NCBI GenBank assembly: GCA_900320055.1
Contig: ONQS01000004.1
Coordinates: 1-64,000, forward strand
Source: an uncultured Prevotellaceae bacterium
GTDB lineage: Bacteria; Bacteroidota; Bacteroidia; Bacteroidales; Muribaculaceae
Direction: 5' to 3'
DNA length: 64,000 nt
The position numbers were made by a program, and so were the translations under genes. The notes under the pieces were generated by a model, which did not search any database, had not been told where the DNA came from, and saw only the letters and a list, made by a program, of their open reading frames with translations. Below are positions 1 to 64,000 of the stretch, in pieces; within the stretch, counting starts at the first letter, position 1, and each line of letters starts with the position of its first letter.

Positions 1-13
1 ATTGAAAAAATAT

Positions 14-42
14 CGTCAAAATCGGCCTTTTGCTTTTTGACG
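14..42 (+). terminator. Small hairpin, possible terminator of an upstream gene
   Basis: An 8-bp inverted repeat (CGTCAAAA at 14-21, TTTTGACG at 35-42) lies at the window edge, before the first promoter. The T run is inside the right arm rather than after it. It may end a gene to the left of the window; this is an inference from position only. Confidence 0.3.
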
Positions 43-85
43 TAACACATCTTGAGGCCTATCGAGCAGGCTTTGTGGCTTTTTC

Positions 86-116
86 TTGCTGTTATGAAGT
101 TTTTGTTGTACTTTCG
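86..116 (+). promoter_or_regulatory. Bacteroidota-type promoter, very close to the start codon
   Basis: TTG at 86-88, 20 bases, then TACTTTCG at 109-116, a one-base departure from the TAnnTTTG consensus. The expected transcription start falls near 122-124, only a few bases before the ATG at 127, so the mRNA would be nearly leaderless. The box also argues against in-frame start codons at 52 and 94. Confidence 0.5.
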
Positions 117-126
117 CCGTCGCTTA

Positions 127-1092
127 ATGAAAACCGTTCTTAACAATATCGCTTATTGGTCGCTCCTGGGCGTGTGGTACGCATTGTCGCTGCTGCCCAT
201 GTGGGTGCACTATCTGCTGTCGGATGTGCTCTATCTGCTGGTGGCATACGTGCTGCGTTACCGCCATCGTGTGATCTGGAAAAACCTGTCTAACGCCTAT
301 CCCGACAAGAGTGAGCAAGAACGCAAGCGCCTGCTGCGGCAATTCTACCGCCACTTCTGCGATGTGCTGGTCGAGACTGTCAAGTCGGCCACCATCAGAC
401 GCAGCAACATGATGCGCCGCATGACCTTTAAGGGAGTTGAAGAGGTGGCCGAGATACTCAATAGCGGGCAGTCTGTAGCCCTGCTGCTGGGACATTACGG
501 CAACTGGGAATGGGTGACCTCGTTTGCCCTGTGGCTGCCGCCATTCCAGCACGAGGTGTCGCTGGGCCAGATTTATCATCCGCTCGAGAACACGGTGTTT
601 GACCGCATGGTGCTCAAGGTGCGCAACCGCATGGGACCCGTCTGTGTGTCTACGCGAGACACCCTGCGCTGGATTCTCAGCAGCCAGCGCGAGGGCAAGC
701 CGTCGATGCTGGGCTATATCAACGATCAAGTACCCACCTGGCACAATATCCACCACTGGCTCACCTTCCTCAATCAGGAGACACCGGTGTTTACGGGCAT
801 CGAGCGCATTGTGCACAAGTTCAATCAGGCCGTCGTCTACCTCGATGTGCAGCGGGTCAAGCGTGGTCACTACGAGTGCCGGTTGCAGGTCGTTACCCGC
901 GATCCGTCTACGATGGGAGAATACGAGTTGACCGATACCTATTTCCGCCTGATGGAGCAGACCATCAACCGCGCTCCGCAGTACTGGCTGTGGAGCCATA
1001 ACCGCTGGAAACGCACTCGGGCGGAGTTCGACCGCCGCTTTAAGGTGGTGGACGGACGTGTTGTGGAGAAATCGGCCGACGAAACCGAATGA
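127..1092 (+). CDS. LpxL/HtrB-family lipid A acyltransferase
   Basis: A 321-residue lysophospholipid acyltransferase-type protein, expected to add a secondary acyl chain to lipid A at the inner membrane. An N-terminal hydrophobic stretch (residues about 8-45) is followed by the catalytic-type motif LLGHYGNWEW, in which His and a downstream acidic residue fit the HX4(D/E) signature of the family. The length suits Bacteroidota members (about 300). The start at 127 gives the usual N-terminus of this family, and earlier in-frame starts lie at or before the promoter. It is monocistronic, followed by a new promoter at 1098. Acyl-chain specificity cannot be read from the sequence. Confidence 0.82.
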   Translation: MKTVLNNIAYWSLLGVWYALSLLPMWVHYLLSDVLYLLVAYVLRYRHRVIWKNLSNAYPDKSEQERKRLLRQFYRHFCDVLVETVKSATIRRSNMMRRMTFKGVEEVAEILNSGQSVALLLGHYGNWEWVTSFALWLPPFQHEVSLGQIYHPLENTVFDRMVLKVRNRMGPVCVSTRDTLRWILSSQREGKPSMLGYINDQVPTWHNIHHWLTFLNQETPVFTGIERIVHKFNQAVVYLDVQRVKRGHYECRLQVVTRDPSTMGEYELTDTYFRLMEQTINRAPQYWLWSHNRWKRTRAEFDRRFKVVDGRVVEKSADETE

Positions 1093-1097
1093 GTTTT

Positions 1098-1128
1098 TTT
1101 GCCCATTCGGGAAAAATGATTACCTTTG
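1098..1128 (+). promoter_or_regulatory. Promoter of the aminotransferase gene
   Basis: TTTG at 1098-1101, 19 bases, then TACCTTTG at 1121-1128: a textbook Bacteroidota sigma-ABfr-type promoter. It lies 63 bases before the ATG at 1192. Confidence 0.75.
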
Positions 1129-1191
1129 CGGTATCTAAAGGCTAATTGACTATAAACTAAAATCTTACGACTTAAAACTAATAAAGAGACA

Positions 1192-2385
1192 ATGAACCGA
1201 CTTTCGGACCGTATCAACGCACTGGCACCGAGTGCCACCCTGGCCATGTCACAGAAGAGCAGCGAACTGCGCGCTCAAGGCGTGGATGTGATCAACCTCT
1301 CGGTGGGCGAACCCGATTTCTTCACCCCCGACCACATCAAGGCAGCCGCTAAGCAGGCTGTAGATGACAACTTCTCGTTCTATTCTCCCGTGCCTGGCTA
1401 TCTGTCGCTGCGACAGGCAGTGTGCGAGAAATTGCGCCGTGAGAATGGCTTGGAGTATGCCCCCGATCAGATTGTTATCGGCAATGGTGCCAAGCACGAG
1501 TTGTGCAACGTCATCATGGCGCTCATCAATCCTGGTGACGAGGTTATCATTCCCACTCCCGCATGGGTAAGTTATGTGCAGATGGTTAACCTGGCTGGTG
1601 GTAAGAGCGTGTTGCTGCCATCGAGCATGGACAAGAACTTCAAGGTGACTGCCGCTGAACTCGAGGCTGCGATCACCCCCGCCACCCGACTGATCGTCAT
1701 CTGCTCGCCCAGCAACCCCAGCGGCGCCATCTATACCCGCGACGAGTTGCAGGCTATCGCCGAGATGCTTGCCCGCCATCCCGAGGTGATGGTTATCGCC
1801 GACGAGATCTATGAGCACATCAACTATGTGGGTCGCCACGAGTCGCTCGCTCAGTTCACCGATATCAAGGAGCAAGTGGTCATTATCAATGGCGTTTCCA
1901 AGGCTTATGCCATGACCGGTTACCGTATCGGTTACCTCGCCGCTCCCGCATGGGTGGCCAAGGCTGTGACCAAGATGCAAGGCCAGTATACCAGCGGTGT
2001 TTCCTCGATTGCCCAGAAGGCAGCCGAGGCCGCTTACAATGGTCCGCAGGAGTGTGTCGAGGAGATGCGCGTGGCCTTCCAGCGTCGTCGTGACCTGATC
2101 GTGGGCCTGCTGCAGGAGATTCCCGGCATCGAGTTGAACATGCCCGATGGAGCCTTCTATGCCTTCCCCAAGATTGACTCTTACTATGGCAAGCGCTGTG
2201 GCGACATCGTCATCAACGATGACAACGATCTGGCGCTGTACCTGCTCAACGAGGCGCACGTGGCTACCGTGGCTGGTACCGCATTCTGCTGCCCAGGCTA
2301 CATCCGCCTGAGTTATGCCACCAGCGACGAGAACCTGCGTGAGGCCGCCAAGCGCATCGCTGCCGCCCTCGCCAAACTCGCCTAA
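1192..2385 (+). CDS. PLP-dependent class I/II aminotransferase (aspartate type)
   Basis: A 397-residue fold-type I aminotransferase, the usual length of class Ib aspartate aminotransferases. Visible motifs: SVGEPDF near residue 37 (substrate side), SPSNPSG (cofactor and substrate contacts), DEIYEHINY (Asp binding the PLP pyridine nitrogen), and SKAYAMTGYRIGY, in which Lys237 should carry PLP as a Schiff base. It probably transfers amino groups between aspartate or another amino acid and 2-oxoglutarate in the cytoplasm. Substrate choice within the family (Asp, Tyr, prephenate) is not decidable from sequence. It is transcribed alone from the promoter at 1098-1128 and ends in a shared hairpin terminator. 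Confidence 0.88.
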   Translation: MNRLSDRINALAPSATLAMSQKSSELRAQGVDVINLSVGEPDFFTPDHIKAAAKQAVDDNFSFYSPVPGYLSLRQAVCEKLRRENGLEYAPDQIVIGNGAKHELCNVIMALINPGDEVIIPTPAWVSYVQMVNLAGGKSVLLPSSMDKNFKVTAAELEAAITPATRLIVICSPSNPSGAIYTRDELQAIAEMLARHPEVMVIADEIYEHINYVGRHESLAQFTDIKEQVVIINGVSKAYAMTGYRIGYLAAPAWVAKAVTKMQGQYTSGVSSIAQKAAEAAYNGPQECVEEMRVAFQRRRDLIVGLLQEIPGIELNMPDGAFYAFPKIDSYYGKRCGDIVINDDNDLALYLLNEAHVATVAGTAFCCPGYIRLSYATSDENLREAAKRIAAALAKLA

Positions 2386-2426
2386 GGCAACTTGATACAA
2401 GAGCATACGTGCTCTTGAAGTAAAAA

Positions 2427-2490
2427 ACAACTATAACAACTTGGACAACAGGCAATTAATTAGTTGTCAGAGTTGTTATAGTTGTCTTTT
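2427..2490. terminator. Bidirectional terminator between convergent genes
   Basis: A perfect 15-bp inverted repeat (2427-2441 with 2471-2485), with an inner 6-bp stem GACAAC/GTTGTC (2444-2449 with 2463-2468). A CTTTT run follows on the plus strand and a six-T run on the minus strand, so both converging genes can use it. A smaller perfect 8-bp hairpin with a TACG loop sits just upstream at 2398-2417. Confidence 0.8.
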
Positions 2491-2553
2491 AATGTACAAG
2501 GTCGCGTATGCCCTTGAAATTGAATAAAACAGTTGTCAGAGTTGTCTTTAATG

Positions 2554-3747
2554 TTAAGGGCATAGTTGTTTTACGGCATCGGCCAGTTGCTGCATGCCCT
2601 GCATAAGCACCGAGCGGGGAACGGCCACGTTGAGGCGCATAAAACCATTGCCAGCCTTGCCAAACATCGCCCCGTCGTTGAGGCCGATGCGGGCCTGATT
2701 CACAAACAGGTCGATGAGCCCATCATGGCCTAGACCCAGGCCCGTGCAGTCTAGCCACACGAGGAACGATGCCTGCGGCTTAATGGCCACGATGCCGGGG
2801 ATGTGCTCACGGCAATAGTAGACCACGGCATCGATGTTACCCTCGATATATTCCAGGCATTGCGTGAGCCACTCGCTACCATGACGATAGGCGGCGCGGG
2901 TGGCCGTCATCGACAGGAAGTTGGGAGAGCACTGCTCGTTGACCTCGAGGTGATGGAAGAAGGGTTTCCTCAGGTCGGGATTCTTGATCACGCACCACGA
3001 ACTCACAATGCCGGCGATATTAAACGTCTTGCTCGGAGCGCCCATCACCACGCCCACGGCGCGCGCATCGTCGCTCACGGTCAGGAACGATGTGTGACGA
3101 TGTCCTGTCAGGGTCAGATCTCCATGGATCTCGTCGCTGAACACCACCACGCCATATTTCCTGGCCAGAGCCGCTACTTGGCGCAGCACATCAGCCTCCC
3201 ATGCGATGCCGATGGGGTTGTGTGGATTGCACAGGACCATCATGGCAGGATGATCCCGCTCGAAGATGCGCTCCAAGCCCTCGAGATCCATCTCGTAAAA
3301 ACCATCGGCGGTGCGTAGTAGCGCATTGTTGACCACCAGGCGGTCATTGCCCGTGATCAGCATCCTGAAGGGGTGATATACCGGCTCTTGGATGACCACT
3401 TTGTCACCGCGGCGGGTGAAGTGATTAAGCGCCAAACCAAAGCCGTTGACGATGCCGCCGATGAAGCACGCTTCCTCTTGGGTGAACTCAAACCCGTTGC
3501 GCTCGCGCTGCCAATCGATGATCGACTGCCAGTAGTCCTCCAGGGGCACACTGTAGCCATAGATGGGATGCCCAGTGATGCGCTCGGCTAGCGCTCGGGT
3601 GATGTCGGGGCAGGCGGCAAAGCCCATGTCGGCCACCCACAGGGGCAGCAGGTCGTCACGTCCAAACATCTCCGTGCAGCGGTCATACATCACACTGCCG
3701 GTGCCACGGCGGTCTATCACTCGGTCAAAATCATATCTCTGTTCCAT
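2554..3747 (-). CDS. MalY/PatB-family PLP-dependent C-S lyase/aminotransferase (copy 1)
   Basis: A 397-residue fold-type I PLP enzyme of the MalY/PatB group, which typically cleaves cystathionine or other S-linked amino acids. Motifs: DDLLPLWVADMGF at the N-terminus, HPIYGY, CNPHNPIGIAW, SDEIHGDLTL (PLP-binding Asp and Tyr/His region), and APSKTFNIAG with the Schiff-base lysine. The ATG at 3747 is preferred over the GTG one codon earlier. A promoter box lies at 3781-3788. A paralog with well over half its residues identical is encoded at 36234-37421. The substrate is not determined; maltose-regulon and cystathionine roles are both known for relatives. Confidence 0.85.
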   Translation of the reverse strand: MEQRYDFDRVIDRRGTGSVMYDRCTEMFGRDDLLPLWVADMGFAACPDITRALAERITGHPIYGYSVPLEDYWQSIIDWQRERNGFEFTQEEACFIGGIVNGFGLALNHFTRRGDKVVIQEPVYHPFRMLITGNDRLVVNNALLRTADGFYEMDLEGLERIFERDHPAMMVLCNPHNPIGIAWEADVLRQVAALARKYGVVVFSDEIHGDLTLTGHRHTSFLTVSDDARAVGVVMGAPSKTFNIAGIVSSWCVIKNPDLRKPFFHHLEVNEQCSPNFLSMTATRAAYRHGSEWLTQCLEYIEGNIDAVVYYCREHIPGIVAIKPQASFLVWLDCTGLGLGHDGLIDLFVNQARIGLNDGAMFGKAGNGFMRLNVAVPRSVLMQGMQQLADAVKQLCP

Positions 3748-3780
3748 CACGTATAGTCTCTAAGGGTTATTATTGGACTA

Positions 3781-3812
3781 CAAAGTTAATGCTTTTGCAG
3801 TAAAAATCCAAA
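3781..3812 (-). promoter_or_regulatory. Promoter of the MalY-like gene, copy 1
   Basis: On the minus strand TTTG (3812-3809), 20 bases, then TAACTTTG (3788-3781), 33 bases before the ATG at 3747. Confidence 0.65.
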
Positions 3813-3930
3813 ATCACACCCATTCGAAGCAGAATGCCTACTGTGCTGAGTGATAGTGATATAGGTAGAAATGGAGAAATCGACCGAAAACTAAAATGTG
3901 ATTTTTTTGAAAAAAAATCGACAAAAATTG

Positions 3931-3960
3931 TTGGTGGTTTGGAAAAAAGCAGTACCTTTG
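3931..3960 (+). promoter_or_regulatory. Promoter of tRNA-Lys
   Basis: TTG at 3931-3933, 19 bases, then TACCTTTG at 3953-3960, about 21 bases before the mature tRNA 5' end. Confidence 0.65.
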
Positions 3961-3981
3961 CACCGCAATTGAATGAGCGAT

Positions 3982-4054
3982 GACTCCGTAGCTCAGTTGG
4001 TAGAGCAATTGACTCTTAATCAATGGGTCGTGGGTTCGAGTCCCACCGGGGTCA
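3982..4054 (+). tRNA. tRNA-Lys(CTT)
   Basis: A complete 73-nt cloverleaf. The acceptor stem GACTCCG pairs with CGGGGTC (4047-4053), with A4054 as discriminator. The D stem is GCTC/GAGC. The anticodon stem ATTGA/TCAAT holds the loop CTCTTAA with anticodon CTT at 4015-4017. The T arm is GTGGG-TTCGAGT-CCCAC at 4030-4046. CCA is not encoded, so it must be added after transcription. It stands alone with its own promoter. Confidence 0.97.
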
Positions 4055-4261
4055 CGGAATTGAACGCCAAGTGGTTAATAAGAAAGCCATTTGGCTTTTT
4101 TGTTGTGTCAACCATTGGCGTTTTTGCCCAAATCTGAGCGCATAGCGCTTCAGTTGTTCATTCTTGTTGATTGCCTCAATTCGTTATCGTTGTCTATAAA
4201 CAAAAAACTGTGGAAAGCACAGATTTTCGTTCTATACTTAAGATATCTGGTGCAAAAAGCA
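4055..4261. other. Intergenic spacer after tRNA-Lys
   Basis: AT-richer, low-complexity sequence with no gene that could be supported. Short open frames here lack family features, promoters and the codon use of neighbouring genes. The stretch leads into the 33-nt tandem repeat. Confidence 0.5.
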
Positions 4262-4343
4262 AAGTTCGTCTAGAAAAATGGCAATATTGCATTAAAGTTC
4301 CTCTAGAAAAGTGTAGGAATTACTTGGAAGTTCCCCTAGAAAA
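4262..4343 (+). repeat. 33-nt tandem repeat, three copies
   Basis: The core AAGTTCNYCTAGAAAA recurs at 4262, 4295 and 4328, exactly 33 nt apart. The conserved part is the first 16 bases of each unit; the remaining 17 diverge. Because 33 is divisible by three, one plus-strand frame is open throughout and reads as an 11-residue repeat (KVRLEK.., KVPLEK.., EVPLEK..). No start, promoter or signal peptide supports a protein, and the open frame runs antisense into the next gene. It could be a relic of a coding repeat or a dispersed intergenic element. Confidence 0.75.
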
Positions 4344-4386
4344 GAAGAGATATTGGAATGGATACCGAAAAGCGGTTGTCAAAAAT

Positions 4387-4432
4387 GAAGTGAACCCCAA
4401 AAGATGGATGAAAAACTTTTGGGGGTCACTTC
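4387..4432 (-). terminator. Terminator of the PI-PLC/outer membrane protein operon
   Basis: A 17-bp inverted repeat with one mismatch (4387-4403 with 4416-4432). On the minus strand the stem is followed by ATTTTTG, so it serves the genes ending at 4468. On the plus strand no T run follows. Confidence 0.8.
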
Positions 4433-4467
4433 GTTATTCTATGATGTGGTGCTGGTGCGGTAGGGAT

Positions 4468-5316
4468 TTAGAAAATCTTGTAGGCGAGTTTCACCTGCAG
4501 GCTGGGCCATGCATTGAGCCACGACAGCACTTGAGTGATGCCAGCCTCTTTGCCGGATGATTTGATTTCCTTGCCGTTGTTGAGTATGAATTTTGGGGAG
4601 CCCCAAAAGATGAGGCCGAGGTCAAGGGCGAAACTGAGGCGGTGCTTCTGTGCAATGTGCTTGCCGACACCGACTCCAAGGTAGGGCTTGACGACGTTGG
4701 TCTTCATCATCACATCGATGTTGCCATTCTCGTCGGCGGTGAAGATGTAGTCACCGAACTTGAGGCCTATGGGGCTGAAGTGGGTGTTGAAGGCGCGGTT
4801 GTAGTCAGATACCTTGTTGTTGGCGTCGTAGAGGAAATCGAGGGCGCCGTCGTTGGTGTTGCGGAAGTGGATGAAATTCTTGCTGCCGACATACAAGCCA
4901 GCGGTGAAGTGGAAACTCTCGTTGGTGAACGGGTGAATCTCGGCAAGCAGGAACATGTTCCAGAAGTTGGGCTTGGCGGCAAGTTCTATCTTGTCGGACA
5001 TTTGTGCCCTGCGCACGGCATCGTCCTCGACGAGTGCGTAACTCGTGAGTTCGCCGGCAGTGTTGATGGCTTTGAACTTGATGTCGCTGAAGTGGTTCCC
5101 GGAGTAACCGGCACGCACGGTGATGAGGCGGTGCACGGGCATGGTAACGTCGATGCCGGAGCCAGAGAGGCCTGTGCTGACACCGATGGACAGGTGGTTG
5201 AACAATCCGTCGGGGGCGTATAATTTGTCGTTGTTATCCGTTTCGCTCTGAGCAGCGACGTTCATCGCGCCAAGGACAACGGTGAGCATCGCGAGGGTGA
5301 GTATCTTAATCTTCAT
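4468..5316 (-). CDS. Predicted outer-membrane beta-barrel protein
   Basis: A 282-residue exported protein. An N-terminal signal peptide (MKIKILTLAMLTVVLGAMNVAAQ, cleaved about residue 23) leads into alternating amphipathic segments rich in Gly and aromatic residues. It ends in ...VKLAYKIF, a C-terminal aromatic residue as in many outer membrane barrels. Eight to ten strands would fit the length. It starts 8 bases after the PI-PLC lipoprotein stop, so the two are co-transcribed and share a terminator. The exact family is not recognised; barrel topology is inferred, not shown. Confidence 0.6.
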   Translation of the reverse strand: MKIKILTLAMLTVVLGAMNVAAQSETDNNDKLYAPDGLFNHLSIGVSTGLSGSGIDVTMPVHRLITVRAGYSGNHFSDIKFKAINTAGELTSYALVEDDAVRRAQMSDKIELAAKPNFWNMFLLAEIHPFTNESFHFTAGLYVGSKNFIHFRNTNDGALDFLYDANNKVSDYNRAFNTHFSPIGLKFGDYIFTADENGNIDVMMKTNVVKPYLGVGVGKHIAQKHRLSFALDLGLIFWGSPKFILNNGKEIKSSGKEAGITQVLSWLNAWPSLQVKLAYKIF

Positions 5317-5324
5317 GGAGTCTC

Positions 5325-6545
5325 CTATTTGAAAAATTTTTGATTCGATTTGATGAGAAGGTTGGTGAGTGACTGCGTGAGGGGACGGAATCCGTACAGG
5401 TAGTCGCTGGTGTAGGGCATGCCGCCGTTGACGATGGCGTGCACATAGTCGTGGCAGGCCATGTCCATGGGCATGATGCCGACGGTGCCCTCGTTGTTGA
5501 GCAGGTCTTCAATCACCAGCGGGTGCAGGTTGGTAGCGTTGGTGATGTAGCCACGGGGCGACACCTCGGTGTAGGCCGAACAGTGGTTCACAATCCAGAT
5601 GTTCTGGTCGCCGGCCGTTGCCTCGCGTGCGCTGTGCATCATGTCGATGACGGTTTTCTTCTTGGTCTCCATACGCTTCTCGGAGGTCGTCTTGTAGTAG
5701 TCCTGCTTGTAGAGCGTAGCCTTGATGGAGAGGTCATCCATATTGTAGATGGCGCATGAGCGTTGAGCCACGGGGTCGATTTCCTCGTCGATATCGGGGT
5801 CCTCATCGGGCCAGTCGCAGTAGGCGATGGGATAGTGGAATGCCTCGTTGAGCGGTATGAGATTGTATCGGCTGAGAATGAGCACCTTGCCGCGCATCTC
5901 GCCCACGGTGATGTCGGGCCGCCAATTTTTTACAAACAGGTCGTCATACTTGGGCTTGGAGAGCAGTTGGTGAAGGAGCACCGTCCAGTTTTGTTGGCTT
6001 TCCATGCCGTTGTCGGCCTGTATCTTGATGATGAAGAACTCGGAGGGGTGTCTGTCGAGAAACTCCTTCATCCAGTCGAGCGATTCCTCAAACTTCACAT
6101 TGATTTCGGTGAATCCGTGTGCGAGCCTCAGGATTTGCCGTTCGGCAGGGGTAGTGGCGATGGTATCGATCGACACCACTGGACGCAGGTCAAAGAATCG
6201 GATACCGCTATTCATCTGCTCGTCAAAGGTGCAGAGTTGGCTGATTGCGGTCATGTTTGAAATGCTTTTGAGTTCAGGCTGGTAGAATCCCATTCCGGTC
6301 ATCGAGTCGTGCGTGCCGGGGATGCTCAACTTGCACACCTTGGTGTCATCCTTGATCATTGAGAGCCAGTCGGATGGCGGTGTGGACATTTCGTAGGGGT
6401 ACTTGATAGTGTCTTGATAGCCTTCAGAGAAGAGGTAGGGAATGTTGAGCGTTTCCTCGTTAAAGGCGACTTCGGGATCGTCGCAACTGCTCATCACTAC
6501 CGCGGCCAGTAGGGCCCAAACGATAACGGTAAGGTCTCGTCTCAT
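5325..6545 (-). CDS. Surface lipoprotein with PI-PLC X-type phosphodiesterase domain
   Basis: A 406-residue protein whose start at 6545 gives a lipoprotein signal (MRRDLTVIVWALLAAVVMSSC) with acylated Cys21 followed by two Asp, as in Bacteroidota surface-export signals. The catalytic domain shows IPGTHDSMTG (His79, general base), RFFDLRP, and LRLAHGFTE (His143, general acid), the two histidines of bacterial phosphatidylinositol-specific phospholipase C. The protein should cleave phosphoinositide or a related inositol phosphodiester outside the cell; the actual lipid or glycan substrate is unknown. A longer in-frame extension to 6635 would bury the signal peptide. The first gene of a two-gene operon with the barrel protein. 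Confidence 0.8.
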   Translation of the reverse strand: MRRDLTVIVWALLAAVVMSSCDDPEVAFNEETLNIPYLFSEGYQDTIKYPYEMSTPPSDWLSMIKDDTKVCKLSIPGTHDSMTGMGFYQPELKSISNMTAISQLCTFDEQMNSGIRFFDLRPVVSIDTIATTPAERQILRLAHGFTEINVKFEESLDWMKEFLDRHPSEFFIIKIQADNGMESQQNWTVLLHQLLSKPKYDDLFVKNWRPDITVGEMRGKVLILSRYNLIPLNEAFHYPIAYCDWPDEDPDIDEEIDPVAQRSCAIYNMDDLSIKATLYKQDYYKTTSEKRMETKKKTVIDMMHSAREATAGDQNIWIVNHCSAYTEVSPRGYITNATNLHPLVIEDLLNNEGTVGIMPMDMACHDYVHAIVNGGMPYTSDYLYGFRPLTQSLTNLLIKSNQKFFK

Positions 6546-6660
6546 TTCATTTAATTTAATTGTCTGTCTGTTAGTTAATGGGCTCTGTGACTTTTCCTCC
6601 ATAGTCGCATCAGGGGCAGAACCCATGGTAATCACCCGACGCGACCCTCAATAATGGGTG

Positions 6661-6668
6661 CAAAGGTA
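6661..6668 (-). promoter_or_regulatory. -7 box upstream of the PI-PLC operon
   Basis: TACCTTTG on the minus strand, 115 bases before the chosen ATG; no clear -33 element. It implies a 5' leader of roughly 110 bases in 6546-6655, in which no riboswitch could be recognised. Confidence 0.5.
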
Positions 6669-6786
6669 CGGCTTTTACTCCATATTCACGTTATCTCTTA
6701 CCCATTTTTAATGATGGGGAAAGCCGAAGGCCGCTTTTGCGATGTCGTTTGCTTGTAGCGGGCGGTTATGATTGGATCCCAATCGG

Positions 6787-6817
6787 TTGTTTGTTTGAAC
6801 TCTTTAATGTATATTTG
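6787..6817 (+). promoter_or_regulatory. Promoter of the small lipoprotein gene
   Basis: TTG at 6787-6789, 20 bases, TATATTTG at 6810-6817; 29 bases before the ATG. Confidence 0.65.
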
Positions 6818-6846
6818 CAGTCGATAACCAATAAATATTACGTGAC

Positions 6847-7422
6847 ATGAAAAGATTATGGTTTTGCTTAGGCCTATTGCTGGCTTTTGCCGCTTGCACA
6901 ACCAACGCTGGCAGGGGATCCGATCAGCACGATGTCGCCTCTCAAGCATTCACTAGGACATTTGAGGACTTCGGCTTCTCGATCACAACACCCTGCGAAC
7001 TGGAGGATGAAGCCCCTGTTGTTGAGATGGATAATTATACCCTCTATAGTTATTCTGGCGCTGAGAGCCCTGACAATCCCGACAATGCGACGATTTATAT
7101 TGTTCAGGTGAGAACACCAAAGGGTTCTGACAATTTAGAAGGCTTGTCAGAATCGGAGCAAAACCAGCATCTGGATCAGATTAAGAATCTATTTTTTGAT
7201 GATGGAAACATTAGCGTCGAGCGCGTGTTATTCTCAGATAATCAGTACCCCGGCTATACTGGCGGGGGTCCGCATGACGGAATCCTGGACCGTACGACGG
7301 TGTTTAATAATGGTAAGTACATCATCTCACTGTCGGTTGCTGCCGATCCTTCTGTGCTGGATCAAGATGCTCTGGACCGGAAATTCAGTCAATTCACTAG
7401 CACGTTTAAAGTGATTGACTAA
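6847..7422 (+). CDS. Lipoprotein of unknown function
   Basis: A 191-residue protein with a short lipoprotein signal (MKRLWFCLGLLLAFAAC; Cys17 is the probable acylation site). The mature part is acidic, begins with a flexible linker rich in Gly, Ser and Asp, then alternates short hydrophobic strands (FGFSITTP, ATIYIVQV, KYIISLSVAAD). This resembles a compact all-beta or alpha/beta domain. No family was recognised with confidence. Transcribed alone from its own promoter; the downstream gene also has its own promoter. Confidence 0.7.
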   Translation: MKRLWFCLGLLLAFAACTTNAGRGSDQHDVASQAFTRTFEDFGFSITTPCELEDEAPVVEMDNYTLYSYSGAESPDNPDNATIYIVQVRTPKGSDNLEGLSESEQNQHLDQIKNLFFDDGNISVERVLFSDNQYPGYTGGGPHDGILDRTTVFNNGKYIISLSVAADPSVLDQDALDRKFSQFTSTFKVID

Positions 7423-7535
7423 ACCGGAATCGTTGCCTGATTTTCGCATAGACCCGCTTATGGCGCCATGATTGAAGTGAACCTTATCAAGATGCATAAG
7501 GGTTGATGCCTGCTTTTGTTTTGTGGCCTTAGGGC

Positions 7536-7566
7536 TTGTCCATCTCATTTATTTTACATAGTTTTG
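7536..7566 (+). promoter_or_regulatory. Promoter of the BspA-like gene
   Basis: TTG at 7536-7538, 20 bases, TAGTTTTG at 7559-7566, 40 bases before the ATG. Confidence 0.6.
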
Positions 7567-7606
7567 CAATCGCAATTAACAATGCCTAATAGCCAATATA
7601 ACAACA

Positions 7607-10114
7607 ATGAGAAGCATTATCACATCTATACTCTTGCTGCTGGCGCTGCTGACCGCTCCGGCGGCTATGGCCTATGACTTGGAGGCGGATGGCATCTACT
7701 ATAACTATAATGATGACGGCAATACGGTCGAGGTCACTTTTCCTCCAGAACATGACTATGACTATGCAGGAGCCGTGACCATCCCCGATGCGGTCACCTA
7801 CGGCGGTACCGTCTATCCTGTCACCCGCATAGGCCATAGCGCGTTTGCCGCATGCCGTGACATGACGAGCGTGAGCATCCCAAGTAGTGTCACCAGTATG
7901 GGTTGTAGTGTGTTTATGGGCTGTACAGGGCTGACAAATATAGTCATCCCCAATACCATCTCTACCATCAGCGATGGGGCTTTTCAAGGCTGTACAGGCT
8001 TGACGGAGATCACCATTCCAGGCTCGGTTACCGTTATCGGCGCTCAAGCCTTTGCCGCGTGTACGGGTCTGACGAGTGTGGTTATCCCAGCCTCGGTCAC
8101 CACTATTGGTGATGCCGCGTTTTTTGGCTGTACTTCTTTGGCAGGCATAACCATTCCGGCCTCGGTCTCCAGCATTGGCCTTGGGAGTTTTACTCGCTGC
8201 AGTGGTTTGACAAGTCTTGCTGTGGCAGGCGAAAACACGACCTATGACAGCCGTAGCAATTGTAATGCCATCATCGAGACTGCAAGCAATACATTGGTTG
8301 CCGGTTGTCAGAGCACGGTCATCCCCGACGGCGTCACCGCCATTGGAAAGCAGGCTTTTGCAGGATGCAGTGGTCTAAAAAGCATGGTTATCCCCGACGG
8401 CGTCACCGCCATCGATAATCTGGCGTTCTATGAGTGTAGAGGCTTGACGAGCGTTACCATCCCCGGCTCGGTAACGGCTATAGGTGATGCGGCATTTGCT
8501 AATTGCACTGGCTTGACGAGTGTGACCATCCCAGGCTCTGTCACCACCATTGGAGCATCAGTGTTTCAATATTGCCCGAAACTGGAGCGTGTGACCCTTC
8601 CCGAATCGGTCACTGTCATACCCAATGATGCGTTCAATGGTTGCATAGGCTTGACGAGCGTGAACATCCCCAGTGGCGTCACTAGCATTGGATCATGGGC
8701 GTTTGCCGGCTGTAGTGCTCTGACGAGCGTTACCATCCCCGACGGTGTCACCGTCCTCGGAGAATACGCGTTTACGGGTTGTGTGGGTCTCAAGAGTGTG
8801 AGCCTTGGCGATGCGCTCACCCGCATCAATTCGTTTGCGTTTCACAAATGCTCTGCCTTGACGGAGATCACCATTCCGGGCTCGGTTACCGTTATCGGCG
8901 CTCAAGCCTTTGCCATGTGTACGAGTCTGACGAGTGTGGTTATCCCTGCCTCGGTCACCCGCATCGATATTGGCGCGTTTCTCTTGTGCACGGGCTTGAC
9001 CAGCGTGAGCATCCCGAGTTCAATCACGACCATCCCCGAGAGGATGCTCTATGGCTGTAGCGCTCTGACGAGCCTGTTCCTTCCTAATTCGGTGACCACT
9101 ATCCGGTACGAAGCGTTCAAGGACTGCACTAACCTCAGGGTCGTGGGCATCCCTGCTAGTGTGGTCACCATCCATAGAGACGCGTTTGACGGTACCGCGT
9201 GGTACAACAGCCAGCCCGACGGGCTTGTGTATGCCGGGAGAGTCGCGTATAGATACAAGGGTACAATGCCAGAGGGCACCAGCATCGTGATCAGCGACGG
9301 CACGCTGGGCATTTCTGAACTTGCGTTCTATGGATGTGGTGGTCTGACGAGTGTGAGCATCCCGGGCTCGGTCGTCTATATTTCCCCAAAGTATTTGTTC
9401 ATGAATTGCTATAATCTGGCAAACATCGATGTGGCCAGCACAAACCCCATATACGATTCCCGCAACGATTGCAACGCCATCATCGAGACCGAAAGCAACA
9501 TGCTGATCTATGGTTGTCAAAACACCGTCATCCCTGCAGGAGTCACTGCTGTAGGCGATTATGCTTTTATGAGCAGCAACGGTTTGACGAGTGTGACCTT
9601 CCCCATCACGGTCACCGATATCGGCCAACATGCGTTTGAAGGCTGCCGAGCGCTCTCGACCGTGGTCATCCCGGGCACGCTCACGACGATTGGCGACCGG
9701 GCGTTCTCTTACTGCCCCAGTCTAACCGATGTGTACTGCTATGTCGCTGATCCATCATCGATGTCGGTGGGCTTTTCGTTTTATTGTCCTCAAGACAGTG
9801 CAGACAGTTATCATACAGATTATTCATTACGCACGCTGCATGTGCTGCGCGGTACTGCTGGCGCATACCGCGACGACTGGCATTGGAAATCGTATTTCGG
9901 GCAGATTGTGGAAGACCTGATCCCTGCCGACGTGAATGTCGATGGCGAGGTAAATATCTCGGATATCAATGCGGTCATTGATATCATCCAAGATGGTGAT
10001 GATGGCACGCCTGCTGCTGATGTCAATGGTGATGGCGAGATCAACATCGCTGACATCAACGCTGTCATCCACCGCATTTTGAGCGACAGGTCCGCCCTTG
10101 GTTCAGCCGATTAA
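7607..10114 (+). CDS. BspA-like leucine-rich-repeat surface protein with dockerin-like C-terminus
   Basis: An 835-residue secreted protein. After a signal peptide (residues 1-22, ending AAMA) comes a long array of about 23-residue LRR_5/BspA repeats of the form 'VTIPxSVTxIGxxAFxxCxxLTS'. Two odd inserts carrying CNAIIETxSNxLxxGCQ interrupt it (about residues 220 and 620). The end (about 775-828) holds two Ca-loop motifs, DVNVDGEVNISDINAVI and DVNGDGEINIADINAVI, a dockerin-like pair. BspA proteins of oral and gut Bacteroidota mediate adhesion; the dockerin-like end suggests attachment to a partner rather than a type IX sorting tail. The gene has its own promoter. Near-identical internal segments show recent intragenic duplication or conversion. 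Confidence 0.88.
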   Translation: MRSIITSILLLLALLTAPAAMAYDLEADGIYYNYNDDGNTVEVTFPPEHDYDYAGAVTIPDAVTYGGTVYPVTRIGHSAFAACRDMTSVSIPSSVTSMGCSVFMGCTGLTNIVIPNTISTISDGAFQGCTGLTEITIPGSVTVIGAQAFAACTGLTSVVIPASVTTIGDAAFFGCTSLAGITIPASVSSIGLGSFTRCSGLTSLAVAGENTTYDSRSNCNAIIETASNTLVAGCQSTVIPDGVTAIGKQAFAGCSGLKSMVIPDGVTAIDNLAFYECRGLTSVTIPGSVTAIGDAAFANCTGLTSVTIPGSVTTIGASVFQYCPKLERVTLPESVTVIPNDAFNGCIGLTSVNIPSGVTSIGSWAFAGCSALTSVTIPDGVTVLGEYAFTGCVGLKSVSLGDALTRINSFAFHKCSALTEITIPGSVTVIGAQAFAMCTSLTSVVIPASVTRIDIGAFLLCTGLTSVSIPSSITTIPERMLYGCSALTSLFLPNSVTTIRYEAFKDCTNLRVVGIPASVVTIHRDAFDGTAWYNSQPDGLVYAGRVAYRYKGTMPEGTSIVISDGTLGISELAFYGCGGLTSVSIPGSVVYISPKYLFMNCYNLANIDVASTNPIYDSRNDCNAIIETESNMLIYGCQNTVIPAGVTAVGDYAFMSSNGLTSVTFPITVTDIGQHAFEGCRALSTVVIPGTLTTIGDRAFSYCPSLTDVYCYVADPSSMSVGFSFYCPQDSADSYHTDYSLRTLHVLRGTAGAYRDDWHWKSYFGQIVEDLIPADVNVDGEVNISDINAVIDIIQDGDDGTPAADVNGDGEINIADINAVIHRILSDRSALGSAD
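8000..8959 (+). repeat. Two near-identical 102-nt segments inside the BspA-like gene
   Basis: Bases 8000-8101 and 8858-8959 match at all but about five positions, far closer than the other LRR units. They are 858 nt apart (286 codons), so recombination between them would keep the frame and remove or add a block of repeats. Confidence 0.8.
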
Positions 10115-10203
10115 ACGGTAGGGTCACAGCGGGCAATGCGATGCTTTTCCCATGCCTCGGCTTTGCATATGGTTGTGCTACTTGGTTTTTTTGAGGAGCA
10201 CTC

Positions 10204-10234
10204 TTGCGATTGTCGGCAAATGTGATTACCTTTG
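10204..10234 (+). promoter_or_regulatory. Promoter of the patatin-like gene
   Basis: TTG at 10204-10206, 20 bases, TACCTTTG at 10227-10234. The box overlaps an earlier in-frame start at 10232, which is therefore unlikely to be used. Confidence 0.65.
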
Positions 10235-10267
10235 TCGATAATCCAACTCATCCTAATCTTCAGCGAT

Positions 10268-11875
10268 ATGAAAAACGACCTTAACATCGGTATGTCCTTC
10301 TCGGGTGGCGGCTATCGGGCGGCTACCTACGACCTGGGTGCTTTGTCTCTACTGAATTCTATTCATCTCGACGATGGTCGCACGCTGCTCGACTGCGTGA
10401 CGGCGCTGTCGTCGGTCTCTGGCGGCACCATACCGGCACTGAAGTATATGCTCGCTCGGTCTCAAGACCAACCGGTCGATGAGATGGTCAGGGAATTGTT
10501 CGGTTTTCTGTGCAACGAGGACTTGATGACACATGCCCTGCAGCGGCTGAGCGATGAGAAGGCCAACCGCGACGCGTCGAGCATCAAGATCATGGCAGGC
10601 ATCTATGACAAAATGCTGTTTGGCGGTGCGGTAATGGGTGATATCATCAACAACTTCGACAAGATACCCGTCAAGGACTACACGGCCCTGGCAACTGATT
10701 TTGACAACTCGCTGCCGTTTCGTTTCCGTCTTACCGAGGGTCGCATGACCGATGGCGAGCGGATGACTTATGGCGTGTTTGGCAACCAGAAGCACAGCAT
10801 CAGCCGCAGCGTGGTCCAGCACGTTACCCTGGGCGAGGCCATGGCGTGCTCGTCGTGTTTCCCCAGCGGCTTCGAGCCCATGATGTACCCCGACGACTTC
10901 AATGTTTCGCAACAGGAGGACGTCATGGCGGGCATTCAGGCACGCTTTGGCCTGATGGATGGCGGCTTGTCTGATAACCAGGGCATCGAACCCATCCTGC
11001 TGGCCGAGGAGCGCCTGCGCAAGTATCGTGACGACAAGTCCCGTACCGACAAGGCGCTAGACCTGATTATCGTCAGTGATGTCTCCAGCCCCTATATGAA
11101 GGGGTATGAGCCTTGCGCTCAAGCCCTGCCTAAGAGTGTGGGCAAGTTGACCATCGGTCGATTGCGCAACTATGGTCTGATCAGCGAGGCCATCGTTATG
11201 GCCCTCTTCATCCTGGCACTGGTGATGGGCAGCGACTTCTGGACGGGTGTGATGTCGGTCGTCCTGGCCATTGTCACGCTGGCCAACATTGTCGGAGCCG
11301 TGCTTAAGAGCAAGATGTACCGTGCCATAGCCAAGACGTTTGTCGGCAATCGGGCGATGTTTATCAGCCATCTGAAGTTTGCGTCGATCGAGGCGATGGT
11401 GATGAACCGGGCCAAGTCGGTGATCATGATGAGCGGCGAGGTCTTCCTCAAGCGCTTGCGGCAGATGAGTTACGGCACCATCTATGACAACAAGGAGTGG
11501 CACAACCGGACTGTAACCAGCACAATCTATGAGTTGCGCGAGGGTGAGCGATGGCAGACGATGAGCAACAACGGCACCATGCCCGACTATCTCGTGCCGA
11601 GTGCCGCCATCCAGCAAAACAGTGCCCGCGCTGCCAGCATGGGCACCACCCTGTGGTTCAGTGCCGAGGAGAAAGCCGCGGGCATGCCTCAGTCGCTGCT
11701 TGCCGCCGGCCAGTACACCTCCTGCTATAACCTGCTGGACTACATCGAGCAGATCGAGCAAGACCCCACCAACCTCACCGACGGCCATCGCCTCCTCATC
11801 GGCTGCAAGCCCCAACTGCTCGCCGCCTGGCAACGCTTCCAGCAAGATCCACACTGGATGGTCCCCAAACTTTAG
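10268..11875 (+). CDS. Patatin-like phospholipase with C-terminal-half membrane segments
   Basis: A 535-residue patatin-family acyl hydrolase. The oxyanion-hole glycines are in FSGGGYRA, the nucleophile serine in SSVSGGT, and the catalytic aspartate in LMDGGLSDNQG, completing the Ser-Asp dyad. At about residues 300-350 lie two adjacent hydrophobic spans (LISEAIVMALFILALVMG, GVMSVVLAIVTLANIVGAV), after which a soluble tail of some 180 residues follows. Patatins cleave acyl groups from phospholipids. The membrane hairpin suggests anchoring at the inner membrane, since no signal peptide is seen. The start at 10268 follows the promoter. Confidence 0.85.
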   Translation: MKNDLNIGMSFSGGGYRAATYDLGALSLLNSIHLDDGRTLLDCVTALSSVSGGTIPALKYMLARSQDQPVDEMVRELFGFLCNEDLMTHALQRLSDEKANRDASSIKIMAGIYDKMLFGGAVMGDIINNFDKIPVKDYTALATDFDNSLPFRFRLTEGRMTDGERMTYGVFGNQKHSISRSVVQHVTLGEAMACSSCFPSGFEPMMYPDDFNVSQQEDVMAGIQARFGLMDGGLSDNQGIEPILLAEERLRKYRDDKSRTDKALDLIIVSDVSSPYMKGYEPCAQALPKSVGKLTIGRLRNYGLISEAIVMALFILALVMGSDFWTGVMSVVLAIVTLANIVGAVLKSKMYRAIAKTFVGNRAMFISHLKFASIEAMVMNRAKSVIMMSGEVFLKRLRQMSYGTIYDNKEWHNRTVTSTIYELREGERWQTMSNNGTMPDYLVPSAAIQQNSARAASMGTTLWFSAEEKAAGMPQSLLAAGQYTSCYNLLDYIEQIEQDPTNLTDGHRLLIGCKPQLLAAWQRFQQDPHWMVPKL

Positions 11876-12140
11876 GCTTGAGCATAATGCGGCCTCCCAT
11901 CCGGTTGTCAGGGCTATTATGCCCTGCTTGAAAGGGCACTTCCCGTATCATCTTCCATGCAGGCTCTCCCGCTTGTGAGAGTCTCGCAGGTGGCGGCATG
12001 TATGTGATTAGCGTATTTATATATTATATATAATGTGTGAAGTCGCTGAATACGATGAAAATGTCATTAAAATTCATGGTCTGAATACCTTTTGGATAAA
12101 AAAATCAATAAATATGTTGTAGCATTTGCAGAAAAGTCAT
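11876..12140. other. Intergenic region upstream of argR
   Basis: Holds competing short hairpins after the patatin gene (AGGGC/GCCCT at 11910-11925; GCCCT/AGGGC at 11921-11937), possibly a weak terminator. An A+T-rich stretch follows with the octamer CTGAATAC twice, at 12046 and 12081, exactly 35 nt apart, plus ATTCAT at 12072-12077. These TGAAT/ATTCA half-sites recall ARG boxes, but no full palindrome is present. Confidence 0.4.
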
Positions 12141-12148
12141 TAACTTTG
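12117..12148 (+). promoter_or_regulatory. Promoter of argR
   Basis: TTG at 12117-12119, 21 bases, TAACTTTG at 12141-12148; 33 bases before the ATG at 12182. It rules out in-frame starts before about 12155. Confidence 0.6.
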
Positions 12149-12181
12149 CATGGTAAACCAACTTTTAAGTATGCTGTTCTG

Positions 12182-12757
12182 ATGGAAACGACAACATTAA
12201 CAAAGAAACCAAGAAAAAAGAAAGTACTCGTGAAAAGAAAACGTGACCGCTTACAATTGATCACTGATCTGATCAAGACGAATTGCATCGGCAGCCAGAG
12301 CGAACTGGCAGAAATGTTGCGTGAGCACAATATCAATGTGACTCAAGCAACCTTGTCCCGTGACCTGAAGGCCTTGAAGATTTCCAAGGTGGCTACCGAC
12401 CGCAATACATATATGTATATCATTCCAGATAGCAACCAGTTACAGGATAGATTGTTGAGTATGCGTCAGACTGATGCCCATGCTGCTAAGCAGGTGGGTC
12501 TGGTGTCGGTGCAGTTCTCTGGCAATCTGGCTGTGCTCAAGACACGTAATGGCTATGCGCCTGGCTTGGCATACGACATAGATATGAGTCGTCTGCCCGA
12601 GGTGTTGGGAACGATCGCTGGTGCTGATACCGTTGTGGCCATTCTTGCCGAGGGTGTGTCCCACGAACAGGCCCAAGCCGTGTTTGAACAGTTCATGCCC
12701 AAGAATTCAGCCCACAGCATCATTAAGCCAGAGCAAAGTCCCGACGCTGATGATTAA
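12182..12757 (+). CDS. argR: Arginine repressor ArgR
   Basis: A 191-residue ArgR-family regulator, longer than the usual 150-160 because of a basic N-terminal tail (TKKPRKKKVLVKRKRDR). The winged helix-turn-helix follows (SQSELAEMLREHNINVTQATLSRDLK). The C-terminal half carries LPEVLGTIAGADTVVAIL, matching the GTIAGDDT-type trimerisation and arginine-binding motif. It should repress arginine biosynthetic or activate catabolic genes when arginine is bound. It overlaps the ArgC-like gene by 8 bases, so the two are translationally coupled. The TGAAT-type half-sites upstream may be autoregulatory. Confidence 0.9.
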   Translation: METTTLTKKPRKKKVLVKRKRDRLQLITDLIKTNCIGSQSELAEMLREHNINVTQATLSRDLKALKISKVATDRNTYMYIIPDSNQLQDRLLSMRQTDAHAAKQVGLVSVQFSGNLAVLKTRNGYAPGLAYDIDMSRLPEVLGTIAGADTVVAILAEGVSHEQAQAVFEQFMPKNSAHSIIKPEQSPDADD

Positions 12758-13706
12758 GGTTGGTATCATCGGGTGTGATCACCATAGGGCAGCGGAGTTG
12801 GTGCGCCTGCTCATCAACCATTCCGACGTGGAATTGAGGTGGGTGATGGATGCCGGCAAGGCTGGTCAGCGACTGGATGTCCTCGTTAACGGCATTGTGG
12901 GTGAGTGTGACCTCGTGGTTGAGCCCGAGGGACCGCTTGGCGATGTCGATGTGGTCTACCTGTGCGGTGGCCGAGCCGATGCCGTTAAGCAGATGTCGGA
13001 GATGGTCTTGCCCGATGACCTGCGCGTCATTGACTTGAGCGGGAGTCACAATCGTGATCATGGCCCCGACAAGCCGTGGGCGTATGGAATGAGCGAGATG
13101 CAACGCCGAGTGCTGGTGCACGAAGCGCGCCTGGTGACCGTGCCTGGCAATGCTGCCGCGGCATCGTTGCTGGCAGTCCTGCCGATGGCCCGCAACCTGA
13201 TGCTCAACAGCCCGATAATCCTGCACGTTGCTATCGGCCAGAGCACGCTGCCCCCTGAGGGCCATACGCTCGATGGCATGACGGCCGAACAGTGGGCTCT
13301 GGATCAACAGCAAGAGGTGGAGTATGTCCTGAGACAGTGTCAGAATAGTTTTTGCCAGCCTGTGTCTCTAAGTGTTACGCGGCTTGCTGAGCGCCGCACA
13401 CTGGCTGTCGCTGCACAGTTCAAGTGTGGTGTCGCTGCCGAGATGATTGCGCAACTCTATGAGCAATACTACGATGACCATAACTTTGTCTTTATCGTCA
13501 ATCGTCCACTCGTTACCGCCGACATCGAGAACACCAACAAGTGCTTGATCAGGCTCGACAAGGACGAGTCCAGTGGCCTGCTCACTATCCATGCTGTGAT
13601 GGATGTCCTGCTCAAGGGCTGTGCCGGCAATGCCGTGCATGCGATGAACCTGATGTTTGGCCTGCACGAGCGGGTAGGTCTCACGCTCAAGGGAACTGGG
13701 TGCTAA
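12750..13706 (+). CDS. ArgC-like protein lacking the catalytic cysteine
   Basis: A 318-residue protein with the layout of N-acetyl-gamma-glutamyl-phosphate reductase: an N-terminal Rossmann segment (MIKVGIIGCDHHRAAELVRL, where active enzymes have G-x-G-Y-T/A), DLSGSHN, and the C-terminal CAGNAVHAMNLMFGL, matching the 'KGAAGQAVQNMNLMFG' end. The active-site block, normally N-P-G-C-Y/F, reads VPGNAAAAS with Asn134 where the nucleophilic Cys should be. It therefore cannot work by the known thioester mechanism. Coupled to argR by an 8-base overlap, it may be a regulatory pseudoenzyme, a diverged dehydrogenase or a decaying gene, although the frame is intact. Confidence 0.75.
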   Translation: MIKVGIIGCDHHRAAELVRLLINHSDVELRWVMDAGKAGQRLDVLVNGIVGECDLVVEPEGPLGDVDVVYLCGGRADAVKQMSEMVLPDDLRVIDLSGSHNRDHGPDKPWAYGMSEMQRRVLVHEARLVTVPGNAAAASLLAVLPMARNLMLNSPIILHVAIGQSTLPPEGHTLDGMTAEQWALDQQQEVEYVLRQCQNSFCQPVSLSVTRLAERRTLAVAAQFKCGVAAEMIAQLYEQYYDDHNFVFIVNRPLVTADIENTNKCLIRLDKDESSGLLTIHAVMDVLLKGCAGNAVHAMNLMFGLHERVGLTLKGTGC

Positions 13707-13769
13707 ATGCATTATAGAGAGCCAATTTGTATAATAAACCTATCATAACACAAAAAGTACCATTAAGTC

Positions 13770-14165
13770 ATGTCAGTGAATAAAGTCATTTTGCTGGGCC
13801 GTGTGGGCCGAGACCCAGATGTGCGCTACGTCGCACAGAATCAGCCCGTGGCATCATTTACCCTTGCCACAACAGACCGTGCTTATACCAATGCCAATGG
13901 AGTGCAGGTGCCGGAGCGCACCGAGTGGCACAACATCGTGATGTGGGGCAAGAATGCCGAGGTGGCCGAGCGCTACATCCGCAAGGGCACTCAGATCTAT
14001 CTGGAGGGTCGCCTGCGCACCCGCGCCTGGGAGGATCGCAATCAGGTGAAGCGTTACACCACCGAGATCTATGTTGACACCTTCGAACTGCTGGCCCGCC
14101 CGGTTAATTCAGCACCGGCACAGCAGCCCGCTGCGCCCAACGATGGTGGCAAGGCTCCGTTCTGA
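13770..14165 (+). CDS. ssb: Single-stranded DNA-binding protein
   Basis: A 131-residue SSB with an N-terminal OB fold (MSVNKVILLGRVGRDPDVRY; EWHNIVMWGKNAEVAERYIRKG; IYLEGRLRTRAWEDRNQVKRY). It has a short Gln/Pro/Ala linker and the end NDGGKAPF. It coats ssDNA during replication and repair. The terminal Pro-Phe is kept, but the usual acidic tip (DDDIPF type) that recruits partner proteins is reduced to a single Asp, and there is a Lys just before it. No TAnnTTTG box is seen in the 63 bases upstream, so it may be transcribed with argR and the ArgC-like gene. Confidence 0.92.
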   Translation: MSVNKVILLGRVGRDPDVRYVAQNQPVASFTLATTDRAYTNANGVQVPERTEWHNIVMWGKNAEVAERYIRKGTQIYLEGRLRTRAWEDRNQVKRYTTEIYVDTFELLARPVNSAPAQQPAAPNDGGKAPF

Positions 14166-14209
14166 TTGGCGGTGCACCACTTTTTCTTAGAAATAACTGA
14201 ACGATAAAT

Positions 14210-14250
14210 AACGGGACCCTCATGCCAGAGATGGCGCTGAGGATCCCGTT
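14210..14250. terminator. Hairpin between convergent ssb and manC
   Basis: A 13-bp stem with one mismatch (14210-14222 with 14238-14250) in the 110-base gap between two converging genes. The T run after it is weak on the plus strand (GTGTTTG) and weaker on the minus strand. Confidence 0.6.
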
Positions 14251-14275
14251 GTGTTTGTGCTATGGCGGGTGTGGC

Positions 14276-15355
14276 TTAAAGGAACTTATCGCCAAACTTG
14301 GATTTTACCTCATTGACGTAGAGTTTGATCTTCTGCTCCTCCTCCATGGGGACAATGAGTAGGGCGTCGTCGACATCGGCAACGATGTAGCCCTCAAGGC
14401 CGGATGCCACCACGAGTTTATCACCCTTGACGGCCACAATGTTGTTATGGCTGTTAAACATCAGGGCTTTGCAGTTTTGGGTCACATTGCCGTCCTTGTT
14501 CTTGGGAGAGTGGTCATACAGTGAACGCCATGTGCCCAGGTCGTTCCATCCAAAGTCGACAGTCTCGACATAGACGTTGTCTGCCTTTTCCATCACGGCA
14601 AAGTCGATGCTGATGCTGGGGCAGGCTTCGAAATTGGCGTTGATATATTCCATCTCCCGTTCGGTGCCAAAGTATTCTTGCCCTTGCTCAAACACGGCAT
14701 TGACCTCGGGAGCGCACAGGTTGAGCGCGTTGAGGATGCTGTCGGCGCTCCAGAAAAACAGGCCAGAATTCCAGAAAAACTCTCCCGACTTCAGGAAGAC
14801 GCGGGCCAAGTCCTCGTCGGGCTTCTCGGTGAAGGTTTTGACCAGTGCGAAGTTGCCCTCGGTGGTGTCGCCTATCTGGATGTATCCGTAGCCCGTCTCA
14901 GGTCTGCTGGGTTTGATGCCCATAGTCACCAGCGCGTCGTGAGTCTCGATGAAGTCAAAAGCGTCGATGACGCTCTGCCTGAATTTCTCGACATTCAGAA
15001 TCAGGTGATCGCTAGGAGCGACCATCATTTTGGCGTCGGGGTTGATGGCCTTGATGTGATGGGCTGCCCATGCGATACACGGAGCCGTGTTGCGCCGAGC
15101 GGGTTCGAGCAGGATCTGGTTGTCCTTGATTTCGGGTAGTTGCTCCTTGATGAGCGGCTCATAGTTTTCGTTGGTAATCAGGATGATATTGTCTACGGGG
15201 ACAATGTCTTCCAGACGATCAAAAGCCATCTGCAGCAGGCTGCGTCCGGTGCCAAAGAAGTCGATGAATTGCTTGGGCTTGGCGGTTTTGCTGAAGGGCC
15301 AGAAACGGCTGCCCACACCGCCGCACATAATCACACAATATCGGTTGTTGTCCAT
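14276..15355 (-). CDS. manC: Mannose-1-phosphate guanylyltransferase
   Basis: A 359-residue nucleotidyltransferase converting mannose-1-phosphate and GTP to GDP-mannose, a precursor of GDP-fucose and surface glycans. The signature CGGVGSRFWPFSKTAKPKQF at the N-terminus is the GTP-binding loop with its catalytic Lys. FVEKP-type (FTEKPDEDLA), NSGLFFWSAD and VDFGWNDLGTW follow. The length matches the monofunctional enzyme; the C-terminal cupin isomerase domain of bifunctional proteins is absent. It is transcribed alone, apparently with a leader of about 150 bases from the box at 15517-15524. Confidence 0.92.
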   Translation of the reverse strand: MDNNRYCVIMCGGVGSRFWPFSKTAKPKQFIDFFGTGRSLLQMAFDRLEDIVPVDNIILITNENYEPLIKEQLPEIKDNQILLEPARRNTAPCIAWAAHHIKAINPDAKMMVAPSDHLILNVEKFRQSVIDAFDFIETHDALVTMGIKPSRPETGYGYIQIGDTTEGNFALVKTFTEKPDEDLARVFLKSGEFFWNSGLFFWSADSILNALNLCAPEVNAVFEQGQEYFGTEREMEYINANFEACPSISIDFAVMEKADNVYVETVDFGWNDLGTWRSLYDHSPKNKDGNVTQNCKALMFNSHNNIVAVKGDKLVVASGLEGYIVADVDDALLIVPMEEEQKIKLYVNEVKSKFGDKFL

Positions 15356-15655
15356 TATAAGATATGAAGTAAATAAATGTCTCTATAACTCTGTTATGAG
15401 CCGACGTTGCACTGTGGCTCACTTGGTGTCGTAACGATGATGCATCGGTAGGGTGACGCTCCGGCTTGTGGTGATGGGTTCAGGCCATAACGAAACCTCA
15501 CTCTGCTACACACGGGCAAAGGTACAAATAAAAATCAGATTAAAGGCTTAAAAGCATAAAATTAGACACAATAGATGGTGTGCTGGATCAAATGGGGGTA
15601 TCAAAGATGGAGGGTCGCCGCCATCGCAGTAGCGAGTGTGGGCAGCCCTGCGTAA
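15356..15655. other. Leader of manC and spacer after the Lrp-type gene
   Basis: Contains the minus-strand -7 box TACCTTTG at 15517-15524, which implies a manC leader of about 150 bases. A GAGCC/GGCTC hairpin (about 15398-15420) falls in that leader. Nothing else could be recognised. Confidence 0.45.
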
Positions 15656-16120
15656 TCAGTCGTCGAAGTAGATGGGCAATGTGCGGCTGATACTTTGTTC
15701 CAGTGAGATGAGCGTCTCGGTAGCGGCAACGCCCTCGATGTGCTGAATGCGGTCGTTGACCAATGACATAAGATGCTCATTGTCACGGGCATAGACTTTT
15801 ATCATCATGGTGTAGTGCCCTGTGGTGAAGTGGCATTCCACCACCTCCTTGATCTTCAGCAGTTCGGGCACGACGGTGCGATACATAGAGCCTCGTTCAA
15901 GGGTGAGGCCGATAAAGGTGCAGGTCGAGTAGCCGAGCATCTTGGGATTAACATTGTATCCCGAACCGGTGATGACACCGTCATCAATCAGGCGCTGAAT
16001 GCGCTGGTGAACTGCGGCGCGCGAAACACCACACACGTGGGCAACATCCTTGCTGGGGATGCGCGCGTTATTCATAATAATTTCGAGAATTTTCTTGTCT
16101 AAAGTGTCAATCTTTTCCAT
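15656..16120 (-). CDS. Lrp/AsnC-family transcriptional regulator
   Basis: A 154-residue regulator: an N-terminal helix-turn-helix (TLDKKILEIIMNNARIPSKDVAHVCGVSRAAVHQRIQRL) followed by a RAM ligand-binding domain (FIGLTLERGSMYRTVVPELLKI... VECHFTTGHYTMMIKVYARDNEHLM). Members sense amino acids and assemble into octamers on DNA. The gene has its own -7 box at 16146-16153 and lies just downstream of lysA on the same strand, so amino-acid control, perhaps of lysine synthesis, is plausible but unproven. Confidence 0.88.
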   Translation of the reverse strand: MEKIDTLDKKILEIIMNNARIPSKDVAHVCGVSRAAVHQRIQRLIDDGVITGSGYNVNPKMLGYSTCTFIGLTLERGSMYRTVVPELLKIKEVVECHFTTGHYTMMIKVYARDNEHLMSLVNDRIQHIEGVAATETLISLEQSISRTLPIYFDD

Positions 16121-16348
16121 GCATGCTGTTTTTGGTAACTAATTGCAAATGTAATTATATTTTTTTGATGTTGCTATAGAAATCGGTAATTATTTTTCAG
16201 TTTTTTTTTGAACAATGGGGTTAAGTTGTTGATATATTGTGTGTTGGTGGCTATTGGGATGTCGCATTGTGTGAAATGGCCTGACAAGGGCAGGGACCCT
16301 GCGTGATGCGGGGGCCAGACCTGTTATGACTGATAAATATGGAGCGGA
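16121..16348. other. Spacer between lysA and the Lrp-type gene
   Basis: Besides the Lrp promoter box it holds the perfect inverted repeat GCAGGGACCCTGC near 16290-16302, too tight to form a stable hairpin loop without opening its centre, and T-rich sequence. No gene is seen. Confidence 0.4.
16146..16153 (-). promoter_or_regulatory. -7 box of the Lrp-type regulator gene
   Basis: TACATTTG on the minus strand, 26 bases before the ATG at 16120; no clear -33 element. Confidence 0.45.
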
Positions 16349-17560
16349 CTAACGGCGGGTGCAGAATACGGCTTGGGGCAGGGCCCGCATGTTGTAGCGT
16401 GAAGCCATCGATTCGCCATAGGCCCCAGCCGAGCGGATGGCGATCAGGTCGCCGCGTTGGGTGAGTGGGAGATGGCAATCGCGACCAAACACATCGCTGG
16501 ATTCGCACACGGGGCCTACCACGTCGTAGGTGTCGATGTGTTCTATCTTGCTGGAAGTCAGGTTCTGAATCATGTGGTGAGCCTCGTAGAGTGCAGGTCT
16601 GATCAGGTCGGTCATGCCGGCATCCAGAATGGCGAACTTGCGGTTGCGGCTCTGCTTGACAAACACGACGCGAGCGATCAGGGAACCGCACTGGCACACG
16701 ATGGCTCGTCCCAACTCGAAGTGCAACTCCTGGCCCGGTTTGAGCGAGATGTGCTGCTTGAAGGTGTCGAAGTATTGCTTCAGGTCGGCGATGGGGTGAT
16801 TGTCAGGGTCGGTGTAATCCACTCCCAGGCCTCCGCCCACGTTGATGATCTCGAAATGGATGTCCCGTTGGGCGTAGTGCTCTTGCAGTCTGTTGATGGT
16901 GTCGCAGAGCATAACGTAGGGCTCCATCAGAGTGATCTGTGATCCGATGTGGAAATGTAAACCTCTGAGATTGATGTTGGGCATGGATAACGCCAGGTCT
17001 ACGACCTGATCGAGCGCCTCGGTGCCGATGCCAAACTTGTTGTCGGCAGTGCCGGTGGTGATATACTTATGTGTGTGGGCGTCGATGTCGGGGTTGACTC
17101 GGATGGCGATGTTGGCTCGCTTGCCCATCTGGCCCGCGAGTTGGTTGATGACCTCTAATTCGGGTATTGACTCGACGTTGAAGCAACCCAGGTCGTGCTC
17201 TAGGCCCAACTTGATTTCCCAATCGGTTTTCCCCACACCTGAGTAGTTCATCCCCTTGGGGTCAAAATGGGCTTTGAGCGCTGCCTGCATTTCACCGCCA
17301 CTCACCAGGTCGGCCCCTAGCCCATAGGTTGCGATCTCGTTGAGAATGCGAGGATTACCATTGGCTTTTACGGCATAGTGGACCCGATAAGGGAACCCTG
17401 CGGTGTGCTGCCTGATGGCTTGCAGCGTGTCGCGCAGCAAGTCGATGTCGTAGTAGTAGAATGGAGTGGGGGTCTGTTGCACGATATCCATCGCAAACCC
17501 GTAATGATTGAGTGTGGAATTGCCCATTTCTGTAGTAGTAATATCAATTATTGGTCTCAT
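16349..17560 (-). CDS. lysA: Diaminopimelate decarboxylase
   Basis: About 403 residues of a fold-type III PLP decarboxylase converting meso-diaminopimelate to lysine and CO2. Visible: YYYD at the N-terminus, VHYAVKANGNPRIL (PLP lysine), GADLVSGGEM, GLHFHIGSQI, NVGGGLGVDY, ELGRAIV, and GPVCESSDVFGRD (substrate-contacting Cys/Glu) in the C-terminal beta domain. The start is uncertain between 17560 and 17527. The in-frame start at 17662 coincides with the promoter box at 17660-17667 and is rejected. With dapF (37528) it marks the meso-DAP route for both lysine and peptidoglycan. Confidence 0.92.
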   Translation of the reverse strand: MRPIIDITTTEMGNSTLNHYGFAMDIVQQTPTPFYYYDIDLLRDTLQAIRQHTAGFPYRVHYAVKANGNPRILNEIATYGLGADLVSGGEMQAALKAHFDPKGMNYSGVGKTDWEIKLGLEHDLGCFNVESIPELEVINQLAGQMGKRANIAIRVNPDIDAHTHKYITTGTADNKFGIGTEALDQVVDLALSMPNINLRGLHFHIGSQITLMEPYVMLCDTINRLQEHYAQRDIHFEIINVGGGLGVDYTDPDNHPIADLKQYFDTFKQHISLKPGQELHFELGRAIVCQCGSLIARVVFVKQSRNRKFAILDAGMTDLIRPALYEAHHMIQNLTSSKIEHIDTYDVVGPVCESSDVFGRDCHLPLTQRGDLIAIRSAGAYGESMASRYNMRALPQAVFCTRR

Positions 17561-17659
17561 CTTTATCTGGCTCAAGATTGTTGTGACAGAGTGATGGGCC
17601 AGATGCCTTAAATCAATGCTCGCAACCCCTGGTCTTGCAAGGCCTAGAGATCGACCCGA

Positions 17660-17667
17660 CAAAAGTA
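17660..17667 (-). promoter_or_regulatory. -7 box of lysA
   Basis: TACTTTTG on the minus strand, about 100 bases before the preferred lysA start; no clear -33 element. Confidence 0.45.
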
Positions 17668-18026
17668 TTAAAAAGATTTCTAAAAAAGTATGTATAATCT
17701 ATAAATTCTGCTAAAAGCCGCGTTTCGCTATTTTCCTCATTCTCTGGGATTAGAGGGAATATCTATTTGTAACCAGTTGATGACCAACCATTTGGCTTGA
17801 TTGACAAAGATTAAGGTTTTTGCACTTGTAAATTACTTGGATATTTGGATGTAAATACCTGGTATACAGCAGATATAAACTTGTTAACAGGCGTTGTTAA
17901 TAATTATTTTTTCAAAAATGTAAATTTTTTCTATTTGAGATTGTAAATTTTAGAAAAAAAAGTTGTACCTTTGGAGTCCCTTAAAAAGTGGGGCAAAAGC
18001 CCTCCCCGATAGCAAACTTGATAGCA
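17668..18026. other. AT-rich region upstream of the dcw cluster; no mraZ
   Basis: About 360 bases, clearly richer in A+T than the genes on either side. The position normally held by mraZ contains no open frame of suitable size. The 3' end carries the promoter of rsmH. The rest has no recognisable structure. Confidence 0.6.
17941..17973 (+). promoter_or_regulatory. Promoter of the dcw cluster
   Basis: TTG at 17941-17943, 22 bases, TACCTTTG at 17966-17973; 53 bases before the preferred rsmH start. No other box of this kind was noticed before ftsZ, so it may drive the whole cluster. Confidence 0.55.
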
Positions 18027-18956
18027 ATGGAACAACCTGTATATCACATACCTGCACTGCTCGGCGAAACGATGTCCGGGCTTGCCATTAAGCCTGATGG
18101 CATCTACGTGGACGTTACCTTCGGCGGTGGCGGCCATAGCCGTGCCATTATGGAGCGGCTGGGACCCAACGGCCGACTTGTGGGCATGGACCAGGACATG
18201 GATGCGTGGGCCAATCGTCTGCAGGATGAGAGGTTTACATTTGCACACGGCAATTTTGCCTATCTCAAAAACTTCTTGCGCTACTACGGCATCGATGGTG
18301 TGGATGGCATCCTTGCCGACCTGGGCGTATCGTTTCACCACTTCGACGACGTGGAGCGCGGCTTCACCTTCCGAGCCGATGCGCCGTTGGACATGCGCAT
18401 GAACCGCAGTGCGGCCCTTACGGCAGCCGACTTGCTCAACACCTACGACGAGGAGCGCCTGGCCGACATACTCTACCTCTATGGCGAGTTGCGGCAGTCG
18501 CGCCGTCTGGCATCGGCCATCGTCAAGGCCCGTCCCCTGTCCACAACAGGCCAACTTGTCGACACGGTGCGCCCGCTGCTCAAGTCTTATCAGGAAAAGA
18601 AGGAACTGTCGATGGTGTTCCAGGCGTTGCGCATCGAGGTCAATGGCGAACTCGATGCCCTGCGCAAGTTGCTGGCCCAATCGCTGGAGGTGCTCAACCC
18701 CAGCGGCCGCTTGGCAATTATCACCTATCACTCGCTCGAGGACCGTATGGTCAAGAACTTCATGCGCACGGGTAACGTCGAGGGCAAGCAACAGAAGGAT
18801 TTCTATGGTCGTGTCGACACGCCATGGCATGTGGTCACCGGCAAGGTAATCGTACCCAGTGCCGAGGAGGTAGAGCGCAATCCCCGCTCGCGCAGCGCCA
18901 AACTGCGTGTGGCCGAACTCATCGACCGTCCAGTCAACAACAGTCGACAACAATAA
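18027..18956 (+). CDS. rsmH: 16S rRNA (cytosine-1402-N4)-methyltransferase RsmH
   Basis: A 309-residue SAM-dependent methyltransferase that modifies C1402 of 16S rRNA. The start MEQPVYHIPALLGET is the normal family N-terminus (an in-frame ATG at 17988 adds 13 unrelated residues). Motifs: VDVTFGGGGHSRAI (SAM loop), DGILADLGVSFHHFD, RGFTFRADAPLDMRM, and the C-terminal LAIITYHSLEDRMVKNFM. First gene of the dcw cluster. Confidence 0.96.
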   Translation: MEQPVYHIPALLGETMSGLAIKPDGIYVDVTFGGGGHSRAIMERLGPNGRLVGMDQDMDAWANRLQDERFTFAHGNFAYLKNFLRYYGIDGVDGILADLGVSFHHFDDVERGFTFRADAPLDMRMNRSAALTAADLLNTYDEERLADILYLYGELRQSRRLASAIVKARPLSTTGQLVDTVRPLLKSYQEKKELSMVFQALRIEVNGELDALRKLLAQSLEVLNPSGRLAIITYHSLEDRMVKNFMRTGNVEGKQQKDFYGRVDTPWHVVTGKVIVPSAEEVERNPRSRSAKLRVAELIDRPVNNSRQQ

Positions 18957-18985
18957 CACTAGTCAACGAGCACAATCATCACACC

Positions 18986-19333
18986 ATGAGCGAAAAGAAG
19001 AATTACACCTCATCGACCGGCAAGAAGGCGGGCAAGGACATCATCCAGGGCCGCTTCTTCTCGCTGGACTTTTTCAAGCGCAATGCCGTCTACATCATTG
19101 CGATGGTCATTATGGCTTTGGCCTATATCGCTAACAAGTTTGTCTGCCAAAGCAGCATGGAAGAAGTACTCAAGTTAAAGACCGAGTTGGCCAACGCGCA
19201 GACCGATCTGGTCAACGCCAGTGCCCGTTACAACTCGATGATACGCGAGAGCGAGATGACCAAACTCATGCGTGAAAAGCACATCGGGCTGTCGGCCCCC
19301 ATGGACCCTCCCTATCAGTTGAATAGCAAGTAA
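18986..19333 (+). CDS. ftsL: FtsL-like division protein
   Basis: A 115-residue bitopic membrane protein. A basic cytoplasmic tail with IIQGRFFSLDFFKRN is followed by one transmembrane segment (about residues 35-54, YIIAMVIMALAYIANKFV). A periplasmic coiled coil then runs to the end (LKLKTELANAQTDLVNASARYNSM). Size, topology and position between rsmH and the transpeptidase are those of FtsL, which joins FtsB/FtsQ to activate FtsWI at the septum. The sequence itself is poorly conserved, so position carries much of the call. Confidence 0.8.
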   Translation: MSEKKNYTSSTGKKAGKDIIQGRFFSLDFFKRNAVYIIAMVIMALAYIANKFVCQSSMEEVLKLKTELANAQTDLVNASARYNSMIRESEMTKLMREKHIGLSAPMDPPYQLNSK

Positions 19334-19377
19334 CCGATTCACCGTTCACCCCCCCCTTAAACAACCAGGAAGAAGAG

Positions 19378-21489
19378 ATGAAACAGAACAACAAACGGCA
19401 TATCCTGATGCGCTATGGCCTCGTGGTAGGAATCATGCTGCTGTTCTCGGTCATAATCGTGTGGGATCTGTTCAAGACCACCACCGTTCAAGCCGCCGAG
19501 TGGAACAAAAAGGCCGATGATGTGCTCACCGAGACTACCCCGATCGAGCCTGAGCGCGGCAAACTGCTGGCCGACAATGGATCGGTGCTGGCGGCTAATC
19601 TGCAATACTATGTGCTGCGTATCGACTGGTTCACCGATGGCATCAAGACCGATACTCTGATGAAGGACATCGGCCCGTTGTGTGACAGCCTCGCGGTATT
19701 TGACAACTCGATGACCGCTGCCCAGTGGAAACAGAAACTGCTGCAGGATCGCAAGCGCATCCTGGATGCGGCCAACAAACCCGCTCCCGGCAAGAAGGCC
19801 CGCAAAAACCGCGCCTACAAGTTGTTCCCCTACATGCTCACCCACAGTGAGTATGAGCGTGTGCGCCATTTCCCCTTTCTGTGCCGTGCCAAGAACAAAA
19901 ATGGCTTCTACTACGAGAAGCACAACCGCCGCATCAAGCCCTATGGCGACATGGCGGCCCGTAGTATCGGCAACGTGGGGCAGAATGCCGAGAGTTCGAG
20001 CATCCATGGCCACTCCGGGCTGGAGATGGCCCTCGACTCGCTACTCTATGGCAAGCCAGGCAAGGCCCGTAACATCCAACTCACCAACGGCATCGTACGC
20101 GCCGAGAGCGTGCCTGCCGTCAAGGGATATGATATCACCACGACCATCAATGTGCAGTTGCAGGACATCGTGGAGACCGAACTCAACGACATGTGCCTCG
20201 AGACGGGTGCCGAGTGGGGAACTTGTGTGCTCATGGAGGTGGCCACGGGCGAGATCAAGGCCATCAGCAATCTGGAGCGCAGCAAGACCACCGGCGAGTA
20301 TGTCGAGGGTGTGAACCACGCTGTGCTGGGCTACGAGCCAGGCTCTGTCGTGAAGACCATCTCGATGATGGTGGCCCTCGAGGACGGCATCATCAGCAAT
20401 ATCGAGGAGCCCATCGCGACGGGCTCGTCGTGGACCTATGCTGGCGGTAATCCTATTACCGACTCGCATGGCGGTGCCACACGCACGCCCCGACAGATCA
20501 TCGAGACTTCGTCCAACATCGGCATGGCCAAAATCATCGTCAAGAAGTATGGCGACAATCCGCCGGCCTTCCGCAAGCGCTTGGAGGAGATGGGTTTCTT
20601 TGAGCCCTTCCACTCGGGTATCGCAGGCGAAAATGTGCCCTGGTTCCAGAATGCCGAGATCAAGAATGGCGGCCGTGTGACGCTCTCGCGCCAGGCCTTC
20701 GGCTACGGCTCACGCATCCCGCCGTTGTGCACCCTGGCCATGTATAACGCCATTGCCAACGACGGCAAGTATGTGCGACCCCACCTGTTCAAGAAACTAT
20801 CGCGTGAGGGTGAGCCCGACTCGATTATCCCCGTGACCTATATCCGCAAGCAGGTGTGCTCGCCCGAGAATGCCCGCAAGTTGCGCATCATGCTGCATGA
20901 CGTGGTGTGGGGCAGTCATGGCACTGCCCGCCATTGGGTGCAGGACGACAAGGTGGAGATTGCCGGCAAGACGGGTACGGCATTTGACGTCACTGGCGGC
21001 AAGTACAGCGGCAAGAAGCGTTTGGCCTTCTGCGGCTTCTTCCCCTACGACAAACCCAAGTACTCGTGCATCGTGCTCATGCTGGGTGCCGACCGTGGTG
21101 CAGGTGCCAGCAGCGGTATGGTCATGAAGAATATCGCACGCAAGATGTATGCTGCAGGACTGCTGGGCGCCGCGCCCGACTATGCCGAGGGCAACAAGGA
21201 TGCCAAGCCGTATCCCACGCTGTTCGCGTCGATGAACGGTTACACGATGAACAACATCAAGCGTGGCCTGCATATTGAGGATCCGCATAGTTTTGCCCGG
21301 CCCAAGCCGGTCAAGCAGGGTGTGCCCAACGTGATTGGCCTCAGCGCACGCGAAGCCATCAGGGTGCTTGAGGATGCCGGACTCAATGTCAACTTGACAG
21401 GCTCGGGCATGGTGACAGGCCAGAGCCTGCCCGCCGGCTCCAATTATGCCCGCGGCCAGCGTATCAGCCTCAGATTAAGAAATTCCTAA
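19378..21489 (+). CDS. ftsI: Division-specific penicillin-binding protein (FtsI/PBP3 type, with PASTA)
   Basis: A 703-residue class B transpeptidase. N-terminal membrane anchor (GLVVGIMLLFSVIIVWDLF), dimerisation domain (TPIEPERGKLLADNGSVLAANL), then the catalytic set: SVVK in GYEPGSVVKTISM, SSN in IETSSNIGMAKI, and KTG in IAGKTGTAF. A C-terminal PASTA module (VPNVIGLSAREAIRVLEDAG...) ends the protein, typical of Bacteroidota and SpoVD/PBP2x relatives. It cross-links septal peptidoglycan with FtsW. Spacing of 44 bases from ftsL and 22 to murE indicates one operon. Confidence 0.94.
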   Translation: MKQNNKRHILMRYGLVVGIMLLFSVIIVWDLFKTTTVQAAEWNKKADDVLTETTPIEPERGKLLADNGSVLAANLQYYVLRIDWFTDGIKTDTLMKDIGPLCDSLAVFDNSMTAAQWKQKLLQDRKRILDAANKPAPGKKARKNRAYKLFPYMLTHSEYERVRHFPFLCRAKNKNGFYYEKHNRRIKPYGDMAARSIGNVGQNAESSSIHGHSGLEMALDSLLYGKPGKARNIQLTNGIVRAESVPAVKGYDITTTINVQLQDIVETELNDMCLETGAEWGTCVLMEVATGEIKAISNLERSKTTGEYVEGVNHAVLGYEPGSVVKTISMMVALEDGIISNIEEPIATGSSWTYAGGNPITDSHGGATRTPRQIIETSSNIGMAKIIVKKYGDNPPAFRKRLEEMGFFEPFHSGIAGENVPWFQNAEIKNGGRVTLSRQAFGYGSRIPPLCTLAMYNAIANDGKYVRPHLFKKLSREGEPDSIIPVTYIRKQVCSPENARKLRIMLHDVVWGSHGTARHWVQDDKVEIAGKTGTAFDVTGGKYSGKKRLAFCGFFPYDKPKYSCIVLMLGADRGAGASSGMVMKNIARKMYAAGLLGAAPDYAEGNKDAKPYPTLFASMNGYTMNNIKRGLHIEDPHSFARPKPVKQGVPNVIGLSAREAIRVLEDAGLNVNLTGSGMVTGQSLPAGSNYARGQRISLRLRNS

Positions 21490-21511
21490 AAACAACTCGA
21501 TAAGAATTATC

Positions 21512-22975
21512 ATGAAGAAATTATCACAACTGCTCACGTCTATCAAGCCACTGCAAGTGGTAGGAAATACCGACGTCGATATCACCGATGTCATCAACGA
21601 CTCTCGTCAGTCCCGCGATGGCGTCATGTTTGTCGCCGTTAAGGGTGTCGCTGTCGACTCCCACCGATTTATCGCCGATGTCATTGCCGCTGGTGCGCGT
21701 GCCATCGTCTGTGAGGACATGCCTCAAGAGTTAGCCCCATCGGTTGCTTATGTCCAGGTCGAGAACAGCGTCATCGCATTGGCTCATCTGGCCGACGAGT
21801 GGTTTGACCATCCCTCGCGGGCATTGCGCCTGGTGGGTGTTACCGGCACCAATGGCAAGACCACAACCGCCACGCTGCTCTATGAGATGGCCCGCCTGAT
21901 GGGATACAAGGCAGGTTTGCTCTCGACCGTCAAGAACATTATCGACACCCGCGAGGAAGTGGCTAAGCAGACCACTCCTGACCATCTGACGCTCAACCGC
22001 CTCTTGCACGAGATGGTGCAGGCCGGCTGTGACTATGCCTTTATGGAAGTGAGTTCGCACGCTTGCGTGCAGCGCCGCATCGAGGGCATTACCTTTGCCG
22101 GCGGCATCTTCACCAACCTCACGCGTGATCACATGGACTTCCACAAGACTGTCGACAACTACATTGCCGCCAAGAAGATGTTCTTTGACGCCCTGCCGCG
22201 CGAGGCATTTGCACTGGTCAATGCCGATGACAAGGTGGGTGAGGTGATGCTGCAGAACACAGCCGCATCCAAGCATCGCTACTCGTTGCGATCGATTGCC
22301 GACTACAAGGGGCGCATCGTTGAGTCGCGACTGGACGGTACGACCTTGGAACTGAACGGCAATCAGGTCGAGGTGCTGTTCACGGGCCGCTTCAATGCCT
22401 ATAACCTGTTGTCGGTCTATGGCGCATCGCTGCTGCTGGGCTTCGACCCGCAGCAGGTGCTGGTCAAGATGACCCTGCTCGAGCCTGTGGCCGGACGCTT
22501 CCAGACCCTGCGCTCGCCGCGCGGTTACACGGCTATCGTCGATTATGCCCACACGCCCGATGCGCTGGTCAATGTGCTGGACACCATCCGTGAGGTGGTG
22601 GGCACTACTGGCCACATCATCACCGTGTGTGGCTGTGGCGGTGACCGTGATGCCGGCAAGCGACCCATCATGGCACGCGAGGCTGCCGTGCGCAGCGACC
22701 GTGTGATTCTCACCAGTGACAATCCCCGCACCGAGGATCCCAACGAGATCTTGCGACAGATGGAGGTGGGCGTGCCCGCTGAGTGCCGTCCGCAAGTGCT
22801 GACCATCACCGACCGCCGCCAGGCCATCCGCACCGCATGCCAGTTGGCCAGCGCTGGCGATGTCGTGCTCGTTGCCGGCAAGGGCCACGAGGATTACCAG
22901 GAGATCAATGGCGTGAAACACCACTTTGATGACCGCGAGCAGGTCATGGAGGTGTTTGACGGCGAGAAAAACTGA
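21512..22975 (+). CDS. murE: UDP-MurNAc-L-Ala-D-Glu:meso-DAP ligase MurE
   Basis: A 487-residue Mur ligase adding the third residue to the peptidoglycan stem. GVTGTNGKTTTATLL is the ATP loop, and VEVSSHA-type FMEVSSHACVQRRI follows. DNPRTEDP is the DNPR motif that marks meso-DAP rather than lysine specificity. VVDYAHTPDAL and GKGHEDYQ complete the domain set. The DAP call agrees with dapF and lysA elsewhere in the window. Confidence 0.96.
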   Translation: MKKLSQLLTSIKPLQVVGNTDVDITDVINDSRQSRDGVMFVAVKGVAVDSHRFIADVIAAGARAIVCEDMPQELAPSVAYVQVENSVIALAHLADEWFDHPSRALRLVGVTGTNGKTTTATLLYEMARLMGYKAGLLSTVKNIIDTREEVAKQTTPDHLTLNRLLHEMVQAGCDYAFMEVSSHACVQRRIEGITFAGGIFTNLTRDHMDFHKTVDNYIAAKKMFFDALPREAFALVNADDKVGEVMLQNTAASKHRYSLRSIADYKGRIVESRLDGTTLELNGNQVEVLFTGRFNAYNLLSVYGASLLLGFDPQQVLVKMTLLEPVAGRFQTLRSPRGYTAIVDYAHTPDALVNVLDTIREVVGTTGHIITVCGCGGDRDAGKRPIMAREAAVRSDRVILTSDNPRTEDPNEILRQMEVGVPAECRPQVLTITDRRQAIRTACQLASAGDVVLVAGKGHEDYQEINGVKHHFDDREQVMEVFDGEKN

Positions 22976-23001
22976 GATTATTAACCTAACACTGATAAGA
23001 T

Positions 23002-24258
23002 ATGCTTTATCATCTTTTCCATTACCTGCAGCAGTTCAACATGCCTGGCGCGCGCCTGTTTGATTACATCACTTTCAGGTCGGGTTTTGCCTTCATCCTG
23101 TCGCTGTTTATCGGTATCGTGATAGGCCGTCGCATCATCTTCAGGCTCAAGAGTCACCAGATGTGTGACAAGGAGCGTGACGAGAAGTTGGGCGGTAACT
23201 CTGCCAAGCAGGGCACCCCTACCATGGGCGGTATCATCATTATCATCTCGATATTGGTGCCGTGCCTGCTGCTGGGCAAACTCAACAATGTGTACATGTT
23301 GCTCATGGTCGTGTCCACCCTGTGGTGCGGCGCTCTGGGATTTGCCGACGACTATATCAAAGTCTTCCACCACAATAAGGAGGGCCTCAAGGGCAAGTTC
23401 AAGATTGTGGGCCAGGTGGGCTTGGGCCTGATTGTGGGTCTGACCATGTATCTGAGCCCCGCCATTGTGATGAACGAGAACGTGCACGTCACCAACCGCA
23501 ACGAGACTCCCGAGTTGGTCGAGGTTCATAAGTCACAGGCGGTCAAGGCGACCAAGACGACGCTACCCTTTGTCAAGAACCATAACTTTGACTATGCCTA
23601 TTTCACCAAGTGGATGGGTAAGTACAAGCAGACGGGCGGATGGATCCTGTTCATTCTGGTGACCATCTTTGTCATCACGGCTGTGAGCAATGGCGCTAAC
23701 CTGACCGACGGCGTGGACGGCTTGGCAACGGGCACTTCGGCTATCATCGGAGTGGCGCTAGCCATCATGTGCTATCTGGGAGGCAATGTCATCTATTCAT
23801 CCTACCTGAATATCATGTACATCCCTGATAGCAGCGAATTGGTAGTGTATGCCGCGGCATTTATCGGTGCCACCATCGGTTTCTTGTGGTACAATTCTTT
23901 CCCGGCTCAGGTGTTTATGGGCGATACGGGCAGTCTGTGCCTGGGCGGCATCATCGCGGTGTTTGCCGTGCTCATCCGCAAGGAGTGGCTCATCCCCCTG
24001 CTGTGCGGCATCTTCCTGATCGAGGAATTGTCGGTTATCTTGCAGGTGTGGTATGTGAAGCGTCATGGCTCGGGCAAGCGCTTGTTCAAGATGACGCCTC
24101 TGCATCATCACTTCACCATCGATCCAGCCAAGATCACTTGGGACTATAAGGTCAAAACTCCCGACCATCGCATTCCCGAGGCCAAGATCGTGATGCGCTT
24201 CTTCCTGGTGAGCATCCTGCTTGCAGCACTCACGTTTGTAACCCTCAAGATCCGTTAA
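23002..24258 (+). CDS. mraY: Phospho-MurNAc-pentapeptide translocase MraY
   Basis: A 418-residue polytopic membrane enzyme that forms lipid I on undecaprenyl phosphate. Signatures: GTPTMGGIIII, FADDYIKV (catalytic Asp pair), GANLTDGVDGLATG, FMGDTGSLCLGG, and TPLHHHF. About ten transmembrane segments are evident. A hydrophilic stretch of some 70 residues (about 165-215) before the NLTDG segment makes it longer than the 360-residue E. coli enzyme, as is usual in Bacteroidota. Confidence 0.96.
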   Translation: MLYHLFHYLQQFNMPGARLFDYITFRSGFAFILSLFIGIVIGRRIIFRLKSHQMCDKERDEKLGGNSAKQGTPTMGGIIIIISILVPCLLLGKLNNVYMLLMVVSTLWCGALGFADDYIKVFHHNKEGLKGKFKIVGQVGLGLIVGLTMYLSPAIVMNENVHVTNRNETPELVEVHKSQAVKATKTTLPFVKNHNFDYAYFTKWMGKYKQTGGWILFILVTIFVITAVSNGANLTDGVDGLATGTSAIIGVALAIMCYLGGNVIYSSYLNIMYIPDSSELVVYAAAFIGATIGFLWYNSFPAQVFMGDTGSLCLGGIIAVFAVLIRKEWLIPLLCGIFLIEELSVILQVWYVKRHGSGKRLFKMTPLHHHFTIDPAKITWDYKVKTPDHRIPEAKIVMRFFLVSILLAALTFVTLKIR

Positions 24259-24301
24259 TTATCAGACAACCAACAATATAATACGATATATATATACAAC
24301 T

Positions 24302-25648
24302 ATGGCAAAACGATTAGTAGTATTGGGCGGCGGTGAGAGTGGCGCCGGTGCGGCAGTTCTGGCACAGGTCAAGGGCATGGACGTGTGGCTGAGCGATGCC
24401 GGCACGATAGGCCAGACCTACAAGGACCTGCTCAATCAGTATAACATAGCCTGGGAAGAGGGCGGACACACCCCCGAGAAGATCCTCAATGCCGACGAGA
24501 TCGTCAAGAGCCCCGGCATCCCCGACACCGCACCCATGGTCAAGCAGGCCATCGAGCGGGGCATCCCCATTGTGAGCGAGATTGAGTTTGCGGGACGTTA
24601 TACCGATGCCAAGATGGTGTGCATCACCGGTAGCAATGGCAAGACGACCACAACCAAACTCACCTACCATATCTTCAAGAAGGCGGGTCTGAATGTCGGC
24701 CTTGCAGGCAATGTGGGCCGCAGTCTGGCCCTGCAAGTGGCCACCGAGCACCACGACGTGTACATCATCGAGTTGAGCAGTTTCCAACTCGATAACATGT
24801 ATGACTTCAAAGCCAATGTAGCCGTGCTGCTCAACATCACGCCCGATCATCTCGACCGCTACGACTATAAGATGGAAAACTATGCCGCTGCCAAGTTCCG
24901 CATCACGCAGAATCAGTCTGATGAGGATTCGTTCATCTTCTGGCAGAACGACCCCATCATCGCATCGCAGTTGAAGCAGCACAACTTGGAGTCAAAGATG
25001 CTGAGTTTCACGGCCGATGATGATGCCAGCAATGCCGCTTGGGTGCATGACGGAGTGCTTAATTTCAACATCGATGGCGATCGATGGGATATTGCCCGCG
25101 ATCAGTTGTCGCTCAAGGGGTTGCACAATGTTTATAATACGATGGCGGCAGGACTGTCGGCACAGGTGTTTGACATCCGTAAGGATGTGATACGTGAGGC
25201 GCTGGCCGACTTTGAGGCTGTGCCTCATCGTCTGGAGTATGTCGATACGGTCGATGGCGTGCGCTATATCAACGATAGCAAGGCGACCAATGTCGATGCC
25301 TGCTGGTATGCCCTCGAAAGTGTCAACGAGCCCTGCGTGCTCATCTTGGGTGGCATCGATAAGGGCAACGACTACAGCCAGATCGAGCCCCTGGTCAAGG
25401 AGAAGGTCTCGGCCATCGTGTGCCTGGGTGTGGACAATGCCAAACTGCATAGTTTCTTTGACGGGAAAGTGCCCGTGGTCACCGACGCCTCCAGCATGCC
25501 CGAGTGCATGGACAAGTGCCGCATGCTGGCTCATGAGGGCTACACGGTGCTGCTCTCGCCGTGCTGCGCCAGTTTCGACCTGTTCAACGGCATGGCCGAT
25601 CGAGGCAATCAGTTCAAGGAGTGCGTCAAGAAGATGAAAGGCAATTAA
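24302..25648 (+). CDS. murD: UDP-MurNAc-L-Ala:D-Glu ligase MurD
   Basis: A 448-residue Mur ligase. RLVVLGGGESGAGAAVLA is the N-terminal UDP-binding Rossmann start. ITGSNGKTTTTKLTYHIF is the ATP loop. ELSSFQLDNM, NITPDHLDRY, and INDSKATNVDA with LILGGIDKGNDY in the C-terminal domain complete it. It adds D-glutamate to UDP-MurNAc-L-Ala in the cytoplasm. It ends 29 bases before ftsW. Confidence 0.96.
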   Translation: MAKRLVVLGGGESGAGAAVLAQVKGMDVWLSDAGTIGQTYKDLLNQYNIAWEEGGHTPEKILNADEIVKSPGIPDTAPMVKQAIERGIPIVSEIEFAGRYTDAKMVCITGSNGKTTTTKLTYHIFKKAGLNVGLAGNVGRSLALQVATEHHDVYIIELSSFQLDNMYDFKANVAVLLNITPDHLDRYDYKMENYAAAKFRITQNQSDEDSFIFWQNDPIIASQLKQHNLESKMLSFTADDDASNAAWVHDGVLNFNIDGDRWDIARDQLSLKGLHNVYNTMAAGLSAQVFDIRKDVIREALADFEAVPHRLEYVDTVDGVRYINDSKATNVDACWYALESVNEPCVLILGGIDKGNDYSQIEPLVKEKVSAIVCLGVDNAKLHSFFDGKVPVVTDASSMPECMDKCRMLAHEGYTVLLSPCCASFDLFNGMADRGNQFKECVKKMKGN

Positions 25649-25677
25649 GCGAATATTTTCTACCAAGTAGCCAAATT

Positions 25678-27030
25678 ATGTCTCCTGCCGAAAAGACAAA
25701 TAAATATCACGAAATATCCCAGAAGTATGGCGATCCATGGATCTGGGGCATCTACATCATGCTGCTCATCATCTCGATTGTCGAGAGTTACAGTGCGTCG
25801 AGCCGCGAAATCGCAGCCCAGGGCATCTACATGCCCATCATCAAGCAGTGCATCTTTCTGGGCGCTGGCGCGCTGTGCGTGGTCGGATTGCAGCGCATCG
25901 ACTATAACAAGCCTCAATTCCTGTATGCCATGATTCCAGGTCTGGCGGTGATCACGGTGTTCACCCTGATTTATGTCATGTTCTTTGGCGAGATCATCAA
26001 TGGCGCCCGCCGAGCCATGACCATTATCCCGGGCCTGGTGACTCTGCAGCCTGCCGAGTTGGCCAAACTGTCGATCGTTACCATCCTGTCCTATATTTTC
26101 GCCAAGTCGCAGAAGAATCAGGATATCAGCACCCGAGGCCTTGTCGCGGCCGCTGTCGCTGTAGGCATCTATGGCCTGTTGATGATCAAGAGCGGCTTGA
26201 CCAATACGTTGCTGCTGATAGCCATCAGTGGCTCGATGCTGCTCATTGGTGGCGCCCGCTTTAAGAAAATCCTCATCTTGATGGGTTTCTTTGTCATTAT
26301 GCTTGGCTTCTTCGTCATCATCAAGAATAATAATGACAAGAAGGAGGAGATGTTCTACGAGACGCAGAAGGAGATGCAGATTGCCGCTCCGGTTGCCAAT
26401 TCTGCACAGGCTCACGACGGAAGCAGCGAAGAGGACCGAACAGGCACCAGGAAGAGCCGTTTCCGGGAATGGTTGAACAGCGATTCGCTGGTTTACCGTC
26501 CCATCACGCCCAAGAATCAGCAGGAGATGTTCTCCCGCATGGCACAGGCCCATGGCGGCCTCTTCGGCGTGGGCATCGGCAAGTCGCGTGAGTGCAGCCG
26601 TCTGCCGCTTGCCTTCAGTGACTATATCTACTCGATTATCGTCGAGGAGACCGGATTTGTGGGCGGCGTGTTTGTCCTGTTGCTGTATCTGTCGCTACTG
26701 GGACGGGCGGCGATGATTGTGCGGCGCAGCAAGCGCGTGTTGCCCTCCCTGCTGGTCATTGGCATGGCGTCGTTTATCACGTTCCAGGCCCTGTTCCACA
26801 TGGCCATCAACGTGGGCGTGTTCCCTGTGTCGGGTCAGCCGTTGTCACTCATCTCCAAGGGAGGTACATCGATCATCGTGATCAGTATCGCGTTTGGTGT
26901 GATGCTGAGCGTCAGCCGCACCATCGCTAATTACGGAAACAAAAAAGTGAAGGCAGAGGAGACTCCCATCATCGAGGGTCTGGATGCCGAGAACCCAACA
27001 GAAATACCTGCTAAAAATGTCTGGAAATAA
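25678..27030 (+). CDS. ftsW: Septal peptidoglycan polymerase FtsW
   Basis: A 450-residue SEDS-family glycosyltransferase that polymerises lipid II with its partner transpeptidase. Multiple transmembrane spans are visible; SYSASSREIA, QPAELAKLSIV, AHGGLFGVGIGKS and FPVSGQPLSLISKGGTS are SEDS signatures. An extracytoplasmic loop of roughly 80 polar residues (about 215-295, KNNNDKKEEMFYETQKEMQ... ) sits before the AHGGLFG segment and is longer than in E. coli. The chosen ATG at 25678 follows murD; an earlier in-frame start lies deep inside murD. The 3' end overlaps murG by 14 bases. Confidence 0.94.
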   Translation: MSPAEKTNKYHEISQKYGDPWIWGIYIMLLIISIVESYSASSREIAAQGIYMPIIKQCIFLGAGALCVVGLQRIDYNKPQFLYAMIPGLAVITVFTLIYVMFFGEIINGARRAMTIIPGLVTLQPAELAKLSIVTILSYIFAKSQKNQDISTRGLVAAAVAVGIYGLLMIKSGLTNTLLLIAISGSMLLIGGARFKKILILMGFFVIMLGFFVIIKNNNDKKEEMFYETQKEMQIAAPVANSAQAHDGSSEEDRTGTRKSRFREWLNSDSLVYRPITPKNQQEMFSRMAQAHGGLFGVGIGKSRECSRLPLAFSDYIYSIIVEETGFVGGVFVLLLYLSLLGRAAMIVRRSKRVLPSLLVIGMASFITFQALFHMAINVGVFPVSGQPLSLISKGGTSIIVISIAFGVMLSVSRTIANYGNKKVKAEETPIIEGLDAENPTEIPAKNVWK

Positions 27031-28150
27031 CAATCAACAACTCAATGTGCTGGTGAGCGGTGGAGGTACCGGCGGTCACATTTTTCCCGCCCTGTCCATC
27101 GCCAACGAGGTGCGTCGTCGTCATCCTGAGGCCAATATCCTGTTTGTAGGAGCCGAGGGACGTATGGAAATGGAAAAAGTCCCTGCTGCAGGCTATAAAA
27201 TCATCGGTCTGCCTGTGAGCGGTTTTGACCGTAAGCACCTGTTGCGTAACATCAAGGTTGTGGCCCGATTGCTCAAGAGCATGAACATGGCCCGTAACAT
27301 CCTCAAGGATTTTAAGCCCGATATCGCTATCGGAGTGGGCGGTTATGCCAGTGGCCCCATGCTCAAAGAGGCCCAGAAACAGGGCATTCCCACACTCTTG
27401 CAGGAGCAGAATTCTTATGCAGGAGTGACCAACAAACTGTTGGCCGCTAAGGCTGATCGCATCTGTGTGGCCTATGAGGGTATGGAACGTTTCTTCCCTC
27501 AAGACAAGATCGTGCTCACTGGCAACCCCGTCAGGCGCAACCTGCTGGAGTGTGGTGCCACGCCCGAACAGGCCCGTCAGGCCATGGGCGTTGACCCCAA
27601 CCGCAAGACGATCCTTATCATCGGCGGCAGCCTGGGTGCGCGCACTATCAACAACGCCATCATCAGCGGCTTGCAGCAGATAGGCGAAGCATCCTATAAC
27701 GTGCAGGTGCTGTGGCAGACGGGCAAGATCTATGACCGGCAGTGCCGAGAGGCGCTCGAAGCCTCGGGCGTGAAAAATGTGTCGCAGATGGCCTTTATCA
27801 GCAACATGGACATGGCCTATCGTGCTGCAGACCTCGTCGTGTCGCGTGCGGGAGCCAGTTCGATTTCAGAACTGCAGTTGCTCGGCAAGCCTGCCATTCT
27901 GGTGCCCTCTCCCAATGTGGCCGAAGACCATCAGACCAAAAACGCCCTGGCTCTGTCAACCCGTGATGCCGCTATCATGGTCACCGATGCCGACGCATCT
28001 GCTCTGCTCGTGGACACCATGCTCAAGACTGTCACCGACGACGCCTTGTTGACCTCTCTGGGCGACAACGTCTCCAAGATGGCGCTGCGCGACGCTGCCG
28101 AGCGCATTGTTGACGAGGTGGAAAGCATCATTCATATAACCAAAGCATAA
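27017..28150 (+). CDS. murG: Lipid II synthase MurG
   Basis: A 377-residue GT-B glycosyltransferase that adds GlcNAc to lipid I at the cytoplasmic face. VLVSGGGTGGHIFPALSIA is the N-terminal glycine-rich loop, GVGGYASGPML the acceptor-side motif, and the C-terminal donor domain has RAGASSISELQLLGKPAILVPSP. The start MSGNNNQQLN lies within the last codons of ftsW, indicating translational coupling. Confidence 0.96.
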   Translation: MSGNNNQQLNVLVSGGGTGGHIFPALSIANEVRRRHPEANILFVGAEGRMEMEKVPAAGYKIIGLPVSGFDRKHLLRNIKVVARLLKSMNMARNILKDFKPDIAIGVGGYASGPMLKEAQKQGIPTLLQEQNSYAGVTNKLLAAKADRICVAYEGMERFFPQDKIVLTGNPVRRNLLECGATPEQARQAMGVDPNRKTILIIGGSLGARTINNAIISGLQQIGEASYNVQVLWQTGKIYDRQCREALEASGVKNVSQMAFISNMDMAYRAADLVVSRAGASSISELQLLGKPAILVPSPNVAEDHQTKNALALSTRDAAIMVTDADASALLVDTMLKTVTDDALLTSLGDNVSKMALRDAAERIVDEVESIIHITKA

Positions 28151-28171
28151 CCGTTTCAATACTAGGAAGTG

Positions 28172-29554
28172 ATGAGAGAGTTTGATTCACTGTATTTTGT
28201 GGGAGCAGGTGGCATTGGCATGGCTGCTCTCGAGCGCTATTACCTGGCTCAAGGCAAGCGCATTGCTGGATATGACCGCACGCCCAGCGACCTGACCCAT
28301 GCCCTGCAGCAGGAGGGCGTGCACATCGACTTTGACGAGAATCCTGAACTCATACCCGATTACTGCCGTGACCCGGAGCGCACTCTGGTGGTATATACTC
28401 CCGCTATCCCCGACACGCATCAGGGTCTGGCCTACTTCCGCGAGCATGGCTTCGAGGTTCTCAAGCGTGCCGCCTTGCTTGGCATGGTGACCCGCAATAG
28501 CAAGGGACTGTGTTTTGCCGGCACCCACGGCAAGACCACCACATCGAGCATGGCTGCCCATATCCTGCACGATTCGGGCATAGGCTGTAACGCCTTTTTA
28601 GGTGGTGTGCTGCGCAACTACGACAGCAACTTCCTGTTGTCCTCGACCAGCCCCTACTCGGTGATTGAGGCCGATGAGTTTGACCGTTCGTTCCACCATC
28701 TGAGGCCTTACATCGCCGTGGTCACATCGACCGACCCGGATCATCTCGACATTTATGGCACCCCCGAGGCCTATCTCGAGAGTTTTGCCCACTTTACCGA
28801 ACTGGTGCAGCCGGGCGGCTCGCTGATCGTTCACACGGGCCTAGCGCTCAAGCCACGGGTGGGCAATGACGTCACCACCTACACCTATGGCCGTGAAGAG
28901 GGCGACTTCCATGCCGCCAACATCCGCAAGCGCGATGGGGAAATCACGTTTGACCTGGTTACACCGTGGGAGACTATCGCCGACGTCAGCCTGGGCGTGC
29001 CTGTCGATATCAATATCGAGAACGCTATTGCCGCCATGGCCGCATGCCGCCTGATCGAGGTGCCAGCCGATGCCATGCGCAAGGCTATCGCCTCCTTTAT
29101 GGGACCCAAGCGTCGCTTTGAGTTCTGGCTTAAGGAGCCTGGCGATAAGGGCAAGGTGATGATTGATGACTATGCCCATCATCCCGACGAGTTGCGTGCC
29201 AGCATCGCCTCAGTGCGCGATCTATATCCCGGCCGGCGCTTGACCGTTATTTTCCAACCCCATCTGTATACCCGCACCAGGGATTTCGCTCCAGGCTTTG
29301 CCCAGGCATTGTCGCTGGCCGATGAGGTGATCTTGCTACCCATCTATCCGGCACGCGAGCAACCGATTCCCGGCGTGACGAGCGAAATGATTCTAAATCA
29401 AGTGAGTAGCACAAAAAAATGCATTTACTCTAAAGAAAATTTGATTAGGTCGATAGAATTGAGTAATTTTGACGTCTTATTGACAGCGGGTGCCGGCGAT
29501 ATCGCTAATCTGCTGCCACAGATATGCGTTGAATTCAAGAAGCAGAAGCAGTGA
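28172..29554 (+). CDS. murC: UDP-MurNAc:L-Ala ligase MurC
   Basis: A 460-residue Mur ligase that adds the first alanine. YFVGAGGIGMAALERYY is the UDP-binding start, AGTHGKTTTSSMAAHIL the ATP loop, VIEADEFDRSFHHLRP and STDPDHLDIY follow, and DDYAHHPDELRA lies in the C-terminal domain. The ATG at 28172 is chosen over the GTG one codon before. Its TGA overlaps the GTG start of ftsQ (GTGA). Confidence 0.95.
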   Translation: MREFDSLYFVGAGGIGMAALERYYLAQGKRIAGYDRTPSDLTHALQQEGVHIDFDENPELIPDYCRDPERTLVVYTPAIPDTHQGLAYFREHGFEVLKRAALLGMVTRNSKGLCFAGTHGKTTTSSMAAHILHDSGIGCNAFLGGVLRNYDSNFLLSSTSPYSVIEADEFDRSFHHLRPYIAVVTSTDPDHLDIYGTPEAYLESFAHFTELVQPGGSLIVHTGLALKPRVGNDVTTYTYGREEGDFHAANIRKRDGEITFDLVTPWETIADVSLGVPVDINIENAIAAMAACRLIEVPADAMRKAIASFMGPKRRFEFWLKEPGDKGKVMIDDYAHHPDELRASIASVRDLYPGRRLTVIFQPHLYTRTRDFAPGFAQALSLADEVILLPIYPAREQPIPGVTSEMILNQVSSTKKCIYSKENLIRSIELSNFDVLLTAGAGDIANLLPQICVEFKKQKQ

Positions 29555-30465
29555 AACGGCTGATACAAAATAGCATACTGATTTTGCTGGCTGTTGCGCT
29601 GACTGTCGGTGTTGTGTGGGCGCGCAACAAGTCGCGTGGTGAGTTGTGCACTCATGTCGAGGTGGAAGTCATCAATGCCGACAGCACGTCGTTTGTCACA
29701 CCCCAGGGCGTTCTCAGCGACCTTAAGGGGCAAGGCATCAGCGTGGTGGGCAAGCGCATGGGAGATATTGACGCATCCGATATTGAAGAGGCGTTGCGCA
29801 TCTCGCCCTATTTGGAGAGTGCCGACATCGTGAAGTGTCAGGACGGCCGTCTGCTCATCCGCGTGAGTCAGTTGGTGCCCGTCTTCAGGGTGTTTGACGG
29901 TGACAATTCCTACTATGTGAACCGTGCCGGCAAGCACATGGCTGCGACCAACTATTATCACAGCGACGTGCCTGTGGTGCAGGGACACTTCACCCGCAAG
30001 TATCCGCCCACGCGGTTGCTGCCTCTCATCGACTATGTCGAGAAAGACTCGCTGCTGCGCTCCCTCGTGTCGATGTATGTTGTGCGCGACACCAACAACA
30101 TCCTGATCGTGCCCACCCTGAGCGGGCATGTGGTGAATATGGGTAACGCCTCGGGATTTGAGAACAAGTTTGCTAAACTCAGACTGTTCTACGACAAGGT
30201 GATGCCCAAGAAGGGGTGGAACACCTACGACACCATCTCGGTCAAGTGGAACCATCAGGTGGTGGCCACGCGCCGGGTCAAAGCCGTCGAGCAAGTCATC
30301 GAGAATAATCCCGAGGACGACGAGCAAGCCCCCGATATCCAGACCATGACGGTGGGAACGGCTGCCGACTTCAAGCGCTCGGAGCAGGCCGAGGCCGCCA
30401 AGGGCGACAATAGCAATGCCGTCAAGGAGGACGACCCAAGCAAAACGACGAAAAAAAATAATTAA
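29551..30465 (+). CDS. ftsQ: FtsQ-like division protein (GTG start)
   Basis: A 304-residue bitopic protein: one N-terminal membrane span (IQNSILILLAVALTVGVVWA), a POTRA-like region (VEVEVINADSTSFVTPQGVLSDLK... ISPYLESADIVKCQDGRLLIRVSQLVPVFRVF), a beta domain, and a long disordered C-terminal tail rich in Asp, Glu, Lys and Ala (about residues 250-304). The GTG start sits in the murC stop (GTGA), a 4-base overlap. FtsQ scaffolds FtsL/FtsB at the divisome. The long charged tail is outside the usual FtsQ domain set. Confidence 0.85.
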   Translation: MKRLIQNSILILLAVALTVGVVWARNKSRGELCTHVEVEVINADSTSFVTPQGVLSDLKGQGISVVGKRMGDIDASDIEEALRISPYLESADIVKCQDGRLLIRVSQLVPVFRVFDGDNSYYVNRAGKHMAATNYYHSDVPVVQGHFTRKYPPTRLLPLIDYVEKDSLLRSLVSMYVVRDTNNILIVPTLSGHVVNMGNASGFENKFAKLRLFYDKVMPKKGWNTYDTISVKWNHQVVATRRVKAVEQVIENNPEDDEQAPDIQTMTVGTAADFKRSEQAEAAKGDNSNAVKEDDPSKTTKKNN

Positions 30466-30516
30466 CCAAACATCAGTGTTAAAATAACTATCAAATAAAA
30501 TATATCAATCGCTTTT

Positions 30517-31833
30517 ATGGAAAAGAACCAATACATTGTAGCACTTGAAATCGGAAGTTCCAAAATCGTTGGAGCCATTGCCGAGAAAACGTCGGCAGGA
30601 TACTTGAGTGTAAAGCATCTGCAGGAGGAGCGCCACCTCAACAGCGTGAGGTATGGCATCGTGCAGAATGTCGAGAATATCAAGAGCAGCATCAACCGCA
30701 TCCTCAAGAATCTTGAGGGTATGGTGGATGGCCGCATCACCCAGGTGTATATGGGCGTGAGCGGTCGTTCGCTGCACAGCATCGTCAGTGAGGTCAATCG
30801 CAGTGTGGGCTCCACCGAACCCATCACCAAGGAACTCATCGACCGCATCATACATGAGGCAACGAGCACTCCCATCCGCAACCACGACACTATCGATATC
30901 GTCCCCAGGACGTTCTATGTCGACAAGGTTGAGACCATCAATCCCGTGGGACAGTTCGGCTCGTCGATCAAGATCAGGGTTAACCTCATCGTCGCTAAAC
31001 CGTCGCTCAAACTCAACCTCAACCGATTGATGACCTTTGGCATCCCCGTCAAGGACTATATCGTTACCCCGCTGGCTGTGGCTGAGCAAATCTTGAGCGA
31101 GAGCGACCGCGAACTGGGCTGCATGCTCGTGGATATGGGTGCCGAAACCACCACAGTGGCCATCTATCGCAACAAGGCCCTGATCTACCTGAACACCCTG
31201 CCACTGGGTGGACGCAACCTGACGCGTGACGTCATGACGGGACTGAATGTGCTTGAAGAGACCGCCGAGAACGTCAAGAAGAATATCAACAACCCCTTGG
31301 ACCCCAACAACGTGAGCAATGTTGTCATCGAGGGTCTCAATGCCCCCGAGGCTGCCAACTATATCAGTGCCCGCACGGGTGAAATCATTGCCAACATCAA
31401 TCAGCAACTGGCCAATGCCGGCGTATCGTCTGACCAGATCCAGAGCATCGTGCTCATCGGTGGCGGCGCACATCTGGGCGGCTTGCAGCAGAAGTTGGCC
31501 GAAACCATCAAGATCAGGGTTCGCATGGGCCAGAACCCGCCGGCACTCAACATCCTCAATCCCGAGATTAACCGTATGGAGTATATCGAGGTGTTCTCGC
31601 TATTGGCTAAGGCTGCCGACATGATTGAGGAAGGCGAGACCTGCATCGAACTGAACAAGTATGACGACCCGACCTTTGACAACCCTGCCCTTAGGCAGTA
31701 TGTGCCTCAGGAGAATGAGGTTAAGAATGAGCCTGTCAAAACCAAGAAGCCCGAGAAGAAGAACCGTTGGAAAAAGTGGACCGACAAGTTGTCGAGCCTC
31801 ATGTCTGAGGATGACAACGATGAGGAGCAGTAA
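30517..31833 (+). CDS. ftsA: Cell division protein FtsA
   Basis: A 438-residue actin-like ATPase that tethers FtsZ to the membrane. IVALEIGSSKIVGAIAE is phosphate-1, the 1C domain follows, MLVDMGAETTTVAIY is phosphate-2, and SIVLIGGGAHLGGLQQKL the adenosine motif. The C-terminal KKNRWKKWTDKLSSLM is a good amphipathic membrane-targeting helix. It lies 53 bases before ftsZ. Confidence 0.95.
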   Translation: MEKNQYIVALEIGSSKIVGAIAEKTSAGYLSVKHLQEERHLNSVRYGIVQNVENIKSSINRILKNLEGMVDGRITQVYMGVSGRSLHSIVSEVNRSVGSTEPITKELIDRIIHEATSTPIRNHDTIDIVPRTFYVDKVETINPVGQFGSSIKIRVNLIVAKPSLKLNLNRLMTFGIPVKDYIVTPLAVAEQILSESDRELGCMLVDMGAETTTVAIYRNKALIYLNTLPLGGRNLTRDVMTGLNVLEETAENVKKNINNPLDPNNVSNVVIEGLNAPEAANYISARTGEIIANINQQLANAGVSSDQIQSIVLIGGGAHLGGLQQKLAETIKIRVRMGQNPPALNILNPEINRMEYIEVFSLLAKAADMIEEGETCIELNKYDDPTFDNPALRQYVPQENEVKNEPVKTKKPEKKNRWKKWTDKLSSLMSEDDNDEEQ

Positions 31834-31886
31834 CCACTTGAGACAATAACATATCACCCTAACATTAAAACAAATACAGACACAAT

Positions 31887-33284
31887 ATGAACGACGATAG
31901 AATCAGTTTTGGCGGCAATCCTCAGGCTTCGCGCGAGCCGAGCCGTGACATTCTGGACACGCTGGACAAGAATTCGGGCTTCCAGGATAGGGAGCAGTCC
32001 CGCACCATCATCAAGGTGATGGGCGTAGGTGGCGGTGGTAACAATGCCATCAACCACATGTATATGCAGAACATCGAGGGCGTTTCGTTTGTTGTACTCA
32101 ACACCGACCGCCAGCAACTTAACGAGTCGCCTGTGCCTAACCGCGTGCTGCTGGGACCGAATACGACCCACGGACTCGGTGCCGGTAACATTCCCGAGAC
32201 GGCCAAGCGTGCCGCCGAGGAGAGCGAAAACGAGATCGCAGCCCTCTTTGACGACGATACCAAGATGGTGTTTATCACCGCTGGTATGGGTGGTGGTACC
32301 GGTACGGGTGCCGCTCCTGTCGTAGCGCGTATCGCTCATGAGAAGGGCGTCCTCACCATTGGTATCGTGACCATCCCCTTCCTGTTCGAGGGTCCCAAAA
32401 AGATTCTCAAGGCGCTGGCTGGTGCCGACGAGATGGGCAAGTATGTGGATGCGCTGCTGATTATCAACAATCAGCGACTGACCGAGATCTACAGTGACCT
32501 TGACTTTACCAACGCGTTTGGCAAGGCCGATGATACGTTGACGACTGCTGCGCGCAGCATCAGTGACCTGATCACCGTCAAGGGTGTCATCAACCTCGAC
32601 TTCAACGATGTGAACACGACCCTGCGCAATGGTGGCGCCGCCATCATCAGTTCGGGCTATGGCACGGGCGAGCGCCGCGTTACCAAGGCTATCGAGGACG
32701 CGCTCGAATCACCCTTGCTCAAGAACCGCGACGTCTATGGTTCGCACAAGATACTGATGAACGTCTACTTCAACCCCAACAGTGGCTCGCCACTGCTGAT
32801 GAAGGAGTTGAACGAGATTCAGGAGTTTATGGCCAACTTCGATCAGGAGGTGGATGTGATCTGGGGTACCGCCCACGATCTCACCCTCGAGGAGCAGATC
32901 AAGGTGACCGTGCTCGCTGCCGGATTTAACGTGTCGCTCGAGAATGAGGCCCCGGCACCCGCCGTGCGGCCTGAGAAGGTGGCTCAGCATGCCAACATGT
33001 CGGACTCTGACCGACTCAAGAAGGAATATGGCGACAAGGCCATCAGCGACCTGACGCAGAAGCAACTGAGTGCCCGCTACTACGTGTTCTCGCCCGACGA
33101 GATGGATGACGATGACGTGATCGACATGATCGAGAAGACTCCCGCTTACAAGCGCAAGCCTGACTTCCGCAATCAGATCAAGGAGCGTCAGCAGGCCGTT
33201 GGTCAGGAGCGTCCCGTCGAGGTGCCCAAGTCTGTTAAGCGAGGCGCAACGGGCGACTCTCAGACTATCGATTTCGGAGAATAA
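31887..33284 (+). CDS. ftsZ: Cell division protein FtsZ
   Basis: A 465-residue tubulin-like GTPase that forms the Z ring. Motifs: IKVMGVGGGGNNAINHM, TAGMGGGTGTGAAPVVA (tubulin signature), NNQRL and NLDFNDV (T7 synergy loop). After the globular core (about 340) comes a linker and the segment EKTPAYKRKPDF, the Bacteroidota counterpart of the C-terminal partner-binding peptide. Here it lies about 50 residues from the end rather than at it. Confidence 0.97.
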   Translation: MNDDRISFGGNPQASREPSRDILDTLDKNSGFQDREQSRTIIKVMGVGGGGNNAINHMYMQNIEGVSFVVLNTDRQQLNESPVPNRVLLGPNTTHGLGAGNIPETAKRAAEESENEIAALFDDDTKMVFITAGMGGGTGTGAAPVVARIAHEKGVLTIGIVTIPFLFEGPKKILKALAGADEMGKYVDALLIINNQRLTEIYSDLDFTNAFGKADDTLTTAARSISDLITVKGVINLDFNDVNTTLRNGGAAIISSGYGTGERRVTKAIEDALESPLLKNRDVYGSHKILMNVYFNPNSGSPLLMKELNEIQEFMANFDQEVDVIWGTAHDLTLEEQIKVTVLAAGFNVSLENEAPAPAVRPEKVAQHANMSDSDRLKKEYGDKAISDLTQKQLSARYYVFSPDEMDDDDVIDMIEKTPAYKRKPDFRNQIKERQQAVGQERPVEVPKSVKRGATGDSQTIDFGE

Positions 33285-33315
33285 GACACGACTTCTAAAA
33301 CTGGAGGAACTGCAA

Positions 33316-33768
33316 ATGAGCATTTTTGATCAAGTCAACGATGGCATCAAGCAGGCCATGAAGGCCCATGACAAAGGCCGACTCGAGGCCCTCAGAGGCA
33401 TCAAGGCCGAATTTCTGCTGATCAAGACCGCGCCAGGCAACAATGGCGAGGTCAGCGACGAGAATGCCCTGAAGGTGCTCGTGCGCATGGCGAAACAGCG
33501 CAAGGAGAGCGCCCAGATCTACATCGGCCAGCAGCGTCAAGACCTGGCCGATGTGGAATTGCTTCAGGCAAGCGTCATCGAGGAGTTCCTGCCCAAGCAG
33601 ATGACTGAAGAGGAACTCACTGCCCACATTCAGTCCATCATTGAGCAGACAGGGGCCTCGAGCATGAAGGATATGGGCAAGGTCATGGGCATCGCCACCA
33701 AGCAACTTGCTGGCCGTGCCGAGGGCCGTGCCATTTCGGCCAAGGTCAAAGAACTCCTCTCGGCATAA
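33316..33768 (+). CDS. yqeY: GatB/YqeY domain protein
   Basis: A 150-residue YqeY-family protein (MSIFDQVNDGIKQAMKAHDKGRLEALRGIKAEF; EEFLPKQMTEEEL; MKDMGKVMGIATKQLAGRAEGRAISAKVKELL). The fold matches the tail domain of GatB, which binds tRNA in amidotransferases, but stand-alone members have no firm function. Unusually for this genome the start is preceded by a Shine-Dalgarno-like GGAGGA (33303-33308), which supports the ATG at 33316. It follows ftsZ by 31 bases. Confidence 0.9.
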   Translation: MSIFDQVNDGIKQAMKAHDKGRLEALRGIKAEFLLIKTAPGNNGEVSDENALKVLVRMAKQRKESAQIYIGQQRQDLADVELLQASVIEEFLPKQMTEEELTAHIQSIIEQTGASSMKDMGKVMGIATKQLAGRAEGRAISAKVKELLSA

Positions 33769-33838
33769 TCAACAATCAACAACCAACAACCAGAATACTT
33801 AGGACAACGGACTAAGCAATAAGCAACTAAGATAGATA

Positions 33839-35110
33839 ATGCTGACATTACAACTCATCAACCAGGATCCCGAGGATGTGATTCGTCGATTGGCAATCAA
33901 GCACTTTGATGGCCGTGAACCCATCATGCGCATCGTGGAACTGGATAAGCAGCGCCGAGCACTGCAGAAACAACGCGACGATAACGCCGCTGTGCTTAAC
34001 AAGATGGCCGCTCAGATCGGTGCTCTCATGAAGCAGGGCAACCGTGACGAGGCCGAGAACGTCAAGGCACAAGTGGCCGCCCTCAAGACGACCAACAAGG
34101 AGATTGACGATAACCTCACTGCCGCCCAGGACGAGATTACCAACATCCTGCTGAGCGTGCCCAATGTGCCCTATAGCGGGGTGCCCGAGGGCAAGACAGC
34201 CGAGGATAACGTGGTCGAGAAGACAGGCGGCAAGATGCCTGAACTGGGCGACGACGCGCTGCCCCATTGGGAATTGGCCAAGAAGTATAACCTGATCGAC
34301 TTTGACCTGGGTGTGAAGATTACGGGTGCCGGCTTCCCTGTCTATGTCGGCAAGGGTGCCCGCCTGCAGCGTGCGTTAACGCAGTTCTTCCTCGACGAGG
34401 CCGGCAAGGCAGGTTATGTCGAGATTGAACCGCCCTTTGTGGTCAACGAGGCTTCTGGACTGGGCACTGGCCAACTTCCCGATAAGGAAGGCCAGATGTA
34501 CCATTGCCAGGTAGATAACTTCTATCTGATTCCTACCGCCGAGGTGCCCGTGACCAACATATATCGCGATGTGATCATCCCGCAAGAGGAGTTGCCCAAA
34601 AAGAATTGCGCCTTCTCGGCTTGTTTCCGCCGTGAGGCCGGCTCTTATGGTAAGGACGTGCGCGGACTGAATCGACTGCATCAGTTTGATAAGGTGGAGA
34701 TCGTGCGCATCGAGAAGCCCGAGAACTCCTATGCCGCACTCGAGGAGATGAAAGACCACGTGCAAGGACTGCTCGAGAAACTCGAACTCCCATGGCACAT
34801 CCTGCGCCTGTGTGGTGGTGACATGAGTTTCACCAGCGCCATCACCTTTGACTTCGAGGTGTGGTCGGCAGCCCAGCAACGATGGCTTGAGGTGAGCAGC
34901 GTCTCCAACTTCGAGACCTATCAGGCCAACCGCCTCAAGTGCCGCTACCGTGGCGATGACAAGAAGACCCATCTGTGCCATACCCTCAATGGCTCGGCGC
35001 TGGCTCTGCCGCGCATCGTTGCCGCCCTGCTCGAGAATAACCAGACGCCCGAGGGCATCCGCATCCCTGCCGCCCTGCAGCGTTACACGGGATTTGATAT
35101 CATCGACTGA
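33839..35110 (+). CDS. serS: Seryl-tRNA synthetase
   Basis: A 423-residue class II aminoacyl-tRNA synthetase. The N-terminal long coiled-coil arm (about residues 35-100) binds the tRNA-Ser variable arm. Motif 2 is CFRREAGSYGKDVRGLNRLH; motif 3 is LNGSALALPRIVAALLEN. It charges tRNA-Ser. It is followed by a strong hairpin, which closes the transcription unit starting upstream. Confidence 0.97.
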   Translation: MLTLQLINQDPEDVIRRLAIKHFDGREPIMRIVELDKQRRALQKQRDDNAAVLNKMAAQIGALMKQGNRDEAENVKAQVAALKTTNKEIDDNLTAAQDEITNILLSVPNVPYSGVPEGKTAEDNVVEKTGGKMPELGDDALPHWELAKKYNLIDFDLGVKITGAGFPVYVGKGARLQRALTQFFLDEAGKAGYVEIEPPFVVNEASGLGTGQLPDKEGQMYHCQVDNFYLIPTAEVPVTNIYRDVIIPQEELPKKNCAFSACFRREAGSYGKDVRGLNRLHQFDKVEIVRIEKPENSYAALEEMKDHVQGLLEKLELPWHILRLCGGDMSFTSAITFDFEVWSAAQQRWLEVSSVSNFETYQANRLKCRYRGDDKKTHLCHTLNGSALALPRIVAALLENNQTPEGIRIPAALQRYTGFDIID

Positions 35111-35128
35111 CGATAATCAATCAGAAGA

Positions 35129-35200
35129 CAATAAATACAATAATTACAATTTATCGGTTGTCCTGATGGTAATTGTTTTTATTGTACTTATTGTTTTCTT
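35129..35200 (+). terminator. Terminator after serS
   Basis: A 23-nt inverted repeat pairing at 20 positions (35129-35151 with 35171-35193), followed by TTTTCTT. The arms are almost wholly A+T, so the hairpin is long but weak. Confidence 0.7.
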
Positions 35201-35224
35201 ATTGTGATAGAAGATGTAGAGATA

Positions 35225-36229
35225 ATGAATAGAAAAGCCTGGATCGACTATATTAAGTTCATCGCGATGGCGCTCGTGGTGCTCTGTCACACGCCGCCTC
35301 GGTATGACAATGCCCATGAGGTTGTCTTGGTCAATGTGGGAGCCCCGGTATTCTTCTTTGTAGCGGGATACCTGTTTGACATCGCCCGGCAACGGGGATT
35401 CTTGGCCTTCCTGCGTCATCGTGCCCGCCAGATACTGGTGCCGTATACCACATTTTTCATTATCTTCTATGCGCTATGGCTGTTGGTGGGACGGCGCATG
35501 GCTGGTCCCGAGGAACAGGCCATCGACGTGTTCACGCCGCTATGGCAGTATGTCCAAGGAACGCCCGACGTGGTGCTGGGACCCTTCTGGTTCCTGGCCG
35601 CTCTGTTCTCGATGCAAGTCATCTACTATCCGATCAGGAAATATCTGGCAGGCATCTGGCCGCTTGTCGTTGCACTGCTGTTAAGTCTGTCGTTGCTGAT
35701 CATGCCCGATATGCCCTGGTTGCGCTATTGGAATCTGGACAAGGCTTGCCTGTATATGCCCATCTATGCCTTAGGCAACTGTTGCCGCCCGTTGGTTGAC
35801 CGCTTCGATTTTGAGCGGCCTGGCCTGTCCTTGCTTTGGGCAGTACTGGCCCTGTTGGGATTGGGCTTTCTGGTGATTGCCCCCTTGTCGATTGACCGTG
35901 CTGTGGCCTATGTCCTCGCTCCAGAGGCTGTTATTCTGGTCCTGCCATTATACACGGCCGTGTGCAAGTGGCTCGAGCGCCATCACGGTGAGAGCCGTGT
36001 GGCTCGCACGGTAGCCGTCACAAGCATCACTTACCTCGCTCTTCAGAATTATCTGATTGGTGTCGTCAAAATATTGGCAGCCAAGTTTGTCGGACCTGCT
36101 GTGCTCGACGGCAGCATAATATTAAAGGTCACCATTGCCATGATGGTTATGGTGACCCTCTATCCCCTTGCCATAGCCGTCGAGCGTTATGCGCCCTGGC
36201 TATTGGGCAAGAAATCGTCGGCTCTGTAA
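35225..36229 (+). CDS. Acyltransferase-3 family membrane protein
   Basis: A 334-residue polytopic protein (about ten hydrophobic spans) of the acyltransferase-3/OafA group. Near the N-terminus are RKAWIDYIKFIAMALVVLCHT, with the conserved His of the family, and GAPVFFFVAGYLF; later GPFWFLAALF. Members O-acylate sugars of LPS, capsule or peptidoglycan at the inner membrane. The ATG at 35225 is preferred over a GTG seven codons earlier. It stands alone after the serS terminator with no clear TAnnTTTG box. Substrate unknown. Confidence 0.85.
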   Translation: MNRKAWIDYIKFIAMALVVLCHTPPRYDNAHEVVLVNVGAPVFFFVAGYLFDIARQRGFLAFLRHRARQILVPYTTFFIIFYALWLLVGRRMAGPEEQAIDVFTPLWQYVQGTPDVVLGPFWFLAALFSMQVIYYPIRKYLAGIWPLVVALLLSLSLLIMPDMPWLRYWNLDKACLYMPIYALGNCCRPLVDRFDFERPGLSLLWAVLALLGLGFLVIAPLSIDRAVAYVLAPEAVILVLPLYTAVCKWLERHHGESRVARTVAVTSITYLALQNYLIGVVKILAAKFVGPAVLDGSIILKVTIAMMVMVTLYPLAIAVERYAPWLLGKKSSAL

Positions 36230-36233
36230 TATC

Positions 36234-37421
36234 TCATTTCCTTTGCTTGACGGCGGCTTCGAGCCTACGCATGGCTTGCTCGATGACGCATCGTGGGCTG
36301 CCCATGTTGAAGCGCATGTGGCAGTTGCCGGCCTGGCCAAACATCGTGCCCTCGTTCAGCGCCAAACCAGCCTGGTTGCGGAACAGATCCACTACCTCGT
36401 CGTGACTGAGTCCCAAGCCGCGGCAATCGAGCCACACCAGGAAGCCTGCTTGGGGCTTGATGGCGACGATGCCGGGGATGCGCTCACGGCAGTATTGCTC
36501 CACATAGTCGATATTGCCCTCAATATAGGCCAGGCATTCCTCCAGCCACTGTTTGCCGTTGCGGTAGGCGGCTTCGGCGGCGATGATCGATGTGAGGTTG
36601 GCATTGCACAACTCGTTGAGTTCAATCCACTTGAAAAATGGTGTACGCAACACGGGATTCTTGACCACACACCACGAACTCTTGAGTCCGGCGATATTGA
36701 ATGTCTTGCTGGGTGCGCCGCAGGTCACGGTCACAGCTGCCGCCTCGTCGCTGACCGATGCCATCGGGGTGTGCTTGTGGCCATACAACATCAAGTCGCC
36801 GAATATTTCGTCCGAGAACACGATCACGCCGTGCTTCTTGGCGAGGTGGGCCACTTGGCGCAACACCTCCGGCTCCCAGGCGATGCCGATGGGGTTGTGG
36901 GGATTGCACACGACCATCATGCGTGGTTTGTCCTGCTGCATGATGCGTTCCAATTGTTCAAGGTTCATCCGTGCATAGCCTCCTTCGGTAGGAATCAAGG
37001 CATTGTTGATGGCGATGCGGCCATTGCCTTCAATCACGTCCTTGAAAGGATAATAGACGGGTTGTTGAATGATGATTTTGTCACCAGGCTTGGTGAAAAA
37101 GTTGACGGCCAAGCCAAACCCGGTTACGATACCTGCCACAAAGGTGATTTCCTCTCGAGTGAATTCAAAGCCATTGCGCTCGCGCTGCCAGTCGATGATC
37201 GACTGCCAGTAGTCGTCATAGAGGCACGTGTAGCCGTAAATCGGATGGTCCCCCAAGCGGTGTACCAGCGCTTCGGTAATCTCGGGACACACGGCAAAGT
37301 CCATGTCGGCGATCCACAAGGGCAGCAGGTCGTCGCGTCCATAATCTTGTTTGAGTACTTCAATCTTCTTGCACTGCGTTCCATGGCGGTCAATGCAGTG
37401 GTCAAAATCATATTTTGCCAT
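36234..37421 (-). CDS. MalY/PatB-family PLP-dependent C-S lyase/aminotransferase (copy 2)
   Basis: A 395-residue paralog of the protein at 2554-3747. The same blocks are present: DDLLPLWIADMDF, HPIYGYTCLYDDYWQSIIDW, CNPHNPIGIAWEPEVLRQV, SDEIFGDL and GAPSKTFNIAGLKSSWCV with the PLP lysine. Long runs are identical in the two. It converges tail to tail with the acyltransferase gene, only 4 bases apart, and is divergent from dapF. Copy 2 has the ADMDF form of the N-terminal motif typical of MalY, where copy 1 reads ADMGF. Confidence 0.86.
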   Translation of the reverse strand: MAKYDFDHCIDRHGTQCKKIEVLKQDYGRDDLLPLWIADMDFAVCPEITEALVHRLGDHPIYGYTCLYDDYWQSIIDWQRERNGFEFTREEITFVAGIVTGFGLAVNFFTKPGDKIIIQQPVYYPFKDVIEGNGRIAINNALIPTEGGYARMNLEQLERIMQQDKPRMMVVCNPHNPIGIAWEPEVLRQVAHLAKKHGVIVFSDEIFGDLMLYGHKHTPMASVSDEAAAVTVTCGAPSKTFNIAGLKSSWCVVKNPVLRTPFFKWIELNELCNANLTSIIAAEAAYRNGKQWLEECLAYIEGNIDYVEQYCRERIPGIVAIKPQAGFLVWLDCRGLGLSHDEVVDLFRNQAGLALNEGTMFGQAGNCHMRFNMGSPRCVIEQAMRRLEAAVKQRK

Positions 37422-37465
37422 TTTAGTATAAGACTTAAGGTGAATAGCGTGTATTAAATCCGCGG

Positions 37466-37473
37466 CAAAAATA
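37466..37473 (-). promoter_or_regulatory. -7 box of the MalY-like gene, copy 2
   Basis: TATTTTTG on the minus strand, 44 bases before the ATG at 37421. Only 23 bases separate it from the dapF box on the other strand, so the two promoters overlap back to back. Confidence 0.5.
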
Positions 37474-37496
37474 CGTCATTTTCATGAAATAATAAC

Positions 37497-37504
37497 TATA
37501 TTTG
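37497..37504 (+). promoter_or_regulatory. -7 box of dapF
   Basis: TATATTTG at 37497-37504, 23 bases before the ATG at 37528. Confidence 0.55.
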
Positions 37505-37527
37505 CAAACCTTAATTGATAATACGTG

Positions 37528-38343
37528 ATGAAACAGAAGATACATTTTGTTAAAATGCACGGAGTGGGCAACGACTACATCTTTGTTGACACTTCGCAAT
37601 ACCCCATAGAGGACCCGCAGGCTTTGGCCATCTTGTGGAGCCGTTACCACTTCGGTATCGGCAGCGACGGGCTGGTGCTTATCGGGCGATCGACAGTGCC
37701 TGAGGCCGATTTCACCATGCGCATCTTTAATGCCGACGGCTCCGAGGGCCTCATGTGCGGCAATGCCAGCCGCTGCATCGGCAAGTATGTGTATGAGCGG
37801 TGCATGACCGATAAGCGTTGCATCAGGCTCATGACCGCATCAGGCATCAAGATCCTAAACCTTAATGTTGATGACGATGACAGGGTCTCCGCTGTGACAG
37901 TCGATATGCTTGTACCCGCCTTGGCGGATGCCCGGCTGTTCCTGCCTGATGGCGACCCCCTTCCCGACGGCACATTTGTCTCGATGGGCAACCCTCATTA
38001 TGTTATCTTTGTGGACGATATCGATGATGTGGACATTGCTGCCCGAGGTGCCGTTCTCGAGCGCCACAGCCGATTTCCCGAGCGCTGCAACATCGAGTTC
38101 GCTCAGGTGTGCCCAGGCGGCATCGTCATGCGTGTGTGGGAGCGGGGCAGTGGCATCACCATGGCTTGTGGCACTGGAGCCTGCGCTACGGCTGTTGCGG
38201 CCGCGGTCACGCGGCGTGCGCCTCGCCGTTCGAGGGTGATCATGGATGGTGGCACCCTTGATATCGAGTGGAGCGAGGCCGACGGTCACGTCTATCTCAC
38301 GGGACCAGCCACCATCGTGTTTGAGGGCACAATCGACATGTAG
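37528..38343 (+). CDS. dapF: Diaminopimelate epimerase
   Basis: A 271-residue cofactor-free racemase converting LL- to meso-diaminopimelate for lysine and peptidoglycan. [15 protein letters not shown] is the N-terminal signature. The two catalytic cysteines are in [16 protein letters not shown] and [16 protein letters not shown]. The ATG at 37528 is preferred over the GTG one codon earlier. It fits with MurE (DNPR motif) and LysA in this window. Confidence 0.96.
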
Positions 38344-38397
38344 GTGGTATCAACGGACGATCGGGACCGCTCATGAGGGGCGTTGAATCAGACAACG

Positions 38398-38887
38398 ATA
38401 GGCTGCGCCTGAGGAAATGCTCAAATAAATTTTGATAATTTTGGCTTCGCCTCAGCCATTGAAAACAAGTTTTCATGGCAATTGGCTTGCGCAAAATTTG
38501 GCATTCCGCTCGGCTTGCACTACTTTGCCTTGCGGCGAAGATAGGCTGCGCCTCGGAAATGCTCAAATAAATTTGATAATTTTGGCTGCGCCTCAGCCAT
38601 TGAAAACAAGTTTTCATGGCATTTGGCTTGCGCAAAATTTGGCATTCCGCTCGGCTTGCACTACTTTGCCTTGCGGCGAAGATAGGCTGCGCCTCGGAAA
38701 TGCTCAAATAAATTTGATGATTTTGGCTGCGCCTCAGCCATTGAAAACAAGTTTTCATGGCATTTGGCTTGCACAAAATTTGGCATTCCGCTCGGCTTGC
38801 ACTATCTTTGCCTTGCGGCGAAAATAGGCTGCGCCTCGGAAATGCTCAAATAAATTTGGCATTCCGCTCGGCTTGCACTATCTTTGC
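38398..38887 (+). repeat. Promoter-bearing tandem repeat, three full units and one deleted unit
   Basis: Units begin with ATAGGCTGCGCCT at 38398, 38541, 38682 and 38824; the first three are 143, 141 and 142 nt. Each full unit holds a GGCTG/CAGCC hairpin, a GAAAAC/GTTTTC hairpin, and then TTTGGCATTCCGCTCGG leading to a -7 box. The fourth unit lacks about 78 nt, apparently lost between two AAATTTG copies, which brings the start of the unit next to its promoter. Units 1 and 2 read TACTTTG (one base short) where units 3 and 4 read TATCTTTG. The last promoter serves lysS. Frames stay open through the array, but no protein is supported. Confidence 0.9.
38855..38886 (+). promoter_or_regulatory. Promoter of lysS inside the last repeat unit
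   Basis: TTTG at 38855-38858, 20 bases, TATCTTTG at 38879-38886, 39 bases before the lysS ATG. An identical promoter, with the same spacing, lies in unit 3 with its -7 box at 38803-38810. Confidence 0.7.
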
Positions 38888-38925
38888 AGTTCAAAAGTGA
38901 CCAACATCAATAATACGACATAATA

Positions 38926-40671
38926 ATGAATGTACTTGAATTAAGCGAACAAGAGATTATCCGCCGCAATAGTTTGGAGCAACTCAAGGCCATGGGCATC
39001 AACCCATATCCCGCCGATGAGTATGTCGTGAATGCCTATAGTGATGACATCCTTGCTAACTTCAGCGATGACGCAGAGCCGCGTCAGGTGAGCATCGCCG
39101 GGCGCATGATGAATCGTCGCATCATGGGTAAGGCTTCCTTCTTTGAACTGCAGGACTCGCGTGGCCGTGTGCAGGTCTATGTGAGCCGAGATGACATTTG
39201 CCCCGATGAGAACAAAGACTTATATAACACGGTATTCAAGAAGTTGCTCGACATGGGCGACTTTGTCGGTGTGCAGGGCTTCGTGTTCCGTACCCAGACG
39301 GGAGAGATCAGTGTGCACGCCCAGTCGATCAAGTTGCTGAGCAAGTCACTCAAGCCCCTGCCTGTGGTGAAAGTGAAGGACGGCGTGACCTATGACGCAT
39401 TTGAGGATCCCGAGTTGCGCTATCGCCAGCGTTATGTGGATCTGGTGGTCAACAAGGGTGTGAAAGAGACTTTCCTGAAGCGTGCCCTAGTAGTGAAAAC
39501 CATGCGCCAAGTGCTTGACGATGCTGGTTATACCGAGGTCGAGACGCCGACGCTGCAGGCTATCGCCGGTGGCGCTACAGCCAGGCCGTTTATCACCCAC
39601 TTCAATGCGCTCAATATCCCGATGTATATGCGCATTGCCACTGAGTTGTACCTCAAACGACTGATCGTGGGCGGTTTTGAGGGTGTGTATGAGATTGGCA
39701 AGAATTTCCGCAACGAGGGCATGGACCGCAACCATAATCCTGAGTTCACCTGCATGGAACTCTATGTGCAGTACAAGGACTACAACTGGATGATGTCGTT
39801 TACCGAGCGGTTGCTCGAAACGATTTGCGTCGCTGTCAATGGCAAACCCGAGACTGAGATCGACGGGCAGGTCATCAGTTTCAAGGCGCCTTATCGTCGT
39901 CTGCCCATCCTGGAGGCCATCAAAGAGAAGACGGGCTACGACCTGGAAGGAAAGAGCGAGGACGAGATCCGCGAGGTGTGCAAGGCGCTCAACATCGAGG
40001 TTGACGATACGATGGGCAAGGGCAAACTGATCGATGAGATTTTTGGCGAGACCTGCGAGGGCACATTTATCCAGCCCACGTTTATCATCGACTATCCTGT
40101 GGAGATGTCACCTCTGACCAAGATGCACCGCAGCAAGCCTGGGCTGACCGAGCGTTTTGAACTGATGGTCAACGGCAAGGAACTGGCCAATGCCTATAGT
40201 GAGTTGAACGACCCCATCGACCAGGAAGAGCGCTTCAAGGAGCAGATGCGCTTGGCCGATAAGGGCGATGACGAGGCGATGATTATCGATCAGGACTTCC
40301 TGCGTGCCCTGCAATATGGTATGCCGCCCACCAGTGGCATCGGCATCGGCATCGATCGCCTGGTGATGCTTATGACCGGCAATAGTTACATTCAGGATGT
40401 GCTGCTCTTCCCGCAGATGCGTCCCGAGAAGGTGCCCGCGCGCGACAAGGCTGAGGCCTTCACCGCTCTGGGCATTCCCGAAGAGTGGGTCGCTCCTATC
40501 CAGAAAGCCGGTCTGCTGACCGTTGCCGCACTGGGTGCCCTGGAGAAGCCCGGCAAGTTGTTCCAAGACCTTCTCGACATCAACAAGAAGTACAAATTAG
40601 GCTATAAGGTGCCTGTCGTTGATGAGGTGAAAAAGTGGGTCGAGGCAGCCGCTGCCGCCACCACCGAGTAA
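38926..40671 (+). CDS. lysS: Lysyl-tRNA synthetase, class II
   Basis: A 581-residue LysRS. An N-terminal OB-fold anticodon domain ([19 protein letters not shown]) precedes the class II core: motif 2 [19 protein letters not shown], motif 3 [15 protein letters not shown]. About 75 residues after the core form a C-terminal extension with a helix-hairpin-helix-like stretch ([21 protein letters not shown]), found in many Bacteroidota LysRS and absent in E. coli. Driven by the promoter in the repeat array. Confidence 0.96.
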
Positions 40672-40716
40672 AATGACACTGCTCCCGCTAGCGAGGACGG
40701 ATTGCATACGAGCATA

Positions 40717-40756
40717 GATGGCATGGACACGCGATATCGGGCGTGACCATGCCATC
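40717..40756 (+). terminator. Hairpin after lysS
   Basis: A 16-bp stem with one mismatch (40717-40732 with 40741-40756) and an 8-base loop; only CTTG follows, so termination would not be of the classical T-run kind. Confidence 0.55.
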
Positions 40757-40843
40757 CTTGCTATAGGATGCAATTTGCAATTTTTAAGAAAGTTTTTGGT
40801 GCCTAAAACAGGCTAAAACCAGCCCAATGTCGTTATATTTTTA

Positions 40844-40851
40844 TAACTTTG
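40844..40851 (+). promoter_or_regulatory. -7 box upstream of the first PorZ-like gene
   Basis: TAACTTTG at 40844-40851, implying a leader of about 100 bases before the ATG at 40957; no clear -33 element. Confidence 0.5.
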
Positions 40852-40956
40852 GCATTTGATTCAGTGGGTTATTTAGGCTGCTTTTGCCGTATCTCACTGC
40901 TAGTCAGTATGTTGATATTCTTTTTTGACAATAAATAATTAAAATACTTTCGGGAT

Positions 40957-43302
40957 ATGATCAAGAAACATTTCATGTTATTGTTGACGCTTGTAGCGTT
41001 GGCATTTGCTACAGCCAATGCGAGCACTTGGAAGTTGCATAACTACTATATGAATTCCAAGATTCAGAATGTCTACGACACGGGTGATAAGGTCTATTAT
41101 CTGAACAGTGGACGTCTGTTCCAGTTCGACAAGACCACGCTGCAGACGATCGCTTTGACCAAGCAGAATCAACTTTCGGATGGTTTGATCTCCCAGATCT
41201 ATTATGATTGGGAGAACAGGTTGCTCTTTGTGGCCTATGCGACATCCAACATCGACGTCATCGATGCCAACGGCAAGGTGACCAACGTGAGCGGCATCAA
41301 GGATGTGGAAGTACATTTCCGTGACTACACTTACAGTAATGGCATACCTTCGACCTATACCAATAAGATGATCCGCGATATCACCTTCTCTGGTGGCGTA
41401 GCCTATGTGGCCATGGGTTTCGGCTTTATGACCATCGACGAGTCGACCCTGACGGTGACGCGCAGTTATGATGCCGGCGACGGCATCACGATCAACTCTG
41501 TGGCCATCGTAGGTGACCAGATGGTGATGCTGTCTAACCGCAACTGTTTCTATGGTGATCCCAACGACAATGACCCGAGGGCTCATTTCAAGAGAAAGGC
41601 CGGATCATATAGCGGTATGAAGTTGTACCCGATCGACGATCATTCCACTTTCCTGTTTGGAACGCAAAATCTCTATTATTTCGACTTTTCGGCCGGAGAT
41701 CCTTCATTGTCTACGCTGCTCAGTGAGGGTCCCACCTGCGTGCAGAAGACCTCGACGGGTTTCGTCGCCAACTTTACTGGCAAGGCCTTTTATTACACAT
41801 TCGATGCCACCGGCAAGACGGCTACTAAGGTGAACGCGACAGCAACCACTTTTGCCACCAGCAATCCTCTCGGTGACGGCTCTATCTGGATCAACGATGC
41901 CAATGGTCTGTCGATCAAGGGCACATCGACCTATTACAAGATTAATTCGTTGACAACGGACAAGCCCTACTGGCTGAAGTATAATGCCGCAATGAATGTG
42001 CTTTACGCGGCGGTTTCTGGTCCTATTGCCTTGATCAACAACAATTCAACCGGAATTTCCAACGTGATTAACACCTATGACGGCAACATGTGGAAGAACG
42101 TGTCCTATTCGGCTAGTGGCGCAGGCTACGCGTTGGAGTTCAGTCCGCTGGATCCCACGACTTATGTGCGTGCCGGATGGACAACGGGTATCAGCAAGGT
42201 TACCAAAGACGTGAAGAAAGTAACTTACACCAATACAAACTCATTGATTGGCAAGTACAAGCCGACTCCCGCATTTGACAATTATGGCAACATGTGGGTG
42301 GTGACTTCCTATGATAATCCCACCTGCCCTGTGGCTGTGCTCCCTGTCGATAAGTTCAACAAATCGTCTGTGGCTAAGACCGACTGGTTCCAGCCTACTG
42401 GCCTGCTGGCCTTGAATACCGGCTCGATGCAGCGTTCCCGTTTCGTGGTGTCCAAAAAGACCAACTACAAGATCTTTGTCGATGGTGACGTTCCCACCAG
42501 TGCTGGCAATGGACATATCTTCTGCTGGGACAATGGCAATGTGGATCCCACGGTAGATACTTATCGCCTGTCAGACATCATCACGTTTGTCGATCAGAAC
42601 GACCATCAAGTCAAGTGGGTTTATATCAATCACATGGAGGAGGATAAGCAGGGCAATATCTGGGTGTGCCACACTCAAGGCTTGTTCATGTTTGATCCCA
42701 CGGTGGTCTTTGACGAGCAGCCTAGGGCTGTGCGTCCCTATGTGACCAACTTCAACGAGGGTAAGGGCTACCTGTGCGAGGGCTTTTCGGTCTATGACAT
42801 GGGTGTCGATCGCGACGACAACAAGTGGCTGGCCACTGACAATGGCGTCTTCTTCGTTTCGCCCGATGCCAGTGTGGTATATAACCACTTCACCACCGAC
42901 AATAGCGACCTGTCCAGTGATCTGGTTTACAGCATTGAGTGTGACACCATCAACGATCGCGTGTATATCTACACCGACAATGGATTTGCCGAGTATGTTC
43001 CCGAAGGCGATGCCGCTTCGTTGAGTTTTGACAACGTCTACGTGTTCCCCAATCCTGTAGAGCCCGACTTCACTGGCATGATCAAGATCACCGGCCTGAT
43101 GGATAATACCTATGTGACGATTACCGACCGCGAGGGCAACATCGTTAAGCAGGCTGGCCCCGTGATGGGCAGCATGCTGTGGGACGGCAGCGCCGAGGGC
43201 GGTGAGCGTGTGCCCACAGGCATGTACAATGTCTATGCCGCTCAGGGCGCTCAGCCTGTCGTGGACGGGAAGCCGTTGACGACACTGATGATTATCAAGT
43301 GA
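40957..43302 (+). CDS. PorZ-like beta-propeller protein (copy 1)
   Basis: A 781-residue exported protein. A signal peptide (MIKKHFMLLLTLVALAFATANA) is followed by STWKLHNYYMNSKIQNVYDTGDKVYYLNSG, the PorZ-type start. A series of beta-propeller blades follows (NIDVIDANGKV, NMWVVTSYDNP, GNIWVCHTQGLFMFDP, NKWLATDNGVFF). At the C-terminus is a CTD-like sandwich (VYVFPNPVEPDFTGMIKITGLMDNTYVTI... GMYNVYAAQG). In Porphyromonas PorZ belongs to the type IX secretion attachment complex and binds anionic LPS. This copy is more diverged than the one at 46503-48848 but has the same architecture; whether both serve secretion is unknown. Confidence 0.75.
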   Translation: MIKKHFMLLLTLVALAFATANASTWKLHNYYMNSKIQNVYDTGDKVYYLNSGRLFQFDKTTLQTIALTKQNQLSDGLISQIYYDWENRLLFVAYATSNIDVIDANGKVTNVSGIKDVEVHFRDYTYSNGIPSTYTNKMIRDITFSGGVAYVAMGFGFMTIDESTLTVTRSYDAGDGITINSVAIVGDQMVMLSNRNCFYGDPNDNDPRAHFKRKAGSYSGMKLYPIDDHSTFLFGTQNLYYFDFSAGDPSLSTLLSEGPTCVQKTSTGFVANFTGKAFYYTFDATGKTATKVNATATTFATSNPLGDGSIWINDANGLSIKGTSTYYKINSLTTDKPYWLKYNAAMNVLYAAVSGPIALINNNSTGISNVINTYDGNMWKNVSYSASGAGYALEFSPLDPTTYVRAGWTTGISKVTKDVKKVTYTNTNSLIGKYKPTPAFDNYGNMWVVTSYDNPTCPVAVLPVDKFNKSSVAKTDWFQPTGLLALNTGSMQRSRFVVSKKTNYKIFVDGDVPTSAGNGHIFCWDNGNVDPTVDTYRLSDIITFVDQNDHQVKWVYINHMEEDKQGNIWVCHTQGLFMFDPTVVFDEQPRAVRPYVTNFNEGKGYLCEGFSVYDMGVDRDDNKWLATDNGVFFVSPDASVVYNHFTTDNSDLSSDLVYSIECDTINDRVYIYTDNGFAEYVPEGDAASLSFDNVYVFPNPVEPDFTGMIKITGLMDNTYVTITDREGNIVKQAGPVMGSMLWDGSAEGGERVPTGMYNVYAAQGAQPVVDGKPLTTLMIIK

Positions 43303-43350
43303 TAGCATCGTGGCTGGCGGCCTATCCCTGAGTGAGATGGTTTTTCAGTA

Positions 43351-43389
43351 CAAGAGAGGGCGTGCCTGTTGTTGCAGCATGCCCTCTTG
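43351..43389 (+). terminator. Hairpin between the PorZ-like and MBOAT genes
   Basis: A stem with a small bulge (43351-43365 with 43377-43389, core GGGCGTGC/GCATGCCC). No T run follows. It may weaken read-through into the acyltransferase gene. Confidence 0.4.
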
Positions 43390-43407
43390 TTGATATGATG
43401 ACCGTTT

Positions 43408-44853
43408 ATGCTGTTTAATTCGTTCACATTCATGATCTTCTTGCCGGTAGTGTTTTTGCTCTACTGGTTTGTGTTCAGGCGGTTGAGGTGGCAGAATCTG
43501 CTTGTCCTTGTCGCCAGTTATGTGTTCTATGGCTGGTGGGATTGGCGTTTCCTCATCTTGATTGTCATCACGTCGCTGAGCAGTTTCGGCAGCGGTTTGC
43601 TCATTGAGCGATTCGAAGGTCGGCGCGATGCACAGCGCTTGGTCAGCGCTGCCAACATTGTGCTCAATCTGGGCATCCTTGGAGTCTTCAAGTACTATAA
43701 CTTCTTTGTGGACAGTCTGTCTGCATTGTTGCAGATGGTGGGATTGCACATCGACTGGCCCACTGCTCGCATCATCCTGCCTGTAGGCATCAGTTTCTAT
43801 ACCTTCCAGGCGCTGAGTTATTCTATCGACGTCTATGCCCGTCGTATCAAGCCCACGCATGATGCCGTGGCCTTCTTCTCGTTTATCAGTTTCTTTCCTC
43901 AACTGGTGGCAGGCCCCATCGAGCGGGCCACAAGCCTCTTGCCGCAGATGCTGCGTGAGCGCACGTTTGACTATGGCAATGCGGTCGATGGCTTGCGCCA
44001 GATGCTATGGGGATTTTTCAAGAAGTTGATTATCGCCGATGGCTGTGCCGAGATCGTTAATCAAGTATGGAATGGTGTGGGCACGGCCACTGGCTCCATG
44101 CTGCTGGTGTGTTCACTGCTGTTCACGTTTCAGATCTATGCCGATTTTTCGGGCTATAGCGACATCGCCATCGGTTGTGCCAAGTTGTTTGGCATCAGGC
44201 TCACAACCAACTTCAAGGTGCCCTATTTCTCCCGCAACGTGAGGGAGTTTTGGCGCCGTTGGCACATTACGCTCATGAATTGGTTCACGCAGTATGTGTA
44301 TATCCCGTTGGGCGGTAGCCGTGTGGGTCGCAGCCGCACGATTGTCAACACATTGGTCGTGTTTGCCCTGAGCGGTTTATGGCATGGCGCTGACTGGACC
44401 TTTGTGCTGTGGGGACTGTATCACGCATTGCTGTTTGTGCCGCTGATCCTGTGGGGTGCGAAGCGTTATGACCATGCGGTGGCTCATGGGCACATCTTGC
44501 CCTCGTGGCGCGAGTTGCTGAACATGGTGTTGACCTTTGCGCTGGTCAACATGGGTTGGATCTTGTTCCGTGCGCCTGATTTCGGTGCATTCAGCACCTT
44601 CATGTCTCGCTTGTTCTCGCCCTCGCTGTTCTCATTCCATGGGCTGACCATGCCCATGTTGCGCATGCTCATCTGGTGCGCCGTTCTGTTGGTAGCCGAG
44701 TGGATACAGCGTGAGCGCTCTCATGTGTTGCAGATCGATGGTTACCGCTTGCTTTCGGCCAGACCGGCACGCTTGGCGCTATATGCGGTGATCGCCCTGT
44801 TGATTTTCGGCTTTGCCGGTAAGGTGCAAACGTTCATTTATTTCCAGTTCTAA
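43408..44853 (+). CDS. MBOAT-family polysaccharide O-acyltransferase (AlgI type)
   Basis: A 481-residue polytopic membrane protein. LNLGILGVFKYYNFF, ILPVGISFYTFQALSYSIDVY, SFFPQLVAGPIERA and FWRRWHITLMNWFTQYVYIPLGGSR are AlgI/DltB-group signatures. The catalytic His lies in LSGLWHGADWTFVLWG. Such proteins carry acetyl groups across the inner membrane to a periplasmic transferase that modifies a glycan. The SGNH-type partner starts 9 bases downstream. The two sit between the PorZ-like genes, which suggests surface LPS or capsule as substrate (inference). Confidence 0.9.
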   Translation: MLFNSFTFMIFLPVVFLLYWFVFRRLRWQNLLVLVASYVFYGWWDWRFLILIVITSLSSFGSGLLIERFEGRRDAQRLVSAANIVLNLGILGVFKYYNFFVDSLSALLQMVGLHIDWPTARIILPVGISFYTFQALSYSIDVYARRIKPTHDAVAFFSFISFFPQLVAGPIERATSLLPQMLRERTFDYGNAVDGLRQMLWGFFKKLIIADGCAEIVNQVWNGVGTATGSMLLVCSLLFTFQIYADFSGYSDIAIGCAKLFGIRLTTNFKVPYFSRNVREFWRRWHITLMNWFTQYVYIPLGGSRVGRSRTIVNTLVVFALSGLWHGADWTFVLWGLYHALLFVPLILWGAKRYDHAVAHGHILPSWRELLNMVLTFALVNMGWILFRAPDFGAFSTFMSRLFSPSLFSFHGLTMPMLRMLIWCAVLLVAEWIQRERSHVLQIDGYRLLSARPARLALYAVIALLIFGFAGKVQTFIYFQF

Positions 44854-44862
44854 GATTTCACC

Positions 44863-45912
44863 ATGCGCAGGTTCCTTTATCACATATCCTATACGATCTT
44901 ACCCTTGTGGCTGCTCTTGGTGGGCATGGCCGTCTGGCTGTGGGTTACTGGTGACAACTCGGGCGACCTGATGCGATTGGGCTTGATCAACAGCGGCCCG
45001 GAGTATACCGACTCCATCCGCACCCGTCTCTTGCCTGAGGTTTATTATACAGGCATCGACAATGACAGCCTGTTGCGTCAAGACACCTGCGGCGTGCTCG
45101 TCATCGGTGACTCGTTCTCTCATGGCGGTGGAGTGGGCAAGCAGGGCGATTATGTCAACTATCTGGCGCATGAGAGCGGACGCAAGGTGGTTGTATACAC
45201 GCCAAGTGATGCCACCTTGTCTAGTCCGGTTCAGATTGCCTATGATGTGCTCAACTTGGGTTGCATCGACTCTACGTGTGTTCACAATCTGGTCGTGCAG
45301 GAGGTTGAGCGTTATCTGGTGGACAGGCACAGTTCGTTTGTGACTACACACACCTCGATGCCTAGGCCCACCGAACAACCGTCGCAGCCGGCCCAGCCGC
45401 AGGTTCAGCAGCCATCGTCGTCCGGTCCGCTAGAGCGTGTGCGGGACTATGTCTTCTACCATCTGTTGGGCAAGAATCCCATCTATAGCGCCCGTTTGTC
45501 CAAGCCCTTGTTTGGTGGTAGCGAGCCGGATGTGCTCTATTTCTATCATGACGATGTGAAATTGGGCTTTGATGTGACTGATAAGCGCCGCCAGCAGGTG
45601 GTCGACAGTTATCGGGCCCTGATCGATGTAGCGCGCCGCCAAGGGGTGAACCTGATTGTGCTTATTGCAGCCGACAAGTATGACATGTACCAGGAGTTCA
45701 TCACCGATGGCCATTATCCGGCCAAGACCCTCAACGAGGACTTGCAGCAATGGATGGGCTCTGATGCTCAAGGCACCTTTGTCTTTTCCAAGCAGGTGCT
45801 GCTGCCCTACATACGCCGTGGGGTGAGGGACGTGTACCTCTTCAACGATACCCACTGGTCGCCGGCGTCGTCACATCTCATTTCCCAAGAGATTATCAAG
45901 CGGCTCAAGTGA
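44863..45912 (+). CDS. SGNH/AlgJ-AlgX-like acetyltransferase, membrane-anchored
   Basis: A 349-residue protein with an N-terminal membrane anchor (ISYTILPLWLLLVGMAVWLWV) and an extracytoplasmic SGNH-hydrolase-like domain. The nucleophile block is VLVIGDSFSHGGGVG and the C-terminal Asp/His block is FNDTHWSPASSHLIS. The domain layout matches the AlgJ/AlgX partners of AlgI. A Pro/Gln/Ser-rich linker (about residues 166-190) splits the domain. It should transfer acetyl from the MBOAT protein to a periplasmic glycan. Co-transcribed with the preceding gene (9-base gap). Confidence 0.8.
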   Translation: MRRFLYHISYTILPLWLLLVGMAVWLWVTGDNSGDLMRLGLINSGPEYTDSIRTRLLPEVYYTGIDNDSLLRQDTCGVLVIGDSFSHGGGVGKQGDYVNYLAHESGRKVVVYTPSDATLSSPVQIAYDVLNLGCIDSTCVHNLVVQEVERYLVDRHSSFVTTHTSMPRPTEQPSQPAQPQVQQPSSSGPLERVRDYVFYHLLGKNPIYSARLSKPLFGGSEPDVLYFYHDDVKLGFDVTDKRRQQVVDSYRALIDVARRQGVNLIVLIAADKYDMYQEFITDGHYPAKTLNEDLQQWMGSDAQGTFVFSKQVLLPYIRRGVRDVYLFNDTHWSPASSHLISQEIIKRLK

Positions 45913-45952
45913 CCGCTGTGCGATTGATATCAACCCGCTTGTGATATTTGCT

Positions 45953-46411
45953 ATGGACTTTAATTCACCGGAATTCTATACAATAGCCTTTGTGGTCGCT
46001 ATGGCACTGGTTGCGTTGCTGATGGGACGCCGTGAGCATGGTCCCGCCAGCACCCACATAGTGCAGTTGCTCACTGAGCCCGATGAGCGCGAGGACAATG
46101 AAGATACGCTGATGATGCAGCGTGTGGCCGGGGGCAAGGTGCACATCCGGCGCGAGGGCATGGCACTGGCTCCCGACGAGACAATCAATCTCGTATTCAC
46201 CATCCGGGACGATACCTGTGTCATCACCGAGAAGAAAGGTGTCAAGCGCCGTGGCGCTCAGACCATACCGGTTAGGGGTGAAGTGTCGGTCAAGTGCTTG
46301 CGCCCGATCAAGTACCGCATCCGCTACGAGAGTCAAGTTAACAGTACCTGGGCTTCGTTTGTCTATGATGCCGCGTCAAGTGAGCAGACAGCCGTCAGGC
46401 TATCGTACTGA
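45953..46411 (+). CDS. Small single-pass membrane protein of unknown function
   Basis: A 152-residue protein: a short N-terminus, one membrane span (YTIAFVVAMALVALLMG, about residues 9-25), then a soluble domain of about 120 residues with several predicted strands (HIRREGMALAPDETINLVFTI, DDTCVITEKKGVKRRG, YRIRYESQVNSTWASFVYD). No family was recognised. A GTG at 45941 could also start it, but a TATTTG box-like sequence overlaps that codon. It follows the SGNH gene by 40 bases and precedes the second PorZ gene, so it may be part of the same surface-glycan unit. Confidence 0.65.
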   Translation: MDFNSPEFYTIAFVVAMALVALLMGRREHGPASTHIVQLLTEPDEREDNEDTLMMQRVAGGKVHIRREGMALAPDETINLVFTIRDDTCVITEKKGVKRRGAQTIPVRGEVSVKCLRPIKYRIRYESQVNSTWASFVYDAASSEQTAVRLSY

Positions 46412-46502
46412 CGGGTACCACACAATTTACCGCAGGTCTTTACGTTATATTATTACAAGAAGATAAACAGACAGATTTAGATTGATCATATATATGATGA
46501 CG

Positions 46503-48848
46503 ATGAAAAAGATATTGCTACTGTTGCTTTTGATCACGGCGGCCACGCCCATTAGTTTCGAGGCTGACAGCCAAAATGCTGTGGGCGACTGGATGATTCA
46601 TACCTCCTATGTGGGCAGTGCGGTCAAAGCCGTTGCTGAGACACCCGAGCGCGTTTATTACCTGAGTGGCGGCAATCTGTTCGCCCTGGACAAGGAGACC
46701 GAAGAGAATGAGGCACTCAACAGGCTGAACTCGTTGAGCGACATGGGCATCAAAGCGATCTATTACAATAGTGATGAGGACTATCTGGTGGTTGTCTACA
46801 GCAATTCCAACCTTGATGTCATCAGAAAGAACGGCAGTGTCGTGAATTTGCCCGAAATCAAAGATGCGGTGCTCACGACCAGTAAGGCTGTGAACGATGT
46901 CACTTTTGCTCCTGGGCTCATGTATGTGGCAACGGACTTCGGCTACGTCGTCATCGATGACAGCAAGATGGTGGTCAAGGAGTCGCATCTGTTTGGCACT
47001 CGCATGTCATCGGTCGCACAAGTCGGCACTACGCTGATCGCATCAACGGCCGATGCGATGTACTGGGGCGAAACCGGCAAGCATTACGAGCATCTGTCGG
47101 CCATGCACCGCGTGAATATGGACAAATCTAATTGTCGCCTATGGCCCATCGATGACAGCCGCTTCATCTGTGAGTCAGGCTGGACGTCGGTAATCACCAT
47201 CACAGTCAATCATGACGTTGAGATGGAGTCTGGTGAGAGTGGTGACCGCTCGTTCGCGGCGCGCAACATCATCGAGGCTCCGGTGACTGTGGCACAGCAC
47301 GCTCCTGGCGGATGGCTACTCAATGTCCCTTACGAGGGCAAGTGCTACAAAGCCGACATGGATGTTGATAACCTGCAGGTGGTGAGTGACAATGGCGAAA
47401 TCTGTAGCCAGCATCCCAATGGCAGTGACATCCTGTGGGCTGCAGGCGACAAGGGATTGCATCAGCAACACAGCGGCAACTATTACTTGCCTAACGCGTT
47501 GACCTACGCCACGCCCTATTGGATGACCTATAACACGACCCAAGATCTGCTGTATGTGGCAAGCACCGCTGCCAATGGTATCGTCTCTACGGCATCGCCC
47601 ACTGCTGTCAATACCTATGACGGAGTGACCTGGACCGATGTCACGCCCGACGGCGCTCCCATAGACGGCTCGTTTTGGCTTGAATTTGTGCCCGGTGAGC
47701 CCAACACTTATCTGCTGGGAACCTGGCGAGAGGGCTTGCTCAAGGTCGTTGACGGTGAGATCGCCATGGCCTATAATACCGAGAACAGCCCCATGGCTAA
47801 GAAGTGGTCGATGCACCCCATCACGAGCATTGACCGCAATGGTAACCTGTGGGTGGTACAGTCCTATGAGAATCCCGAACACCCTGTAATGGTGCTCCCC
47901 GCTGCCAAGGTAAAGCAAAGTCAAGTCACAGCCAGTGACTGGATCACACCTGAGATTGAGGGCACCAATACGGGTCACACGATGCGTGGTCTCTTGCTCT
48001 CGACTCGCAACAGCAATTATGACATCAAGTTGTTTACCGATGGCGACTTCAAGATGCCTCTGGTGATGTGGAACAGTAACGGTGAGATTTCGTCACGTCC
48101 GCCTCGGGTGTCATTCGACAAGTTTAACGACCAGGATGGTATGGCCTTCTCGTGGACCAATATCACTTGCCTGACCGAGGACCTCAATGGCATGGTCTGG
48201 ATGGGCAATAGTGAGGGCGTATGCTATTTCAACCCCGCTCAAGCCTTTGCGGGTGGCAGCGACTTCACGGTCATGCGACCCAAGGTGCCGCGCAACGACG
48301 GAACCGGCATGGCCGACCGTCTGATGGATGGTATTCAGGTCAATAGCGTGGCTGTCGACGGGGCTAACCGCAAGTGGATTGCCACGCAGTCGTCGGGATT
48401 GTTCCTGGTCAGCCCCAACGGTGATGAGATTATCAAGAAATTCAATACGACCAACAGCCCTCTGGCTTCAAACACGGTCTATACCGTGTGCTGCAATCCC
48501 AACAGCAACTCCGTCTATGTGACCACACCTGCAGGCCTGTATGAGTACTTTAGCGACTCCAGCCCTGCCGAGCCCACCTATGACAACGTGTTTGCTTATC
48601 CCAACCCGGTGCGTCCCGAGTATGGCGGCAGTGTGACTATCAAGGGTCTGATGGACAATTCTCTGGTCAAGATCACCGATGCCAGCGGCAATGTCCTGGC
48701 TCAACTCAAGTCGACAGGCGGTATGGTGACGTGGGACTGCTGCGACCAGTATGGCAACGCCGTCAAGTCGGGCGTTTACCTTGTGCTGTGCTCTCAAGCC
48801 AGTGGAAGCGGTAAGGCTGCCGTGACCAAGATTGCAGTCATCCGCTGA
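46503..48848 (+). CDS. porZ: PorZ-type type IX secretion protein (copy 2, canonical)
   Basis: A 781-residue exported beta-propeller protein. The mature start NAVGDWMIHTSYVGSAVKAV matches the 'xGDWRxHLSY' opening of PorZ. Blades with NLDVIRKNGSVVNLP, NLWVVQSYENPEHPV, GMVWMGNSEGVCYFNP and NRKWIATQSSGLFLVSP follow. The C-terminal domain reads VFAYPNPVRPEYGGSVTIKGLMDNSLVKITDASGN. PorZ in Porphyromonas is surface-exposed, keeps its CTD and delivers anionic LPS to the PorU sortase. Starts at 46482, 46494 and 46497 are also in frame; 46503 gives the cleanest signal peptide. A palindrome ATCATATATATGAT (46485-46498) overlaps these starts. Confidence 0.82.
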   Translation: MKKILLLLLLITAATPISFEADSQNAVGDWMIHTSYVGSAVKAVAETPERVYYLSGGNLFALDKETEENEALNRLNSLSDMGIKAIYYNSDEDYLVVVYSNSNLDVIRKNGSVVNLPEIKDAVLTTSKAVNDVTFAPGLMYVATDFGYVVIDDSKMVVKESHLFGTRMSSVAQVGTTLIASTADAMYWGETGKHYEHLSAMHRVNMDKSNCRLWPIDDSRFICESGWTSVITITVNHDVEMESGESGDRSFAARNIIEAPVTVAQHAPGGWLLNVPYEGKCYKADMDVDNLQVVSDNGEICSQHPNGSDILWAAGDKGLHQQHSGNYYLPNALTYATPYWMTYNTTQDLLYVASTAANGIVSTASPTAVNTYDGVTWTDVTPDGAPIDGSFWLEFVPGEPNTYLLGTWREGLLKVVDGEIAMAYNTENSPMAKKWSMHPITSIDRNGNLWVVQSYENPEHPVMVLPAAKVKQSQVTASDWITPEIEGTNTGHTMRGLLLSTRNSNYDIKLFTDGDFKMPLVMWNSNGEISSRPPRVSFDKFNDQDGMAFSWTNITCLTEDLNGMVWMGNSEGVCYFNPAQAFAGGSDFTVMRPKVPRNDGTGMADRLMDGIQVNSVAVDGANRKWIATQSSGLFLVSPNGDEIIKKFNTTNSPLASNTVYTVCCNPNSNSVYVTTPAGLYEYFSDSSPAEPTYDNVFAYPNPVRPEYGGSVTIKGLMDNSLVKITDASGNVLAQLKSTGGMVTWDCCDQYGNAVKSGVYLVLCSQASGSGKAAVTKIAVIR

Positions 48849-48908
48849 CGATGTCGGCTGAAAGCCAATTATTGAGTATGTCGTTTTTAAAATAACTTGA
48901 ATGGAAAA

Positions 48909-49400
48909 ATGAAAAACCTAACTTTTGCGTCAATGATTTTGGGGCTTGTGTTGATGTTCAATGCATGTGGAACTGGCAACGCGTTGCGACAAGCCGAACA
49001 GCAAGCCCAAGTGGCTGCGCAGGTCGAGCAGGCCCTCGACACCCGCCACTTTACTATCGCAATCAACTGGATGAAACCGCTGGGAGGCATGCCCCGGCAC
49101 GTGACATCCAACTATGAGTTGAAAATCAATGGGGACGAGGTCGACAGTTACCTGCCCTATGCAGGCGAGGCCTATCGCTTGCCCTACGGCGGAGGCAAGG
49201 GACTGAACTTCAAGGGCAATTTACAGGGCTACTCGGTCACTCAGACAACCAGCAACCGCTACGTCGTCGAGTTTGACGTGATCAACGAAGAGGACGCCTA
49301 TCATTATCGCATCGATATGTTTACCAACGGCAAAGCAATCATCGACGTGATTGCTCGTGACAGGGATGCGATTTCGTTTGATGGCGAGTTGCTGCTCTGA
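48909..49400 (+). CDS. DUF4251 lipoprotein (copy 1)
   Basis: A 163-residue lipoprotein (signal ending LMFNAC). The mature part has RHFTIAINWMKPLGG, then DEVDSYLPYAGEAY, GLNFKGNLQGYSV and NGKAIIDVIARDRDAISFDGEL, the order of the Bacteroidota DUF4251 family, whose role is unknown. The preceding TTG at 48897 is less likely than the ATG. It lies 60 bases after porZ and 108 before its paralog. Confidence 0.8.
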   Translation: MKNLTFASMILGLVLMFNACGTGNALRQAEQQAQVAAQVEQALDTRHFTIAINWMKPLGGMPRHVTSNYELKINGDEVDSYLPYAGEAYRLPYGGGKGLNFKGNLQGYSVTQTTSNRYVVEFDVINEEDAYHYRIDMFTNGKAIIDVIARDRDAISFDGELLL

Positions 49401-49508
49401 TGTAGTGGCCGGTTGATTGCCGAAGTTTGCATGCGTGATTAAACCAGGAGCAGTTGTCTGAGTCATAACTGATGAGAAAAGATATTAACCTATAAAGAAT
49501 CTTGAATT

Positions 49509-50009
49509 ATGAGGAAGGTTTTACTATTATTATCATCATTACTAATGGTAGTGATTCTAGCCGCTTGTGGATCAGGTAAAAATGTTGTGGATCCGCAACG
49601 CGTCGAGGCTGTCAAGACGCTGCTCGAATCACGCCAGTATGTGATCATGGTAGGGTCGATGCGGCCTTTGTCGGCTCCCACCATGAGCGTGAGCCAGGGT
49701 CAGAAGATGATTTTGCGTGACGGTACTGTGACGTGCTACTTGCCCTATGCAGGTTCTGGCCAGAATGTGGGTTACGGCGCTAGCGGGTATAAGGCTCTTA
49801 ATTTCTCGAGCGCTATTCTTGATTACAAGGTAACCTACCCCAAGGAGGACCGTGCCCAGATCACGTTCAGGGTCGATAATGGCGACGATAACTACCGGTT
49901 CCATGTCGAGGTGTTTATGAATGGCAAGGCAACCATCGATGTTGATCCGCGTGGCCGGGACGCCATTTCCTACAGTGGCATGCTGCATGGCCTGGACATC
50001 CTCTATTGA
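49509..50009 (+). CDS. DUF4251 lipoprotein (copy 2)
   Basis: A 166-residue paralog of the preceding gene. Lipobox LAAC at residues 17-20; then SRQYVIMVGSMRPLSAP, DGTVTCYLPYAGSGQNVGYGASGYKALNF, and NGKATIDVDPRGRDAISYSGML. The two share the CYLPYAG and NGKA-IDV blocks but differ elsewhere, so the duplication is old. It ends before a strong bidirectional terminator. Confidence 0.82.
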   Translation: MRKVLLLLSSLLMVVILAACGSGKNVVDPQRVEAVKTLLESRQYVIMVGSMRPLSAPTMSVSQGQKMILRDGTVTCYLPYAGSGQNVGYGASGYKALNFSSAILDYKVTYPKEDRAQITFRVDNGDDNYRFHVEVFMNGKATIDVDPRGRDAISYSGMLHGLDILY

Positions 50010-50080
50010 CGTCGGTTGATGCAATGATGCGGAACTAGCATTCACAACTGATTCCCGCTATCTGAACCCGACTCAGAGAA

Positions 50081-50146
50081 AAGACGACTGAACACGCTGA
50101 AGAATCTGATAGTCAGATGACTCAGCGTGTTCAGTCGTCTTTTTAG
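50081..50146. terminator. Strong bidirectional terminator
   Basis: A perfect 20-bp inverted repeat (50081-50100 with 50122-50141) with T runs on both outer sides (CTTTTTA on plus, CTTTTC on minus). It ends the porZ/DUF4251 block and the sbcC transcription unit, which converge here. Confidence 0.92.
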
Positions 50147-50200
50147 GTATGATGATGCGTCCACAACGATGTCTCACATATCGTGACTATTGGCCTGTGA

Positions 50201-53200
50201 TCAGGCACTGACGACTTTGACGCGGGAGACGGTATTGTTCGATGGATCTCGGGCGACTTGGATCTGTGTGGTGATGCGGTCTTTGAGCATCTCCACGTGG
50301 CTGATGATGCCCACGCGGCGGCCGCCCATGTCATAGAGGCGGTTGAGCGTTTCCATCACTTTGTCGAGATAGTTGGGGCTTAGCGAGCCGAATCCCTCGT
50401 CGATGAACAAGGTGTCCATACAGAAGATTCTGCCCGACATGCTCGACAGGGCCAATGCCAATGCCAGCGACACCATAAAGCACTCGCCGCCGGACAGGGT
50501 GCACACCGACGTGAGGTCTCCCTGCCAAGTGTCTCGGGCCAGGATGGAGAGTTTGCCAGGGTTGGCCAGTAACTCATAGCGGTTGTTGAAGTGATGCAGG
50601 TATTGGTTGGCGCGGGACAGCAAGTCTCCCAAGATATAACTTTGTGCGATATGGCGGAAGGTTTTTCCGTCCGAACTGCCCAGATTTTCATTCAGTTGAG
50701 CCCATTTGCGATACACTGCGTCGGCCTGCTGCAGCAACTGACGGGTCTCACCCATCTGCTTGGCACTTTGTTGGTCGGCTTCCAGGGTGGCCATTCGCTT
50801 GGCGATCTCAGCCTCCAGTTGCTCAAGCAGGCCGCTGTTCTCGTTGTGCAGTTGGGCCAATCGCTCAGGATCCTGCTCATCAAATTCGGGCTTGCTCGCC
50901 GCGATGTTGACTTGCTGGCGTCTCAGTTCGGTGATTTCGCCTTGAGTGGCGATGATGGCCTTCTCTAGGGTTGCATGTCTGCTCTGGATGTCTTCAATGT
51001 CTGAGGGCTGGCAGCGGTTGAGTTCGGCCAAGCGGCCGAGGGTGATGCCTGGATGGCTGTCGAGATACACCTCTAGCGCCTGGGAGGCCCGCTGAGCACT
51101 CTCCTGCTCATGCTGCAAGGCTGATTTCCAGTCGAGATACCTGTTCTCGAAGCGGCGCCATTGCTCGTCGAGGTCGGTGGGAACGACATCTGTGGCGTGG
51201 CCATTGTCGGCTAGTCCGTCGATGTTGCGCATGGCCTCCTGCATAGCAGGGATGGACGTCCGGCTCACGGCGATGCTGTAGGTCAGTTGCTGCTGCATGG
51301 AGGCTTGCTTGTGATAGGTGTCGGCTTCTGTTTCCAGACGGTGGATAAACTCGGGATCCCGGGTCAATTGTTCTTTCCAGTCCGGCATGACCAGCAATCC
51401 GTTTAACTCTTGGGTGAGTGACACGACTTTGTCTCGGCTGGCATCGATGGTCTGTCGCTGATACAGGATGCTGTCATTGACCTTGTTGAGTTGGATGGTG
51501 GCCTGGTTATAGGCTCGGGTTGCCGCAGTCGCGGCCTGCTGTGCCTCGTGGATGGCTTTGGCCAGTTCGTCGGCCTGCTGCAGTGAGGCGTTCAGCAGAT
51601 TCGCCTCGGCGTCGATTTGGGCCATCAGGGCGTCGGCATCGTCAAGGTTGGAGTCGTTCATGTCACAGGCCATGAGCATCATCTGTGCCTGACTGCGATG
51701 GGTCCCGTATTGGTCGTCTTTGACGCTCATCACCTGCTTGGCGTTTTCCAACTGGCTGCCGTATTCTGTGATGAGTCTTGAAGCGGCCTGGATGCGCGTT
51801 TCGGTATCGCGCAGGAGATCGTCGGCTTGCTTGAGTCTGGCCAGCAATTGATCCAGTTTGCTGTTGCCCTCGGGCAGTAACTGCTCAATGACGTTGCCGC
51901 ACACGGGGCATTTGTCGCCTATGTGCAGGGTCTGGTGGGCTTGAGCCAGCAGTTCGTTCCAACTCTTCTGCTGCTCGACGGCCTCCCATGCCTGTTCCCT
52001 GCTGGTACGGCGCTCCTCGCAGACGGCACTCTCTTTGTCGAGGGCATGGCGTTGCTCTTCAATCTTGGTGTCAAGGTCCTTGACCGCCGCATGGGCCTGA
52101 ATGGCGGCCTCGTGTGTGCCCTTGAGGGTAAGCAGACTTTGCCTGAGGTGGCTTAGTTTGTCCTTGCGTTCCCTGATTTGAGGCACGCCCATGGCATCAA
52201 GTCGTTGTTGCAGCGTCTGGAGCGCGGTGTCCTTCTGTGAGCAGTCGGTGCGAGCCGCGTTCACTGCCTTTTCGACTTCAGGCAGCCGGCGCTGCTCGTC
52301 GTCGAGGCGTTTCGAGAATACCTCGACATTGTTTTGCTCAGCCGAGAGATGCTTCATGGCGCTTTTGATTTGCCCTATGGCCTCATACATGGCCTTGTTG
52401 GGCTCTTGCTGCCGGAGGGATGCCGTTATCTCATCAAGTTGGCCCTGTTTGGAGTCAAGGTCGGCGATGGCGGCTCTCAGGGCGGCGCACAGTGCGTCAA
52501 ATCGTCCTTGCAGTTCGGTCCGCTTCCCGTCTAAGGTCTTGATCTTGTCGAGGTGCGCATCCTTCTCTGCCAATTTGATGCGCGGTACTGTCGTGTCGGT
52601 CCAGTCCTTGACCATAGCCCGCTCGGCAATGTGCTTGGCCGACTGGGTTTGGGCGCGTTTCTCGGCAAGCAGTGTTTCCTTGTCGCTGAGGTCCCGCTCA
52701 TTCTTCTGTTTGGTGGTCAGCCACGTGGTCATCGCTTTGGCCATATCCCGCAGGTGCTGTGCATGGGACTGTTGCTGCTTGAGGCTAGCGATTTCGTTCT
52801 GGATAGTTGCTTTCTGCTCATCGTCAAGCAAGGTGTAACTGTCCAGTTGGCTCTTGAGCAGGTCACGCTGGCTTTTCTTCTCCTTGGTTATCTGAAAGAT
52901 TTTCTTGCTGATTTCGGAATAGATGCCTGTGCCGGTCATTTTCTCGAGCAGGTCGGCCTTCTCATCGTCTTTGGAATTGATAAATTCGGCAAATTTGCCC
53001 TGTGCCAGCACCACCGTGCGCATAAACTGGTCGATGTCCAATTCCAGCATCTCGGTGATTTTGTTCTTGACTTCAGTGGTGTTTTGATACAAATAGGCAG
53101 GCTCGATGCCATCGTCTGTTTTGAGGGTGCGTGAGATGCTCTGCAGCCTGCCGTTGGGCCTTTTGTTGGCGCGCTGTACGCCCCAGGTGACAGTCCATGG

Positions 53201-53533
53201 CGTGCCCTGGTCGTCGTCAAATGACAGTGTGATCAGGGCAGACACCGATCCGCGCCTCATCAGTTGCTTGGCATCGTTGAGCGAGTAGTTATCGATCGTG
53301 CCATTGCCCAGACGATTCTCATAGCCGTTATTCTTGGCATTGACGACCGATGACAGGCGTGGTGTGCTGTTATACAGCGCCAGGCAGATGCAATCGATGA
53401 TAGTGGACTTGCCTGAACCAGTCTCGCCCGTGATCAGGAACAGTCGCTCGTCGGCCAGCGGCGCAGCGTCAAAGTCGATCACTGCATGCTCGATCGATGC
53501 GATATTATCGATGGTGAGTTTCTTGAGTTTCAT
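50201..53533 (-). CDS. sbcC: SbcC exonuclease subunit (Rad50-like)
   Basis: A 1110-residue SMC-like ATPase. Walker A is ITGETGSGKSTIIDC (residues about 34-48). Long coiled coils flank the zinc hook CPVCGN (about residue 540). The C-terminal lobe has the signature TLSGGECFMVSLALALAL and Walker B with MDTLFIDEGFGSL. With SbcD it processes DNA hairpins and double-strand ends. Its ATG overlaps the sbcD stop (ATGA). Last gene of the minus-strand run. Confidence 0.95.
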   Translation of the reverse strand: MKLKKLTIDNIASIEHAVIDFDAAPLADERLFLITGETGSGKSTIIDCICLALYNSTPRLSSVVNAKNNGYENRLGNGTIDNYSLNDAKQLMRRGSVSALITLSFDDDQGTPWTVTWGVQRANKRPNGRLQSISRTLKTDDGIEPAYLYQNTTEVKNKITEMLELDIDQFMRTVVLAQGKFAEFINSKDDEKADLLEKMTGTGIYSEISKKIFQITKEKKSQRDLLKSQLDSYTLLDDEQKATIQNEIASLKQQQSHAQHLRDMAKAMTTWLTTKQKNERDLSDKETLLAEKRAQTQSAKHIAERAMVKDWTDTTVPRIKLAEKDAHLDKIKTLDGKRTELQGRFDALCAALRAAIADLDSKQGQLDEITASLRQQEPNKAMYEAIGQIKSAMKHLSAEQNNVEVFSKRLDDEQRRLPEVEKAVNAARTDCSQKDTALQTLQQRLDAMGVPQIRERKDKLSHLRQSLLTLKGTHEAAIQAHAAVKDLDTKIEEQRHALDKESAVCEERRTSREQAWEAVEQQKSWNELLAQAHQTLHIGDKCPVCGNVIEQLLPEGNSKLDQLLARLKQADDLLRDTETRIQAASRLITEYGSQLENAKQVMSVKDDQYGTHRSQAQMMLMACDMNDSNLDDADALMAQIDAEANLLNASLQQADELAKAIHEAQQAATAATRAYNQATIQLNKVNDSILYQRQTIDASRDKVVSLTQELNGLLVMPDWKEQLTRDPEFIHRLETEADTYHKQASMQQQLTYSIAVSRTSIPAMQEAMRNIDGLADNGHATDVVPTDLDEQWRRFENRYLDWKSALQHEQESAQRASQALEVYLDSHPGITLGRLAELNRCQPSDIEDIQSRHATLEKAIIATQGEITELRRQQVNIAASKPEFDEQDPERLAQLHNENSGLLEQLEAEIAKRMATLEADQQSAKQMGETRQLLQQADAVYRKWAQLNENLGSSDGKTFRHIAQSYILGDLLSRANQYLHHFNNRYELLANPGKLSILARDTWQGDLTSVCTLSGGECFMVSLALALALSSMSGRIFCMDTLFIDEGFGSLSPNYLDKVMETLNRLYDMGGRRVGIISHVEMLKDRITTQIQVARDPSNNTVSRVKVVSA

Positions 53534-54726
53534 TTGCTTCGATCCTCCATGACTAAGCGGTATGCCTCGTTAAACAGTTCTATTTCTTCGGGTGACATCT
53601 CCTGCATCAGTGTGTCGTTGTAGTGGCGTTTGGCCACCTCTAGCGGACTGATTTCGCTGAGTTGGTCGGCTGTCATCTGGCGGTGTGCTTGGCCGATTGC
53701 GTTGCGGCGGGTCTTCTTCATCTCGCAATAGTAACAGCCCTTGTCGGCCAGGACTTTGGCGACACGCTCGTTGGCATCAATGGGCAGGCCGTTGTCAATC
53801 AGTACGTTGAGGCGGATGTAGGAATGCTCTTCCAACTTGGCCTCCTGCAGCAGGCTCATGAGGGTGTCAAAGTCCACGGGATCGCTGGCGGGGATGGTGT
53901 GCAGGGGGCGGGGATTCTTGATGGCCTTGGTCTCGATACGGGGCATGCACCCGTGGGCCTCGATTTCGACGATGCTTACCGAGTGCTCGCATTGCTCGTC
54001 AAAACTCACCGCAATGGGCGTTCCGCAATAGCGGATATGGCTATCGGGATTCTGCGGGCGGTGGATGTGCCCCAATGCCGCATAGTCATATCCTTGGCCT
54101 AAATTGGCCATCTCCACGCAGTCCATTATGTTGTTGTCATGACCGGTCAGGTCGCTGTTGTTGACGGCCAGGTGAGCCATCAGCACGACGGGAACACCTT
54201 CAGTATTGACGGCACTGGCCTGGTCGAGCAAGGCCTGAAAATAGGCCGGCTGGCGCTGGTCGCGATCAGCATGGCCGTCATTGACCTGAGGAAAACCTGC
54301 TGGATAGGCAAACGGAACAGCAGCGACAATGCCCTTGCCTCCGACCTTGATGATGTGGCGCTCCAGATTGGCTTGACCATCCTGGTTGCGGGCAATGCCG
54401 CCGAGGACGTTCACGCCCGCTATTTCCCAAAGCCGCTTGTCGCTTTCGAGCCGCGAGGCGCTGTCGTGGTTGCCGGCGATGACGATAATCGCCATGCTGG
54501 TACACGCCTTGTGGATGTCGAGCATCGCGTTGACGTAGAGGCTGACGGTCGCATTGGAGGGCGCTGCCGTGTGAAAGATGTCCCCGCTCACCAGCAGGGC
54601 GTCGGGTTGGTGCTTACGCACGATGTCGACCATCTGCTGCAGGAAGGCCTTTTGCTCTTGACTGCGGTCGTAGCCGTATAGATTATGGCCTAGGTGCCAA
54701 TCGCTGGTGTGGATAAACTTAAACAT
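53530..54726 (-). CDS. sbcD: SbcD nuclease subunit (Mre11-like)
   Basis: A 398-residue metallophosphoesterase. The metal-binding motifs are HTSDWHLGHNLYG, VSGDIFHTAAPSN, VIAGNHDSASRLE and ALGHIHRPQ. It is the nuclease half of SbcCD. It overlaps sbcC by 4 bases and follows the small secreted-protein gene by 21 bases. Confidence 0.95.
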   Translation of the reverse strand: MFKFIHTSDWHLGHNLYGYDRSQEQKAFLQQMVDIVRKHQPDALLVSGDIFHTAAPSNATVSLYVNAMLDIHKACTSMAIIVIAGNHDSASRLESDKRLWEIAGVNVLGGIARNQDGQANLERHIIKVGGKGIVAAVPFAYPAGFPQVNDGHADRDQRQPAYFQALLDQASAVNTEGVPVVLMAHLAVNNSDLTGHDNNIMDCVEMANLGQGYDYAALGHIHRPQNPDSHIRYCGTPIAVSFDEQCEHSVSIVEIEAHGCMPRIETKAIKNPRPLHTIPASDPVDFDTLMSLLQEAKLEEHSYIRLNVLIDNGLPIDANERVAKVLADKGCYYCEMKKTRRNAIGQAHRQMTADQLSEISPLEVAKRHYNDTLMQEMSPEEIELFNEAYRLVMEDRSK

Positions 54727-54747
54727 AGTAGAGACAGAGCATCGGGA

Positions 54748-55116
54748 TTAATGGTTAGCATATCGTGTCCTGAGTTTCTTGCCGTTCTTGTCCCAGGTAT
54801 AGACCCATTGGCCCCTCTTGCTGGTGAAGGTGTCGCCGGTGGCATGGAGCACCTCGCCCACATTGCTCACGGCAAAGGTATAGAGTTTCTTGCCCTTGGC
54901 ATTGAAGGTGTAGTACCAACTGCCGTGCTTCACGATGTAGAACGACTCGCTGTAGGCCACCACTTCGCCCTGGGTGGTGCTGAAGGTGTGCACCTTCTTG
55001 CCGTTGTCGTCATAGACATGGTACCACGAGGTCGTGGCCTCGATATAACTGATCTTTTGCGCATGAATGGCGGTGAAGGCCATGAGCATGGCAAGAGTGA
55101 TAAGTAACTTTCTCAT
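54748..55116 (-). CDS. Small secreted protein built of three W-Y-NGKK repeats
   Basis: A 122-residue protein: signal peptide MRKLLITLAMLMAFTAIHAQ, then three repeats of about 34 residues on the pattern 'S-W-Y-x-Y/F-D/N-x-N/K-GKK-x-x-T-F', namely TSWYHVYDDNGKKVHTF, GSWYYTFNAKGKKLYTF and GQWVYTWDKNGKKLRTR. Each repeat also has a GEV-type turn before the next. This should make a small beta-propeller fragment or beta-solenoid. No characterised family is recognised. It sits inside a DNA-repair gene run, 13 bases after the AlkZ-like gene and 21 before sbcD, although a secreted product has no evident link with them. Confidence 0.78.
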   Translation of the reverse strand: MRKLLITLAMLMAFTAIHAQKISYIEATTSWYHVYDDNGKKVHTFSTTQGEVVAYSESFYIVKHGSWYYTFNAKGKKLYTFAVSNVGEVLHATGDTFTSKRGQWVYTWDKNGKKLRTRYANH

Positions 55117-55129
55117 GATGATATTTCCT

Positions 55130-55801
55130 TTATTTGAGTAATTTCATGATTTGGCGCTCGGTGGCGTGAGGCAGGATGCGCTTCAAGTGCTCCATAATGC
55201 GCCCGAGCGACTCCTCGGGCGTGCGCTCGCATTGGCAGGCTTCTTTGCCCAGCAGGTCCTCGGGCGTGGTGAGCAGCGCCCACCCCCAGCCATATTCGTG
55301 GCCGTGCTTGTCGCGAGGATAGACAAAGTCCTGGGTGACGATGCGGCACGCCATCTGCAGGCGCGTCACGTAGCCGTCAAAGCGGCTGCGCATCTTGGCA
55401 CCGGTAAAGCCGCAAGCAGCGCGCAACTCGCGTGTGATGAGGCTGCCATGCTCGCGCAGAGTCAGCACGATGGCCTCCTCGATGGAGCCCTCGGCCGGGG
55501 CGGGATAGGCGTGGCGTCGGTAGTTGATGAAGTCTGGCCACCAGTCCATGCTGATGTAACCCGCCTTCTTGTCAAAGAACTTGCCATACACGCAGGGGCT
55601 CTCGGTCACGATCGGGCCTTTCCACTTCCACATGGGCCAGTCCCAGCCACCGTCGTCATAGACCACATAGCGACAATCGCTATCGACGACATCCTCGGCC
55701 GAGTAGCCGCTGATGCCGCTATAGAGCAACGGCAGGAACCCGATTTCCTGAATCAGGTCCACCAATTGCGTCGCATTATGTATCATTCCTCTTTTTATCA
55801 T
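55130..55801 (-). CDS. AlkZ-related protein
   Basis: A 223-residue protein resembling the short AlkZ-related group of the YcaQ/AlkZ winged-helix family (TQLVDLIQEIGFLPLLYSGISGYSAEDVV; GGWDWPMWKWKGPIV; CVYGKFFDKKAGYISMDWWPDF; EAIVLTLREHGSLITRELRAACG, a winged-helix segment). Full-length AlkZ is a DNA glycosylase of about 400 residues that unhooks interstrand cross-links. This short form lacks much of that and the catalytic QxQ motif was not found, so glycosylase activity is doubtful. Starts at 55843 and 55786 are alternatives. Family call from memory. Confidence 0.6.
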   Translation of the reverse strand: MIKRGMIHNATQLVDLIQEIGFLPLLYSGISGYSAEDVVDSDCRYVVYDDGGWDWPMWKWKGPIVTESPCVYGKFFDKKAGYISMDWWPDFINYRRHAYPAPAEGSIEEAIVLTLREHGSLITRELRAACGFTGAKMRSRFDGYVTRLQMACRIVTQDFVYPRDKHGHEYGWGWALLTTPEDLLGKEACQCERTPEESLGRIMEHLKRILPHATERQIMKLLK

Positions 55802-55824
55802 GTTGTCTAACCTTGGTAGTTCCT

Positions 55825-56148
55825 TTATTTCTTCTTGCACCACGTGTTGGCGATGATGATGCCTGCGATGGCCATATATATAACAGCAATTGCGGCAACC
55901 ACATGGGCAATCACTGAGCCTGCTGTGGTGTCCTCTTCTTGGCCGCTAATAAAGAAATGGATGTCAAACGCGGCTATCGACAGCACCAGGATGGCAGCGA
56001 CCATTATGCGCAGGCGCTTGATATTGACCTGCTGTTTCTCCTGCTCGCTCGCCGTGTTGTAGCCTGCAATAAACCTATCGCCCTTCCCGGCAACAATCAC
56101 GGCCGCCAGGACGATTATCAGGATATTTATAACATAAACGACTGCCAT
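55825..56148 (-). CDS. DUF3784-type small membrane protein
   Basis: A 107-residue protein with three hydrophobic segments (VVYVINILIIVLAAVIVAG; IMVAAILVLSIAAFDIHFF; VIAHVVAAIAVIYMAIAGIIIA). Between them is GKGDRFIAGYNTASEQEKQQVNIKRLRI, the GKG-x-x-x-IAGYNTA block of DUF3784. The function of the family is unknown. It begins 16 bases after hipA and belongs to the same packed run. Confidence 0.8.
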   Translation of the reverse strand: MAVVYVINILIIVLAAVIVAGKGDRFIAGYNTASEQEKQQVNIKRLRIMVAAILVLSIAAFDIHFFISGQEEDTTAGSVIAHVVAAIAVIYMAIAGIIIANTWCKKK

Positions 56149-56164
56149 AATCCTATTATCTTAA

Positions 56165-57295
56165 TCATTCCTTGATCTCGTGGTGCAGCAGGCCTCCTGC
56201 CGCACATGCGCTTTTAACTTCTTGGTAAAGGTCTTGGCATCGCTGCTCCGGCATGTTGATGTGAACGCCGACTGACACCATATCCTCGAGTGTGGGATTC
56301 CCCGTGCCGTTAACTGATGTGGCATGTTCACCGTTGTAGCCCTCGGCACACCATGTCAGGTCATAGGCTGGGGCCAGATGCCACGAGTATTGCTTTGCCG
56401 CATCTTGGGTGATGATGAAACTGAAATTCTTGCAATGGTCGTCTTTGTTATCCGTAAGATAATTGAATACCATCCGTCTGAACATTTGTTCCACATCGGC
56501 CTCATTGTGCGTGAGATAGCCAGTGAGGGCGAGCAGGTTGCTGTAGTCGAGCAGTGGGGTCGAGAGCGACACGTTGAGCAATGCGCCTGCGGTGGCTGTG
56601 TGAATCCTGCTGCCGTTGCTGTCAATATCAAAACGCCTGGATGCGAAGTAACGGTTGTCCATCAACTTAAAGTTGGGCACGTTGATGCCGCATTGCTTTG
56701 CCACCTCGTTATAGCGGTATTCCTGAATGCCCATGTCGGTGGGGTCGTAGGTGTGGCGGAACTTGACCAGCCAGTGCCCATCACTGTCATGAATGATGGC
56801 TTTGGGTCGCGCGCCACCACTGTTGCCGCTCTTGAACAGTAATATTCCCGCATCGGTGTCCTGCTGCTCGCTGAGCACTTCGAGCGCTTTTTCTTGCAGG
56901 GTGTCGAGGTCGAGGTCATCTGAGCCCCGATCAATGTGGTGATGTGGGTGATAAGTCAATGCTCCCATGCCGGCAGTGCCCACCATGCTCAACCTGTCAA
57001 GCGAGGATAGGTCGGTATCCTTAATTCCAACCCTTTGCAGAGCCTTGTGCAAGAGATAGCGGCCATAACCGTCAGGCAGACTGTCCTCAAAGATGCCGAA
57101 ATTGCCAAAAAAAGGTTGCGGTTTGGCGACGAAAACCCCTTGTTGCAATGGCAATTCCAGCGGCGAAATGCTGAAACCGTCAAGTAACCAAGCCTTATCA
57201 TACTCGAATGCACAAAGCCTGCCGTCTGGCGTCAAGGATAGGATTCCCACCGTCAGGTTATGATACTTGACTGTCAATTGCTCAACTTTTGTCAT
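56165..57295 (-). CDS. hipA: HipA-family serine/threonine kinase toxin
   Basis: A 376-residue HipA-like kinase. The N-terminal part has SPLELPLQQGVF, FGIFEDSLPDGYGRYLLHKAL and the loop MVGTAGMGALTY. GNSGGARPKAIIHDSDGHWLVKF holds the P-loop-like and ATP lysine region. The catalytic segment is YLTDNKDDHCKNFSFI (the N-x-DDH-x-KN form), and HLAPAYDLTWC carries the metal-binding DLT. E. coli HipA phosphorylates glutamyl-tRNA synthetase to give dormancy; this target is not established here. It overlaps hipB by 4 bases (ATGA). A full-length single polypeptide, not the split HipT/HipS form. Confidence 0.88.
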   Translation of the reverse strand: MTKVEQLTVKYHNLTVGILSLTPDGRLCAFEYDKAWLLDGFSISPLELPLQQGVFVAKPQPFFGNFGIFEDSLPDGYGRYLLHKALQRVGIKDTDLSSLDRLSMVGTAGMGALTYHPHHHIDRGSDDLDLDTLQEKALEVLSEQQDTDAGILLFKSGNSGGARPKAIIHDSDGHWLVKFRHTYDPTDMGIQEYRYNEVAKQCGINVPNFKLMDNRYFASRRFDIDSNGSRIHTATAGALLNVSLSTPLLDYSNLLALTGYLTHNEADVEQMFRRMVFNYLTDNKDDHCKNFSFIITQDAAKQYSWHLAPAYDLTWCAEGYNGEHATSVNGTGNPTLEDMVSVGVHINMPEQRCQDLYQEVKSACAAGGLLHHEIKE

Positions 57296-57642
57296 TTTTT
57301 ATCGCTATATGCCCGTTTTTTCCCCATATTGCGGCGAATGAGTGTCAATTCCTCCATTGTCGCATATTTGGGTGACTGAAAGATGTTTTTTACCTCCTGA
57401 GTATAGCCCAGTGCTGTTGCGAGTGGGATGAGGTTGCTGAGCGAGATCAGCCCTTTCTGCTCAAAACGGGCAACATTGCTCGTGGGCACCTTAGCCATCC
57501 TGGCAATCTGTTCCCGAGTCACGCCCTTCTCGATACGGCGCTGGCGAAAGTCCCTTGCCAATTTCATGGCAATGTCACCAGATGTCTCCATCGTAAACGC
57601 GTCAAGAACTGATAATATATTGGCAGTATTACTATCTTCCAT
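57292..57642 (-). CDS. hipB: HipB-like helix-turn-helix antitoxin
   Basis: A 116-residue protein with a Cro/C1-type helix-turn-helix (QRRIEKGVTREQIARMAKVPTSNVARFEQKGLISLSNLIPLATALG, about residues 35-80). It has an N-terminal extension of about 30 residues and a basic C-terminal tail. It should bind HipA and repress the operon. The ATG at 57642 is preferred over a GTG one codon before. A 12-bp inverted repeat (57607-57618 with 57658-57669) brackets the start codon and is a likely operator. Confidence 0.82.
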   Translation of the reverse strand: MEDSNTANILSVLDAFTMETSGDIAMKLARDFRQRRIEKGVTREQIARMAKVPTSNVARFEQKGLISLSNLIPLATALGYTQEVKNIFQSPKYATMEELTLIRRNMGKKRAYSDKK

Positions 57643-57669
57643 CACTTTATTGACTAAATATTATCAGTT
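57607..57669. promoter_or_regulatory. Candidate HipB operator: split 12-bp inverted repeat
   Basis: AACTGATAATAT at 57607-57618 (inside the first hipB codons) and its exact reverse complement ATATTATCAGTT at 57658-57669 (just downstream of the -7 box). Centres are 51 bp apart, about five helical turns, so dimers bound at both would sit on one face of the DNA. Confidence 0.5.
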
Positions 57670-57670
57670 G

Positions 57671-57700
57671 CAAAAATACAAATAATCGTTGAATTTACAA
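57671..57700 (-). promoter_or_regulatory. Promoter of the hipB-led gene run
   Basis: On the minus strand TTG (57700-57698), 19 bases, TATTTTTG (57678-57671), 28 bases before the hipB ATG. Confidence 0.65.
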
Positions 57701-57718
57701 CTATTATTGCTGCTTTTT

Positions 57719-58375
57719 TTATTTGTTTTTCTTGAACGGGTTGAGTCTTTCCAGCCTGCCCAGCATTTTTCTCTTCCTGCACCAGTCCAGGATGTAGCCA
57801 AATCCGTCACTATCGACCAGGAATCCACTGTGGTACATGCACCTGCCGCCTTTCTTCTTCACCCGTTTGATGAATTCCACGGCTTCATCCTCGCGCCCGT
57901 TGTGAATCAACGCCATTAACCGCACCAGGGCAATGGTGCAATCGCGGGTTTCGTCCACTTCAATCTCTGGTATATAGGCCTCGGCATCAGGATTGTCATG
58001 GATGAACTGCTGCATGTCGTGATGGGCTTTCTCGATGGTGGCTTTCCAGTAAGCCTCCAGGTATTCGGCATCGGTGGCCTCATCGACAACCATTTCATCG
58101 TAAGTGTTGATTGTGATACCCTCGAGAGAAAAGGCACCATTGCCTCGCAGGCTCATGGGCTCTGATTTGTTCTCGGGCATCTCAAAGATGTCCCACCACA
58201 AGTCGTCGGCATACAAGGGCTTGACTTCAAGCCGTGCGGGGTTGAGGTCAAGGAGGCAAAAGAAATAGCCTTGCTCGACGCGCCAATTGATGTAATCCCG
58301 CTGCTTCCAGCCCAATGCCTTGGCTGCGCTCCTGCGCGCCGCATTGCTGATTTTGTCAAGTTCCCTTTGTGTCAT
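57719..58375 (-). CDS. Cytoplasmic protein of unknown function
   Basis: A 218-residue protein, acidic in its middle and basic at its end (LNPFKKNK), with no signal peptide or membrane segment. Stretches seen: NAARRSAAKALGWKQRDYINWRVEQGYFFCLLDLNP, LYADDLWWDIFEMPEN, and a helical C-terminal half (CTIALVRLMALIHNGREDEAVEFIKRVKKKG). Its N-terminal half (Trp-rich, describing a 'GYFF' strand) loosely parallels the DUF4304 protein encoded upstream, with which it overlaps by 4 bases (ATGA). No known family assigned. Confidence 0.7.
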   Translation of the reverse strand: MTQRELDKISNAARRSAAKALGWKQRDYINWRVEQGYFFCLLDLNPARLEVKPLYADDLWWDIFEMPENKSEPMSLRGNGAFSLEGITINTYDEMVVDEATDAEYLEAYWKATIEKAHHDMQQFIHDNPDAEAYIPEIEVDETRDCTIALVRLMALIHNGREDEAVEFIKRVKKKGGRCMYHSGFLVDSDGFGYILDWCRKRKMLGRLERLNPFKKNK

Positions 58376-59001
58376 GTCGGTATATTATATCCTTGGGCTT
58401 CACATTGTTCAACCATTTGTTTTTCAAATTGTGGCCAATAGGGTGAACCGCCTCGTTGTTTCTTGATCAGGTTAAAGAATCTCTGGGCAAGGTCCCACTT
58501 GTGTTCGCCCACGACATAGGTAAACAGGCGATCATAACGGATTGTCCATGGCTTCTGGCCCAGTACCCATTGCAGAAAACCGTCGGTACTCTGGAATGAC
58601 GAGAAAACTGTGTCAACAATTGAGAGTTCGTTTCTGACTTTTACCCCGACACTTGAAAAATCGTCATCTCCGGTGATCATAAAAGACATATAATCCTCAC
58701 CATCATGATGAGTGATACTATGCTGTCTATCGTTGTATTGATCAAATAACAGGTCACCCATTGGGATTTTCCTCACATCTGTTTCCATTCCATTGGCTAT
58801 GGCGACATCAAGCGAATAAACCCCGCAGTTGATGTAAAATTCCTCGCGGCCTTCAAAGTTCCATCGGCTTGCCTGAAAATTGATGACAAAGGCAAATAAG
58901 TCCGTCTCCCGCCAGAAGTTGTTTGCCCGCTTCCTGTAGCCAAGGATTTTCAAGAGAGGATGTACCTCGGCTTTGATAAAACTATTGATCAGTTTTCCCA
59001 T
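58372..59001 (-). CDS. DUF4304-like protein
   Basis: A 209-residue cytoplasmic protein beginning MGKLINSFIKAEVHPLLK, then GYRKRANNFWRETDLFAFVINFQASRWN. That is the DUF4304 pattern: a helix followed by a strand with conserved Asn-x-x-x-Arg-aromatic and an NFQ-x-S block. DUF4304 proteins occur next to toxin or polymorphic-immunity genes in some genomes, but no function is proven. The start at 59001 is chosen because the longer frame overlaps the upstream gene antisense to its codon usage. The gap to the DNPH1-like gene is 4 bases. Confidence 0.75.
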   Translation of the reverse strand: MGKLINSFIKAEVHPLLKILGYRKRANNFWRETDLFAFVINFQASRWNFEGREEFYINCGVYSLDVAIANGMETDVRKIPMGDLLFDQYNDRQHSITHHDGEDYMSFMITGDDDFSSVGVKVRNELSIVDTVFSSFQSTDGFLQWVLGQKPWTIRYDRLFTYVVGEHKWDLAQRFFNLIKKQRGGSPYWPQFEKQMVEQCEAQGYNIPT

Positions 59002-59005
59002 AGTG

Positions 59006-59425
59006 TTATTGCATGAGGATTTGGTCCAGCAAGGGGTAGATGTCGGCCTCGGTGGTGTAAGGATGGATGTGGAAGTAGGGATCTCCAGTGAGCATGGCGG
59101 ACAGTTGGGTCTTGGTCGAGTCGTAGAAGATGTGGCAGGGGATGCCATGGGCCTCGGCATAGGCCAACTCATAGCCCACGCCCAGCGACGGGCAGGTGCA
59201 CTCGCCGATGAGCACGTCGCTCTGTCGCAGCCAAGCCGTGTCCTGGTCATAGATGCGAGCGTCACGCTCCCGGCCCTGCTCCATCAGGTTCAGGTTGTTC
59301 TTGCCGACGTGTTCGGTGAGCACCGTGTCCGTGCGCTGGATGTAGGCAATCAGGCGTCGGTACAGGTCAGCATCAACACGCCCGCCACGGATGGAGCCGG
59401 CAAAATAGACTTTCTTGTTAGCCAT
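59006..59425 (-). CDS. 2'-deoxynucleoside 5'-phosphate N-hydrolase-like protein (DNPH1/Rcl family)
   Basis: A 139-residue protein of the nucleoside 2-deoxyribosyltransferase superfamily. KVYFAGSIRGGR is the phosphate-binding loop of DNPH1/Rcl. DVLIGECTCPSLGVGYELAYAEAHG contains the catalytic Glu in the GVGYELAYA motif. The expected reaction splits deoxynucleoside monophosphates, possibly damaged ones, into base and deoxyribose 5-phosphate, a nucleotide-pool cleaning role. Confidence 0.85.
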   Translation of the reverse strand: MANKKVYFAGSIRGGRVDADLYRRLIAYIQRTDTVLTEHVGKNNLNLMEQGRERDARIYDQDTAWLRQSDVLIGECTCPSLGVGYELAYAEAHGIPCHIFYDSTKTQLSAMLTGDPYFHIHPYTTEADIYPLLDQILMQ

Positions 59426-59438
59426 AGTCTGGGAGGTG

Positions 59439-59942
59439 TTATTGCCGCACGGCAGCGGGAGTCCAGTGCTTGAAGAAACTGAGCACCTTCTCCTTGTTGT
59501 AGCCCTTGCCCTCCTCGAGCAGGCCTGAATCCTGGATGTGGATGACGTTGCCCTGCTCGTCGAGCACTACCAGCACAGGGAAGCCAAAGCGCCCGGCATT
59601 GTTAAGGCGTTTCATCAGCGCTTGTCCCACCTCGCCAGCCTTGCGCGGATGATAGTTGGCATGGATATAGACGAAGTTCTTCTCGATAACATCGTTGATG
59701 GTGCTGTCGTTGGTGATAAAGTCGGCAAAGCGCAGGCACCACGGGCACCAGTTACCTCCCACCTGGCAGATGACAAACTTGCCCTCGGCTTTGGCCTGCA
59801 GGATAGCCTGGTCGATCTGTTCTAGCGGGTTGATCTGTTCGTTATACACCTTCTTGGGGGCGGGAGCCGCCTCGGTTTGGGCATTGGCCGTCACACACGA
59901 CAGGGCCATTGCCAGCAATACGATCGTTAGTATCTTCTTCAT
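59439..59942 (-). CDS. Exported thioredoxin-fold protein
   Basis: A 167-residue protein with a signal peptide (MKKILTIVLLAMALSCVTANAQ) and a thioredoxin-like domain carrying GGNWCPWCLRFADF, a CPWC redox motif, and FGFPVLVVLDEQG with the cis-Pro. Length and layout match the DUF899/thioredoxin_7-type periplasmic proteins. It probably acts in thiol-disulfide exchange in the periplasm. It overlaps the thioesterase gene by 4 bases (ATGA). Confidence 0.85.
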   Translation of the reverse strand: MKKILTIVLLAMALSCVTANAQTEAAPAPKKVYNEQINPLEQIDQAILQAKAEGKFVICQVGGNWCPWCLRFADFITNDSTINDVIEKNFVYIHANYHPRKAGEVGQALMKRLNNAGRFGFPVLVVLDEQGNVIHIQDSGLLEEGKGYNKEKVLSFFKHWTPAAVRQ

Positions 59943-60310
59943 AATCTTGACATGAATTTTTCTTGATCTACAACAAAGCGCAGGTGCGTGCCCTCGCCAA
60001 GCAGCGTGTCGCCGCAGCGGGCCTCGACCTTGAACTCGATTTTCTTGCCGTCGATGCGGGTCACCGTGGCGGTGGCGGTAACGGTGTCGCCCAGACGGCT
60101 GGGCTTGAGGTGGGACGAGGCGATGTGCCCGCCCACGGTGGTGCAGCCCTGGGGCAGGTGGTCGGCCACGGCGAGCATGGCGGCGTTCTCCATGAGCGCC
60201 ATCATGGCGGGAGTGGCCAGCACCGGCATGTTGCCTGAGTCCATAGCGATGGCGGTGACGGTGTCATCTACCGTCAGTTGGCTTGTGTGCTGTAATCCTT
60301 CTTGCAGCAT
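59939..60310 (-). CDS. Hotdog-fold thioesterase (FlK-like)
   Basis: A 123-residue single hotdog domain. VLATPAMMALMENAAMLAVADHLPQGCTTVGGHIASSHL resembles the FlK group, with Thr (TP), Glu (MEN) and His (SSHL) at the positions of the catalytic triad of fluoroacetyl-CoA thioesterase. Most relatives are general acyl-CoA thioesterases of unknown substrate. It lies 11 bases after the 60-aa gene. Confidence 0.82.
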   Translation of the reverse strand: MLQEGLQHTSQLTVDDTVTAIAMDSGNMPVLATPAMMALMENAAMLAVADHLPQGCTTVGGHIASSHLKPSRLGDTVTATATVTRIDGKKIEFKVEARCGDTLLGEGTHLRFVVDQEKFMSRL

Positions 60311-60321
60311 GGTCGCGTGGG

Positions 60322-60504
60322 TTAGTATTTATTGAAGTTATACTTGGTTCTTAACTCGGCTTTTTTCTCCTCGCTCTGACGGGAGAAGTAACTGCGCCAG
60401 CCGGGGCAGAAGTTGATGTGCCAGCGCCAAAACCTGCCCAGCGCCGAGTTGGGCTTTTGGTCGTAGTGCGCACGGAACTTGCAATTCTCACAGACATGTG
60501 CCAT
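60322..60504 (-). CDS. 60-residue cysteine-containing conserved protein
   Basis: MAHVCENCKFRAHYDQKP... with CxxC at residues 5-8 and a further Cys in NFCPGW at 33, Trp- and Arg-rich, no signal peptide. The pattern suggests a small metal-binding protein. It recalls short conserved Bacteroidota proteins of unknown function (from memory). It has a TATATTTG box upstream and heads the packed run down to 57719, which supports it as a real gene. Confidence 0.7.
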   Translation of the reverse strand: MAHVCENCKFRAHYDQKPNSALGRFWRWHINFCPGWRSYFSRQSEEKKAELRTKYNFNKY

Positions 60505-60539
60505 AATTCAATCGTTTAATAGAGGTGAATATCTCGCCA

Positions 60540-60547
60540 CAAATATA
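60540..60547 (-). promoter_or_regulatory. -7 box of the 60-aa-protein gene run
   Basis: TATATTTG on the minus strand, 35 bases before the ATG at 60504; no clear -33 element. Confidence 0.5.
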
Positions 60548-60642
60548 TCTATAATTTGTGATATTACCAGAAGTCAGACCTGGTTTTTTGTTTTGCATTT
60601 TGTTTTACATGCCTATATGGCAGATGAAATTTTGGTCAAAAG

Positions 60643-60657
60643 ATTGCATAATGCAAT
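60643..60657. promoter_or_regulatory. Palindromic operator candidate at the S24 repressor promoter
   Basis: ATTGCATAATGCAAT is a perfect 15-bp palindrome about a central A. The left arm contains the TTG (60644-60646) that serves as -33 element of the gene downstream, so a bound dimer would block that promoter. Confidence 0.55.
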
Positions 60658-60675
60658 TTTTTTGTGGTAATTTTG
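60644..60675 (+). promoter_or_regulatory. Promoter of the XRE/S24 repressor gene
   Basis: TTG at 60644-60646, 21 bases, TAATTTTG at 60668-60675, 37 bases before the ATG at 60713. Confidence 0.55.
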
Positions 60676-60712
60676 CCGAGAGAAAACACATATTCACCTA
60701 AAATCATCATTT

Positions 60713-61399
60713 ATGGATGCTCAAAATAATGCCGAAATCATCGACCGTATCAAGTATCTGATGCGCGAACTGGGCATGAAGCAAGTGCAATTTGCCCAGC
60801 GACTGGGTGTGGACACGTCCAATCTGTCGAAATACCTCAACGCCCACATGCCGCTGAGCGAATCTTTCCTCAATCGCATCGTGGTCAACTTGGGGGTGAG
60901 CAAAGAGTGGCTCCTCGAGGGCACCGACTTGCCCTTCGGTAAGACGCAGGTCCCTGTCGGCGGAGACCCTTTGACGGCGGTCTCAGCCGCTGGCGGCGGC
61001 ACACCGGTCTATGATGTGGATGCTACTGCCGGTGCGGCGTCGGGCCGCAACGAGTTGTTTGCCAGCGACAACATCGTGGGATGGGTCAATCTGCCTAATG
61101 TGAGCCCCAATTGCCGCATCGTGCGTGTGAGCGGCGACTCGATGGCACCTGTCATCCAGGATGGTGATTTTATCGCCGTGCGCGAGGTGAGCAATCCCAA
61201 TCAGATCTACTGGGGCCAGATTTATGTCATCCAACTGGATGACTTCAGGTTGGTAAAATACCTACGCCGCCATACCGACCCCAATATGGTGGTGCTGCGT
61301 AGCGCCAATCCTGAGTATGACGACATGGACGTGCGCCGCGCCGACATCCACGAGATGTTACTCGTGCAACACATCCTCCACCTCAACACCCGATTATAA
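60713..61399 (+). CDS. XRE-family repressor with S24 peptidase-like domain
   Basis: A 228-residue LexA/CI-like protein. An N-terminal helix-turn-helix (MKQVQFAQRLGVDTSNLSKYLNAHMPLSESFLNRIVVNLGV) is joined by a Gly/Ala-rich linker to an S24 domain. The nucleophile Ser lies in RVSGDSMAPVIQDGDFIAV and the general-base Lys in DDFRLVKYLRRH. An Ala-Gly cleavage site (AAGGG about residue 92, or AGAAS) may exist in the linker, but which is used is not clear. It likely represses itself through the palindrome at 60643-60657. No phage genes surround it, so it is probably a stress regulator rather than a prophage repressor. Confidence 0.85.
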   Translation: MDAQNNAEIIDRIKYLMRELGMKQVQFAQRLGVDTSNLSKYLNAHMPLSESFLNRIVVNLGVSKEWLLEGTDLPFGKTQVPVGGDPLTAVSAAGGGTPVYDVDATAGAASGRNELFASDNIVGWVNLPNVSPNCRIVRVSGDSMAPVIQDGDFIAVREVSNPNQIYWGQIYVIQLDDFRLVKYLRRHTDPNMVVLRSANPEYDDMDVRRADIHEMLLVQHILHLNTRL

Positions 61400-61427
61400 A
61401 CCCTTATCGACAAAAAACGAAAACGAC

Positions 61428-62645
61428 GTGACAACCTACTATCATACCTTGTCCAACGGACTGCCTATGGTTCATATCTCGACCGCATCACAGGTGGCCT
61501 GGTGTGGGATTGCCGTGAATGCCGGCAGCCGTGACGAGCGCGACGGACAGCACGGCCTGGCCCACTTTGTGGAGCATACCATCTTCAAGGGCACCGAGCA
61601 TCGGCGCGCTTGGCATATCCTGAACCGCATGGAGCGGGTAGGGGGAGAACTCAATGCTTACACTACCAAGGAGGGCACTATGCTCTACTCGGTGTTTCCC
61701 CATCAGCATCTGGGCCGTGCCATTGACCTGCTGGCCGACCTGGTGCAGTGGTCGGTCTTTCCGCAGGAGGAACTCGACCGGGAGCGCGACGTGGTGCTCG
61801 AGGAGGCTGCCAGTTACCGCGACACGCCCAGCGATGCGGTCTACGATGACTTCGAGGACCTGCTGTTTGCCGGCAGCGAACTGGGTCATAACATTTTGGG
61901 CAAAAAACAGGATTTGGAAAACCTGACCCGAGAGGACTGCATGCGCTATCTCAAGACATTGTATGTGCCTGGCAACATGGCCTTCTTCTCGGTGGGCCCC
62001 GAGCGCCCCGAGCGGGTCTTCCGCATGGCCGAGAAATGCTTTGGCGCCATGAGCCATGTGATGACGGAGCGTCACCGCACCATCCCGCAGCCTGTGGAGC
62101 CGTTCAAGCGCACGATACAGATCGGTACCCATCAGGCCCATACCATCGTGGGTGCCCGTGTGCCTGACATGAACCACCCCTTGCGCTATGCCTTGATGCT
62201 GCTCAACAACATCTTGGGCGGTCCGGGCATGAACTCGCTGCTCAATGTGGAATTGCGTGAGCGTCGCGGCTATGTCTATACCGTCGAGTCCACGCTGACG
62301 CTGCTGAGCGACTGCGGATGGATGGAAATCTATCTGGGCTGTGACCCTGACGATGTGCGCTCGAGCCTGCATGTTATCGACCGCATCACCACCCGTCTGA
62401 GCCAGGACCTCTTGCCCGAGCGCCGCCTCGAAGCCTACAAGCGCCAGTATTGTGGCCAACTGGTGGTCGCTGCCGACAGCACCGAGTTTATGGCGATGCG
62501 TGCCGGCCGCGGCCTGCTCTACCATGGCAAGGTGGCATCTATCGACGATACCATCTCGCGCATCCAGGCCGTCACCGCCCAGGAGGTGGCCCAGGTTGCC
62601 GCCTATCTCACGAGCGACCGCTTGTCGTCGCTCACGTTTCACTAA
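61428..62645 (+). CDS. M16-family zinc peptidase (GTG start)
   Basis: A 405-residue pitrilysin-type peptidase. HFVEHTIFKG is the inverted zinc motif HxxEH, with the third ligand Glu in the later ERDVVLEEAASY block. HILNRMERVGGELNAYTTKE is also a family signature, and RERRGYVYTVES is the R/Y pair of the inactive lobe. Single-unit M16B size, cytoplasmic by sequence. No ATG lies near the true N-terminus; the GTG at 61428 gives VTTYYHTLSNGLPMVH, the usual family start. It follows the repressor gene by 28 bases and is probably co-transcribed. Confidence 0.9.
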   Translation: MTTYYHTLSNGLPMVHISTASQVAWCGIAVNAGSRDERDGQHGLAHFVEHTIFKGTEHRRAWHILNRMERVGGELNAYTTKEGTMLYSVFPHQHLGRAIDLLADLVQWSVFPQEELDRERDVVLEEAASYRDTPSDAVYDDFEDLLFAGSELGHNILGKKQDLENLTREDCMRYLKTLYVPGNMAFFSVGPERPERVFRMAEKCFGAMSHVMTERHRTIPQPVEPFKRTIQIGTHQAHTIVGARVPDMNHPLRYALMLLNNILGGPGMNSLLNVELRERRGYVYTVESTLTLLSDCGWMEIYLGCDPDDVRSSLHVIDRITTRLSQDLLPERRLEAYKRQYCGQLVVAADSTEFMAMRAGRGLLYHGKVASIDDTISRIQAVTAQEVAQVAAYLTSDRLSSLTFH

Positions 62646-62711
62646 TGCGATGACCCATCATCATCATCATCAAGTAATCCAAGTAACCGCGATAAATAAT
62701 ACGAGAGTAAC

Positions 62712-63650
62712 ATGAAAAAGATCTCCATTCTCATCCCGTGCTATAATGAGGAGAAGTCCCTGCCGCTGCTCTATCCCGAGTTGGTCAAACTCATGGAGGG
62801 CAACAAGGCTTATGACTGGGAACTCATGTTTGTCAACGACGGCAGCACCGACGGCACACTCGCCGCGCTGCAGCAGTTGCGGCAGCAGGATAGCCGTGTC
62901 AATTATGTGGACCTGTCGCGCAACTTCGGCAAGGAGGCGGCGATGCTGGCCGGATTTGACTATGTGACCGGCGACTGCATGGTCATCATCGATGCCGACC
63001 TGCAGCATCCGCCCACGCTCATCCCTGAGATGATCAAGCATTGGGAAGCGGGATATGACGACGTGTATGCCAAGCGCCGCTCGCGCGGCAAGGAGAGTTG
63101 GCTGCGCCGCCGCCTGTCGTTGCTCTTCTACAAGTTGTTGCAGAGTTCGTCGCGATTCGACGTGCTGCAAAACGTGGGCGACTTCCGCCTACTCGACCGC
63201 AAGTGCATCAACGCCCTGAAGCGGATGCGCGAGAGCGAGCGCTACACCAAGGGGATGTACAGTTGGATCGGCTTTAACAAGAAGGAGGTGGAGTTTGACC
63301 AGGGCGACCGTCTCGCCGGCGACTCGTCGTGGAACTTCAGGCGCCTGTTCTCGTTTGCGCTCGATGGTATCACCTCGTTTACCAACGCGCCATTGCGCAT
63401 CTCCACCATGATGGGCTTTGTCGTGTCGGTGTGTGCTTTCCTGTATATGATCTACGTCTTCTGCAAGGCTCTCATCTATGGAGACCCGGTGCAGGGTTAT
63501 CCCACACTGGTGATTCTGGTCCTGTTCTTGGGTGGCATACAGTTGCTCTCGCTGGGTATCATCGGTGAGTATATCGGGCGCATCTACAACGAGACCAAAA
63601 ACCGGCCTGACTACATCGTGCGTCAGTTCAACGGCGAGGATGCGCTGTAG
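62712..63650 (+). CDS. Polyprenyl-phosphate glycosyltransferase (GtrB/DPM1-like GT2)
   Basis: A 312-residue family 2 glycosyltransferase. ISILIPCYNEEKSLPLLYPEL at the N-terminus, FVNDGSTDGT, and VIIDADLQHPP, with the metal-binding Asp residues. Two C-terminal membrane spans (about residues 235-258 and 270-292) and IGEYIGRIYNETKNRPDYIV close the protein. This is the GtrB/ArnC layout: transfer of a sugar from a nucleotide to undecaprenyl phosphate for later modification of surface glycans. The sugar is unknown and no flippase partner lies next to it. Confidence 0.88.
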   Translation: MKKISILIPCYNEEKSLPLLYPELVKLMEGNKAYDWELMFVNDGSTDGTLAALQQLRQQDSRVNYVDLSRNFGKEAAMLAGFDYVTGDCMVIIDADLQHPPTLIPEMIKHWEAGYDDVYAKRRSRGKESWLRRRLSLLFYKLLQSSSRFDVLQNVGDFRLLDRKCINALKRMRESERYTKGMYSWIGFNKKEVEFDQGDRLAGDSSWNFRRLFSFALDGITSFTNAPLRISTMMGFVVSVCAFLYMIYVFCKALIYGDPVQGYPTLVILVLFLGGIQLLSLGIIGEYIGRIYNETKNRPDYIVRQFNGEDAL

Positions 63651-63681
63651 GGATGGGCGCAATTCTTCATTTTTTGGATAA

Positions 63682-63743
63682 ACTTGGCTGCACCTCAGCA
63701 AATCAAGCAAGCTTGTTCGCATTCGGTTTGCACAAATTTTGGC
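63682..63743 (+). repeat. Degenerate copy of the lysS-type promoter repeat
   Basis: The order CTTGGCTGCACCTCAGC, a short inverted repeat (CAAGCAAGCTTG), GGTTTGCACAAATTTTGGCA follows the same block order as the units at 38398-38823 (GGCTGCGCCTCAGCC, GAAAAC/GTTTTC, GGCTTGCACAAAATTTGGCA) with many changes. It ends just before the frr promoter. Confidence 0.6.
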
Positions 63744-63750
63744 AAAAAAC

Positions 63751-63781
63751 TTGCAGGGTTGGGCCAAAAACTGTACTTTCG
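63751..63781 (+). promoter_or_regulatory. Promoter of frr
   Basis: TTG at 63751-63753, 20 bases, TACTTTCG at 63774-63781 (the same box variant as at 109-116), 48 bases before the ATG. Confidence 0.6.
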
Positions 63782-63829
63782 TGACCACTAAAGTGTAATT
63801 CAACATCAAAACGATAAAAACGCAACACT

Positions 63830-64000
63830 ATGAACGACGTGAAATTCTATCTCGACGCAGCCGAGAAAAAGATGCAGGAAGCCGTAGACTTCCTCGATGA
63901 CACCCTGGCACACATCCGTGCAGGCAAGGCCAACGTGAAGATTCTGGACGGCATCCGTGTGAACTACTATGGCAGCCCCGTGCCCATCGACAATGTTGCC
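63830..64000 (+). CDS. frr: Ribosome recycling factor, 5' part
   Basis: The first 57 codons of a gene that runs off the window. MNDVKFYLDAAEKKMQEAV is followed by LAHIRAGKANVKILDGIRVNYYGSPVPIDNVA, the conserved N-terminal domain I of RRF (the R-x-G-[KR]-A and V-x-Y-Y-G-x-x-x-P motifs). RRF splits post-termination ribosomes with EF-G. Confidence 0.95.
   Translation, partial: MNDVKFYLDAAEKKMQEAVDFLDDTLAHIRAGKANVKILDGIRVNYYGSPVPIDNVA

Follow-up and report, generated by a model that had tools for sequence, protein, structure and literature searches.

A paralogous PorZ gene and an MBOAT-SGNH acyltransferase pair form a conserved block in a Bacteroidales genus with multiplied PorU and PorZ

What is known of anchoring by the type IX secretion system (T9SS) comes from systems with a single sortase and a single glycan presenter: in the excerpted text of PMC8545088, PorZ of Porphyromonas gingivalis binds anionic lipopolysaccharide (A-LPS) and delivers it to PorU. 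The DNA analyzed here (64,000 nucleotides of contig ONQS01000004.1, assembly GCA_900320055.1, from an uncultured Prevotellaceae bacterium; hereafter “the window”) carries two PorZ genes with a membrane O-acyltransferase (MBOAT) and an SGNH protein among them, and so raises the question of what an acyltransferase pair is doing in the company of the glycan presenter. An earlier note on this DNA had placed five genes on one strand (PorZ, MBOAT, SGNH, small membrane protein, PorZ), and all five were found as placed, on the + strand. They lie, with their neighbors, as follows:

35204-36229: an AT3 acyltransferase, separate from the block and upstream of it
38926..40671, + strand: lysS (PF00152, 301.9 bits), a conserved neighbor upstream of the PorZ block
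40957..43302, + strand: PorZ1, a PorZ paralog of 781 aa (NF052228, 315.6 bits; PF21544, 74.7 bits; PDB 5m11, 7.6e-39)
43408..44853, + strand: MBOAT membrane O-acyltransferase (PF03062, 90.2 bits, cut-off 27; DltB structures 8jem/6bug; WHG and FIYFQF motifs)
44863..45912, + strand: SGNH (ALGX-type) periplasmic acyltransferase partner (PF16822 ALGX, 44.2 bits, cut-off 26.5; AlgJ 4o8v, 4.5e-5)
45953..46411, + strand: sm, a small single-span membrane protein of no known family (ORF from 45941; conserved EKKG motif)
46482..48848, + strand: PorZ2, the canonical PorZ, 788 aa (NF052228, 436.7 bits; PDB 5m11, 4.4e-57)
48897..49400, + strand: DUF4251 protein (PF14059, 124 bits; lipoprotein-like signal by eye), a frequent downstream neighbor in relatives
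49509..50009, + strand: second DUF4251 protein (PF14059, 84.6 bits; lipoprotein-like signal by eye), also a neighbor in relatives

Within the five-gene run, successive genes are separated by 105, 9, about 30-40 and about 70-90 bases, the last two values hinging on the start codons chosen. The gap of 9 bases between MBOAT and SGNH, together with the family assignments by PF03062 and PF16822, bears out the earlier description of an AlgI-type acyltransferase followed at that distance by its SGNH partner. The GC content of the pair (0.54) lies inside the range of its neighbors (0.49-0.55). The five genes may well be transcribed as an operon; scans of the sequence did no better than shuffles, either for promoters (13 promoter-like sites vs. 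11.3 expected) or for terminators (4 terminator-like sites vs. 9.0 expected). Upstream, lysS is probably a housekeeping gene and not part of the function of the block, and after both DUF4251 genes come, on the opposite strand, two genes that are presumably sbcC and sbcD. Judged by sequence, every named part of the locus except sm belongs to a known family.

Both PorZ copies pass the curated cut-off (260 bits) of the NCBIfam equivalog model T9SS_PorZ (NF052228), PorZ1 over model positions 1-742 of 757 and PorZ2 over 1-757, and both match the solved chain 5m11, which is named as PorZ in the excerpted text of PMC10202324. The first copy had previously been called “PorZ-like”: its membership in the PorZ family stands, but the “like” is too weak for a protein that also clears the curated cut-off (315.6 vs. 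260 bits). The second copy, at 436.7 bits vs. 315.6 for the first, is the true PorZ that it had been taken for. PorZ1 has a signal peptide by eye, and two propellers and a CTD are expected in it from 5m11; the likely start of PorZ2 is the ATG at 46494 or at 46503.

Is this arrangement more than a peculiarity of one strain? We searched 101 genomes of the window’s genus for the same order, defining a window-type MBOAT as one with at least 70% identity. Such an MBOAT is present in 26 of the 101 (70-83% identity, the window itself aside), and the next MBOAT matches, among those listed, have at most 62% identity. The order PorZ1-MBOAT-SGNH-sm is kept in every one of these 26 carriers, so that it is not limited to one strain and the gene arrangement is not due to chance. 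The flanks of the block are less constant. PorZ2 follows sm in 18 of the 26 carriers (in one of these, G185, with an extra gene between); in the other eight, six of which show at least 5 kb of other sequence after sm while two reach a contig end within 0.8 kb, PorZ2 was found at other sites (L140, L176-L182), where the 500 bp around PorZ contain no sm. Upstream of lysS, the 21 loci in view (out of 26) carry acyl3 or dapF in 14 cases and something else in 7. Since the outer junctions are broken on both sides and none is broken inside, PorZ1-MBOAT-SGNH-sm is a constant block, and the MBOAT-SGNH pair belongs with the paralog PorZ1.

This changes the picture drawn earlier, in which two PorZ genes were said to “bracket” the pair: the bracket (PorZ-MBOAT-SGNH-PorZ) is not a conserved unit, and we reject it as such, because PorZ2 leaves in 8 of 26 carriers while PorZ1-MBOAT-SGNH-sm stays whole and the pair travels with PorZ1. 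The further possibility, raised at the same time, that the pair might lie elsewhere in relatives while PorZ stays alone, is not what we saw: no window-type MBOAT was found away from PorZ1 in the genus, but 75 of the 101 genomes lack one altogether. It should be added that lysS, visible in 24 of the 26 loci, accompanies the block in every one of these, as tightly as the MBOAT does, so synteny alone is no proof of function. A protein search returned 12 loci (L034-L045, from 11 genomes), which belong to MAGs of uncultured Bacteroidales, one of them named from roe deer abomasum and several bearing RUG isolate names, which we take to indicate the rumen; L034, L035, L037 and L045, to judge by their identical coordinates, are part of the genus genomes G205, G149, G193 and G184.

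The 26 carriers share much of their history. A PorZ2 tree was made from 37 genomes: 25 carriers out of 26, and 12 pair-free genomes fetched from the same subclade, which may have further, unfetched members. Presence of the pair needs two changes on this tree, and the 12 pair-free genomes form two groups, of 7 and 5. The carriers therefore go back to one or two origins, with gain or loss along the way, and are not 26 independent cases. Holding them as one clade gave a borderline result (AU p 0.049) for a group that was picked after seeing the tree. Outside this tree, genome G145 has lysS-PorZ1-sm-PorZ2 without the pair. Two candidate associations were also considered. That the sequence type of PorZ1 tracks the pair beyond descent was rejected as unsupported (AU p 0.157). 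A link between lack of the pair and higher copy numbers of PorZ and PorU proved weak: raw Mann-Whitney comparisons of the 26 carriers with the 12 pair-free genomes gave p 1e-4 and 1e-3, but these amount to two independent contrasts only, and G145, outside the comparison, has no pair and yet has two PorZ and two PorU among the matches listed.

What the pair may do is suggested by its motifs. The window MBOAT has the WHG histidine motif and the C-terminal motif FIYFQF; across 33 collected MBOAT rows (26 genus orthologs and 7 relatives), the WH histidine is present in all 33, the full WHG in 32 (the protein of G214 reads WHAPDW), and FIYFQF ends all 33. The SGNH partners are equally uniform: all 30 rows (26 of them from the block, the other 4 relatives, and none a partner of the PorU-side MBOATs described below) have GDSF in their N-terminal portion and DTHW close to the C-terminus, and the window protein has GDSFS from residue 82, DTHW from residue 329 and, by eye, an N-terminal membrane anchor. 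With these motifs in place, the MBOAT-SGNH acyltransferase looks catalytically intact. In the excerpted text of PMC12148441, FXYXXF is the acyl shuttle of MBOAT-SGNH pairs: the shuttle tyrosine of PatA is acetylated from acetyl-CoA, and PatB accepts acetyl from such a peptide. The pair in the window probably acetylates sugars, and acetyl would be the group transferred.

Both PatA/PatB and AlgI/AlgJ-AlgX are like the window pair in joining an MBOAT that has WHG and a C-terminal FXYXXF to a membrane-anchored SGNH partner; unlike AlgI/AlgJ-AlgX, however, the pair has PorZ and not alginate genes as its gene context. In AlgX and AlgJ, the catalytic Asp-His comes before the Ser. The window SGNH protein has the reverse order, with its Ser motif N-terminal (82) and DTHW C-terminal (329), as in DltD, where the Ser is first and the His last. 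The solved structures matched by the MBOAT are those of DltB, which makes DltB/DltD a third point of likeness. The MBOAT superfamily also includes protein acyltransferases, which is a point for the reading that the pair acylates a protein (the cargo, PorZ1 itself or its CTD) and not a glycan. Bacterial MBOATs with an SGNH partner and FXYXXF are described as polymer-modifying in the excerpted text of PMC12148441, and we consider protein acylation very improbable.

The likeness to DltB brings in another reading, a Dlt-like D-alanylation in which the pair would transfer an amino acid and so build the amine of the linking sugar for PorU. The solved relatives of the MBOAT (8jem, 6bug) point this way, as do its sole NCBIfam match, the DltB model TIGR04091, which stays below cut-off (164 of 375 bits), and the linking sugars known from the excerpted texts of PMC7468200 and PMC11969387, which carry Ser, Gly or Ala. 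On the other hand, DltA was over cut-off in 0 of 12 genomes (there were weaker matches only, the best with 291 of 560 bits, in 2400-aa frames), which makes a Dlt-type D-alanyl donor unlikely and favors an acyl-CoA donor. In addition, the shuttle motif is fused to the MBOAT itself, as in acyl-CoA users, whereas Dlt has it on DltX, and the known amino acids of linking sugars are N-linked, with VimA the proposed transferase in P. gingivalis, according to excerpts of the literature on both points. Little credence is therefore given to D-alanylation.

A more serious contender concerns the acceptor. The strongest rival to a T9SS role is that the locus encodes a working O-acetylation pair for another envelope polymer (peptidoglycan, capsule or O-chain generally) that sits beside PorZ1 through shared history, and we regard this as quite possible, if somewhat doubtful. 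MBOAT-SGNH pairs modify many polymers (excerpted text of PMC12148441). The window’s own genome has four MBOAT matches, and a second pair (59% and 32%) adjoins two C10 peptidases; lysS is tied to the block just as tightly as the pair is; and upstream lie the AT3 acyltransferase and, at 19-33 kb, a cell-wall and division (dcw) cluster that comprises, by Pfam, Mur ligases, MraY, an FtsW/RodA type, a MurG type, FtsA and FtsZ, which makes peptidoglycan a possible acceptor. Set against this are the absence of any break between PorZ1 and the MBOAT in 26 genomes, whereas the outer junctions do break, and the recurrence of related MBOATs in six genomes, three times at PorZ in another position and three times near PorU.

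That recurrence deserves some detail. At E<=1e-100, the genus has 186 MBOAT matches, 160 of them beyond the 26 orthologs. Among the matches listed, related MBOATs lie directly after a PorZ, in another position, in G200, G187 and G165 (the last with an internal stop) and no more than 3 kb from PorU in G040, G168 and G159. Uniform placement (a 12 kb flank in 2.8 Mb, times 160) would put about 0.7 MBOATs near PorZ or PorU, vs. the six observed; the six cases come, by our judgement, from about four lineages, so the nearness is suggestive only. The MBOAT tree took in all of the six but the broken G165 gene, and there they fall with the window gene into one clade (37 of 60 rows, support 0.93). The clade further includes MBOATs that have neither PorZ nor PorU in view. 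For the MBOATs on the PorU side, the partner proteins resemble SGNH proteins only in their motifs, and no Pfam family matched them over cut-off.

The sortase, too, is multiplied. Judged by NF033707 (curated cut-off 420 bits), the window’s own genome has two PorU, with 947.2 and 713.9 bits, on contig C36 (11179-14469 and 18388-21699), and full-length PorU2 of relatives are likewise over this cut-off among the matches listed. PorU1 and one to four PorU2 stand in one cluster, with rex and a FAA-hydrolase gene between, in the own genome and in 10 of the 11 relatives that contain L034-L045; G127 has its tandem divided between contigs, and in G120 the contig ends at PorU1. Across the genus, at least two PorU matches (E 1e-60) occur in 98 of 101 genomes and at least two PorZ matches (E 1e-30) in 96 of 101, with the reservation for both that matches can be pieces of one gene. 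No window-type MBOAT is present in 70 of these 96 multi-PorZ genomes, so the choice between acetylated and unacetylated glycan cannot alone explain the duplication of PorZ, and the earlier proposal that two PorZ copies serve two glycan forms fails as a full explanation. Canonical PorV is not multiplied: one strong match (390-402 bits) is present in 11 of 12 genomes, and a single weaker member of the family, also over cut-off (176-194 bits), in 11 of 12.

Beyond the genus, a sample of the family had PorZ matches in 119 of 119 genomes (115 over cut-off) and PorU in 118 of 119, with second copies of both in several other genera among the matches listed. The numbers of PorU and PorZ matches are correlated (Spearman 0.49 over 101 genomes, 0.54 over the 48 with at least 90% completeness, 0.66 over the 37 of the PorZ2 tree); on independent pairs, 3.4 of 5 went the same way and 0.3 the opposite way (median p 0.25, not significant). 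The two are not strictly coupled, since some genomes of other genera, G005 and G046 among them, have two PorU and one PorZ among the matches listed, and G125 (L040), with three PorU2 and one PorZ1, is a further counterexample.

The extra copies might of course mean very little: PorU2 and PorZ1 could provide gene dosage or surface antigenic variation only, with the same glycan and the same cargo throughout. Several PorZ1 copies of a single genome are mutual nearest relatives in the tree, and copy numbers vary, from 0 to 6 matches per genome for PorU and from 1 to 6 for PorZ among those listed, as dosage or variation would have it. Such a reading fits less well with the split of PorU1 from PorU2 (37 and 57 rows) at the midpoint root, with the single PorZ2 beside multiplied PorZ1 in the window’s subclade, and with most genomes keeping more than one copy of both PorU and PorZ; we think it rather unlikely. 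Of 94 full-length PorU from the two classes, 93 retain the catalytic His and Cys, the exception being a PorU1-type gene in G217. These residues were located by alignment to 6za2 and counted as H655/C688 of the chain, presumably H657/C690 of P. gingivalis.

With the sortase and its partner both duplicated, these uncultured gut bacteria may use more than one glycolipid form as anchor for their surface proteins. Our preferred reading, held tentatively and at somewhat less than even probability, is that of a duplicated T9SS attachment module in which the MBOAT-SGNH pair O-acylates the glycan that PorZ1 presents. PorU1 and PorZ2 would make up the canonical set, PorU2 and PorZ1 an expanded paralog set. 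The MBOAT would take an acyl group (most likely acetyl from acetyl-CoA), park it on the tyrosine of FIYFQF and hand it over, in the periplasm, to its membrane-anchored SGNH partner, which in turn would O-acylate a periplasmic glycan, most likely of LPS type; PorZ1 would then bind the acylated glycan at the surface and present it to a PorU sortase, probably PorU2. Given that P. gingivalis PorZ delivers A-LPS and that linking sugars differ between species (excerpted texts of PMC7468200 and PMC11969387), an O-acylated glycan read by PorZ1 is plausible, if unproved. A bolder version, which we consider unlikely, is multi-channel type IX anchoring: the PorU1-PorZ2 set and one or more PorU2-PorZ1 sets would, in parallel, attach different cargo to chemically different glycolipid anchors, with the MBOAT-SGNH pair writing the O-acyl mark that PorZ1 reads.

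The locus is like the P. gingivalis attachment complex (5m11, 6za2; PMC8545088) in its PorZ and PorU families and in the retained PorU catalytic His and Cys. It is unlike that complex in having two PorZ and two PorU classes, some in tandem arrays, and in the acyltransferase pair that its PorZ1 block contains; P. gingivalis is described as having single porZ and porU genes. A search of the literature by title, with subscription papers mostly outside its scope, turned up no account of an MBOAT-SGNH pair beside PorZ, nor of PorU or PorZ in multiple copies. A genus that has multiplied both sortase and presenter, and ties a glycan-acylating pair to one class of presenter, would allow tests of whether the chemistry of the glycan is read by PorZ and whether several anchors can be in use in one cell.

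The fourth member of the block, sm, is an uncharacterized small membrane protein that accompanies PorZ in most of the genus genomes examined, and it may have a role in the attachment module. Its ORF spans 45941-46411, with ATG 45953 the likeliest start from the alignment and one N-terminal hydrophobic segment by eye. The window protein matched 0 families in Pfam and NCBIfam, no Pfam family matched more than one of 12 sm members (best E 0.019), and the best match among solved structures had E 0.00088, with no stretch passing alone. Of 68 genus genomes compared at a fetched PorZ locus, 54 have sm no more than 500 bp from a PorZ, and nine of the other 14 are carriers of the pair with sm after SGNH. 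It is found beside PorZ in other genera as well, in 3 of the 10 genomes fetched (G028, G042 and G048).

A gene of the PorU1 class of the T9SS sortase has been inserted into the PorZ locus of one relative (G217), where it lies between sbcC and DUF4251:

L198 (G217), 5799-9230: PorU1-type gene

In this gene, R and A replace both catalytic residues (His and Cys), making it the sole one of the 94 PorU compared that lacks them.

In the genome from which the window comes, the PorU genes themselves (locus L067) are accompanied by the following:

L067, 5325-5951: 4'-phosphopantetheinyl transferase, directly upstream of PorU1
L067, 9492-11803, opposite strand: GT2 glycosyltransferase, plus a 468-aa protein with no family match, between PorU1 and PorU2

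The phosphopantetheinyl transferase is present at PorU1 in the compared relatives too. In L130 (G123), relatives of both the glycosyltransferase and the 468-aa protein likewise separate the PorU genes, and in L155 (G186) they adjoin lysS.

MBOAT-SGNH pairs also occur outside the window:

L226, 4193-6685 (contig C35): second pair of the same genome
L228, 3590-6061 (G191): another pair, adjoining sbcD

The L226 MBOAT and SGNH are 59% and 32% identical to the window pair, and they adjoin two peptidases of family C10 that carry Spi inhibitor domains. Because sbcD adjoins it, the G191 pair may lie near the PorZ locus, with a contig break separating the two.

Two other genes of the window were recorded:

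35204-36229: AT3-type acyltransferase (PF01757), upstream, often adjoining lysS in relatives
56165-57295, minus strand: HipA-family gene (PF07804 and PF13657)

Between dapF and lysS, positions 38428-38850 hold a 141-bp unit in three tandem copies, with identities to the reference copy of 100, 98, and 74%.
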